Below are positions 1 through 41,361 of a stretch of DNA of 41,361 bases, piece after piece. Origin of the DNA: Archangiaceae bacterium (GTDB lineage Bacteria; Myxococcota; Myxococcia; Myxococcales; Myxococcaceae); contig JAACJQ010000352.1 in NCBI GenBank assembly GCA_016879935.1, positions 1 to 41,361 on the forward strand, read 5' to 3'. The translations under genes and the position numbers were made by a program. Under the pieces are notes generated by a model, which had not been told where the DNA came from, did not search any database, and saw nothing but the letters and a program-made list of their open reading frames with translations. Numbering within the stretch: the first letter of the stretch is position 1; each line of letters opens with the position of its first letter.

Positions 1-2192
1 AGCTCGTAGATGGTCGGCGCACGGAACGCGCGGCCCACCACGAGCTTCGTCAGCCCCGACTCGTACAGCCTGGCCACGACCGCGCCACGCGGCGACAGCG
101 CGAACTCACCGACGTCGTTGTACTTGTCGACACGAACGCCGGCCTGCAGGAAGAGCCGGTTGTTCCACAGCTGCCACTCGTCGAGCAGCGTCGCCGAGAA
201 GACCGTGCGCGTCTTGTTGTCCTGCATCGGCACACCGACCGGCTGCTGGTAGGCGAGCTGCAGCTGCCCTTCGACGCCGAGCGTGAGCCGGTTGCCCTCG
301 AAGAGGAAGAGGCCGCCGCGCACTTCGCCCGAGAACCAGTCGCCGCCGCCCGTGTCGGTGTTGCGCACGCGCTCACCGTTGCCGTCGAGCGAGGCGTACC
401 AGCCGCGGTAGCGGGAGGCGTCGTAGGCGGCGCGCGCCGTCAGCGTGAAGCGTGAGGCGAACTCCTTCTCGTAGCGAAGCTCGGTGTAGCCGCGCGCGTC
501 GGTGTACTCCGTGCCGGGCACGCCCAGCTGCGCTCCGAGCGGCGCGGTGGGAATCTGCTTCTTGCGCTGGTTCCACTTGGCGGTGAGCGACAGGCCCTTC
601 CAGCTCGCGCGCGTGTTCGCGCCGATGGAGCGCTCGTTGTCGAGGCCGCGAATCGTGCCCGCCTGCCCGAGGTCGGTGAGCTCGGCGCCCGACGAGGTGA
701 AGCCCGCCGCCGAGACGATGGCCTGCAGGTCGTCGTCTCCGAGAGAACCCGTCACGCGCGCCTTCACGCCGCCCATGCCGCCCGCGCCCACGACGCCTTC
801 GACGTTGCGGTTGGTGATGCGTTGGCGCGGCACCACGTTGATGACGCCGAAGAAGGCGCCGGTGCCGAAGAGCAGCGACGCTGGGCCTCGCACGACTTCG
901 ATGCGCTCCACTTCGGTGAGGTCGACGTCGAAGTCGCGCGCCGAGAAGCCCTGGCCGGCCCACACGTCGTTGATGGGGTGGCCGTCCCAGAGGATGAGGA
1001 TGCGCGCGTTCAAGTCGCCCGGCGGTGAGAAGCCGCGAATGCCGAAGTACGTGTAGATGCGATCGTCGGTGAAGAAGAGGCCACGCACCGCGCGCAGCGC
1101 TTCGGGCAGCGTCTGGTAGCCGAAGGCCTGAATCTCTTCGCGCGTGATGACGGTGATCGACGCGGGCGCCTGGTCGACCGACAGCAGCTGCTTGCTGGCG
1201 GCGGTGACCTTGGGCGGGGCGTAGCGAAGGTCGGCGGTGACGCGCAGCTCCTGGTCAGCCACCACCTCGACCGTCTCCACCAGCGGCGACACGTCACTGC
1301 TCGTCACCTCGAGCGTGTGTTTGCCCTCGCTCAGGTTCAGCACCACCGGCGTGAAGCCCGAGTCTTTGCCATCGACGCGCACCACCGCGGAGTCGCGGTT
1401 CGCCGTGACGATGACCTTGCCCGTCGGCTTGGGCTTCTCGGGCAGCGTCACCTTCGCCGTCACCGTCTGGTCGGCCTTCACGTCGACGAGCACCTGCTGG
1501 GCGAGGTGACCCGGCGCCTGCACCACGAACAAGCGCTGCCCCGGCGTGAGCTCGAGCTTCGCGGGCAGCGTGCCCAGCGACGGCCCATCGTTCGTCTCGC
1601 GAATCACCGCGCCCGCGGGCGTGCCCGTCAGCTCGACCGTTCCGACGATGCGGGTCAGCTCGACCGTCACCTTCGCTTCGCGCCCCTTCGTCGTCGTCAC
1701 CTTCGCCTGCCCGGGCCGAAACCCCTCGGCCTTCACGAGCACCACGTGCGCGCCTGGCTTCACCGCGACCGTCTGTGGCGTCTTGCCTCGGCTGCCGAGA
1801 TCTTCGCGATCGACGAACAGCTCTCCTTCGGTCGGGCTCGCGGTCACCGTCACCAACGCGACCTGTGGGGCCAGCCGGGCCAGCGCGGCCTTCACGTCTT
1901 TCTTGTCGTCGTTCGGCAACGTCGGGTCGACCGAGAGATCGTGCCAGTAGCGGTACGCCTCGTCGGGGCGGTCGAGCGCCTCGAAGCAGCGCGCGATGTT
2001 GAAGAGCACGTTGCGGTTGGGCACCAGCCGGTACGAGAGGAAGTAGTTCGACAGCGCCCCTTCGTAGTCGCGCTTCGTGTACGCCTGAACGCCGCGAGAG
2101 AACGCGATGTCGGCCTCGTCAGCGGTGTTGTCAGCATGGGAGACGGCGCCCACCATCACCAGCATCAGCACGAGTGATCGCACGCGGGCCAC
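1..2192 (-). CDS. TonB-dependent outer-membrane receptor with N-terminal TPR and PEGA repeats (3' end beyond window)
   Basis: Read directly from the minus strand, since the frame has no stop before the left edge; about 730 residues are visible. A GTG start at 2192 has AGAGG five bases upstream and gives a signal peptide ending near GAVSHA (residue 20). A GTG at 2183 is an alternative start. Residues ~25-110 look TPR-like (GALSNYFLSYRLVPN, LFNIARCFEALDRPDEA). Three PEGA-type repeats follow (~112-180, ~182-250, ~258-322), each with the usual VxVDG/GxTP/GxHxL pattern. The plug domain (~330-460) has SITVITREEI, RILILWDGHPIND and RIEVVRGPASLLFGTGA. Barrel sequence then continues, with GRAFRAPTIYEL near the edge. 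TonB receptors import siderophores, cobalamin or other ligands; the substrate cannot be told here. It diverges from the cytochrome operon and shares its upstream region. The TPR-PEGA extension before the plug is unusual compared with ordinary TonB receptors. Confidence 0.9.
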   Translation of the reverse strand, partial: MARVRSLVLMLVMVGAVSHADNTADEADIAFSRGVQAYTKRDYEGALSNYFLSYRLVPNRNVLFNIARCFEALDRPDEAYRYWHDLSVDPTLPNDDKKDVKAALARLAPQVALVTVTASPTEGELFVDREDLGSRGKTPQTVAVKPGAHVVLVKAEGFRPGQAKVTTTKGREAKVTVELTRIVGTVELTGTPAGAVIRETNDGPSLGTLPAKLELTPGQRLFVVQAPGHLAQQVLVDVKADQTVTAKVTLPEKPKPTGKVIVTANRDSAVVRVDGKDSGFTPVVLNLSEGKHTLEVTSSDVSPLVETVEVVADQELRVTADLRYAPPKVTAASKQLLSVDQAPASITVITREEIQAFGYQTLPEALRAVRGLFFTDDRIYTYFGIRGFSPPGDLNARILILWDGHPINDVWAGQGFSARDFDVDLTEVERIEVVRGPASLLFGTGAFFGVINVVPRQRITNRNVEGVVGAGGMGGVKARVTGSLGDDDLQAIVSAAGFTSSGAELTDLGQAGTIRGLDNERSIGANTRASWKGLSLTAKWNQRKKQIPTAPLGAQLGVPGTEYTDARGYTELRYEKEFASRFTLTARAAYDASRYRGWYASLDGNGERVRNTDTGGGDWFSGEVRGGLFLFEGNRLTLGVEGQLQLAYQQPVGVPMQDNKTRTVFSATLLDEWQLWNNRLFLQAGVRVDKYNDVGEFALSPRGAVVARLYESGLTKLVVGRAFRAPTIYE

Positions 2193-2330
2193 ACTAGCCT
2201 CTGAGCCATTCGTCTCAACTTCCAAGAAGATTCGCGGGACTGCACCCGTGGCCGTTTGGGTGTCGGCTGGGTCTGACACCGTCATTCCGCTGCCACGCAA
2301 CTCATTGATGCCGGTCAATCAACCTCGAAC
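2193..2330. promoter_or_regulatory. Divergent promoter region between TonB receptor and cytochrome operon
   Basis: This 138-bp gap must hold the promoters of both divergent units if the right-hand start is at 2331; it is longer if the start is at 2376. It contains an imperfect inverted repeat (GTGTCGG at 2260-2266, CTGACAC at 2273-2279) and the FNR-like dyad listed separately. I found no convincing -35/-10 pair for either direction. The base composition is visibly less GC-rich than the flanking genes, as expected of a regulatory region. Confidence 0.55.
2305..2318. promoter_or_regulatory. FNR/CRP-family-like operator
   Basis: The sequence TTGAT-GCCG-GTCAA matches the FNR consensus TTGAT-N4-ATCAA at nine of ten specified positions and is itself palindromic at TTGA-N6-TCAA. 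Its centre is 64 bp before the ATG at 2376 and about 119 bp before the receptor start. FNR-type regulators respond to oxygen or redox state, which would fit an operon for alternative electron acceptors. The match is seen in the sequence; the regulator and its effect are inferred. A different CRP/FNR-superfamily member could equally use this site. Confidence 0.5.
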
Positions 2331-2375
2331 GTGATGCTCGCGCTGGCTTCCATCACTCCCGTACTGTCGGCCGTC

Positions 2376-4586
2376 ATGCTGCTGGACGGTTTGATTCTCG
2401 CGGCCCTCGTCGCGATCGGCGTGGGCATCGGCTGGTTCATGGTTCGCCGGCGCACCAAGCGAGAGGCCGCCGACACCGCAGCGCTCGCGACGGCGGTGAA
2501 AGAAGGCCGCGCGGAGCCGATGACGCTTCACCCCATCATCGACCCCGACCGCTGCATCGGCAGCTTGTCGTGCCTCTCGGTCTGCCCCGAAGGCGACATT
2601 CTCGGCGTCGTCGATGGCAAGGCTGCGCTGGTGAGCCCGAGTGCCTGCATCGGCCACGGCAAGTGCGCGCTCGAGTGCCCCGTCAACGCCATCACGCTGG
2701 TGTTCGGCTCCGAGAAGCGCGGCGTCGATCTGCCCGAGGTCGACGAGTTCTTCGAGACGAGCCGCAAGGGCCTGCACATCGTCGGTGAGCTCGGTGGCAT
2801 GGGCCTCATCAAGAACGCCATCACCCAGGGTCTGCAGGTCGCGCGGCACCTGGGGCCCAGGCTCAAAGACACGCCGAAAGACATCGCCGACGTCGTCGTC
2901 GTGGGCGCCGGCCCGTCGGGGCTCGCCACCGCGCTCGGCCTCAAGGAGCAGGGCCTCACCTTTCACGTGCTCGACCAGGAGACGATGGGCGGCACCATCG
3001 CGCACTACCCGCGGCAGAAGGTGGTGATGAGCGAGAAGGTCGACCTGCCGTTCTACGGAAAGTTCGGCGACTCGCTCATCTCGAAGGAGCAGCTGCTCGA
3101 GAGCTGGGAGAAGGCCGTTCAGAAGGGCGGCTTCAAGGTTCACACCGGCGTGAAGGTCGAGAGCATTCAGGGCGAAGACGGCAACTTCATCGTCAACACG
3201 ACGAAGGGCCCGGTGAAGAGCAAGAAGGTGGTGCTCGCCATCGGCCGCCGCGGCACCCCGCGAAAGCTCGGCGTTCCCGGTGAAGAGCTCGACAACAAGG
3301 TCACCTACCGCCTCATCGACCCGCAGCAGTACGAAGGCGCGCGGGTGCTGGTGGTGGGCGGTGGCGACGCCGCGCTCGAGGCTGCGATTCAGATCGCCGA
3401 CGAGACCGACGCCGAGGTCTCGCTCAGCTACCGCCAGCCCGAGTTCGGCAAGGCACGTGAAGCGAACAAGAAGCGCTTCAAGGAGCTCGTCGACCAGGGC
3501 CGCATCTTCGCGTTCATGGCCTCGCAGGTGAAAGCCGTGAAGGAGCGCTCGCTCACGCTCGAGTACGAGGGCAAGCAGCTCGACCTGCCCAACGACTTCG
3601 TCATCGCGTGCCTCGGCGGCGAGTTGCCGACGGAGTTCCTGAAGAAGTGCGGCGTGAGCCTCACGCGCCTGCACGGTGAAGCGCTCGGCGCGAAGGCCAA
3701 ACGTGGCAGCGCGCTCAAGGACGCCTCGGAGCAGAAGCACCGCCGCCTCTCGTTCGCGCTCTTCGTGCTCGGCGCCCTCATCGTCGCGTCGCTCTTCGTG
3801 GTGGGGCAGGACTACTACCGCATGCCGGTGGCCTCGCGGCTCAACCACCCGATGCACGCGTTCCTCAAGCCTGCAGGCCCCTGGGGCCACGGCGTCGGCA
3901 TCGTCGCGACCATCGTGATGATGTCGAACTTCGTCTACGCGATTCGCAAACGCTGGGAGCGCCTCAAGGGCTTCAGCACCATTCGCACCTGGCTCACCTT
4001 TCACCAGTTCGTCGGCTTCTTGAGCCCGCTCGTCATCGTCTTCCACGCCGCGTTCCAGACGAAGAACCAGCTCGCGACGCTGACCGCTGCGGCGATGACG
4101 GTGGTGGTCTTCACCGGCATCATCGGGCGCTTCCTCTACGCGCTGGTGCCCTCTGACGCGAAGTCGGACGAGTTCGACGCCGTGTCACGCCGGTGGAAGC
4201 AGCAGGGAGAACGGCTCGAGGGAGAGGTCGAGCGGCTCGAGCTGCCCGAGTCCGTTCGCGGCATGCTCGACATGGCCGAACACAAGCCACCCGAAGACTC
4301 GCTGCTCGCCTTCTTCGCGCATCTGCCGAAGCGCTGGGTGAACGACTACCTGCGGCTGCGGCAGGTCTGGCACCTGTTCCCCACGCCCGCCCACGGCCGC
4401 GAGTTTCGCAAAGACTTCTCGGCTCTGCGCCGCCTGCAGAGCCAGGTGGCGTTCTTCCGCTCGCTCAAGCGCGTGATGAGCGTGTGGCGCGTGTTCCACG
4501 TCGTGCTCGCGATTCTCCTGGTCATTCTCATCGCAGGGCACATCGGCGTGTCGCTGATGCTCGGCTACCGGTGGATTCTCAAGTGA
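2376..4586 (+). CDS. Membrane NAD(P)/FAD oxidoreductase fused to ferredoxin-like and di-heme cytochrome b domains
   Basis: With ATG 2376 the protein has 736 residues. GTG 2331 and ATG 2334 are in-frame alternatives but lie close to the FNR-like box; none has a clear ribosome site. Order of parts: an anchor helix (1-23) followed by RRR, placing the next part in the cytoplasm; a two-cluster Fe-S region with Cys 60/66/70 and 91/97/101; an FAD-binding GAGPSG (~177-182); an NAD(P)-binding GGGDAALEAA (~328-337); then several membrane helices. His543/His557 and His708/His722 form two H-x13-H pairs, the classic spacing for two b-hemes across a bilayer. There is no thioredoxin-reductase CxxC. Inferred role: taking electrons from NAD(P)H or ferredoxin and passing them to periplasmic cytochromes; the reverse direction is possible. 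The stop overlaps the next start (GTGA), so translation is probably coupled. Confidence 0.88.
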   Translation: MLLDGLILAALVAIGVGIGWFMVRRRTKREAADTAALATAVKEGRAEPMTLHPIIDPDRCIGSLSCLSVCPEGDILGVVDGKAALVSPSACIGHGKCALECPVNAITLVFGSEKRGVDLPEVDEFFETSRKGLHIVGELGGMGLIKNAITQGLQVARHLGPRLKDTPKDIADVVVVGAGPSGLATALGLKEQGLTFHVLDQETMGGTIAHYPRQKVVMSEKVDLPFYGKFGDSLISKEQLLESWEKAVQKGGFKVHTGVKVESIQGEDGNFIVNTTKGPVKSKKVVLAIGRRGTPRKLGVPGEELDNKVTYRLIDPQQYEGARVLVVGGGDAALEAAIQIADETDAEVSLSYRQPEFGKAREANKKRFKELVDQGRIFAFMASQVKAVKERSLTLEYEGKQLDLPNDFVIACLGGELPTEFLKKCGVSLTRLHGEALGAKAKRGSALKDASEQKHRRLSFALFVLGALIVASLFVVGQDYYRMPVASRLNHPMHAFLKPAGPWGHGVGIVATIVMMSNFVYAIRKRWERLKGFSTIRTWLTFHQFVGFLSPLVIVFHAAFQTKNQLATLTAAAMTVVVFTGIIGRFLYALVPSDAKSDEFDAVSRRWKQQGERLEGEVERLELPESVRGMLDMAEHKPPEDSLLAFFAHLPKRWVNDYLRLRQVWHLFPTPAHGREFRKDFSALRRLQSQVAFFRSLKRVMSVWRVFHVVLAILLVILIAGHIGVSLMLGYRWILK

Positions 4587-6361
4587 ACGTTCGCCGGGCC
4601 CTGCTGCTGTTCGTCGTCGTGGTCACGTCACCTGCGCGCGCAGACCTGTTCTCGCCAGGCGAGCTCGCGAAGGCGCATGGCAACCTCTCGGGTCTCGGCG
4701 CCTGCACCAAGTGCCACCCCGTCGGCGGGCAGCTCAGCCAGGAGGCGTGCCTCGACTGTCACACCGAGCTCGCGCCACGCATCGACAAGGGCGCCGGCTT
4801 TCACGGGCGCATCACCACCGACAAACGCGCCTGCGAGACCTGCCACCACGAACACCAGGGCGAGATCCACCAGCTCATCGAGTGGGGGCCGCAGGGCGAG
4901 AAGGGCTTCAACCACGCCAAGACGGGCTGGGCCCTCAAAGGCGCGCACGGGCCGGCGAAGTGCAATTCCTGCCATGTCTCGAAGTTCGTGCAGACGGCGA
5001 CCATTCGCACGTTGATGGAGAAGCGCCCCGAGACGCGGCTGGGCCTCTCGACCGTCTGCACCACCTGTCACTTCGACGAGCACCGCGGCCAGCAACAGGA
5101 AGACTGCGAATTCTGTCACGTCGAGAAGGCGTGGAAGCCGGCGCCCGGCTTCAATCACAACGACACCAAGTACCCGCTGCGCGGCAAACACGCGAAGGTG
5201 AAGTGCGCCGAGTGCCATCCCTCGGACAAGGACTCCGAGCCGCACGGCGCGCAGCTGCTGGGCCCGAAGTCAGAGACGTTCTTGCGCTTCGCGCCCATCG
5301 ACCACGCGAGCTGCCTCGACTGTCACAAAGACCCGCACGAAGGTCGCTTCGGCCTGCGCTGTCAGAGCTGTCACGTCACCGACGGGTGGAACGTGCTGCG
5401 CAACGTGAGCGGCGAGCGCGCGTTTCACGAGAAGACCGACTTCCCCCTGAAGGGCGCGCACCTCGACGTCGACTGCAAGACCTGCCACGGCCCGTTCCCC
5501 GGCATTCCGCCGAAGTTCAAGGGGCTCAAACACGAGAGCTGCGCAGACTGTCACCCCGATGGCCACGAAGGGCAGATGGCCCAGGTCGGCAAGCCCGCGC
5601 TCGATTGCAAGGAATGTCACACCGAGCAGGGCTTCACCCCCGTCATCTACGGCTTCGAGGCGCACGCGAAGACCCGCTACCCGCTCGAGGGCTCGCACCA
5701 GGCCGTCGCCTGCAACAGCTGCCACGAGAAGAACGAGGCGCTGAAGGCGAAGGTTCCGAAGGCCACGCTCGTCGACTTGAAGCGCCGCAGCCGGCAAGAG
5801 CTCTTCAGCTTCGCGGTGTTCGACTTCACGAAGCCCCTCGAGACCTGCGAGAGCTGTCACGCCGACCCGCACAAGGGCCAGTTCAAAGAGGTCGCGAAGG
5901 GCTGCGTCGCCTGCCACGACGTCACCAGCTTCCGGCACATCTCGTTCGACCACGACAAGAACTCCCGCTTCGCGCTCGAGGGCGCGCACGAGAAGGTGGC
6001 CTGCTCGAAGTGTCACACCGCAGCCGGCCCGAATCAGCCAGTTCGATACAAGCCGCTCGAGGTGACCTGCCGCTCGTGTCACGCCGACGAGCACGCCGGC
6101 CAGTTCGCCAAGGCCGGCCCGGTCGCGTGTGAGAAGTGTCACGGTGAGAAGGCCTTCAAGCCGTCGAAGTTCGAGCACAAACCGCCGTTCACCGAGTTCC
6201 TGCTCGACGGTGAGCACGCGAAGGCGAAGTGTGAGTCGTGTCACCGCAAGGTGCCGGTCGCCAATGGGGTCAGCACGGCACAGTACAAGCCGCTGCCCAC
6301 CACGTGTGAAGGCTGTCACGCCGACTACCACGAGGGCGCGTTCAAGGGGTTCGAGCCATGA
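4583..6361 (+). CDS. Periplasmic multiheme cytochrome c with 20 CxxCH motifs
   Basis: GTG 4583 overlaps the preceding TGA and gives a 592-residue protein with signal peptide MNVRRALLLFVVVVTSPARA. I count 20 CxxCH heme-binding motifs, so it should be a secreted c-type cytochrome carrying about 20 hemes. The sequence is modular. CxxCHxDxHxGxF units (CHADPHKGQF, CHADEHAGQF, CHKDPHEGRF) alternate with F-x-L-x-G-x-H-x-x-V-x-C-x-x-CH units (FPLKGAHLDVDCKTCH, FALEGAHEKVACSKCH). This suggests growth by duplication of a two- to three-heme module. No lipobox or membrane helix follows the signal peptide, so it is probably soluble in the periplasm. There it could bridge the inner-membrane di-heme b protein upstream and the outer-membrane complex downstream. 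The family resembles cytochrome c3-like proteins of deltaproteobacterial lineages. Confidence 0.93.
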   Translation: MNVRRALLLFVVVVTSPARADLFSPGELAKAHGNLSGLGACTKCHPVGGQLSQEACLDCHTELAPRIDKGAGFHGRITTDKRACETCHHEHQGEIHQLIEWGPQGEKGFNHAKTGWALKGAHGPAKCNSCHVSKFVQTATIRTLMEKRPETRLGLSTVCTTCHFDEHRGQQQEDCEFCHVEKAWKPAPGFNHNDTKYPLRGKHAKVKCAECHPSDKDSEPHGAQLLGPKSETFLRFAPIDHASCLDCHKDPHEGRFGLRCQSCHVTDGWNVLRNVSGERAFHEKTDFPLKGAHLDVDCKTCHGPFPGIPPKFKGLKHESCADCHPDGHEGQMAQVGKPALDCKECHTEQGFTPVIYGFEAHAKTRYPLEGSHQAVACNSCHEKNEALKAKVPKATLVDLKRRSRQELFSFAVFDFTKPLETCESCHADPHKGQFKEVAKGCVACHDVTSFRHISFDHDKNSRFALEGAHEKVACSKCHTAAGPNQPVRYKPLEVTCRSCHADEHAGQFAKAGPVACEKCHGEKAFKPSKFEHKPPFTEFLLDGEHAKAKCESCHRKVPVANGVSTAQYKPLPTTCEGCHADYHEGAFKGFEP

Positions 6362-7239
6362 TGCCGTTCGTCCTGGTGCTCCTCGCTGCCGCGCCTGACG
6401 CCGGCGTCTCGACGACGGCCGACGCCGGGCGCCCGTTCGTGCTGCCGTCGCTCAGCGCGATGATGGCGAAGAAGGGGCACGGTGGAGAGACGGCCTGCGC
6501 TTCGTGCCACGGCACCTCGGGGTGGACGGACGTTCGGTTCAATCATGACCGCACGGGCTTCCCGCTGACAGGGCAACACAAACACGCCGTCTGCAAGTCT
6601 TGCCATGTGCAGGATTTCAAGACCCCGCTGGTGCGCGCCTGTGCCGGGTGTCACCGCGACGTGCATGGTGGCGACCTGGGCTCGCGCTGCGACGGCTGTC
6701 ACGACACGGCCGACTGGAACTCGCGGCTCGATGCCGAAGCTCACCGGCGCAGCAACTTCCCGCTCTTCGGCGCCCACGCGAGCCTGCCCTGCGTCGAGTG
6801 TCACGCCGAGGCCAGGGAGCGCCGGTTCTCGCGCGCCACGGTCGACTGTGCCGGCTGTCACCTCGCCGACGCCGCCCGCACCCGTGGCCGCGCGGCTGAT
6901 CACCTCGTGCTGGGGTACGAGGTGCGTTCGTGTCGCGAGTGCCACGGCCCGCTGCGCTTCTCGCCGGCGTTGATGCCCGACCACGACCGCTGCTTCCCCA
7001 TCAACGGCGGCCCTCACGCGGGCATCGGCTGTCAGGCCTGCCACACGTCGCTCTCGGGAGCAGGTACGCCCGGCCTGTGTCGCACGGGCACCGCCGCCTG
7101 CGCCTCGTGCCACACGCACCAGTGCACCGGGCCCAACGGCACCACCACGACCGATCGCCAACACGCGAACGTCGTCGGCTACCAGTGCGACAGCCAACGC
7201 TGTTACCAGTGTCATCAACCCGCGGGAGCGCTGCCATGA
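6358..7239 (+). CDS. Decaheme c-type cytochrome
   Basis: ATG 6358 overlaps the previous TGA (ATGA); ATG 6361 is a second in-frame start. The 293-residue product begins with a short hydrophobic segment (PFVLVLLAAAPDAG) consistent with export. It has 10 CxxCH motifs. The first half repeats the module of the preceding gene (FPLTGQHKHAVCKSCH, CHRDVHGGDL, FPLFGAHASLPCVECH), so the two genes are probably paralogous. The C-terminal part departs from the module and ends CYQCHQPAGALP. Ten hemes and a position directly before the barrel gene match the periplasmic cytochrome that plugs into the porin in MtrA- or OmaB-type complexes. That assignment is by analogy of position and heme number, not by recognised homology to MtrA. 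Confidence 0.9.
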   Translation: MMPFVLVLLAAAPDAGVSTTADAGRPFVLPSLSAMMAKKGHGGETACASCHGTSGWTDVRFNHDRTGFPLTGQHKHAVCKSCHVQDFKTPLVRACAGCHRDVHGGDLGSRCDGCHDTADWNSRLDAEAHRRSNFPLFGAHASLPCVECHAEARERRFSRATVDCAGCHLADAARTRGRAADHLVLGYEVRSCRECHGPLRFSPALMPDHDRCFPINGGPHAGIGCQACHTSLSGAGTPGLCRTGTAACASCHTHQCTGPNGTTTTDRQHANVVGYQCDSQRCYQCHQPAGALP

Positions 7240-8900
7240 GTCGCGTGCTCCCGTTCATGCTGCTGCTCGCGCTCACCGCCGAGGCCGGCCCGAAGAAGGC
7301 GCCGGCGCGCAATCAGCCGAGACCGCCGCCGCCCGCGAAGCCGAAGGTGCCGCTGCTCAAGTCGAGCGGCGAAGTCACCTGGGCCGGTACCGAGTTCGCG
7401 TTCGTCGACCGCGGCAGTGCTGACGGCGTCGAGGTGGGCAAGCCGCTGCTGTTCACGCGCGCTGGCCGCTCGTCGGGCAGCTGCAACGTGGTGTCGGTGT
7501 CAGAGCACTCCGCCCGCTGCACGGGGCTCAACGTTCGGGTCGGCGATCGGTTCAACGTGTCGCGTGAGCAGCCCCCGCCGCCCGAGGGCCCCAGGCCGTT
7601 GCCGACCGAGGCCGAGCTCAAACGCCGCGGCGCGCTGGTCGAGTCGAACGAGTGGGTGTTGCGGGCCTTCGATGGTGCGCGAGGTCTGGGCGAAGGGCTG
7701 CACGCCAACGCGGCCATCTCGCACACGACGTACTTCAACGCGACGTCGGTGCGTCTGCCCAGCAACGTGCAGCGCGTCGACGCCACCGTCATCGACTTCG
7801 AGATCTACAAAGGCCTGCGCGCGACCGTCGACCTCACGGTGCTCAACTTCAGCAGCCGGCCCGACGCGCCACGCACCGTCTACCAGCAGACGCCGGTGCT
7901 GCTCGTTCGGCAGCTCGAGCTCGGGTTTCGCCGGGCCGACCTGCCGTTCTCTGCGGCGCTCGGCCGCTCGTGGCTGACGACCGGCCCCAGCCTGCTCGTG
8001 CTCGATGGCGCGCACGCGACCTACCGACTCGGCGTCGTCGAGCTCGGGGCGTTCGCCGGCCTGCTGCCTGACGGTGCCCGCCTGACGCCGTCGGTCAGCC
8101 AGTGGAGCGCGGGCGCGTTCTCCCGCGTGCAGCTCGCGTCAGGTGAAGGGTCGGCAGCCACCATCGTGCAGCTCGCGGGGCGGGCAGGGTACGCGTTGCG
8201 TGACACCGTCGGGTCGCGCTTCGAAGCGGCGGTCGGTGCGGGCCTCTGGGCAGGCACCAGCTTCGACGCCAACGCCTCGGTCGAGGTTGGTTATGGAGAC
8301 AACCAGGCGCCGGCTGGCATCGACGCCGCGCGGCTCGACCTCGGCTACAGGCCCTCCGAGAAGCTCATGCTCTTCGCCTCGGGCCGTTACCGCGGGCTCC
8401 CTGTCAGCGGGCTCACCGAGGTCGGTCTCATCTCTCCCGGCTTGCGCGCCCTGCACGCCGACGCGATGGGCAGCTACGAAGTGAGCCCTGGCGTCATCGT
8501 GGGCCTGCGCGGCGGCCTCGCGAGCGACTTCAATTCCTCACTCCTCCAGGCGCGTTTTGGCCCCGAGCTGACGATGCCGTCGCTGTTCGGGCTGCCGCTG
8601 GCGCTGGGTGTTGGGTACACCGAAGAGCTGGGCTGGCTGCGCGGCCGCACCGCCTTCGTCTCGTTCGGCGTCTCGGCGGGCAGCGTCTTTCGCGTGACGT
8701 CGCGCACCAGCCTCTTCCACCAGCAACCCGTCGCCGGCGCCGAGGGGCTCAACAGCGCCGAGATCGGCCAGTCGCTCGCCGTCGAGGTCGCGCCGTGGCG
8801 GTTCCTGCGGGCACGCGTGCTGGTCATGGGCCGCCAGACGGCCGGGGAGCGATTCGCACCGTTTGGCAGCATTGGCGGGCAGTTGTCGGGTTCGTTCTGA
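7236..8900 (+). CDS. Predicted outer-membrane beta-barrel of the cytochrome conduit
   Basis: ATG 7236 overlaps the previous TGA and gives 554 residues with signal peptide MSRVLPFMLLLALTAEA. A Pro-rich stretch leads to a small domain (~35-110) with FVDRGSADGVEVGKPLLF, two cysteines and VGDRFNV. It resembles the SH3-like C-terminal domain of FlgT-type periplasmic proteins. From about residue 150 the sequence has alternating polar/apolar strands with aromatic belts (VELGAFAGLL, SVEVGYGDNQ, KLMLFASGRYRG, TAFVSFGVSAGSVFRV) and ends in Phe (GGQLSGSF), the usual BamA-recognised terminus. It contains no CxxCH. Set between a decaheme and a multiheme lipoprotein gene, it is the likely porin sheath of a porin-cytochrome complex. 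I cannot show sequence homology to MtrB or to Geobacter porins by eye. Confidence 0.8.
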   Translation: MSRVLPFMLLLALTAEAGPKKAPARNQPRPPPPAKPKVPLLKSSGEVTWAGTEFAFVDRGSADGVEVGKPLLFTRAGRSSGSCNVVSVSEHSARCTGLNVRVGDRFNVSREQPPPPEGPRPLPTEAELKRRGALVESNEWVLRAFDGARGLGEGLHANAAISHTTYFNATSVRLPSNVQRVDATVIDFEIYKGLRATVDLTVLNFSSRPDAPRTVYQQTPVLLVRQLELGFRRADLPFSAALGRSWLTTGPSLLVLDGAHATYRLGVVELGAFAGLLPDGARLTPSVSQWSAGAFSRVQLASGEGSAATIVQLAGRAGYALRDTVGSRFEAAVGAGLWAGTSFDANASVEVGYGDNQAPAGIDAARLDLGYRPSEKLMLFASGRYRGLPVSGLTEVGLISPGLRALHADAMGSYEVSPGVIVGLRGGLASDFNSSLLQARFGPELTMPSLFGLPLALGVGYTEELGWLRGRTAFVSFGVSAGSVFRVTSRTSLFHQQPVAGAEGLNSAEIGQSLAVEVAPWRFLRARVLVMGRQTAGERFAPFGSIGGQLSGSF

Positions 8901-8991
8901 GAGGCACACCATGGCGCACATGTCAGGCGTGGCCGACGTTGGCCTCGTGCGGTCCATTCCAGTCACGGCGTTTTTCGTGAGGCACCCCCGC

Positions 8992-11900
8992 ATGCGCTTG
9001 GCTCGAGCTCTCCAGTTGGTGATGGTGGTCGCGGCCGTCTCTGGCTGCCCCACGGCTCCCGGCCCGAACATTCCGCTCACGCGCGTGAGCGCCGACGACC
9101 ACCCCTTCTTTCCCATCGCGGCTTCGCTCGACGGCGGCCACAGCATCGGCCGCGGCTCACCGCTCGACGGGCCCGTCACCTGCGAGTCGTGCCACACCTC
9201 GTCCACCGCGGGCTTCACCGAATACTCGTGCACGCAGTGCCACACGCACGCTGACTCCATCAACCTGATGCTGCATCGGGGCGTGGAAGACGCCGGCTTC
9301 GTGACCGACGACGCGGGCGTGGTGAGCATCGCCAGCAGAGCGTGCGTCTCGTGTCACCCGAAGGGCGAAGAGGTGGTGCCGCCGTACTCGCACACCGGCA
9401 TCTCGCCGAGCGACATGACCTGCGCGCTCTGCCACGCAGAATCGACGGCGTTCGCGGCGCTGCCCAAAGAGGGCTTCGTGCATCGCGAGACGGCTGGCGC
9501 CGACTGCGGCGGCTGTCACGTCGTCACCTCGTGGACCGAAGTGCGCGGCGCTCCGGACGGCGTGTTCGACCCCGAGCTCAACCTGAACGTCGACACCCTC
9601 GTGCCCAACTTCTCGGGCACCAGCATCACGGCCGTGCGGCCCGTCGTGGAAGTGCTGCAACTGCCGATGAAGCACAGCAGCCGCACCCTCGACGCCGGCT
9701 ACGTCGGCCTGTGCGTCAACTGCCACTCCGAGGCTGGCTCCAACATCTACTACCCGGCGCTGCTGCACTCGTCGCTCGCCAACACGATGCAGCCCCAGCC
9801 CACCACCTGCGCCGACTGTCACGAGCGCCGAGACCCGTCGACGGGAGAGCCCGGCACGCGCCCCACCGGCTTCGTCGGCCCGCTCGCCACCCGCCCTGCC
9901 CGCACGCCGGCCAGCGGAGAGATGCGCCATGACGCCCTGACGTGGACGGGTGATGGCGGTGGCGCTCTCATCGTCACCGCAGACTGCAGCACCTGTCATC
10001 GCGCGCCCGGCGTGAACGAGGCAACCTGGCAGACGGGCCGCACCGACGCCGGCCTCGTCTTCCACGCGTCGCTCACGGCGGCCGGTCTTCCCCAGCCCAC
10101 CTCGTGCCTCGACTGTCACGCGAACACGCGCCCGACGGCGCTGCTCACCTCGATGAACGCGGCGGTGCCCGCAGGCCTCTCGTTCGACCACCAGGGCGTC
10201 GACCTCATGGGCGACTGCACCGGCTGTCACACCAGCACCACGGTGTGGAGCGGCGCGAAGTTTCACCCGGTCGGCGCCACCACGCCGTCGACCTGCATTC
10301 CCTGCCATGCGCAGGAGCGGCCCGTCTCGACCGCGAACTGGATGTCGGCGAACTGGCAGAACAAGCCGTTCGACTTCGTGACGAGCGACGCGGGCGTCAC
10401 CCACGGCGCAGGGCAAGACTGTGTCATCTGTCACGCGGGCCCGGGCTCGGGCATGTGGGGCACGAACCAGAACTGGCAGCGCGGGCACTTCCCGCATGGG
10501 CCAACCTCCATCGCGGCGCAGGGCTGCCTCACCTGCCACACCTCGCAGCGCCCCGACCTGCTCGCCGGCACCACGCCCGCGGCCATGGCCACGCTGCTGG
10601 GCTTCGACCACCGCGCGAACGGCACGGGAGAGTGCGGCGCGTGTCACCAGGCGACCGTCGTCGCCAATCGCTACAACGACTACTTCAGCGCCACCACGGG
10701 CATGCTGCCCGGCGGCGACTGGCGTGGCGGCACTTCGTACCCGGGTGACTTCCTCATCACCTCCCCAGGGCAGTTCGTGAACCTGACGACCTATCGACTG
10801 CAGCGCGCGACGCCGACTGCGCCAGTCACCGGCATCACCACGCAACCCGTGACGTTGCCAAACGCGATGAAGCACACGTCGTCGGTCATTCCTGCACAGG
10901 TCAACCCCGGCAGTGCGACGATGCCCGTCAACACGACGTGCTGGCATTGTCACACCAACACCAACGGCACCGTGACCGCCTACGCCAACGGCGTCTTCCA
11001 CCGCGCGCTCACCACGTTCTCTGCCACCCCGGGTGGAGCCGTGACGCCGCTTGCGCAGCCGACCTCGAACTGTCGTGACTGCCACACCCAGATGCTGCCG
11101 CCCGATGTCGTGCAGCGCATGGCGAACCCGCTCTTCTCGATGGACCACCACGCGCGCTTCATGGCGACGGTGAACATCGGCGGCGCGATGGTGAGCAGCG
11201 TCGACCAGCTCGACTGCAGCGCCTGCCACCGCACCACCGGCACCGCGTGGACCGACGGGCGCTTCCACTCCAACATCGGCACCGCGACGCCCGCCGACTG
11301 CACGCAGTGCCACTACCCGCTGATGGCCAGCACGCAGGCCGACGTGACGACGATGACGCGCTTCGCGATGCGCCACCGCTCGGTGCAGGTGTCGACGCAG
11401 ACGTGCACCACCTGCCACACCATGGCCTTCTCCAAGGCGACCATGATGCCCACGGCGGCCACGCTCTGGAGCACCGGCCAGTACCACGCCAACGCGATGC
11501 CGCAGGCGAGGGCGTGCGTCGACTGCCACGCCGTCACCGAGCCCGCGATGGCCACGCAGGGCACCACGGCCTACCTGTTCGCCAGCGGCGGCGGGTCGAC
11601 CACCAACGGCAACCAGTGGATGAACCACACCGCCGCGTCGGTCGTCGGCCGTGACTGCTCGACGTGCCACACCATCGACGCGCAGCCGAACGCCGTGTGG
11701 AACAAGGCGACGCGCTTCCACACCTTCGTGCCGACCGTCACGGCGTGCTCGGTCTGCCACGGCACGGGCAACGGCCGCGGCACGGTGCTGGGCACCAACA
11801 ACAACCTGCCCAACGCGCCAACCAACACGGCGACGCTGACGACGTTCACCGGAGCTCCGACGGTGAAGGCGCAGATGAACCACGCCGACCTCAACGCCAC

Positions 11901-12741
11901 CGGCCACGACTGCAACTTCTGCCACACGCAGCAGGGCACCTCGACGATGGCAGGAATCACGGGCAAGGAGTGGGCGCAGGCCCGCTTCCACGTGCGCTTC
12001 ACGGCTGCCACGCCGCTCATCTCGAACGGCACCACCGCGCGCTGCAGCAACTGCCACATCAACGAGAAGCCCGGCTCGACGTACACGACGTTCGACCACT
12101 CGGCCATCACCGGGGCGCAGACGAGCGCCGACTGCTCGACCTGCCACAGCTACCCGGGCCTCGCGATGCTGCCCGCGTCACCGACCCCGAACTGGAAGGG
12201 CGCTGCCGCGATGCCGGCCTTCATCTCGGTCGGTGGTTTCACCATTCCCGTCCCTCCGGCCACGGCTGCAGGCACGGTGCAGGGCGGCATCGCGAACCTG
12301 CCGCACCCCACCGTCGCCACGGGCGTCGCCTGCACCACCTGTCATGCGCAGGCCAATGGCGGGCGCCGCGCGACGGGCTACCCGCACACCTCGACGCTCA
12401 TCGCCAACAACTGCAATGCCTGCCACGAGTCGGGCAGCGACCTGGTGGGCACGGCCTGGAACAACGCGACGACGAGCAGCGCTGGCGCCGGTGACACGCG
12501 GCCCTACACGCTCACGTCGGTCGTGCCGACGTTCAAAGGCAATACACGCAGCTGTAATTACCCGAAGCACTTCTACCCAATCGATTGCAAGCAGTGTCAC
12601 AAGTTGCCGGCGGGCAATGCGCCAGTGACGACGGGGGCGGCCTACACCGCGGCGTGGAAGTTCTCGCACACCGAGTCGAAGATGACGCGACCCGGAACGT
12701 GCAACACCTGCCACGCCGGTACCTGCAACCTGCCGGACTAA
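8992..12741 (+). CDS. Giant multiheme lipoprotein cytochrome with 29 CxxCH motifs
   Basis: ATG 8992 has GTGAGG upstream and gives a 1249-residue protein whose first 19 residues are a lipoprotein signal with lipobox VSGC (Cys19, followed by Pro). ATG 8911, with GAGAGG six bases before it, is an alternative start that would lengthen the N-region by 27 residues. I count 29 CxxCH motifs spread over the whole length. The spacers are rich in Thr, Ala, Gly and Asn and poor in Lys, as often seen in surface-exposed cytochromes. Many hemes are preceded by a distant His in FHxxx or FDH contexts that could be axial ligands. A CNYPKH stretch near residue 1190 lacks the second Cys and is probably not a heme site. 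By analogy with MtrC/OmcB-type proteins it should sit on the outer surface as terminal reductase or wire. It is far larger than those proteins. Confidence 0.92.
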   Translation: MRLARALQLVMVVAAVSGCPTAPGPNIPLTRVSADDHPFFPIAASLDGGHSIGRGSPLDGPVTCESCHTSSTAGFTEYSCTQCHTHADSINLMLHRGVEDAGFVTDDAGVVSIASRACVSCHPKGEEVVPPYSHTGISPSDMTCALCHAESTAFAALPKEGFVHRETAGADCGGCHVVTSWTEVRGAPDGVFDPELNLNVDTLVPNFSGTSITAVRPVVEVLQLPMKHSSRTLDAGYVGLCVNCHSEAGSNIYYPALLHSSLANTMQPQPTTCADCHERRDPSTGEPGTRPTGFVGPLATRPARTPASGEMRHDALTWTGDGGGALIVTADCSTCHRAPGVNEATWQTGRTDAGLVFHASLTAAGLPQPTSCLDCHANTRPTALLTSMNAAVPAGLSFDHQGVDLMGDCTGCHTSTTVWSGAKFHPVGATTPSTCIPCHAQERPVSTANWMSANWQNKPFDFVTSDAGVTHGAGQDCVICHAGPGSGMWGTNQNWQRGHFPHGPTSIAAQGCLTCHTSQRPDLLAGTTPAAMATLLGFDHRANGTGECGACHQATVVANRYNDYFSATTGMLPGGDWRGGTSYPGDFLITSPGQFVNLTTYRLQRATPTAPVTGITTQPVTLPNAMKHTSSVIPAQVNPGSATMPVNTTCWHCHTNTNGTVTAYANGVFHRALTTFSATPGGAVTPLAQPTSNCRDCHTQMLPPDVVQRMANPLFSMDHHARFMATVNIGGAMVSSVDQLDCSACHRTTGTAWTDGRFHSNIGTATPADCTQCHYPLMASTQADVTTMTRFAMRHRSVQVSTQTCTTCHTMAFSKATMMPTAATLWSTGQYHANAMPQARACVDCHAVTEPAMATQGTTAYLFASGGGSTTNGNQWMNHTAASVVGRDCSTCHTIDAQPNAVWNKATRFHTFVPTVTACSVCHGTGNGRGTVLGTNNNLPNAPTNTATLTTFTGAPTVKAQMNHADLNATGHDCNFCHTQQGTSTMAGITGKEWAQARFHVRFTAATPLISNGTTARCSNCHINEKPGSTYTTFDHSAITGAQTSADCSTCHSYPGLAMLPASPTPNWKGAAAMPAFISVGGFTIPVPPATAAGTVQGGIANLPHPTVATGVACTTCHAQANGGRRATGYPHTSTLIANNCNACHESGSDLVGTAWNNATTSSAGAGDTRPYTLTSVVPTFKGNTRSCNYPKHFYPIDCKQCHKLPAGNAPVTTGAAYTAAWKFSHTESKMTRPGTCNTCHAGTCNLPD

Positions 12742-12788
12742 GCGTCACCGACATTGCGGGACCACCGCACGCGGCTACCATCGGTGAG

Positions 12789-13385
12789 ATGCTCCGGAGA
12801 GAGTTCGTCATCGGCGTCGCCACGTTCGGGATCGCCTGCCGAACGGACGAAGAAAAGGTCGTCGATGAGGCAAGGCGGCTCTTGCTCGACCGCTCACTGT
12901 CGGATCGGGAGGCCGTCGAGCGCGCCTCGCGCACGCTGTTCTCGTCAAACACGCACGAGCATGACGACGTGCTCGTCGTCGACACCAACGGCGAATTGCG
13001 CGTCTTCGTCACGAGGAGTTACGCCGTCGGCGAGGACGTGAGCGTCGACGCATCCAAACGACCCAACATCACCGTCTACCGCACGCTCGGTGAGCCTCGG
13101 AGCAGCCATGCATGGACGCTCCTTCGAGTGGGGGCAGCTCGAAAAGTCGGCGAGGTGCTCGTGGCAGAGAAGTGGGCGGCTCCGCTTCCTGGTGTGCGCC
13201 CGGTCGTTGTTGCGAGCTTCTCGCGAACGCGGTCGGTCAGAGAGGGGGCGTCGTTGCAGACCCTTTCCGGGTGGGACCCGGCCGAGATCTCGATGGCAGG
13301 TTCCTTCGACGTGGAGCTCGGAAAGAGCACGACGGTCGAGGTACCTCCTGAGGTGCTCGAGCGCCTCAGAGGCACGCAACAGTGA
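12789..13385 (+). CDS. Hypothetical protein, possibly exported
   Basis: The 198-residue frame from ATG 12789 begins MLRREFVIGVATFGIACRT. This is a short basic start plus hydrophobic stretch ending in Cys17, so a lipoprotein signal is possible, although GIAC is a poor lipobox. An acidic helical part (~20-45, DEEKVVDEARRLLLDRSLSDRE) is followed by mixed strands and a C-terminal SGWDPAEISMAGSFDVEL. I recognise no family. It starts 47 bp after the giant cytochrome on the same strand. It could be the last gene of that operon or stand alone; there is no visible terminator between them. The frame could open further upstream (from 12585), but that would overlap the cytochrome gene heavily. Confidence 0.6.
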   Translation: MLRREFVIGVATFGIACRTDEEKVVDEARRLLLDRSLSDREAVERASRTLFSSNTHEHDDVLVVDTNGELRVFVTRSYAVGEDVSVDASKRPNITVYRTLGEPRSSHAWTLLRVGAARKVGEVLVAEKWAAPLPGVRPVVVASFSRTRSVREGASLQTLSGWDPAEISMAGSFDVELGKSTTVEVPPEVLERLRGTQQ

Positions 13386-13414
13386 CCCAGACGTGGCGTT
13401 GACACTGAGCCGGT

Positions 13415-13891
13415 CTACTCGTCGTAGAGCGGGTCGGGCCGGAGCATCTGAAGGAACTCGCCGAAGGTCTCGGCTACCGGAGCGCTCACCCCGCTCGCGA
13501 AGACCTGGCCGCGTCGCGGCCCGGCGATGCCCAGCAGCACCAATCCACTGCCCGGGTCGCGGCCAATCGGCACGGTGTCGTCGGGCACGCGGCCGGCGTA
13601 GGGCTCCCTGGTCGCCTTCACCAGATCGCTGCTGCCGTCGGTGCTGAAGCCGAAGAACTGGGAAATGCAGCCGCTGCGTGCAGGCTCGGCGCGGTCCAGG
13701 TCAAAGCGCGGAACGCTGGACAGCGCGTGCCGGCCCCAGCGGGCCAGAAACGACCGGTATGGCTCGGGCAGAGTGCGGCCCAGCTCAGCCTCGAAGGCCT
13801 CGATCTCGCCCGGCTTCGGATCGCGCCGCGTCGCGGGCCTGAGTGCGTACGCACGGAGGCGCGTCAGGTGCGTGGCGAAGGAGTCGGTCAT
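13415..13891 (-). CDS. SUKH (SMI1/KNR4) family protein
   Basis: This 158-residue protein has the SMI1/KNR4 hallmarks: EIEAFEAELGRTLPEPYRSF near residues 29-48, then RWG, a central ISQFFGF strand, and a later PIGRDPGSGLVLLGIAG segment before a helical end. SUKH domains commonly act as immunity proteins against polymorphic nuclease or deaminase toxins, but many are stand-alone with unknown roles. No toxin gene is visible beside it. Its ATG overlaps the stop of the frame at 13888-14352 (ATGA), suggesting the two were co-translated. It converges with the gene ending at 13385. Confidence 0.8.
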   Translation of the reverse strand: MTDSFATHLTRLRAYALRPATRRDPKPGEIEAFEAELGRTLPEPYRSFLARWGRHALSSVPRFDLDRAEPARSGCISQFFGFSTDGSSDLVKATREPYAGRVPDDTVPIGRDPGSGLVLLGIAGPRRGQVFASGVSAPVAETFGEFLQMLRPDPLYDE

Positions 13892-14352
13892 GGTCGAACC
13901 CTGCAGTATTTCCGTGCGGCGTTGAAGGCACCAGGCATCAACAAGCGGCAGTGAATATCAAGACAGCGTTCGTGCCTGACGACGTTGTCTGAATTGTCGC
14001 AAACACGAGCAGGCCTCGCCCACCCGGTGAGGAGCCAGTTCGTGGCCATGCGGCACTCGACGGTGCCGCCGTTCAGCTCGGTTCGGCAGCCCCGTGAAGT
14101 GAGGGTTCGCGACGCCATCGGCCTCCGCGACTGAGGGGTCGATCCCCGCCGTCCAGGTCGAGAGCGTCGGGGCCGTTGCGATGCGGCATGCCATTGGGCC
14201 AATTGCCGTTCGCTGCCGGCACCGACCCCGAAAGTGATGGCGACGATGGCCGCGGCGAGGCCCAAGGCGCGGTGCAGGCGGCGGGTCGCCTCGACGTGGA
14301 GTTGCAGCGTGGCGACGCGCTGCTCGAGCGCCTGAAGACCGGCGGTGGGCAT
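13888..14352 (-). pseudogene. Small coiled-coil/membrane protein gene, apparently frameshifted in the middle
   Basis: An open frame of 154 codons runs from ATG 14352 to a TGA that overlaps the SUKH start. The first ~52 residues look genuine: a coiled-coil (ALEQRVATLQLHVEATRRLH) and one membrane helix (ALGLAAAIVAITFGVGAG). The middle (~14190-14080) is Arg-rich junk in this frame. Another minus-strand frame there shows much higher G/C at third positions and a natural composition (GIDPSVAEADGVANPHFTGL). The original frame then looks natural again (ELNGGTVECRMATNWLLTGW). Two compensating indels, or sequencing errors, would explain this. It could also simply be an intact odd gene. No family recognised. 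Confidence 0.4.
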
Positions 14353-14414
14353 TGACGACTTGTGGCACCTGCGGGGCTCTTGACGTGGAGCGGGAGGTGA
14401 GCGGGAAGGGCCTC

Positions 14415-15908
14415 ATGGCTCGACTCAGCGCCGTGTTCCTCGTGGCCGTCTGGTGGGTGGCGTGCGCTCCGATGCCGGTTGGCGAAGACGCAGGCTCCGT
14501 CGACGCGGGCACGGCGGGCGCCGACGCGGGGCATGACGCGGGCGCGCTGAACGATGCCGGCACAGCAGATGCGGGTGCGCTCGACGCCGGTTTCGATGCG
14601 GGCCTGCCGATGCTCGACGCAGGGCTCGATGCAGGCCCGGGTGATGCTGGAGCTCTGGTCGATGCGGGAGTCCCGTCTGACGGCGGCCCGCTGCAGGGGG
14701 TGCTGCTCGGAGGAGAGGGCCCGTTGCCGGCGCCCTTCGTCGGCGTGCGCTGGGTGACGCCGAGTGCGAGCGGCATCACCGACGCGATGGGCACGTTCGA
14801 ATATCGCCCGGGCGAGTCCATCACCTTCGTGGTTAGCGACGTCGCGTTCAGACCGGCTGCGGGAGCGCCAAAGCTCTCGCCCTTCAAGCTCGTCGCGCCT
14901 GGCACGTGCACCTCGTCGGCCGAGCTCGAGAAGGCGCTCGTGCTGCTGTTGTCGCTCGATGCCGATGGGCAGGCGTCGAATGGAACGGTCCGTCCCGCCT
15001 ACCCGACGGCTTCGACGACTCGTCCGCTCTCGTCACTCACCCTTGCAGACGTGGCAGCCGTCGTCGCCACGCTCAAGCCCGGGCGAATGGCTCTGACTCC
15101 GAGCGAGGCGGTCGATCGCTTCATGCGGCAGGTCGACGATGAACAGTGGATGGAGACCCGCCTCGACGCTTTCGCGGGCACCACGGCGCTCACGAGAGGG
15201 CAGGGCGTGGCGAGTGACGGCACCAGCTGGTTCTTCAGCGGCACTTTGAGTCTCGAGCGCACCGACGACGCGTACTCGCGCCAGCAGGCCAACACGCTCG
15301 CGATTCCGCCGCTGCTCGCCCTCGCGGGGAGCAACCACATCGGCGACATCGACGTGTGGAACGGCACCATCTACGCGCCCATCGAAGACGGCCGAACGAA
15401 CTACCAGAACCCGAAGCTGGTTCTCTTCGACGCGCAGTCGCTCTCGTCGGGCATGCAGTATTCGATTCCGCAGGCACTGCAGACGAAGGGCGTGCCGTGG
15501 GTCGCGGTGAACGGGCCTGCGGGGCACCTCTACTTCGCGGAGTGGGACCCGACGCCGCAGCTCAACATCTTCTCGTTGTCGACGGTTCAGCTGCTCTCGA
15601 GCCTGCCGCTGCGTCCGCCCGCGGGCGTCACGGTGGGCCGCGTGCAGGGCGCGAAGGTGTTCGAGGGCTTTCTCTATCTGGCCACCGATGACGCGACGAA
15701 GTCGCTCTTCAAGATGAACCTGCAGACGGGCACGGTGCAGAAGCTGCTCTCGATCGCGACCACGGGAGAGCAGGAAGGGCTCGCGTTTCGCTCGCTGCCC
15801 GACGGCACGCAGTTGCACACGTTGAACGTGAACGCGTCGTCGAGTGGCTCCGAGTTGAGGCACTACCGGCGCACGCGACTGCCGCTGCGTTCGCAGCTGT
15901 GCCCGTGA
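14415..15908 (+). CDS. Lipoprotein with Asp-Ala-Gly linker and propeller-like C-terminal domain
   Basis: ATG 14415 follows a strong ribosome site (GGGAAGGG) and gives 497 residues. The signal MARLSAVFLVAVWWVAC ends in a lipobox (WVAC). Residues ~24-95 are a low-complexity linker with many DAG repeats, typical of myxobacterial surface lipoproteins. Next comes a domain with TDAMGTFEYRPGESITFVV, a pattern common in secreted adhesin-like proteins. The last ~230 residues contain repeated strand motifs (IGDIDVWNGTIYAPIED, PAGHLYFAEWDP, AKVFEGFLYLATDD) that suggest a beta-propeller. Probably anchored in the outer membrane; function unknown. It converges with the next gene with three bases between stops. 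Confidence 0.8.
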   Translation: MARLSAVFLVAVWWVACAPMPVGEDAGSVDAGTAGADAGHDAGALNDAGTADAGALDAGFDAGLPMLDAGLDAGPGDAGALVDAGVPSDGGPLQGVLLGGEGPLPAPFVGVRWVTPSASGITDAMGTFEYRPGESITFVVSDVAFRPAAGAPKLSPFKLVAPGTCTSSAELEKALVLLLSLDADGQASNGTVRPAYPTASTTRPLSSLTLADVAAVVATLKPGRMALTPSEAVDRFMRQVDDEQWMETRLDAFAGTTALTRGQGVASDGTSWFFSGTLSLERTDDAYSRQQANTLAIPPLLALAGSNHIGDIDVWNGTIYAPIEDGRTNYQNPKLVLFDAQSLSSGMQYSIPQALQTKGVPWVAVNGPAGHLYFAEWDPTPQLNIFSLSTVQLLSSLPLRPPAGVTVGRVQGAKVFEGFLYLATDDATKSLFKMNLQTGTVQKLLSIATTGEQEGLAFRSLPDGTQLHTLNVNASSSGSELRHYRRTRLPLRSQLCP

Positions 15909-15911
15909 CGC

Positions 15912-16937
15912 TCAGGGCCTGCGCAGGTTCGGCAGCTTCACTTTCGAGAGCTCGTTTGGCTGCACACCGATCAGTTCGACGAGCCGCGCGACGAGCGGCG
16001 ACACGAGCAACGCGGGGATGAAGCCCTTCGGCTGAAAGTGAGTGTCTGGCGAAAGCGAGAGGCTTCGCAGCGCGGGCAACCCATCGACCGAGCGAAAGAG
16101 GGCGACGTCGGCGTTCTTCACGAGGCCTCCTCGAAGCGAGAGACGAGCGAGCCTCGCGGGTGCGGTCGCCGTCAGGAGTTCGTGCACGTCGCGCAAGCGC
16201 AAATCACCCGTGACCTCGAGTGACCGCAGCGTCGCCAGCTCGGGTCTCGATGGGAAGCCCTTCGGGAGTTCACGAATCCGAAGATCGATCACCTGCCGAA
16301 ACCCCGGGTGCTTCAGCACCGCGTCGATCGCCCCCGCATTTCCCGTCACCGCGACTCGACGAACGAGCTTCGAGGCGAAGAGTGTATCGACGCTCGCTCC
16401 GCGCTTCGGCCACCAGCGAACGACGGGCAGGGCGTCTTCGAGCGCCGTCACCTTCATCGAGGGACCGTCGAGTTCCTTCTTCCACAGGACCAGTGCCTGT
16501 TTCGAGAGCTCGCGTGCCCGCTCGAGCAGCCCGGGCCGGGCCTCGGTGCGAAGTTCGTGCATCACCACGACGAGCTCGCCGCGCGGATCGTTGCGTTGCA
16601 CCAGGTCGTCGGCAGCCACGAGCTCGCTGTCGTGCTCGACGACGGTTTCGGGCGCAGGAACCGGAGCGCGTGGCTTCGTGGTGGGCCACTCCGCGCGCAG
16701 CGCCGCTTCGTCATCGGGTGAGAGCGCTGAGTTCTCGAGGACGACGTCGAGCTCGTGGCGCTCGGCGACCGCGCAGGCCACGTGCTGGTAGCCGGTCGCC
16801 ATGATCTCCCCCGGCACCACCACGCGAAACACGCCCTTCTCGATGGGCTTTCGGCAGTGGGAGCAGCGCGCCCGGGCGCTGCGAGACCGCTCCGCACGCG
16901 GAAACTTCGTCAACACGACGCGCGGTTCGTTCGTCAT
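15912..16937 (-). CDS. Zinc-finger (PARP-like) plus TIGR02996/leucine-rich repeat protein
   Basis: ATG 16937 overlaps the stop of the upstream thioesterase gene (ATGA), fixing a 341-residue product. Residues 25-55 contain Cys25-x2-Cys28 and His52-x2-Cys55 in RCSHCRKPIEKG...GYQHVACA, the layout of a PARP-type zinc finger. Around residue 125 a LVQRNDPRGELVVVM stretch matches the core of the TIGR02996 repeat-companion domain known mainly from myxobacteria and planctomycetes. The C-terminal half has leucine-rich repeat segments (ELATLRSLEVTGDLRLRDV, LPALRSLSLSPDTHF). A cytoplasmic binding or scaffold role is likely; the ligand is unknown. No signal peptide. Confidence 0.78.
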   Translation of the reverse strand: MTNEPRVVLTKFPRAERSRSARARCSHCRKPIEKGVFRVVVPGEIMATGYQHVACAVAERHELDVVLENSALSPDDEAALRAEWPTTKPRAPVPAPETVVEHDSELVAADDLVQRNDPRGELVVVMHELRTEARPGLLERARELSKQALVLWKKELDGPSMKVTALEDALPVVRWWPKRGASVDTLFASKLVRRVAVTGNAGAIDAVLKHPGFRQVIDLRIRELPKGFPSRPELATLRSLEVTGDLRLRDVHELLTATAPARLARLSLRGGLVKNADVALFRSVDGLPALRSLSLSPDTHFQPKGFIPALLVSPLVARLVELIGVQPNELSKVKLPNLRRP

Positions 16938-17419
16938 CGGCAGAACCGCTCCCACGCCTCGGGAATCGGCCCGCCCATCAGCTTCTCGGCCGACGCTTTG
17001 TCGAGCAGCACGAAGATGAAGTCTCCCGTGAAGCAGTCTTCGCCGTTCTGCCGCAGCACCACCGACGACTTCACGACGCGCCGGTTCTCGGAGATCACCG
17101 TGCCACGCGCTTCGACCTCGACGCCGATGCGCACCGCCTTGTGCAGCCGCGCCGAGAACGACGTGGTGAACCCGAACTTTCCCGTCTTCGCGATGACGGC
17201 CCACGCGGCGGTCTCGTCTGCCAGCGTCGACACCAGCCCGCCGTGCATGATGCCGACCGGCCCCTGGTGCAATTGGCCGGGCACGAAGCGCGTCAGCACG
17301 TCTTCGCCGTCGCGCTCGTACTTCAGGTGAAACCCGTGCGGGTGCGTCGGGCTGCAGCCGAAGCAGGGCTGGCCTTCGCCGAACAGCCGCCCATCCAACG
17401 GCTCGATGCGCTCGTTCAT
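16934..17419 (-). CDS. Hotdog-fold thioesterase (PaaI/4HBT-like)
   Basis: The 161-residue protein carries the hotdog signature GIMHGGLVSTLADETAAW: His59-Gly-Gly at the start of the central helix and Asp68/Glu69 as candidate catalytic acids. Strand segments TTSFSARLHKAV and EVEARGTVISENRRVV follow. Such enzymes hydrolyse acyl-CoA thioesters; the acyl group cannot be predicted. An N-terminal CFGC (Cys19, Cys22) precedes the fold, as in the CxGC-containing subgroup, where it may bind metal. It starts one base after the stop of the YjbQ gene and overlaps the following gene, so the three genes form a coupled unit. Confidence 0.88.
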   Translation of the reverse strand: MNERIEPLDGRLFGEGQPCFGCSPTHPHGFHLKYERDGEDVLTRFVPGQLHQGPVGIMHGGLVSTLADETAAWAVIAKTGKFGFTTSFSARLHKAVRIGVEVEARGTVISENRRVVKSSVVLRQNGEDCFTGDFIFVLLDKASAEKLMGGPIPEAWERFCR

Positions 17420-17420
17420 C

Positions 17421-17834
17421 TCACTCTCCCATCACCTTCACGATGACGCGCTTGCGGCGCTGCCCATCGAACTCCGCGTAGAAGACCTGCTGCCACGGCC
17501 CGAGATCGAGCTGGCCCTTCGTCACGGGCACCATCACCTGGTGGTGAATCAACAGCGACTTGAGGTGCGCGTCGCCGTTGTCTTCGCCCGTCTGGTGATG
17601 CCGGTACTCGGGGTTCTCGGGAGCCAGCTTCTCGAGCCACTCCCAGATGTCTTCCCAGAGCCCGGGCTCGTTGTCGTTCACGAACACGCCCGCCGTGATG
17701 TGCATCGCCGAGACGAGCGCGAACCCCTCTTTGATGCCCGCCTTCTTCACGAGCTGGGCGACGGTGTCGGTGACCCGCACCAGCTCGCGCTTCTTCTGCG
17801 TCTCGAACCACAGATATTCGGTGAGCGTTTTCAT
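17421..17834 (-). CDS. YjbQ/UPF0047 family protein
   Basis: Starting at ATG 17834 the protein has 137 residues, the usual length for the family; a longer frame upstream would overlap the divergent gene. Family signatures are present: [20 protein letters not shown] and the C-terminal [20 protein letters not shown], with [14 protein letters not shown] at the end. YjbQ proteins show secondary thiamine-phosphate synthase activity in E. coli, but their main role is unsettled. It is first in a leftward unit with a thioesterase and the zinc-finger/LRR gene. Confidence 0.92.
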
Positions 17835-17862
17835 GGCGCGTTCGAATGTACCCGCGCACAAG

Positions 17863-18564
17863 ATGCCGACCATGCGTTTCGAGGGATTCCCCAAAGGCGG
17901 CGTCGACTTCTTCCGTGTGCTGTCGGTCAAGCAGGACCGCGAGTGGTTTCAGCAACACAAAGCCGACTACCAGGCGCTGTGGGAGACGCCGATGCGCGCC
18001 TTCCTCTCCGAGGTGAAGGCAGCGCTCGCGAGCACGTTTCCCCAGTCGGTGAAGGCCGAGACGAAGGTCTTTCGCATCTACCGCGACACGCGCTTCTCGA
18101 AGGACAAGTCGCCGTTCAAGACGAGCATCAGCGGCATCGTTCCGCTCTACCCGGGCGGCATGATGGAGCGCGTCGGCTTCTACTTCGAGTTCGGCCCGTC
18201 GCCGTTCGTCGCCGCCGGCCGGTGGATGATGGAGCCGCCCGTGCTGAAGCGTTTTCGCAAGCTCGTCGCCGACGACAAGACCGGCGCTCCGTTCGCGAAG
18301 GCCGTGGCGCAGGCCGAGAAGCAGGGTTTCACCGTGTCGTCTCAGCAGCAACTGACGCGCGTGCCGAAGCCGTGGGCGAAGGATCACCCGCGGGAGGCGC
18401 TGCTCCGCCACAAGGGCTTCGCGTTCGCGTTCCCCGAGCCCACGTTCGCGCAGCTCGAGTCGGCGAAGCTCGTCGGCCAGGTGGTGAAGCAGCTGAAGGT
18501 CGTCGCGCCGGTGATGAAGTGGGTCGAGAGCGCGGCGAAGGGCAAGCCGCCTTCGTTCCGGTAG
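17863..18564 (+). CDS. DUF2461 (TIGR02453) family protein
   Basis: From ATG 17863 (or ATG 17872) the protein is 233 residues, close to the family norm. Typical features are the N-terminal [20 protein letters not shown], the central [20 protein letters not shown] and GFYFEFGPS. The biochemical role of DUF2461 is not established. Only 28 bp separate this start from the divergent YjbQ start, so the two promoters must overlap each other or lie within the opposing genes. It converges tail to tail with the OmpA-domain gene; the stops are joined by the palindrome TAGCGGCTA. Confidence 0.88.
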
Positions 18565-18567
18565 CGG

Positions 18568-19791
18568 CTACTTCGCGCAGCCCTTCTTCACGAGCTGCAC
18601 GCGCCGGTTCCTCGCACGACCCAGCTCGGTGTCGTTGTCGGCGATGGGCACCGTCATGCCGAAGCCCGCCGAGGTCAGCCGCTTCGCGGGCACGCCGTGC
18701 GCGGTGAGCCAGTCGAGCACCGTCTTCGCGCGCGCGGTCGAGAGCTTCACGTTGTAGTCGGCGTCACCCTTGTTGTCGGTGTGGCCCTGCACCTCGATGT
18801 CGCCACTGACGGCTTTGAGCGTCGCGGCGGCCTTCTCGAGCAGCGGCGTCGACTCGGGCTTGAGCGTCGCCTTGTCGAAGTCGAAGGTGACGCCGGTGAG
18901 CGGCAGCTGGCACTCCTTCGAGAGCTTCGTGGCCCAGTCTTCGGCGCCGACGTCGGTCGTGAGCAGGCTCAGGTTCGCGCCGTACTCGTAGTCGGCGACG
19001 GCCCACACGTCGCGACCGTCTTTCGTGAAGTGCGCGATGACCTTGCCGATGTCTTCGTTCTTCGTCGGCCACACTACGGACCACCCCGCCGCGGTGAGCG
19101 CTGCGCGATAGGCGAGGGTGAAGTCGAGCCCCGACAGCGTGGCCGGGCCCTTGTACACCCGACGAAACGCGCCGTTGCCGACGAGCTGAACGTCGTCTCC
19201 ACGCCCTGGTGGCGTGACGTCGAGCGGGTCGTCGCCATGCCCCTCGCTCGTGCGTGTGCTGCCCGGCGGAGGCGTGAGCCAGGGAAGGTCTTCGTCGTTC
19301 TTGATGGTCTCGGGCTTCTTCCCCGGCGCCTTCAAGGTCAGCACCGTCGGCGTGCCGCCCAGCTCGACGACGGCATACCTGAGCTGCCCCGTCGGGCCCT
19401 CGACGGTCACCGTGGCGCTCCACTCCTTCGCACCGCGTTTCTGGCCGAGCGTGAACACCGTGTGCTCGGGGTGCTCATAGCGCACCGTCCACCCCGAGGC
19501 CTTGAACGACGCCGTGAGCGCCCTGGCGATGCGCTCCTCGCTGCCGTTGTAGAAGCCGAGCGCCTTCTCTCCCGCCGCGGGCGTGTAGAGCAGCCACCGC
19601 GTCCAGTGATGGCCGCGCGCCATCGTCTTCCCCGACGCAGCGGGAAGCTCGACGTCGGCGAAGGTCTCTTCGACGAGGGCTTGCGACTCGGCCAGACCGA
19701 CCTGCGGGGGGAACTTCACCCAGTCGGGGAAGCCGAAGTCGGCGAGCGCAGCGGTCGAGAGGAGCGCGCACAGCAGAGCGGGGAATCGCAT
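18568..19791 (-). CDS. OmpA-domain protein, exported
   Basis: The 407-residue protein has a signal peptide (MRFPALLCALLSTAALA) and a C-terminal OmpA-like peptidoglycan-binding domain over the last ~115 residues. Visible motifs are TFDFDKATLKPES, IEVQGHTDNKGDADYN, LSTARAKTVLDWL and GRARNRRVQLV. These include the Asp (TDN) and Arg (TARA) positions that contact diaminopimelate. The N-terminal ~270 residues hold two similar alpha/beta segments (ALTASFKASGWTVRYEHPEH and AYRAALTAAGWSVVWPTKNE), an apparent internal duplication joined by a Pro/Gly/Asp-rich linker. It probably sits in the periplasm tethered to the cell wall. No barrel is evident, so it is not an OmpA porin in the strict sense. Confidence 0.88.
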   Translation of the reverse strand: MRFPALLCALLSTAALADFGFPDWVKFPPQVGLAESQALVEETFADVELPAASGKTMARGHHWTRWLLYTPAAGEKALGFYNGSEERIARALTASFKASGWTVRYEHPEHTVFTLGQKRGAKEWSATVTVEGPTGQLRYAVVELGGTPTVLTLKAPGKKPETIKNDEDLPWLTPPPGSTRTSEGHGDDPLDVTPPGRGDDVQLVGNGAFRRVYKGPATLSGLDFTLAYRAALTAAGWSVVWPTKNEDIGKVIAHFTKDGRDVWAVADYEYGANLSLLTTDVGAEDWATKLSKECQLPLTGVTFDFDKATLKPESTPLLEKAAATLKAVSGDIEVQGHTDNKGDADYNVKLSTARAKTVLDWLTAHGVPAKRLTSAGFGMTVPIADNDTELGRARNRRVQLVKKGCAK

Positions 19792-19836
19792 GGGCAGCCG
19801 TTTTAGTCCGCCCGCGCGCCGTCGTCGTGTCGAACG

Positions 19837-20067
19837 TCAGGCCGGCTTCGTGCGCCCCCGGAGCAGGTGAACGTCGAGGACCAGGTCGAGCAGCCGCGCT
19901 TCCTGACCCGCGACGCGGTGCTCGAGATCGGCGATCTCCTTCTGCGCCCGCTGCAGCCGTCGACACAGCTCGAGCACGTGCACGCGCAGGTCGGCCTCCG
20001 CGACCTGCAGGTGGGTCTCGATGAGCTCGAGGAGCGCCGACAGCTCGAGCTCGTACGAGGGCGTCAT
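19837..20067 (-). CDS. Small coiled-coil protein coupled to the peptidase gene
   Basis: A 76-residue frame from ATG 20067 overlaps the stop of the upstream peptidase gene (ATGA), strong support for being a real, coupled gene. Almost the whole sequence is predicted helix with heptad hydrophobics (ELELSALLELIETHLQVAEA, LCRRLQRAQKEIADLEHRV). It is highly charged and lacks a signal peptide. It could be a chaperone, oligomerising partner or inhibitor of the upstream protein. No family recognised. Confidence 0.65.
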   Translation of the reverse strand: MTPSYELELSALLELIETHLQVAEADLRVHVLELCRRLQRAQKEIADLEHRVAGQEARLLDLVLDVHLLRGRTKPA

Positions 20068-21185
20068 TGGAAGAGCGCGCCGAGGGCGCCGAGCGCTCCC
20101 TGCACCATGGTGCCGACGGCCTGGCCGATGAAGCCCAGCGCGTTGCCGACCGCCGAGGCGATCATTCCTGCGCCGCGCGCGACCAGCCCGGCGCCACCGG
20201 CGACCGCCCCACCCACCGCAGCCAGGCCGCCCTGCGAGAGCCCCTGCTCGGCGACATCGAGCAGCCTGTCGCCCGCCTGCTGCAGCGCGAGACCCGGAAC
20301 CGAGAACAGACTGCCGACCGCGCCGAGAACGGTGGCGGTTGCTCCCGCCGCCAGCCGACCGAGCCCCGTGAACACCTTGCCGGTGACGAGATTGTCGATG
20401 CCACGCGCGAGGTTCTGGGTTCCATCGGCCACCGCCATCACGGCCTGCACGTCGTCGGCGGTCGTCGTCGGCAGCGGCTTCGCCTTCGCGCGATCGATCA
20501 GCAGGTACGCGCAGTCGTAGCCGGTCGAGACGCCGCCGAGCCGCTGGTCCTTCCACAGCAACTCGAACTGCTCGTAACGCAGCACCTCTCGCGAGCCCCA
20601 CGGGTTCTCGTACTCGACCCAGCGCCGGCCCATGGAGTCTTCCCAGGCGCGCGTCACGCGCATCCAGTGCGATTCGAAGTCAGACCGATCGCCGGGCAGC
20701 ATGTCGCCGTTGGGCCTGTCGTAGCCGCCGACGTCGGTCATCACGAGCACGCCACGGCCGGCCTGCGTCTCGCGCTCGAGGTCGAAGAACGAGCCGTGGT
20801 TGTACATCTGCGCCTGCAGGCCGCGGCTCCGAGCACCATCGAGCAGCGTGCCGGGCGAAGTGCCGAAGCTCCACGGGCGAAGCTCGGCGTCGAGCTGAGT
20901 CCAGTCCTGGGTCGCGCGCCCGAACTGCCCGAGTGCGAGCCACAGCGACAGCGGGCCGCACGCGTTGGTCTCCCCCTGCGCCACGCCGATGTCGTCGCTC
21001 GTCACCAGCGCCTGCCGCGACTGCTGCACCGTGCCCGCCTTCGAAACGGGAACGTCGCCCGTGGCCGCCTCGAACGCTTCGACCGTGTTGCTCTCGACCC
21101 GCGTGGGGCGCTCTCGAATGCGCCTCGCCGCCACCGTCTCGTCCCCACCCACCTGAACCACGCCACCGCCCTGACCGATCCGCAT
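20064..21185 (-). CDS. Papain/C39-like cysteine peptidase domain protein with Gly/Ala-rich hydrophobic tail
   Basis: The 373-residue protein has a central domain (~60-235) with candidate catalytic residues Cys76 in NACGPLSLW, His173 in ESHWMRVTRAW and Asn194 in YENPWGSRE. This is the Cys-His-Asn/Asp order of papain-like and C39-like peptidases. The N-terminal ~55 residues are basic and disordered-looking, with no signal peptide. The last ~110 residues are Gly/Ala-rich, with amphipathic or membrane-active stretches (AAVGGAVAGGAGLVARGAGM, NALGFIGQAVGTMVQGALGA) of glycine-zipper type. The combination suggests a secreted or translocated effector rather than a housekeeping protease, but that is inference. 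It is followed in overlap by a small coiled-coil gene. Confidence 0.65.
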   Translation of the reverse strand: MRIGQGGGVVQVGGDETVAARRIRERPTRVESNTVEAFEAATGDVPVSKAGTVQQSRQALVTSDDIGVAQGETNACGPLSLWLALGQFGRATQDWTQLDAELRPWSFGTSPGTLLDGARSRGLQAQMYNHGSFFDLERETQAGRGVLVMTDVGGYDRPNGDMLPGDRSDFESHWMRVTRAWEDSMGRRWVEYENPWGSREVLRYEQFELLWKDQRLGGVSTGYDCAYLLIDRAKAKPLPTTTADDVQAVMAVADGTQNLARGIDNLVTGKVFTGLGRLAAGATATVLGAVGSLFSVPGLALQQAGDRLLDVAEQGLSQGGLAAVGGAVAGGAGLVARGAGMIASAVGNALGFIGQAVGTMVQGALGALGALFQ

Positions 21186-21393
21186 GTGCTCCCCCGAAGT
21201 ACTGCGAGTGTGAGGAGGCCTTGAGCAGCGGTTGTGCCAGCGCGCTGATCGCCGACGATTCGCGCACTTTTCCGAGAGGGCGGCGGAGCCCAGCCCGTGC
21301 GCCCGTGGACTCCAGTCTCGTTCTCACGTTCTGAAAACCGCGAAAAATTCCGCGCTTACGGTTGCGATGCTACTTTCCCGTCCCGCATCCCCG
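21186..21393. other. Intergenic region between peptidase gene and giant TPR gene
   Basis: This 208-bp divergent gap contains an A-rich patch (GAAAACCGCGAAAAATTCC around 21332-21351) and the 11-mer TTACGGTTGCG (21356-21366). The same 11-mer also lies just before the metallophosphoesterase start (35943-35953). It probably carries the promoters for both directions, but no convincing -35/-10 pair or hairpin is visible. If the TPR protein starts at ATG 21367 the gap shrinks by 27 bp. Confidence 0.4.
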
Positions 21394-24300
21394 ATGGCTG
21401 AGCGAGACACCACATCTTCGAGCGCCCGAACGCCCGGCCCCGAGCTGCGGCTGCTCGATCGGCGCGCGTACGTCGGCTTCCCCGCCCTCACGCTGACGCC
21501 GGGTGTGGAGCTCGTCGACTTCGCGCTGTCGATTCCCGACGTGACGTTCCCGCTGAACGTGTCGGGCGGCGCGGCGAAGTACCAGAAGAAGAAGCTCGAC
21601 TTCGGGTTGCTCGAGCTGTCGGTGAGCGCCGACGTCATTCAGCGCGCGGTGCAGTCGGTCGCCGGCAAGCTGCCCGAGCTCGACGACGTGAAGCTGCACT
21701 TCCGGCCCGGCTCGCTCGAGGTGCAGGCGCGGCTGCGTGGGCCCGAGCGCGCGCCGCTCACCTTCAAGGTGGCCTTCGACGGTGATGGCGATTCGCTGGC
21801 CGTCTACTTCTACGACGTTCGGTTCTACTCGTTCAGCACCACCGCCGCGGCGCGCATTCCGGCGCTGGTGAGTGAAGCCATCAAGTCGTTGTCGTTGCTC
21901 CCCGACGTCGAGCGGCGGGGCGCGAACGGCTTCACCACGAAGATTCTGCCCCAGCTCGTCGAGCAGGCCGCGGTGGGCCGTGGCTACAAGATGCCGACGC
22001 TCGATCAGGCCCGGCTCTCGGAAGCGGTGGTGTCGTCGAAGGGCGTTCGGTTGCGCTTCTCGTCGGGTGGCCTGCCGCCTCCGGCCGCGTTCGACGAAGA
22101 GCTGCTGCTCACGCTCGAAGGCGCGCGCGCGTTCGCCGACGCCGAAGAGCTGGTCGCGCAGGGCAAGCTGGCCGAAGCCCGTCAGGCGTATCTGCGGCTC
22201 GGAGACGCGACCGAGGCGCACCCGTTCGCGGTGGAGCGGCTGCTGACGTTGCTCGTCGCCGACCCGCAGGCGCACGAGCTCGCGCTCGACATCGCGGCCT
22301 CACTCGCGCGTCGCCGTGAGAAGAGCGCCACCGCCGTCTGGGCCGAAGCCGTCGTTCGCGAGAAGCGTGGCGAGTTCGCCCGCGCCTCGGAGCGGTTCCT
22401 CGCGCTCTGCAACCTGTCGCGCAAACACCAGGAGGAAGCAGCGGCCTTCTTCTCGGCGGAGGCGGCGGCGAGATCGTCGCGTGACGCGGCTCCGCAGATG
22501 GCCGTGCGCGCGCTGCACGAGATGCTGGGCCTCAAGCCCGATCATCTGCCGTCGCTCAAGGCGCTCGCCCGTGCGTCTGACCAGGCGAAGGATCGTGCTG
22601 GCGCGATTCGCGCGTACCGTCGCCTCGCAGCGCTCGCACGTGAACCGGCCGAGGCCGCCGACGCGCACGTTCAGCTCGCGCGCCTGTGCGCCGAGACCGA
22701 AGACGACATCGCGGGAGCGCGGCTGCACTGTGAAGCGGCCCTGCGGCTGGCGCCCGACCACCCTGAAGCGCTTCTGCAGCTGGGTGAGCTCTGCTTCCGC
22801 TCGGGTGAACACCTTCGCGCCATCAAGGCGCTCGACCGGCTGCGAGAGGTCGCGCTGGGCCGTCACGAAGTCGATCGCATCGGCCGCGCCAACCTGCTCG
22901 CCGGTCGCGTGTGGGAGTCGGGGCTCAAGCAGCCTGAGAACGCGCTGCTGCGCTATCGCGAGGCCGCGTCGCTGCTGCCGGGAGACGCCGAGCCGCTCTA
23001 TCTCGCCGCGCGTGTCTCGGAGTCGCTCAACAAGGTGCAGGAGGCCGTGTCGGGCTACCAGCAGGCCATCGAGCTGGCGGGGCCGTCGCCGTCGTCACCT
23101 GCGTTGCGCACTGCTGCGCACCAGTCGCACCACGCCCTCGCTCGCCTGCTGAAGACGAAGCTCGGAGAGCCCGCACGCGCGAGAGATCACCTCGAGCTGG
23201 CGCTCGCGCTCGACCCGACCGACGCGGCGGCGCTCGACGAGCTGCTCCCGTACTTCCGCGCTGCGGGCACAGCGGTCGAGCTGGCCGACGCTTGCGAGAA
23301 GGCCGCTGCGGTCATCGACGATCCGCTCCGTCGCGCGGCGCTGTGGGCCGAAGCCGGCGAGCTGTACCGAGGCCGGCTCGGTCAACCCGAACGCGCCGAA
23401 CGGCTGCTCTCTCAGGCCCTCGAAGCCGACCCGAAGAATCGCCTCGCGCTCGAAGGCATGTTGTCGCTGGCCGAGAGCCGCCGCGATGGTGGTCAGCTCT
23501 GCCGCTCGCTGCGCGCCCTCGCCGAGCTCACGCCCGAGCCGAAGGAGCGCGTTCGTTACTACCGTCGCCTCGCCGTCGCCGCGCGCGACCTCGCGTTCGA
23601 TCTCGACCTCGCCGTGCACGCGTACCGCGAAGTGCTGCGCGTCGAGCCCGAAGATCTTCCCGTGCTGGGCGAGCTTGCTGCCCTCGAGCGCCGCCGCAGC
23701 GACATGGCCGGCCTCGCCTGGGCGCTCGAGCAGCGGGCGAAGGCGTCGGAGGCCGCTGGCGACAAGCGGCTCGCGGCCGCCGCGTTGCGCGAACTGGGCC
23801 AGGTGCTCGATGTTCGCCTCGGCCGGGCAGGGGAGGCGCTCGTCGCGCTCGAGAAGGCAGCGCGGCTCCACCCCGACCCGAACGCGCTGCTCGAGCTCGC
23901 GAACCTCTGCCTGCGCCTCGAGCGTGCGCCCAACGCGCGCCGGGCCCTCGAAGACACGCTCGCGCTGCTGCCGACACACGCTCCGCCCGAGAAGCTCGCC
24001 GAAGTGCGCGCGCGCCTCGGCCGTGCCTGCGAGCTGCTGGGGGACAAGGACGCCGCGAGAGAGAACTACGCGCTCGCGTTTCCGCTCCGCCGCCTCGACG
24101 ACGAACTCTCGGGCCGCCTCGAAGCGCTCTACGTCGAAGGCCGCTTCACCCGCGAGCTCACCGACCTCTGGGCCTCGCGCGCGCAGGCGTTGCTGCAGGC
24201 CGGCCGCGCCCACGACGCCGCGCCGCTCTTCTTCAAGGCCGCCCAGACCCAGCTCGCTGCGGGTGATGCGACCGGCGCGATGCTGCGGCTGACGTCAGCG

Positions 24301-27300
24301 TTGGATGCGTCTCCCACCGGTGAGAGTGCGCGAGACGTGCTCGAGGCGATGGCGAAGCTCGAGCTCGAGCGTGGTGGCGCTGCCGAAGCGTCGCGGCTCT
24401 TCGCCCGTCGTGCGCAGGTCGCGAAAGATCCCCGCGAGTCGGCGCGCTTCACCTTCAAGGCCGCCTCGCTCGTGCGCGACACGCCGCGGGAAGGCCCGCT
24501 GCTCGCCCAGTCGCTCGAGCAAGACCCCTCGTTCGTTCCCGCCCGTCTGCGCCGCGCCGAGCTGGCCGAGACGCTGAACCCCCGCGAGGCGATGGCCGAC
24601 CTCGAGGTGGTGCTCGCCGCCGACGAGAACGACGCCGACGTCGCCGCGCTCAAGCTCGACCGCGTCACGCTCACCCGCCAGGCCGCCTTCGCCGCGCTCA
24701 AGTCGGGTCAGACCGATGCCGCGCGCCGGCTGCTCGCGAAGTACGCCGCCCAGCGCCCCGACGATCTCGACGCGCAGCTCGAGCTGGTGAAGCTGCACCG
24801 CCGCGCCGGAGCCCTCGAGCCGCTGGTCGATCTGCTCGCCGAGCTCTGGCCCCGCCTCGAAGGCAACGGCCGCACCTCGGCCCGGCGCGAGTACGCAGAA
24901 GGCGCGCTCACACTCGGTCGCACGCAGGCCGCGATGGATGCGCTGCGCAGCATTCTCACCGACGTGCCCGACGACGACTGGGCGGCGGGGCGACTGCTCT
25001 CGCTCATTCCGGCCGACGACACGACCGCGCGCGAACGGCTCGACCTGCTGGGGCGCCTCGTGCTCACCGCGAAGGGCGACGCTCGCGCCGAGCTGCTCGC
25101 CCGTCGCAGCGAGCTGCACCGCATCACGAACAATCTCCCGGCCGCGCGTGCCGACCTCGTCGACGCCGCGCAGACCTCGTCGCGACCGCTGCCGCTGCTG
25201 CGTGGCCTCGCCGAGCTCTGCCGTCAGTCGTTCGACGAAGCCGCCGAGCTCGGCGCCTGGCGGCTCGTCATCGCCGCAGCGAAGGGCGACGTCGAAGCGC
25301 TGAGCGATGCCGCGAGCCGCATCTCGTCCATCGCGCGTTCACGTGCCGGCGCACAGGAGCCCGCGAAGGCGCTCGAGGCGTTCGAGCTGCTCGTCACGCT
25401 CCAACTGCCGGCCGCCGAGCGGTTCGACGCCTGGTACGGCCTCGCGCAGGCCGCGCGCCCCTCCTCACCGCGTCGGGCAGAAGAAGCGCTGCTCGAGGCC
25501 TCGAAGCAGGGCCCCGCGCCGAAGCGTGTCGAGGCGCTCGTCGAACGGGCGACGTTGCTCGAAGCACGCGGCGCAGCAGACGATGCGGTCTCGACGTGGG
25601 AAGCGGCCCTCGCGCTGGCGCCTCGTCACCCGCAGGCGCTCGATGGCCTCAAGCGCAACCTGCGTTCGTTGTCGGACTGGGAAGGGCTGGCCGAGGTGCT
25701 CGCGCAAGACGCCGCGCAGACGCCGAAGTCGAAGGCGGCTCCGCTCTTCGCCGAGCTCGCGTCGCTGTACCTCGACAAGCTCTCGTTGCCCGGCCCGGGA
25801 GAAGCAGCCCTGCGCCGCCTCGTGGTGCTCGACGAGGCCGACGCGGCTGCGCGCCACCGTCTCGCCGGTCTGCTCGAGCAGCAGGGCCAGTTCGTCGAGG
25901 CCGTCACCTTGCTCGAAGAGGCCGCGGCGCTCGAGACGGGAGCCACCTCGGCTGCCACCCTTCGTCGGGCCGCCAGTCTGGCGACGCGCGCGTCTGACGA
26001 AGAGACGACGCTCAAGCTGCTGCGCGCGGCGCATGCACTCCAGCCCGCGACGGGAGACGATCTCGAGCGCCTCGCCGACGCGCTCTACCTGCGGGGCGCG
26101 CTGAAAGAGGCGCTGCCGCTGCACCAGACACTGGTCGCGGGCCTCTCGTTCGACGATCGCCCCGACGATGCCGAGCGCATCATGCTGCGCCTGGCCGATC
26201 TCGCCGAGCAGTTGGGTGACGCCGGAGTCGCCGAAGCCACGCTGAAGAAGCTCGTTCAAGAGCGCCCGCTCCTCACGCAGGCCGTCGAGCGCCTCGCGAG
26301 CATCTTCTCGAGTCGTGGCGAGCGCCGCGCCTCGGTCGAGCTGCGCGCGAAGCACCTCGAGCAGCTCTCGTCGTCACCTCGTACCGCCGAGCGCCTGGTT
26401 CACCTCGCCCGCGAGTCGAAGGACTCGCTGCAGGACATCGAGGTCGCGCTCCGCCTGTACCGCCGCGCTGCCGAGCTGCACGACGCGCCGCTCACCGTTC
26501 GCGCCGAAGCCGTCGCCATGCTCCGCGAGGCCAACCGGCCGGCCGAGCTGATGGGTGAGCTCGTCGAGGTCGCGCAGCTCGAGCTCACGCAGGGCAACAT
26601 CGACGCTGCGCTCGCCGCCTGGAACGAAGAGGCGAAGCTGGCCGAGGGCCTGGGCCGCATCGACGAGGCGTTGCGCTCGCTCGCTGCCATGGCCGACGTC
26701 TGCGAAGACGAGGGCCGCACCGACGAAGCCGCGAAGTACGTGGTGCGTCGCGCCGAGCTGCTGCGCGACTCGCGGCTCGATCTCGACGGGGCCAACGAAG
26801 CGCTGGAGCGCGCCTGGGGCCTGCAGCCGACGCCGGCGCTCGCGCAGATGGCCATCGACCTCGCGCGCCGCCGCAGCGACCGCGACGCCGAGCTCGACTG
26901 GCTCGAGCGCACGCTGCCGAGCCTCGAGCCCGCGCAGAAGGCGCGCACGTTCATCACGCTCGCCCGCCTGCACCTCGGGCTCGTCGCGGTGGGCACGCCG
27001 GCCGACGTGCAGACCGCGCCGATGCTCGCGCCCGACCAGGCCGAAGCGGCGCTCAAGCAGGCCCTCTCGCTCCCGCCGAACGCGCCCGACGCCGAGGCGA
27101 TGTTGCTCGCGATGTACGAGCGGCAAGACCGTGTCAGCGACGTCGCCGCCTTCTACGAAGAGGCCGCTGCGCGCGAGACGAACGGCCCCCGTCGGGCGGA
27201 GCAGCTGCTCAAGGCCGCCGCGCTCTACAAAGACCGCGCTGGCCGGCCGCACGAAGCCGCCGCCGCGTTGTTGGCCGCGCGCGCGTCGAGCCCTGATGAC

Positions 27301-30300
27301 GAGACGCTCACGGCGAAGGTGGCCGACCAGCTGTCAGAGCTCGGCCGCCGGCAGGACGCCGCCGACTTCGACGCGATTCTGCTCGAGCGCGACCCGTTCC
27401 ACCCGGCGTTCGAGCGTCACCGCGCCTTCCTCGCGGACTCGGCCGACGAGCAGTCGCTGGCGCAGTTGTTGAGCCGCCGCGCCGAGCGGGAACACGGAGA
27501 CGTCGCCGCCGGGCGCTGGCTCGAAGCCGCCGCTGCCTTCCGCCGTGCGGGAGCCACCGAGCGCGCGCAGATCTGCGAAGCCCAGGCCTTCGAAGCCGCG
27601 CCGCAGAACCACGAAGCGTTCCAGTCGTTGCTCGAGCAGGCCGCGAACGAGCCGCGCCGCCGCGCCGAGCTGATGTCGGCCCGCGCCCGCGCCGTTCCCG
27701 GTGAGGCGTCGTTGCTGCTCAAGCGCCGCGCCGAGACGCTCGACGAAGCCCGTGAGACGTTGCTGGCTGCGGCCGCGTGGGACGACTACCTCGCGCTCGT
27801 CGCCGACGACTTCACCGCGCTCGAGCGGCGGGGCGAGCTGGCCTTCGAAGGTGGCGGCCCCCGGGCTGCGCAGCCGTACGACCGCAAGCTCGTTCAGCTC
27901 GGTGGTGACGGCCTTCCCGGAGCCACGCGCCTCAAGCTGTGGCTGCGCCTCGGTCAGGCGGCGGTGGAAGCGCAGGCATTTCGCGATGCGGTCGACGCCT
28001 TCGAGTCGGCGTGGGCGCTCGACCCCGATGGCCCGCGTGGCCGTGAGGCACTGCTCGCCCTCGACGAGGCGTACGCGCGGCTCGGCTCCATCGACGGTCA
28101 GTACCGCACGGTGCTCCGCCTCGCCCGGCTGCCCGACGCGCAGGACACCGAGGTGCTCCATCGGCGCGCGCTGGCCCTGCACGAGGCTCCGGAGAACGCG
28201 GTCGAAGCGCTCGATGCGTTGCTGCCCGCGCACCCTGCCGATGTCGCGCTCTACGAAGCAGGCGTGCGGGCGTACCGCGCGAAGGGCCGCCTCGGTGACC
28301 TGCTCGGGTTGCATGAACGCTTCGCGAAGGCCGTCGGTGGTTCGCGCGCGGCCTCTGCCCTGCTCGCCGCTGCCGACATCGCCGAGGCTGAGCTCGGTGA
28401 GCCGGCACGTGCCCTCGAGCTGAAGCAGGAGGCGGCGCGCCTCGACCCGACCAACGTCGACGTGTTGCGGCTGCTGCTCGACGAGGCGAAGCGTCGCAAC
28501 GACGTGGCGGCGGTGGTGGCCCAGCTCCGTGCCCTGGCGGCGGCTCCGCTCGACGAGACGGCGCGCGCGGGCGTCGTGCTCGAGCTCGCGCAGGCCCTCG
28601 AGGCCCAGGGCGATCTCGACGGCGCGACGACGGCCCTCGAGGGACTCCGGGCGGGTGGCGCTTCGGCGGCCGGCTATGCGCAGGCGCTCGATGGGCTGGC
28701 TCGGGTCGCTCGGTCGAAGGGCGATGCTGCGGCGCTCGCCGACGTTCAAGTCGCCCAGGCCGAGCTGCTCGGTGCCGCGGAGCGTGCGGGCCGCCTGCTC
28801 GAGGCCGCCAGGACGCTCGTGTCGGCGAACGAGTTTGGCCGAGCCGAGGCGGTGCTGCGTGATGCGCTGGCGGCCAGTCCCTCGCTCGAGGCGTTGTCTG
28901 CCCTGGTCGACGTGCTGCGGCGCTCGAAGCGTGACGCCGCGCTCGGGCCTGCGCTGCTCCAGTTGGCCGAGGCGCAGGCTCCCAGCGCGCGTGCGCCGCA
29001 CCTGCTCGAGGCCGTCGAGGTGTTCGAGCGCACCGGAGAGACGCGCCAGGCCATCGGCACGCTCGACCGCGTCATCGCCGAGTCGCCTGCGGCGCTGACG
29101 CCCGACGCCGCGGCCGAGCGTTTCCTCTCGCTCGGCGCCCAGCAGAAGGCGCTCGACATCGGCTTCGGGCCCGCGCTCGCTTCGGGGAACGCAGGCCGCG
29201 CGCTCGACCTCGCCACCCGCGCCGATGCGCCGGCGCAGGCCGCCGCTGCTCGCTGGGCCATCGCCTCGACCGACGTGCGCGACGCGCGCGCGAACGTGCT
29301 GCTCCAGTCGGCCGACGCGCCCACGCTCGCGAAGTACGCCGCCCTCGCTGCGGCGCAGCAGGCGCTCGACGTCGCCCAGCCGCTGTGGCTCGACCTCTTC
29401 CTGCGGCACGACTCTCCGGCCGCGCTGTCGGCGCTGGTCGAGGCCGATCGACTCGACGTGGCCTTCGATGCCGCGCTCGACGCCCGCACGCCGTCGGCCC
29501 TCGCGCGCCTGCTGCAGTTCGCGCCGAAGGTGACCGACGAGCGTCGCGAGCGGCTGCTCTCGACGCTCGCCGAGGTCGTGCCCGAGCGGCGCAAGATGGC
29601 GCTGCGCGAGGTCGCCTCGCTCCGCATTCGCCTCGAGCGGTGGGGCGCGGCCGTCGAGAGCCTCGCGCAGCTCGCCCAGCTCGAAGAAGACCCGAAGGCC
29701 CGCGCCGCGCTGCACGTCGAGCGTGGTGAGACGTTGCTCCACCGCCTGAAGGATCCGGCTGGCGCTCGTGTGGCGTTCGAACGTGCGCTCGTCGACGACG
29801 GCACGCAGTTGGTGGCCGTGCGTGAGCTCGTCGAGCTCGCCCGTGGAGACGCCGAGCGCTTCGTGCCGATGGTCGAGCGCCTGATCGTGCTGGCAGGTGA
29901 AGAGGCCGCCGCGCCGTTCCGCGAAGAGCTCGCCGCCGGCTACGAGCAGGTCGGCCGGCTGAAGGAAGCGTCGCGTGTGCTGGCGCAGCTGGACGAGACG
30001 CCGGCGTTGCTGACCCGTCGCGCCGAGCTCGCCGAGAAGCAGGGCCTCAAGGGCGAGGCGCTGTCACTGCGCGAGAAGGTGGCGACGACGCCGGCCGAGC
30101 TCGAGGCGGTGCTGCTGGGCTACCTCGACGTTCGCCTCGTTCCCTTCGCGGTTCGCCTCGGCACCCGCCTGCTCGACGAAGGCTCGCTCTCGCTTCAGAC
30201 GCGGCGACGCCTCGCCGAGCAGCTCGCTCCGACGGAGCAGGGCGCCGCGCTGGCCGTTCGTGCGTGGACGAAGCTGCTCGAGGCGAAGGTCGACGACGCC

Positions 30301-30927
30301 GACGGGTGGACGTTGCTCGGTGAAGCGCTCGCGCACCTCGGCCGTGAGCAGGACGCGCGCGTGGCCGATGGCTTCGGAGCCGTGCTGACGGGCACCTCGG
30401 GCGCCGTGCCCGCAGTGAGCGTCGGTCGCGTGGTTCGTGGTCGTGTGACTGCTTCGGAGGCGCCCGCCGGCCTTCGCCCCGTGAACGACGACACGATGCC
30501 GCGGCTGGCGCAGGTGCTCCGCGACGCGACCGAGGCGCTCGGCCTGGGCACGGTGAACGTGCTGCTCGACACGTCGGGTGGCGTCGAGGCCTTCTTCATC
30601 GACGAGTCGCGGCTGGTGCTCGGCGCGGGGGCGCTCGCCGTGTTCGGTCCGACCGAGGTCGGCGCACTCGTCGCGCTCGCAGCGGCGCTGGGTGACGGCA
30701 GCCGTCTGCTGCGCGAGCCGGGAGAAGTTGGCGGCTTCGCCGACGCAGCAGCCAACGCCTTCCGCGCGGTGCCTTCGTCGCTGGCGCTCGGTCGGGTCGT
30801 GGCCTTCCTCGACGAGCGCGTGCGCGGCGGAGACGTGAAGAAGGTCGAGCTCGCGGCCGTGCTGCCGACGAGCGAGGCGTTCCGTTCGGTGGCGCACGCG
30901 GCGCTCGAGCGAATTCAGGCGGGCTGA
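21394..30927 (+). CDS. Giant tetratricopeptide-repeat protein (about 3177 residues)
   Basis: ATG 21394 (MAERDTTSSSARTPGPELRL) is preferred; ATG 21367 would add nine residues. The frame is uninterrupted for 9.5 kb. The first ~250 residues form a separate domain with strands such as VKLHFRPGSLEVQARLRGPE and VAFDGDGDSLAVYFYDVRFY. From ~265 to ~3000 the protein is dense TPR solenoid, with repeats of the form A-x-x-Y-R-x-A/L-x8-P (AIRAYRRLAALAREPAEAAD, ALLRYREAASLLPGDAEPLY, AVHAYREVLRVEPEDLPVLG). The last ~170 residues are again different (MPRLAQVLRDATEALGLGTV, FGPTEVGALVALAAALG). There is no signal peptide or membrane helix, so a cytoplasmic scaffold is likely. Function unknown. It leads a five-gene rightward run. 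Confidence 0.9.
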   Translation: MAERDTTSSSARTPGPELRLLDRRAYVGFPALTLTPGVELVDFALSIPDVTFPLNVSGGAAKYQKKKLDFGLLELSVSADVIQRAVQSVAGKLPELDDVKLHFRPGSLEVQARLRGPERAPLTFKVAFDGDGDSLAVYFYDVRFYSFSTTAAARIPALVSEAIKSLSLLPDVERRGANGFTTKILPQLVEQAAVGRGYKMPTLDQARLSEAVVSSKGVRLRFSSGGLPPPAAFDEELLLTLEGARAFADAEELVAQGKLAEARQAYLRLGDATEAHPFAVERLLTLLVADPQAHELALDIAASLARRREKSATAVWAEAVVREKRGEFARASERFLALCNLSRKHQEEAAAFFSAEAAARSSRDAAPQMAVRALHEMLGLKPDHLPSLKALARASDQAKDRAGAIRAYRRLAALAREPAEAADAHVQLARLCAETEDDIAGARLHCEAALRLAPDHPEALLQLGELCFRSGEHLRAIKALDRLREVALGRHEVDRIGRANLLAGRVWESGLKQPENALLRYREAASLLPGDAEPLYLAARVSESLNKVQEAVSGYQQAIELAGPSPSSPALRTAAHQSHHALARLLKTKLGEPARARDHLELALALDPTDAAALDELLPYFRAAGTAVELADACEKAAAVIDDPLRRAALWAEAGELYRGRLGQPERAERLLSQALEADPKNRLALEGMLSLAESRRDGGQLCRSLRALAELTPEPKERVRYYRRLAVAARDLAFDLDLAVHAYREVLRVEPEDLPVLGELAALERRRSDMAGLAWALEQRAKASEAAGDKRLAAAALRELGQVLDVRLGRAGEALVALEKAARLHPDPNALLELANLCLRLERAPNARRALEDTLALLPTHAPPEKLAEVRARLGRACELLGDKDAARENYALAFPLRRLDDELSGRLEALYVEGRFTRELTDLWASRAQALLQAGRAHDAAPLFFKAAQTQLAAGDATGAMLRLTSALDASPTGESARDVLEAMAKLELERGGAAEASRLFARRAQVAKDPRESARFTFKAASLVRDTPREGPLLAQSLEQDPSFVPARLRRAELAETLNPREAMADLEVVLAADENDADVAALKLDRVTLTRQAAFAALKSGQTDAARRLLAKYAAQRPDDLDAQLELVKLHRRAGALEPLVDLLAELWPRLEGNGRTSARREYAEGALTLGRTQAAMDALRSILTDVPDDDWAAGRLLSLIPADDTTARERLDLLGRLVLTAKGDARAELLARRSELHRITNNLPAARADLVDAAQTSSRPLPLLRGLAELCRQSFDEAAELGAWRLVIAAAKGDVEALSDAASRISSIARSRAGAQEPAKALEAFELLVTLQLPAAERFDAWYGLAQAARPSSPRRAEEALLEASKQGPAPKRVEALVERATLLEARGAADDAVSTWEAALALAPRHPQALDGLKRNLRSLSDWEGLAEVLAQDAAQTPKSKAAPLFAELASLYLDKLSLPGPGEAALRRLVVLDEADAAARHRLAGLLEQQGQFVEAVTLLEEAAALETGATSAATLRRAASLATRASDEETTLKLLRAAHALQPATGDDLERLADALYLRGALKEALPLHQTLVAGLSFDDRPDDAERIMLRLADLAEQLGDAGVAEATLKKLVQERPLLTQAVERLASIFSSRGERRASVELRAKHLEQLSSSPRTAERLVHLARESKDSLQDIEVALRLYRRAAELHDAPLTVRAEAVAMLREANRPAELMGELVEVAQLELTQGNIDAALAAWNEEAKLAEGLGRIDEALRSLAAMADVCEDEGRTDEAAKYVVRRAELLRDSRLDLDGANEALERAWGLQPTPALAQMAIDLARRRSDRDAELDWLERTLPSLEPAQKARTFITLARLHLGLVAVGTPADVQTAPMLAPDQAEAALKQALSLPPNAPDAEAMLLAMYERQDRVSDVAAFYEEAAARETNGPRRAEQLLKAAALYKDRAGRPHEAAAALLAARASSPDDETLTAKVADQLSELGRRQDAADFDAILLERDPFHPAFERHRAFLADSADEQSLAQLLSRRAEREHGDVAAGRWLEAAAAFRRAGATERAQICEAQAFEAAPQNHEAFQSLLEQAANEPRRRAELMSARARAVPGEASLLLKRRAETLDEARETLLAAAAWDDYLALVADDFTALERRGELAFEGGGPRAAQPYDRKLVQLGGDGLPGATRLKLWLRLGQAAVEAQAFRDAVDAFESAWALDPDGPRGREALLALDEAYARLGSIDGQYRTVLRLARLPDAQDTEVLHRRALALHEAPENAVEALDALLPAHPADVALYEAGVRAYRAKGRLGDLLGLHERFAKAVGGSRAASALLAAADIAEAELGEPARALELKQEAARLDPTNVDVLRLLLDEAKRRNDVAAVVAQLRALAAAPLDETARAGVVLELAQALEAQGDLDGATTALEGLRAGGASAAGYAQALDGLARVARSKGDAAALADVQVAQAELLGAAERAGRLLEAARTLVSANEFGRAEAVLRDALAASPSLEALSALVDVLRRSKRDAALGPALLQLAEAQAPSARAPHLLEAVEVFERTGETRQAIGTLDRVIAESPAALTPDAAAERFLSLGAQQKALDIGFGPALASGNAGRALDLATRADAPAQAAAARWAIASTDVRDARANVLLQSADAPTLAKYAALAAAQQALDVAQPLWLDLFLRHDSPAALSALVEADRLDVAFDAALDARTPSALARLLQFAPKVTDERRERLLSTLAEVVPERRKMALREVASLRIRLERWGAAVESLAQLAQLEEDPKARAALHVERGETLLHRLKDPAGARVAFERALVDDGTQLVAVRELVELARGDAERFVPMVERLIVLAGEEAAAPFREELAAGYEQVGRLKEASRVLAQLDETPALLTRRAELAEKQGLKGEALSLREKVATTPAELEAVLLGYLDVRLVPFAVRLGTRLLDEGSLSLQTRRRLAEQLAPTEQGAALAVRAWTKLLEAKVDDADGWTLLGEALAHLGREQDARVADGFGAVLTGTSGAVPAVSVGRVVRGRVTASEAPAGLRPVNDDTMPRLAQVLRDATEALGLGTVNVLLDTSGGVEAFFIDESRLVLGAGALAVFGPTEVGALVALAAALGDGSRLLREPGEVGGFADAAANAFRAVPSSLALGRVVAFLDERVRGGDVKKVELAAVLPTSEAFRSVAHAALERIQAG

Positions 30928-30929
30928 CG

Positions 30930-31556
30930 ATGCGCGGCGTTCTGCTCGCCACGCTGGTGCTGACCGCCTGCCCCCTGCTTCCCGCGCCACCGGGCAGCGA
31001 CAAGCTAGGCACGTACTCCATCGCGGCAGAGCCGGTGTTGGGCGACGGCGGCGCCAACTCGTTGCGGCCCGATGGTGGAGCGTGGTGTGCCCTGGCCGAC
31101 GTGAACCCGACGGCGTTTCGGTTCGACGCCATCGTCACGCGCGACCCCGACACCGGTCAGGCGTGGATGACGCTGGGCGGAGGCTACCCCCGTGACGCGG
31201 GCTGGGACGGGCAGGTGCTCGAGAGCGTCGCCGCCGTTCGCCGCTTGTTCCCCTCGTGCGGCGCCTGCCCCGAGACCATCGCCACCGAGACGGTGCGCGT
31301 GGCGTGGATGAGCAAGAGCCAGAGTGACGCGGTCGGCGGCCGGTGCCCGCCGAACCCGCTCGACGGCGGAGTTCCGGCGCCAGGTGGCGCCATCGTCGCT
31401 CCGGGCCAGACGCCGGCCGGCTTCGACGCGCTCTACGCGTGCGGCACCATGGAATTCGCGGTGACGTTGTCGGCTCCAGCGGCGCCGGAGTCAGGCTGCG
31501 CAGCGGGCTGCGACGACTGCATCGTGCGCTACGTGCTTCAGGGAGAACGACGATGA
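30930..31556 (+). CDS. Small Cys-containing lipoprotein
   Basis: The 208-residue product starts two bases after the TPR gene stop. Signal [14 protein letters not shown] ends in lipobox LTAC. The mature part has paired cysteines ([22 protein letters not shown]) that may form disulfides or bind metal. It also has several Gly/Pro-rich turns. No family recognised. Its stop overlaps the queC start (ATGA). Confidence 0.8.
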
Positions 31557-32239
31557 CGAAGAAGGCAGTGGTGCTGCTCTCGGGTGGCCTCGACTCGACG
31601 ACGTGCCTCGCGCTCGCGAAGCGTGATGGCTTCGAGCCGGTGTGTCTGTCGATTGCGTACGGCCAGCGGCACGAGGTCGAGCTCGAGCGCGCGAAGACGG
31701 TCGCGAAGGCGATGGGCGTGCGCGATCACCGCACCGTCTCCATCGACCTTCGCGCCATCGGCGGCTCGGCGCTCACCGACGCCATCGCAGTGCCGAAACA
31801 CGACGACGTCTCGCAGGTGAAGGCCGAGATTCCCGTCACCTACGTGCCCGCGCGCAACACCATCTTCCTCGGCATCGCGCTGGGGCTGGCCGAGGTGGTG
31901 AAGGCGACCGACCTGTACATCGGCGTCAACGCGGTCGACTACTCGGGGTACCCCGACTGCCGCCCGGAGTTCATTCGGGCGTTCGAGTCGTTGGCGAACC
32001 TGGCGACGAAGGCTGGCGTCGAAGGCGCGCGCTTCACGGTGCATGCGCCGCTGTCGGGCATGACGAAGGCCGACATCATTCGGGCCGGCGTTGCGGCGGG
32101 CGTCGACTACGGGCTCACGCACAGTTGCTACGACCCCGCGCCCGATGGCCGCGCCTGTGGCCGCTGCGACAGCTGTCTGTTGCGCAAGAAGGGCTTCGTC
32201 GACGCGGGCATCGCCGACCCGACACGCTACGTGGGCTGA
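31553..32239 (+). CDS. queC: 7-cyano-7-deazaguanine synthase QueC
   Basis: ATG 31553 gives 228 residues, the standard QueC length. The PP-loop ATP-binding motif SGGLDST is at residues 10-16. [13 protein letters not shown] and [18 protein letters not shown] are family signatures. The C-terminal zinc site is present as SCYDP...ACGRCDSC. QueC converts 7-carboxy-7-deazaguanine to preQ0 using ATP and ammonia, in the cytoplasm, on the path to queuosine or other deazaguanines. No queD, queE or queF is nearby; the gene is embedded between a lipoprotein and an FHA gene. Confidence 0.97.
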
Positions 32240-32242
32240 GCC

Positions 32243-33247
32243 GTGATGCTGAGACGGGCCTCGTTCCTCATCGACCCCGACGGGCGGCGAACGCCCATCG
32301 GCGAGAAGCTGATCATCGGCCGCGCGCGCGAGGCGGGCATCGTCATTCAGTCGGGCCGCGTGTCACGTCACCACGTCGTGTTGCTCCGGCTGCCCTCGGG
32401 TGACGTCGAAGCCGAAGACCTGGCCACCACCGACGGCACCAGCCTCAACGATCACCCGCTCCAGCACGCGGTGCTCGCGTCTGGCGACGTGTTGACGATC
32501 GCGGAGCGGCGCTTCACCTTCGAGCTCGGTCCACCCATCGCGCCACCCGTCGACGACGCGGCGACGATGCTCGCGAAGGCCGGCGGTGACGAAGCCGCGC
32601 TGCAGGTGGCCGTCGACCTGCTGCTCGAGCGTGGCGACCCAGCCGGTAGCCAGCTCGCGCTCGGTGAACGCGTGGCGCTCTCGAGCCTCATTCAACGCGC
32701 GGTCGACGACGGGAGCCTCGAGCTCGAGTGGCGGCGCGGCTTCGTTCGCGCGGCCCGCTTTCGTGCCCAGCCCTTTCACACGCTCCGGGAGCTGCTCTTC
32801 GCGCTCTTCACCTCGCAGGCCGGGCGCTTTCTGGAGTCGCTCACGCTGCCCGAGTTCAGCGCGCGCCTCGGGCTCGAGGGCGCGTTCCTCCCGGCGCTCC
32901 TCGAGCTGCGCTTTGGTCCCTTCTTCGCCGCCGACGAGGCCTCGCGGTGTCGTGGCGCCATCTCCCAGACACGCTTCGTTCACGCGCCGTTCCTCACGAA
33001 GCCGCTGGTCGAGCAGTACTCGAAGGCCTGGCTCGAGTTCGACGCGGGCCAGCGCAGAGACCTCGTGCAGAGCCGGCAGGCGAGCTTCCCGACGTGTGTC
33101 GTGCGCTGGGAGCAGGGTGGTTGGCTCGTCGCGCGCGCCTCGCAGGAGTCACTCAGCGTCAACGGCAAGAGCCGGTTCAGCGCGGTGCTCTGGCCGGGTG
33201 ATGTGGTCGCCTCTGCCGCGACCCGGTTCACCTTTCGCGCGAGCTGA
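32243..33247 (+). CDS. FHA-domain protein
   Basis: Starts at GTG 32243 or ATG 32246, three to six bases after queC; about 333 residues. The N-terminal ~95 residues are an FHA domain with IIGRARE, SGRVSRHHVVL and TTDGTSLNDHPL, which carry the phosphothreonine-binding Arg, Ser and Asn positions. The middle holds LLLERGDPAGSQLALG, similar to the TIGR02996 repeat-companion core. A Leu-rich segment follows (LTLPEFSARLGLEGAFLPAL). The C-terminus (SLSVNGKSRFSAVLWPGDVV) looks like a second, degenerate FHA-like fold. It probably reads phosphothreonine signals from Ser/Thr kinases, which are numerous in Myxococcota. No kinase is encoded in this window. Confidence 0.87.
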   Translation: MMLRRASFLIDPDGRRTPIGEKLIIGRAREAGIVIQSGRVSRHHVVLLRLPSGDVEAEDLATTDGTSLNDHPLQHAVLASGDVLTIAERRFTFELGPPIAPPVDDAATMLAKAGGDEAALQVAVDLLLERGDPAGSQLALGERVALSSLIQRAVDDGSLELEWRRGFVRAARFRAQPFHTLRELLFALFTSQAGRFLESLTLPEFSARLGLEGAFLPALLELRFGPFFAADEASRCRGAISQTRFVHAPFLTKPLVEQYSKAWLEFDAGQRRDLVQSRQASFPTCVVRWEQGGWLVARASQESLSVNGKSRFSAVLWPGDVVASAATRFTFRAS

Positions 33248-33263
33248 GCCAGCCTGCGTCGCC

Positions 33264-34613
33264 ATGCCGCTGCCAACCCGAGCCGAGACCCTCACGCTGC
33301 AGAACGCGCGCGCGATGGCGAGCGATGCGCCGGCCTTTCTCCTCGACACCGCGCGAAAGCTCGGGCCCGTCTTCCGCGTCGGCGTCGGCCCCATCACGCT
33401 CACCATCGTCTCGGAGCCGCAGGCGTTGCAGCACGTGCTCCAGAAGCGCGCGCAGGCCTGGGGCCGTGGCACCGCCATCGACGGCATTCGCCCGCTGCTG
33501 GGAAATGGGCTGCCGCTCTCCGACCCGCCGCTCTGGCTCACCCAACGCCGCACGATGCAGCCCGCGTTTCACAAGTCGAACGGCCCGAAGTGGGTCGAGC
33601 TGATTCAGGAAGCGACCATCGGCTCGTTGAACGCGCTGAAGCCCGGTGAGCCCGTCGTCACGCGCCGCCTCATGATGCTCATCACCCGCGACGTCATCGT
33701 GCGCGCCATGTTCTCGCACTCGCTCGGTGACGAGGTGCACCGCATCGACGAGGCGTTTCAGGTCATCGAAGACTTCGTCGCCGGCCTCGCAGTTCGCCCG
33801 GTGCATCTGCCGCTGTGGCTGCCGACGCCGCTCCATCAGCGCTTCAAGAAGGCCGTCACGTACCTCGACGCGCGGCTGCAGGCGCTCATCGACGAGCGCC
33901 GCACGCAGGCCGACCCGCCGATGGACCTTCTGACGATGCTCCTTCGCGCGAAGGACCCGGAGACCGGTCAGCACATGAGCGACCGCCAGCTGCGCGACGA
34001 GGTGATGAACATCTTCTTCGCGGGCCACGAGACGACGGCCAACCTGCTCACGTGGGTCGTGTATCTGCTGCACCAACACCCCGAGGCGAAGCAGCGCGCC
34101 ATCGCCGAAGTCGACACCGTCGTGGGCCAGTGCGCGTTGACCTCGGAAGACGCGGCGAAGCTGCCGTGGCTGGGCGCGGTGCTGCGCGAGACCCTGCGGC
34201 TCTACCCTCCCGCGTGGCTCTTCGCGCGGCAGGCCCTCGAAGACGACGCCGTGCAGGACACGCCGATGAAGAAGGGCGAGGTGGTGCTCGTGCTGCCGTA
34301 CCTCACGCATCACCTCGCCGAGAACTGGGAGCGCCCCGACGTCTTCGACCCGTCGCGCTTTCTCACCGAGACCTCGACCGACGCCGCGACGTGGAAGTAC
34401 CGCTACCTGCCGTTCGGCGCGGGGCCCCACGTCTGCATCGGCAATCACTTCGCGCTGCTCGAGGCGACGGTGGTGTTGGCGATGCTCCTGCAGCGGGGCA
34501 CGCTCGAGCTGACGGCTCCGAACGCCGTGAAGCCGAAGGTGGGCGCGACGCTCGGAGTCGCAGACGGGCTGCCGGCCATCTTTCAGCAACGGGTCACGGC
34601 AGCTGCGTCGTGA
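33264..34613 (+). CDS. Cytochrome P450
   Basis: ATG 33264 gives 449 residues, a normal soluble P450 length with no membrane anchor. All class motifs are visible: the I-helix AGHETT (~253-258), ExxR as ETLR (~309-312), PERF-like DVFDPSRF, and the heme-binding loop FGAGPHVCIG with Cys ~391 as thiolate ligand. P450s insert oxygen into C-H bonds using electrons from a ferredoxin or reductase; neither is encoded next to it. The substrate is unknown. It follows the FHA gene by 16 bp and its end overlaps the convergent lipoprotein gene by 20 bp. Confidence 0.97.
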   Translation: MPLPTRAETLTLQNARAMASDAPAFLLDTARKLGPVFRVGVGPITLTIVSEPQALQHVLQKRAQAWGRGTAIDGIRPLLGNGLPLSDPPLWLTQRRTMQPAFHKSNGPKWVELIQEATIGSLNALKPGEPVVTRRLMMLITRDVIVRAMFSHSLGDEVHRIDEAFQVIEDFVAGLAVRPVHLPLWLPTPLHQRFKKAVTYLDARLQALIDERRTQADPPMDLLTMLLRAKDPETGQHMSDRQLRDEVMNIFFAGHETTANLLTWVVYLLHQHPEAKQRAIAEVDTVVGQCALTSEDAAKLPWLGAVLRETLRLYPPAWLFARQALEDDAVQDTPMKKGEVVLVLPYLTHHLAENWERPDVFDPSRFLTETSTDAATWKYRYLPFGAGPHVCIGNHFALLEATVVLAMLLQRGTLELTAPNAVKPKVGATLGVADGLPAIFQQRVTAAAS

Positions 34614-35841
34614 CGAACCCCAGCGACGATCGCCTCAGCTCGACGCTCGACCAGGAGTTGCTCCCGACATTGGCCCGGCTCACGGGGAACGCGGGCACCT
34701 CGAACTGCGACGGGTACACCTGCCACCACCAGCGCGCGCTGCCCGTGTCGGGCTCGAGCACGGCGGTGTCGTAGCCGGGGTACGACGACCACGAGAGGCA
34801 CAACGTGCTGATGAGCACCTGGCGGCCCGAGACGGCCACCGCGGCCTCGGTCGTCTGGTATGGGCTTGCGGGGTTGCGCGTGAGGATGCGACGAATCGGG
34901 CCCGCACCTTCGAGCACGAAGACCTGCGAGGCGGCGATGGCGACGAAGCCAGTGCCGAACGCCGCGAGCGCCTGCACCGACTCGGGAAGCGTCGCGAAGT
35001 GCTCGAGGCGAGCCGCTCCATCGGAGAGCCACACCTCGTTCTCGATGGCCACCAGCGCGAGCCCCGACGGCAGCAGCGCGAAGGCGTTCACGCGCCCGCC
35101 GTTGGGCCCATTCACGAGCGGCACCTGCGCCCCGGCGCCGACGACGTCTCTCGGCAGGGAGCGCCACAACCCGTCACCCGTCACGGCCCACACCCTGCCG
35201 TCGGTATCGACCGCCACACGCCCCTCGTCTCTCACCTGGCCTGTCAGCTCGAGCACCACGCGACGCATCGACTCGGGCTGGCCCGCCGGGTACCGCGTGA
35301 TGCGCGTGGCTCCACGTTCGCCGCCTGCGATCGTCTCGACCAGCAGCACGTCTTCGCCGTCGAACGTGACGAAGGCAGAGGAGGGAAGACTGGTGACGAG
35401 CGGCCGCGCCACGCCATCGGCCGTTCCCGACAGCATCACCGAGCGTGCTCCGCGGGTCTGACGAACCCACGCCACGCGTCGCGCATCGGCACCGATGACC
35501 GAGAAGCCCTCCCCGGAGTCGTCGAGCACCACGGCCGAACGGTCTGGCCGAACGGCGAACAAGCACGAGCCGGTACACCCCGCCGGGCGCGACACGTTCT
35601 TCAAGAAGTCGTCACCGCGGCACGAGCTGACGAAGGGCTCGTCTTCCGACGTGGCGGCCCGCGGGTTGGTCAGCAACGCGTCGACGACGGTGGTGATGGG
35701 TGCAGCAGGTCGCTGAAGGCCCGCGTCGACCCCCGCGTCGGCGCTCCTGATGACCTCGACGGGCACGAGGCTGGTCTGCGCCTGGGGAATCGGGCTGTAG
35801 CAGGCGGTGAAGAGCAACCCCGTGACGATGAACGGTCTCAT
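34594..35841 (-). CDS. Lipoprotein with propeller-like repeats
   Basis: ATG 35841 gives 415 residues beginning MRPFIVTGLLFTAC, a lipoprotein signal with lipobox FTAC; ATG 35877 is in frame but would bury the signal. A short linker (SADAGVDAG) leads to a Cys-rich patch (SSCRGDDFLKNVSR, GCTGSCLFAV). It continues with repeated strand units (RRVAWVRQTRGARSVML, GRVAVDTDGRVWAVTGDGLW, GLALVAIENEVWLSDGA), suggesting a beta-propeller. Likely exposed at the outer membrane. No function can be assigned. Confidence 0.78.
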   Translation of the reverse strand: MRPFIVTGLLFTACYSPIPQAQTSLVPVEVIRSADAGVDAGLQRPAAPITTVVDALLTNPRAATSEDEPFVSSCRGDDFLKNVSRPAGCTGSCLFAVRPDRSAVVLDDSGEGFSVIGADARRVAWVRQTRGARSVMLSGTADGVARPLVTSLPSSAFVTFDGEDVLLVETIAGGERGATRITRYPAGQPESMRRVVLELTGQVRDEGRVAVDTDGRVWAVTGDGLWRSLPRDVVGAGAQVPLVNGPNGGRVNAFALLPSGLALVAIENEVWLSDGAARLEHFATLPESVQALAAFGTGFVAIAASQVFVLEGAGPIRRILTRNPASPYQTTEAAVAVSGRQVLISTLCLSWSSYPGYDTAVLEPDTGSARWWWQVYPSQFEVPAFPVSRANVGSNSWSSVELRRSSLGFVTTQLP

Positions 35842-35957
35842 GCCGCTGCAGGTGCCGCCGGCAACCGGCAGCTTCACGAAAACCGGGAGCGTGAAGAACT
35901 TTGAAGGCAGTGACTCCAGCGGGCGCAGACCGACCGGTCACATTACGGTTGCGCGCC

Positions 35958-37184
35958 ATGGCTGAGACCCCCGAAGTTGCCGAGACGATGTCCTCCGACG
36001 GTCCCGAAACGCGACAGGCGACGCTGAACGACGTGCCGGTGCTCCTCTTCATTCGGGGCCTCGCGTTTCTCACCGTGATGATGGGCCTCGTCGTCAGCCT
36101 GCACTGGTACCTCGGCGCGCGGTTGATTCGTGACGCAGGGCTCGCGGAGCCCTTCGCCGCGGCCGGGTGGACGGCGCTGTGGGTGGCGTTCGGCTCCATC
36201 TTCGGAGGCTTCATCGGAGGCCGGCTCCTGCCCCGCTCCGTGGCGCGACCCCTTCAGTGGATCGGCTTCTTGTGGATGGGGGCGTTCGGTCTGCTGATCA
36301 GCGCGACGGGCTTGTCCGATCTCGTGTTGTTGGTCGCGCGGCAGTTCACGACGGTCGACGCGACGTGGCTTCAGTGGCGCGCCATCGCGGTGATGGGCGT
36401 CGTGGTGCCCGCGCTGGCGTACGGCTTCGTGGTCGCGCGAGCGCCGGCCATCAAGCGCGTCACGGTGCCCATCAAGAACCTGCCGAAGGCCTTCGAGGGC
36501 TATCGCATCGCGCAGATCAGCGACGTGCACATCGGCGAGACGTTGACGAAGGCGTTCGCGCAGCAGGTGACCGACACGGTGAACTCGCTCAAGCCCGACG
36601 CGGTCGCGGTGACGGGCGATCTCATCGACGGCTCGGTGGCGAAGCTCAAGTCAGAGGTCGCGCCGCTCGCGGGCCTGCGTGGGCGTGACGGGGTCTTCTA
36701 CGTGACGGGAAACCACGAGTACTACCACGGCGGCTCCAGCTGGGAGGCCGAGGGCGCGCGCCTGGGCATGACGGTGCTGCACAACACGCACGTGGTGGTG
36801 ACCCGCGACGGTGAGCAGCTCGTCATCGGCGGCGTGCCCGACGTCGAAGGCGGCCGCTTCAGCGCACAGCACGAGCCCGACGCGGCGAAGACGTTCGAGG
36901 GCGCGCCCGTCGGAGCCCCGCGCGTGTTGCTCGCCCATCAGCCCCGGTTCGCCAAACGCGTGAAGGACACGCGGGTCGACCTCATGCTCAGCGGCCACAC
37001 GCACGGCGGGCAGATCTTCCCCTTCATGTTCTTCGTGAAGCTGCAGCAGCCCGTCATCGGCGGCTTCGAGACGCTGTGGGGCGTGCCCACGTACACGAGC
37101 AACGGCACCGGCTACTGGGGCCCTCCGTTCCGCGTCGGCCCCCGGGGTGAAGTCACCGAGCTCACCCTCGTTCGCGCGGCCTGA
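35958..37184 (+). CDS. Membrane-anchored metallophosphoesterase (YkuE/YaeI-like)
   Basis: ATG 35958 gives 408 residues; a TTG at 35901 would extend it. Four membrane helices occupy ~35-165 (LFIRGLAFLTVMMGLVVSLH, LWVAFGSIFGGFIGG, GFLWMGAFGLLISATGL, AIAVMGVVVPALAYGFVVAR). The calcineurin-like catalytic domain follows with all metal-binding blocks: ISDVHIG, TGDLIDG, GNHEYY, LLAHQP and SGHTHGGQ. Related proteins cleave phosphodiester or pyrophosphate bonds in lipids; the substrate here is unknown. The 11-mer TTACGGTTGCG lies directly before the start. A hairpin follows the gene. Confidence 0.92.
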   Translation: MAETPEVAETMSSDGPETRQATLNDVPVLLFIRGLAFLTVMMGLVVSLHWYLGARLIRDAGLAEPFAAAGWTALWVAFGSIFGGFIGGRLLPRSVARPLQWIGFLWMGAFGLLISATGLSDLVLLVARQFTTVDATWLQWRAIAVMGVVVPALAYGFVVARAPAIKRVTVPIKNLPKAFEGYRIAQISDVHIGETLTKAFAQQVTDTVNSLKPDAVAVTGDLIDGSVAKLKSEVAPLAGLRGRDGVFYVTGNHEYYHGGSSWEAEGARLGMTVLHNTHVVVTRDGEQLVIGGVPDVEGGRFSAQHEPDAAKTFEGAPVGAPRVLLAHQPRFAKRVKDTRVDLMLSGHTHGGQIFPFMFFVKLQQPVIGGFETLWGVPTYTSNGTGYWGPPFRVGPRGEVTELTLVRAA

Positions 37185-37193
37185 AAACGAGAA

Positions 37194-37223
37194 CGGCGGC
37201 TCTTCCGTGAAGAAGAGACGCCG
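37194..37223. terminator. Hairpin terminator between convergent genes
   Basis: Arms CGGCGGCTCTTC (37194-37205) and GAAGAGACGCCG (37212-37223) pair at 11 of 12 positions around a six-base loop. On the minus strand the hairpin is followed by TTCTCGTTTTC, a U-rich run in RNA, so it should end the rhodanese transcript. On the plus strand the following sequence is less U-rich, so termination of the metallophosphoesterase transcript may be weaker. Confidence 0.75.
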
Positions 37224-37249
37224 CTCGAATCACTTCAGGAGCTGATGGT

Positions 37250-37678
37250 TCAGCTGTTCGGCTTGGCCGTCGTCTGGCCCGACTTCTTCCAGCCAGCGAT
37301 GCCCTCGGGGAGCACGGCGACGTTCGTGTAGCCGGCCTCCATCGCCTTGCGGGCGGCCTGCTTCGACGCGCCGCACGACTCGTTCGCGCAGTAGAAGACG
37401 AGCGAGTTGGCCTTGTCGGCGGGCAGCTCCTTGACGTCGTAGCCGGTCGACGAGGTCAGCAGCACCGCGCCCGGAATCACGCCCTGCGACTCACGCGTCG
37501 ACTTGCCGTTGGCATCGACGGGCACGAACTTCTTCTTGGCCTTCGTCCACGACGCCACCTCGGCGACGGTGACCTGCTTCGGCTCGACCGAGGCCTGCTG
37601 CATGCCTTCGCAGGCGAGGGCGGCGGTGGGCAGAACGAACGAGGCGGCGAGAACGGCAGACATCACGATGCGCTTCAT
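37250..37678 (-). CDS. Exported rhodanese-like protein
   Basis: ATG 37678 gives 142 residues with a signal peptide cut after ALA (residue 22); AGGAG lies upstream at slightly long spacing. The rhodanese fold is recognisable by VPVDANGKSTRESQGVIPGA, the active loop FYCANESCGAS with Cys97 as likely sulfur carrier plus Cys102, and the closing NVAVLPEGIAGWKKSG. Mature Cys23 follows the signal directly, but ALAC is not a good lipobox. Such periplasmic proteins handle sulfane sulfur or act in thiol redox. The upstream 132-bp gap suggests its own promoter. Confidence 0.9.
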   Translation of the reverse strand: MKRIVMSAVLAASFVLPTAALACEGMQQASVEPKQVTVAEVASWTKAKKKFVPVDANGKSTRESQGVIPGAVLLTSSTGYDVKELPADKANSLVFYCANESCGASKQAARKAMEAGYTNVAVLPEGIAGWKKSGQTTAKPNS

Positions 37679-37810
37679 GCGGGAGTGCTCCTGGTTGGGA
37701 GTGAAGAGACGGCGGGGAAAGATGGTCAACGGCGGCCTGAACCGCAACTCCCTATGTCCCGGGCACCCCGGTTGTTTCACCAGCCCGAAAGAAACCGTGA
37801 ATTCGGCGAG

Positions 37811-38452
37811 TTAGGGGCGCCAGGTGCAGGCCATCGCAGCGAACGACGCAGGGCGTACGGCCCGCAGCGACAGCGTCGTCAGCAGGTTGCGATCGGCGGC
37901 GCCATCGTTGAGCAACTTCTGCATGGCGGTGCGCTCGAGGCAGCCCAGATCGAAGTTGGGCACTGCATCGATGGTGAGGCCGCAGCTGCCATCGGGCCGG
38001 CAGCAGCCTTCGAGGTCGACGAAGTCGATCGACTCCGATGGGCACTCGGCGGGTGCAGGCACGCCCACGCTCCCGCCGCGTTCGACGCACGCCGCACCGA
38101 AGAGGAACTTGCTCGACGAGCCACACGTGCCCTGCGCCGTGCAGCAGCCCTTCGCGCCGACCTCGGAGTCCTCCTGAGGGTAGGCCTTGCACGCGACGCC
38201 GCCACAGACCTGGGGCGCTGGTGGCTCGGGTGGAATCGCGACGGAGACGCCGCCTTCGCTCGCACAGCCACACGCGCTCCACAGCCCATCGGGCGTGACG
38301 CAGGTGCGGGCGCCCGACGATGTTCCTCCGCAGGTGCACGACTGGCTCTCGCCCACGGCACAGCCACCAGTGCGCGTGACGCCTCCCATCGCGGCCGGGT
38401 CCATCGGCTTCGCGCACGCACCGATCAGCAGCACGAACAGGAGCCGGCTCAT
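37811..38452 (-). CDS. Cys-rich lipoprotein of the DUF1592/DUF1552 cluster
   Basis: ATG 38452 overlaps the stop of the DUF1552 gene. The 213-residue product has lipoprotein signal MSRLLFVLLIGAC (lipobox IGAC). It contains many cysteines in spaced pairs (ESQSCTCGGTSSGARTC, WSACGC, VGAKGCCTAQGTCG, LEGCCRPDGSCGL), consistent with several disulfide-bonded knots on the cell surface. The GxCCxxxGxCG units occur twice, indicating an internal duplication. No CxxCH is present. Function unknown. Confidence 0.82.
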   Translation of the reverse strand: MSRLLFVLLIGACAKPMDPAAMGGVTRTGGCAVGESQSCTCGGTSSGARTCVTPDGLWSACGCASEGGVSVAIPPEPPAPQVCGGVACKAYPQEDSEVGAKGCCTAQGTCGSSSKFLFGAACVERGGSVGVPAPAECPSESIDFVDLEGCCRPDGSCGLTIDAVPNFDLGCLERTAMQKLLNDGAADRNLLTTLSLRAVRPASFAAMACTWRP

Positions 38453-39762
38453 GACACCCTCGACGCGCCAGAGAGCGGGCCGCGGCTGGTCTCGTCGGTC
38501 AAGTCACCGAGCGCGTTCACGGACGAGAGTCCGAACGCGTGCAGCGCCGAGACGAGCACGCGCGTGGTTCGCTGGCCCGACGCGTCGATGACACGCCCCT
38601 GGTGGAAGTAGCCCTCGTTGGGTCTGCTGCCGCCCGCGACGATGAACGGCACCGGGTCGCGCAGGTGGTTTCCGATGGCCATCTCGGAGCCCCACACCAC
38701 CAGCGTCTCGTCGAGCAACGAGCTGCCATCGGAGCGCTTCACCGCGTCGAGCTTTCCGAGCACTCCAGCGGCGAGGCCGACGAAGAAGCGGTTGATGGCG
38801 ATCTTCTCGGCGCGGGTGCCCATGTGCATGACGGTGTGCACGCCAGTGGTCGGGTTGACGCCGGGGAAGCGGCGATCGGTGACGCTGTTCGCGTACTGCA
38901 GGCTCACCACGCGCGTGACGCCACACTTGAGCGCGAGCACCGCGAGCTCGGCCTGCAGCTCAGCCAGGGCAGGGAACTTCTCGTGCGCGTCGAGCTGCGA
39001 GTTGGTGAACGTGTGCTTCGTGAAGGCGCGATCGCACTGCAACGAGGAAAGCTCCGACAGCCTCGTCTCGAGTTTGCGCAGGCCTTCGGCGTGCGCGTCG
39101 AGCTTCTGCGCCGCGTCGGCGCCCGCGAGCGAGCGCACCTTCGAGAGATCGCCACGCACGAGATCGAGCACGCTGCGACGTTCGGCCTGCACCCGATCGA
39201 GCTCGGCCGGAGTCACCGCCGCTCCAAACAGCCGCCTGAACGCCGCGTTCGGGTCATCCTCGGGCTGCAGCTTTCCCGAGCGCGAGTAGATCATCACCGA
39301 GCTGTTCCCACCGGCGCCGAAGCCGACCTGGCTCTGCACGCCGAGCTCGAGTGACGACAGTGGAGCCGTACCCGCGAGCTTCTCGGCAATCAGCTGATCG
39401 AACGAAGGCGCGTTGCTGAACGCGTCGCCTTTCGTGATCTGCGCGCCGGTGAACATCGACGTCATGCCTTCGCTGTGCGCGGCGACCTCGTTGCGAATGC
39501 CCGCGCGAAGACCGTGCGAGATGAGGAGCCGCGACTTGAACGGCTCGAGCGCACCGAGCGTCGCGCCGAGCGACAACGCTCCGTTCACGACCTCGGGCTT
39601 CCACCCTGGCTCGAAGCCGTTGGGATGAAAGAGCACGAGCAGATTGCGCGGCTGCACGAAGGGCCCGGGCGCAGCGATGGCCTCGAGCACCGGCGTGAAC
39701 GCCGACGCGAACGCGAGACGAGACAGCCCAGAGAGGAGCGAACGACGAGAGAAGGTCTTCAT
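38449..39762 (-). CDS. DUF1552 protein, Tat-exported
   Basis: The 437-residue protein starts MKTFSRRSLLSGL with a twin-arginine motif (SRRSLL) and hydrophobic region ending near LEAIAAPG, so it is exported folded, probably with a cofactor or metal. DUF1552 signatures include NLLVLFHPNGFEPGWKP, LISHGLRAGIRNEVAAHSEG, FTGAQITKGDAFSNAPSFDQ and LVVWGSEMAIGNHL. The fold resembles the sulfatase/alkaline phosphatase-like DUF1501 group. These proteins are nearly always encoded with DUF1592 partners in Myxococcota and Planctomycetota; their activity is not established. Its start overlaps the DUF1592 gene stop. Confidence 0.93.
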   Translation of the reverse strand: MKTFSRRSLLSGLSRLAFASAFTPVLEAIAAPGPFVQPRNLLVLFHPNGFEPGWKPEVVNGALSLGATLGALEPFKSRLLISHGLRAGIRNEVAAHSEGMTSMFTGAQITKGDAFSNAPSFDQLIAEKLAGTAPLSSLELGVQSQVGFGAGGNSSVMIYSRSGKLQPEDDPNAAFRRLFGAAVTPAELDRVQAERRSVLDLVRGDLSKVRSLAGADAAQKLDAHAEGLRKLETRLSELSSLQCDRAFTKHTFTNSQLDAHEKFPALAELQAELAVLALKCGVTRVVSLQYANSVTDRRFPGVNPTTGVHTVMHMGTRAEKIAINRFFVGLAAGVLGKLDAVKRSDGSSLLDETLVVWGSEMAIGNHLRDPVPFIVAGGSRPNEGYFHQGRVIDASGQRTTRVLVSALHAFGLSSVNALGDLTDETSRGPLSGASRVS

Positions 39763-41361
39763 GGCTTTCGGGTCCGGAAGGCGTCGCTGGTGACGATGGC
39801 GACGAGCAGGTCGGGAAGGTTGCCGGTCGACGCGCGGAAGCGGGCCGAGAGCTTGTCGAGCTCGACCTCGTCGTCAGCGGTCTCTTTTCGACCGAAGGCG
39901 AACCGGTACCACTGGCGAACGGCGCAGTCGTGAACCCGCGGGCTCTTCGCGAGCTTCTGAATGAAGGCGACCGGGTCTTCCACCGGCCCGTCGAGGTCGG
40001 AGCCCGTCGTGATGGTGACGCGCGTGTCGATGGGCAGCTTGTCGTCGAGGTCCTTCGTCCTCCACGCGCCGACGGCGTCGTAGCGTTCGAAGAGCAGGCC
40101 GATGGGGTCCATCAAGCGGTGGCAGCCGGCGCACTGCGGGTTCGAGGTGTGCTGCTCGACGAGCTGCCGGCGTGAGCGTTGCCCCGTCGGGTCCACTCCA
40201 ATCGGCGTGAGGTCGACGCCGGGCGGCGGGTTGCCGAGCTGCACACAGAGCAGGTTGGTGACGACGAAGAGCCCACGGTGCACCGGAGACGTCGTCGTGA
40301 TGTTGGCCTGCGCCGCGAGCCAGGCTGGCTGGGTGAGAATGCCCGCGCGTTGGGTGGGGTCGAGTCCCGTCGGGAGGCCCGGCACGAACGAGGTGGGTGG
40401 ATCGATGCCGTAGACCCGAAGGCTGGGCTCCTGCGCGAGGGTGAAGGGCGCCGACAGCAACGTCTCGAGCCGGCCGTCGCTGCGCCGAATCACCGTGTCG
40501 ACGAAGGCCACCGTCTCGGCCTTCATCGCCTTGCGCGCTTCGACGGTGAAGAAGGGGTAGCGGCGCGAGTCCTTCTCGAGCGAGTCGAAGCCGCCGAGCC
40601 CGAGCCACTCGAGGTGAAAGCGCGCGAGCTGCCCCGAGGCGCGTTCGTCTCTCAGCATTCGCCACGCGTGATTCGCGACGCCTTCGGGCGTCGAGAGCTC
40701 TCCGCGTTCGGCGGCGTCGAGCAGCACGTCGTCGGGCCCCTGGTTCCAGAGGAAGAACGAGAGCCGCGTCGCCATGCCGGGGCCGGTGAGCTGCAGGCGC
40801 CCATCTGGGAGCGGTGTGCCCGGTTCGACGAGGTAGAGAAAGGACGGCGACGAGAGAATCACCTCGAGGCCCAGCGCCATGCCCCGCGCAAGCCCGCCGC
40901 CGTTGGCAGCACCCAGCCGGTACAGCGACGTCAGCGCCGTCTTCTCGTCGTCACCGAGCGGCCTTCGCCACGCGCGCCGGGCGATGGCGTGCAGCGTGGT
41001 GGTGCCGCAGAACTCGTCGCCCCTGAAGCGGTTGCAGCCAGAGACGAGCGCGTTCACGTCGGCGGTGGCCTTCGCGGCGAGGTCCTGCGCGGCCGTCGCG
41101 TACAGGTCGACCTGCATCGGAGAGATGGGCTGCGTCACGTTGGTGAGGAACGGACCGGCGAGCTCGTCGGCGGGGAAGCGCTGGGCCGGCGTCTCGGTCA
41201 ACTTCAGGGTGGGGAACAGCGCGATGACGCTCGCGTGGTACTGCTCCCGGGTGAGGCGTCGGAGCGGGGCGGGCGTCGAGGCGCCTGACGAGCCGAGCAC
41301 GCCGGGCATCGCACCGAGCCGCACCGGCGGCAGTTCATTCGACGGCGAACAGGCAGACGCG
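39759..41361 (-). CDS. DUF1592 (DUF1587/1595/1592/1588/1585) lipoprotein, N-terminus cut by window edge
   Basis: The frame is open through the right edge. The last codons in the window read ASACSPSNELPPV, so Cys near 41349-41351 sits in a lipobox (ASAC); only the first part of the signal peptide is missing. Domains follow in the family order: LTREQYHASVIALFP (DUF1587), ARRAWRRPLGDDEKTAL (DUF1595), MATRLSFFLWNQGPDDVLLD (DUF1592), GILTQPAWLAAQANITTTSP and CAGCHRLMDPIGLLFERYDA (DUF1588, with one CxxCH), and CAVRQWYRFAFGRKE (DUF1585). The CxxCH suggests a covalent heme c. Its partner DUF1552 gene overlaps downstream. The pair is thought to act at the cell surface on an unknown substrate. Confidence 0.95.
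   Translation of the reverse strand, partial: ASACSPSNELPPVRLGAMPGVLGSSGASTPAPLRRLTREQYHASVIALFPTLKLTETPAQRFPADELAGPFLTNVTQPISPMQVDLYATAAQDLAAKATADVNALVSGCNRFRGDEFCGTTTLHAIARRAWRRPLGDDEKTALTSLYRLGAANGGGLARGMALGLEVILSSPSFLYLVEPGTPLPDGRLQLTGPGMATRLSFFLWNQGPDDVLLDAAERGELSTPEGVANHAWRMLRDERASGQLARFHLEWLGLGGFDSLEKDSRRYPFFTVEARKAMKAETVAFVDTVIRRSDGRLETLLSAPFTLAQEPSLRVYGIDPPTSFVPGLPTGLDPTQRAGILTQPAWLAAQANITTTSPVHRGLFVVTNLLCVQLGNPPPGVDLTPIGVDPTGQRSRRQLVEQHTSNPQCAGCHRLMDPIGLLFERYDAVGAWRTKDLDDKLPIDTRVTITTGSDLDGPVEDPVAFIQKLAKSPRVHDCAVRQWYRFAFGRKETADDEVELDKLSARFRASTGNLPDLLVAIVTSDAFRTRKP

What the first reader, a model, noticed from the sequence alone, without database searches (positions are those of the whole stretch)
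2305..12741. Complete predicted extracellular electron transfer conduit in one operon: di-heme b oxidoreductase, 20-heme, 10-heme, porin, 29-heme lipoprotein
Five genes in a row, the first four coupled by overlapping start and stop codons, encode every layer needed to move electrons from cytoplasmic carriers to the cell surface. I count 59 CxxCH motifs plus two H-x13-H helices. Known conduits (MtrCAB, Geobacter porin-cytochrome complexes) share the layout periplasmic cytochrome, barrel, surface cytochrome. They use far fewer hemes, rely on the quinol pool and separate inner-membrane proteins, and do not include a fused NAD(P)-binding input. The gene content is seen directly; conduit function is inferred by analogy.
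Basis: partly seen in the sequence, partly recalled or inferred. Interest (0 to 1): 0.88.

Follow-up and report, generated by a model that had tools for sequence, protein, structure and literature searches.

The report
Whole-envelope electron wire in myxobacteria
A soil bacterium carries five neighbouring genes, conserved as a unit across its phylum, that look like a continuous protein wire taking electrons from NAD(P)H inside the cell to the cell surface; this has not been tested by experiment.

Summary
In detail: five collinear genes with 59 CxxCH motifs (0/20/10/0/29), the first four joined by 4-bp overlaps. The core (NAD(P)/Fe-S/di-heme-b oxidoreductase, 20-heme, 10-heme, 22-strand barrel) recurs across Myxococcota, including Anaeromyxobacter. 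The heme numbers barely change: 20 in all 31 complete unfused homologs, 10 in all complete ones, 29 in most. The surface cytochrome is exchangeable (29-heme, 7-14-heme, 27-, 44-heme).

Natural fusions join the 20- and 10-heme genes into one 30-heme gene. A second, split version in relatives separates the oxidoreductase into a soluble Fe-S/NAD(P) protein and a di-heme b membrane protein, and uses an unrelated barrel-like protein. The same slots are therefore reused.

Best explanation: a hard-wired electron conduit from NAD(P)H across both membranes, architecturally a porin-cytochrome conduit. It is not a member of MtrCAB: the MtrB/PioB family is absent from the gene and the genome. Distal-ligand counting (21 His for 20 hemes, 9 for 10, together 30 for 30) predicts that the last histidine of the 20-heme protein ligates the first heme of the 10-heme protein. 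Function, direction, NAD(P)H use and surface exposure are inferred. Verdict: a new variant of a known kind.

The parts
2334..4586 (+). g1: inner-membrane oxidoreductase. N-terminal TM helix, 2x[Fe-S] ferredoxin-like motifs, FAD/NAD(P) pyridine-nucleotide oxidoreductase domain, C-terminal 5-TM domain with two H-x13-H helices (di-heme b)
   Evidence: Pfam Pyr_redox_3 1.8e-42, Fer4_10 2.7e-10; H508, H519, H557, H571, H736 invariant and H722 in 35 of 37 homologs; 6 predicted TM helices with positive-inside pattern
4583..6361 (+). g2: 20-heme periplasmic cytochrome
   Evidence: 20 CxxCH; 20 in all 31 complete unfused homologs; 21 invariant extra His; C-terminus 18 aa from the start of the last heme motif in 29 of 31
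6358..7239 (+). g3: 10-heme cytochrome, proposed to sit in the barrel
   Evidence: 10 CxxCH, 10 in all complete homologs, 9 invariant extra His; fused to g2 in several lineages
7236..8900 (+). g4: outer-membrane beta-barrel, about 22 strands, with small N-terminal domain carrying two invariant Cys (C83, C95)
   Evidence: AlphaFold2 mean pLDDT 82.8, pTM 0.64, 22 strands between 158 and 553; matches solved OM barrels at Z 18-19; no Pfam family
8992..12741 (+). g5: 29-heme lipoprotein cytochrome, proposed surface terminus
   Evidence: 29 CxxCH, lipobox VSGC-P; PF22113 MtrC/MtrF domain II/IV 120.5 bits against cut-off 30; 29 hemes in 9 of 12 g5-type hits

Best explanation
The operon encodes a trans-envelope electron conduit. 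Steps: (1) the flavin/Fe-S part of g1, in the cytoplasm, takes electrons from NAD(P)H (inferred). (2) They cross the inner membrane through two stacked b hemes, one held by H557/H722 on the cytoplasmic side and one by H571/H736 on the periplasmic side (ligand conservation shown; pairing inferred). (3) They pass to the 20-heme g2, long enough at the heme pitch of known cytochromes to span most of the periplasm (inferred), docked to the 10-heme g3, with g2's terminal histidine predicted to complete the first heme of g3. (4) g3 carries them through the 22-strand barrel g4 across the outer membrane (inferred from MtrAB-type conduits). (5) A lipoprotein multiheme cytochrome, g5 here and others elsewhere, hands them to extracellular acceptors such as Fe(III) or Mn(IV) oxides, humics or partner cells. 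The most likely net direction is outward. Because electrons move with the membrane potential, this arm would not conserve energy itself but would dispose of reductant, unlike a quinol-linked conduit.
For: Exact heme counts and operon overlaps. g1 and g4 co-occur: 42 genomes both, 2 g4 only (one only 74% complete), 9 g1 only, 142 neither, Fisher p 2.8e-31. Gene order g1-g2-g3-g4 is kept as the sequences diverge. Heme numbers stay 20/10 while sequence drifts. Natural g2-g3 fusions give a 30-heme protein lacking g3's signal peptide. A split paralogous cluster reuses the same slots: Fe-S/NAD(P) protein beside a 27-heme g5-like gene, divergent from a di-heme b membrane protein, a different barrel-like protein and a 30-heme protein. 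Nearly one distal His per heme argues for electron transfer rather than catalysis. The 22-strand barrel has no plug domain. Present in Anaeromyxobacter, a genus of Fe(III) reducers (PMC4245776).
Against: No functional or expression data. The g3 model is poor (pTM 0.35), and no complex with g4 was modelled. g1 shows no sequence test that separates NADPH from NADH, and ferredoxin or another carrier could feed the Fe-S sites. Surface exposure of g5 is not shown by a lipobox. Some loci show no surface cytochrome within the stretch examined. Three same-genus genomes lack the cassette, so it is dispensable.
Confidence: 0.72

Rival explanations
1. It is a conduit, but the inner-membrane entry is the quinol pool or ferredoxin: the b-heme domain oxidises quinol (H508 and H519 marking a quinone site) and the flavin/Fe-S part does electron confurcation or sends electrons the other way.
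For: Known inner-membrane partners of conduits are quinol oxidases (PMC6295460). H508 and H519 are invariant and not needed for the two b hemes. Two Fe-S motifs are invariant, which a plain NAD(P)H route would not need.
Against: g1 has no c-heme, unlike ImcH- or CymA-type quinol oxidases; the NAD(P)/FAD domain is fused or adjacent in every full-length homolog and in the split paralogs.
Confidence: 0.3
2. Electrons run inward: the surface cytochrome takes electrons from Fe(II), minerals or other cells and g1 makes NAD(P)H.
For: Multiheme wires are reversible in principle; Anaeromyxobacter has other MHC operons for which uptake was suggested (PMC5539420).
Against: Moving electrons inward to NAD(P)+ runs against both redox and membrane potential, and no energising subunit is encoded. 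Carriers include Myxococcaceae (presumably aerobic predators) and Fe(III)-reducing Anaeromyxobacter.
Confidence: 0.08
3. It is a cell-surface reductase of the NADPH-oxidase type: electrons are delivered to O2, copper, redox-active antibiotics or chelated iron for uptake or predation, not to a respiratory acceptor.
For: The di-heme b domain has the ferric-reductase/NOX histidine pattern (weak Pfam Ferric_reduct, 16.8 bits); a TonB receptor gene lies divergently upstream here.
Against: The TonB receptor is found beside the cassette in only one other genome; 59 c hemes are far more than a surface reductase needs; Ferric_reduct is below its cut-off.
Confidence: 0.15
4. The large cytochromes are mainly an electron store (capacitor) and the barrel is an unrelated porin.
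For: Capacitor roles have been suggested for large cytochromes in Anaeromyxobacter (PMC2330069).
Against: g4 co-occurs with g1 almost perfectly and is translationally coupled to g3; the split cluster again has a predicted outer-membrane-type protein next to the 30-heme gene.
Confidence: 0.06

Closest known systems
Geobacter porin-cytochrome conduits (OmbB-OmaB-OmcB, ExtABCD, ExtEFG)
   Same: One cluster with periplasmic multiheme cytochrome, outer-membrane barrel (ExtB 18, ExtE 21 predicted transmembrane segments; PMC6148476; 22 strands here) and lipoprotein multiheme cytochrome; large sequence divergence between conduits is normal there.
   Different: Periplasmic parts there have 5-15 hemes (PMC6148476) against 20 + 10 here; no NAD(P)-linked b-heme oxidoreductase is described in those operons; homology of g4 to OmbB or ExtB was not tested.
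Shewanella MtrCAB
   Same: Decaheme protein beside a barrel and an outer-membrane cytochrome; g2 and g3 profiles weakly match the MtrA chain of 6r2q (identity of that entry from my own knowledge); g5 matches the MtrC/MtrF domain model.
   Different: No MtrB/PioB (PF11854) match in g4 or the genome; MtrA/DmsE and OmcA/MtrC family cut-offs not reached; no quinol-oxidising CymA-type gene in the operon.
Two-gene pcc cluster of Anaeromyxobacter (periplasmic member Adeh_3392; PMC4245776)
   Same: Same genus carries the present cassette; same general idea.
   Different: That cluster has one 12-14-heme cytochrome and a porin, no oxidoreductase, and the 2014 survey found only that one cluster per genome, so it did not report this one.
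Bacillithiol disulfide reductase Bdr/YpdA
   Same: Closest curated family of the g1 flavin domain (TIGR04018 152 bits; 7a76).
   Different: Below cut-off (339.9); the residue at the place of the active-site Cys is Ser/Ala in all 37 homologs; fused to Fe-S and b-heme parts.
Ferric reductase / NADPH oxidase membrane domain
   Same: Two helices each with H-x13-H, giving two stacked b hemes with NAD(P)H/FAD on the cytoplasmic side.
   Different: Only a sub-threshold Pfam match; flavin domain of a different family and N-terminal rather than C-terminal; electrons go to cytochromes c.

Membership tests
MtrCAB | MtrB/PioB-type barrel (PF11854) | tested here: not met
   No match in g4, none in the window's genome or in 8 other carrier genomes, among them presumed Anaeromyxobacter; A4 profile finds no PDB chain at E<=1
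MtrCAB | MtrA/DmsE decaheme family (TIGR03508) | tested here: not met
   g2 41.8 bits, g3 15.7 bits, cut-off 192.2
MtrCAB | OmcA/MtrC family surface cytochrome (TIGR03507) | tested here: not met
   g5 25 bits against 209.3; the shorter domain model PF22113 is met, 120.5 against 30
Porin-cytochrome conduit (architectural class) | Barrel gene clustered with a periplasmic multiheme cytochrome and an outer-membrane lipoprotein multiheme cytochrome | tested here: met
Porin-cytochrome conduit (architectural class) | Multiheme cytochrome inserted in the barrel | not testable with these tools
   No complex modelling; g3 model pTM 0.35
Porin-cytochrome conduit (architectural class) | Required for reduction of extracellular acceptors | not testable with these tools
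   Needs mutants or purified complex
Geobacter Pcc | Sequence homology to OmbB/OmaB/OmcB or Ext proteins | not tested
   No Geobacter sequences were obtained; NCBIfam gave no match for g4
Bdr/YpdA | Active-site Cys and TIGR04018 cut-off | tested here: not met
   152.2 bits against 339.9; position 195 Ser/Ala in 37 of 37
Ferric reductase / NOX membrane domain | Two helices with H-x13-H heme ligands | tested here: met
   H557, H571 and H736 in 37 of 37, H722 in 35 of 37
Ferric reductase / NOX membrane domain | PF01794 above its cut-off | tested here: not met
   16.8 bits against 28

The most novel reading that the evidence does not exclude
A quinone-free, single-operon wire that runs without any diffusible carrier from cytoplasmic NAD(P)H to the cell surface. 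g2 and g3 act as one 30-heme unit whose two halves are joined by an axial histidine given in trans (the last His of g2 to the first heme of g3), and the surface terminus is swapped between lineages.
Probability: 0.4. Interest if true: 0.88.

Novelty: new variant of a known kind. Interest (0 to 1): 0.75.

Why it matters
Known outer-membrane conduits are fed by the quinol pool through separate inner-membrane proteins and usually by mobile periplasmic cytochromes. A conserved cassette that supplies its own NAD(P)-linked inner-membrane entry and a 30-heme periplasmic relay would be a self-contained envelope-spanning wire. It would extend extracellular electron transfer to Myxococcaceae, which are known as aerobic predators, and give Anaeromyxobacter a second conduit that the 2014 survey of porin-cytochrome clusters did not report. 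As one operon it is a compact candidate for transplanting electron transfer into other hosts. The trans-histidine prediction can be tested with one point mutation.

Tried and rejected
MtrB/PioB homology of g4: no match by Pfam, PDB profile or whole-genome search; structural search lists plugged TonB receptors, OprD-type porins and ushers, which at this level only says 'outer-membrane barrel'; MtrB did not appear there, which is not evidence of a different fold. Structure of g3: low confidence (pTM 0.35), so no fold search was run with it. The b-heme domain profile A1 has no relative in the PDB (best E 0.17). TonB receptor upstream as a fixed partner: found beside the cassette in only one relative's genome (L062/L083, the same contig). 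First alignment of g1 homologs mixed strands and was discarded (redone). H505-x13-H519 as a third heme helix: H505 not conserved. Literature: no paper found that describes this cassette, but subscription papers, including the 2012 A. dehalogenans proteomics, are not held.
Full report
**What is in the sequence.** Five genes lie in a row on the + strand: g1 2334-4586, g2 4583-6361, g3 6358-7239, g4 7236-8900, g5 8992-12741. The first three junctions are 4-bp stop/start overlaps; g5 follows after 91 bp. CxxCH motifs number 0, 20, 10, 0 and 29; shuffled proteins of the same composition give well under one.

**g1.** A TM helix, two ferredoxin-like Fe-S motifs, a pyridine-nucleotide oxidoreductase domain (Pyr_redox_3, 1.8e-42) and a five-helix membrane domain. 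Across 37 aligned sequences H508, H519, H557, H571 and H736 are invariant and H722 is kept in 35. The H557/H571 and H722/H736 pairs have the H-x13-H spacing of ferric-reductase/NOX di-heme domains (my knowledge of that family); the Pfam match itself is below threshold. Positive charges place the Fe-S/flavin part in the cytoplasm (inference). The flavin domain is nearest to Bdr/YpdA but lacks its active-site Cys in all homologs. In both Fe-S motifs the second Cys is replaced, by Ser77 and His108, both invariant in the 37 sequences.

**g2 and g3.** g2 has 20 hemes in all 31 complete unfused homologs and g3 has 10 in all complete ones. Besides the CxxCH His, g2 has 21 His and g3 has 9 that are invariant in the alignments (32 sequences each). 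Aligned with four natural fusions (L076, L099, L106, L131), 30 of 30 motifs and exactly 30 further His are invariant. g2 contains the unit CxxCHxDxH six times; five are followed 8-14 residues later by the next CxxCH, while the sixth is the C-terminus of the protein, which ends 18 residues from the start of the last motif in 29 of 31 homologs. In the fusions the first g3 heme sits just downstream of that place. The simplest reading is that the last His of g2 ligates the first heme of g3 across the two proteins. This is an inference from counts and register, not a structure.

**g4.** AlphaFold2 with 26 homologs gives a 22-strand barrel (mean pLDDT 82.8, pTM 0.64) with a small N-terminal domain (invariant C83, C95) and no plug. 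A barrel of this size without a plug would be a large open pore, so an occupant is expected (inference). Geobacter conduit barrels are predicted with 18 and 21 transmembrane segments (PMC6148476). No MtrB/PioB family match exists in g4 or in the genome.

**g5.** A 29-heme lipoprotein with MtrC/MtrF-type domains. Homologs elsewhere keep 29 hemes in nine of twelve g5-type hits, and most carry a lipobox with no Asp at +2. It is not always in the operon: it can lie upstream and divergent, or be replaced by a 7-14-heme cytochrome (most with a lipobox) next to g4, or by 27-, 44- or 51-heme proteins.

**Distribution.** In 195 Myxococcota genomes g4 is found in 44 and g1 in 51, with 42 in common (Fisher 2.8e-31). 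A scan of 84,980 species genomes with the b-heme domain profile found 40 loci, whose record titles are Myxococcota or unspecified Deltaproteobacteria/Proteobacteria/bacterial MAGs; named isolates are Myxococcus sp. RHSTA-1-4 and Anaeromyxobacter oryzae Red232. The scan uses short peptide patterns, so distant relatives in other phyla could be missed. One carrier genome has 5,013,479 bases, the size reported for A. dehalogenans 2CP-C (5.01 Mb, PMC2330069); genomes in this collection are unnamed, so this identity is an inference. Three genomes of the window's own genus lack the cassette.

**A second arrangement.** L127, L128 and L129 carry the same slots in another order: a soluble Fe-S/NAD(P) protein (44-47% identical to the front of g1), followed in L127 and L128 by a 27-heme g5-like gene, divergent from a separate di-heme b membrane protein (weak profile match to the rear of g1), a predicted outer-membrane-type protein that does not match the g4 profile (seen in L127 and L128), and a 30-heme protein. 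Splitting and fusing of the same parts is strong evidence that they work together.

**Mechanism and rivals.** Best reading: NAD(P)H to FAD/Fe-S, to two b hemes, to 20 hemes, to 10 hemes in the barrel, to a surface lipoprotein cytochrome. Shown: gene content, conservation, ligands, barrel prediction. Inferred: donor, direction, localisation, complex. MtrA, with 10 hemes, is about 104 A long (SAXS value cited in PMC4245776), so 20 hemes could span most of the periplasm. Outward flow from NAD(P)H consumes membrane potential, so this path would dump reductant or reduce extracellular targets rather than pump protons. The main rival is a quinol- or ferredoxin-fed entry; less likely are a NOX-like surface reductase, inward flow, or a capacitor. 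The rivals overlap in part (a quinol-fed entry is still a conduit), so the confidences are not exclusive.

**Against known systems.** It works like a porin-cytochrome conduit. It fails the MtrB family test and the MtrA and MtrC family cut-offs, so it is not filed as MtrCAB. Homology to Geobacter conduit proteins was not tested. The 2014 survey found one pcc cluster per Anaeromyxobacter genome, a different two-gene one (PMC4245776). No paper in the searched library describes this cassette, but many journals are not held.

Noticed in passing
window 2334-4586 (g1 residues 74-116): Both ferredoxin-like motifs lack the second Cys, replaced by an invariant Ser (77) and an invariant His (108) in 37 sequences; the soluble paralogs checked show Ser or Thr and His at the same places. 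Suggests unusual Fe-S ligation.
   Followed up: partly
L127, L128, L129 (other Myxococcota genomes): A second, split version of the system with a barrel-like protein that does not match the g4 profile, a 30-heme protein, a separate di-heme b protein and a soluble Fe-S/NAD(P) protein beside a 27-heme cytochrome.
   Followed up: partly
L100:48-4280 (-), same place as L077: A cytochrome with 51 CxxCH motifs in a regular repeat, next to the cassette; L094 has one with 44, cut by the contig end.
   Followed up: no
L132 (window's own genome, contig C278): Another cytochrome cluster in the same genome: two 12-heme ORFs, a 551-aa heme-free possible outer-membrane protein, a 10-heme MtrC/MtrF-domain protein and a 23-heme protein; no MtrB/PioB match in the genome.
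   Followed up: no
window 7236-8900 (g4 residues 40-111): Small N-terminal beta domain before the barrel with two invariant cysteines (C83, C95), probably a disulfide and a periplasmic docking domain; no family found.
   Followed up: no
window 1-2237 (-): Divergent gene with PEGA domains and a TonB-dependent receptor plug domain; found beside the cassette in only one other genome.
   Followed up: partly
window 21232-30927 (+): Very long ORF (3231 aa) with many TPR-like repeats.
   Followed up: no
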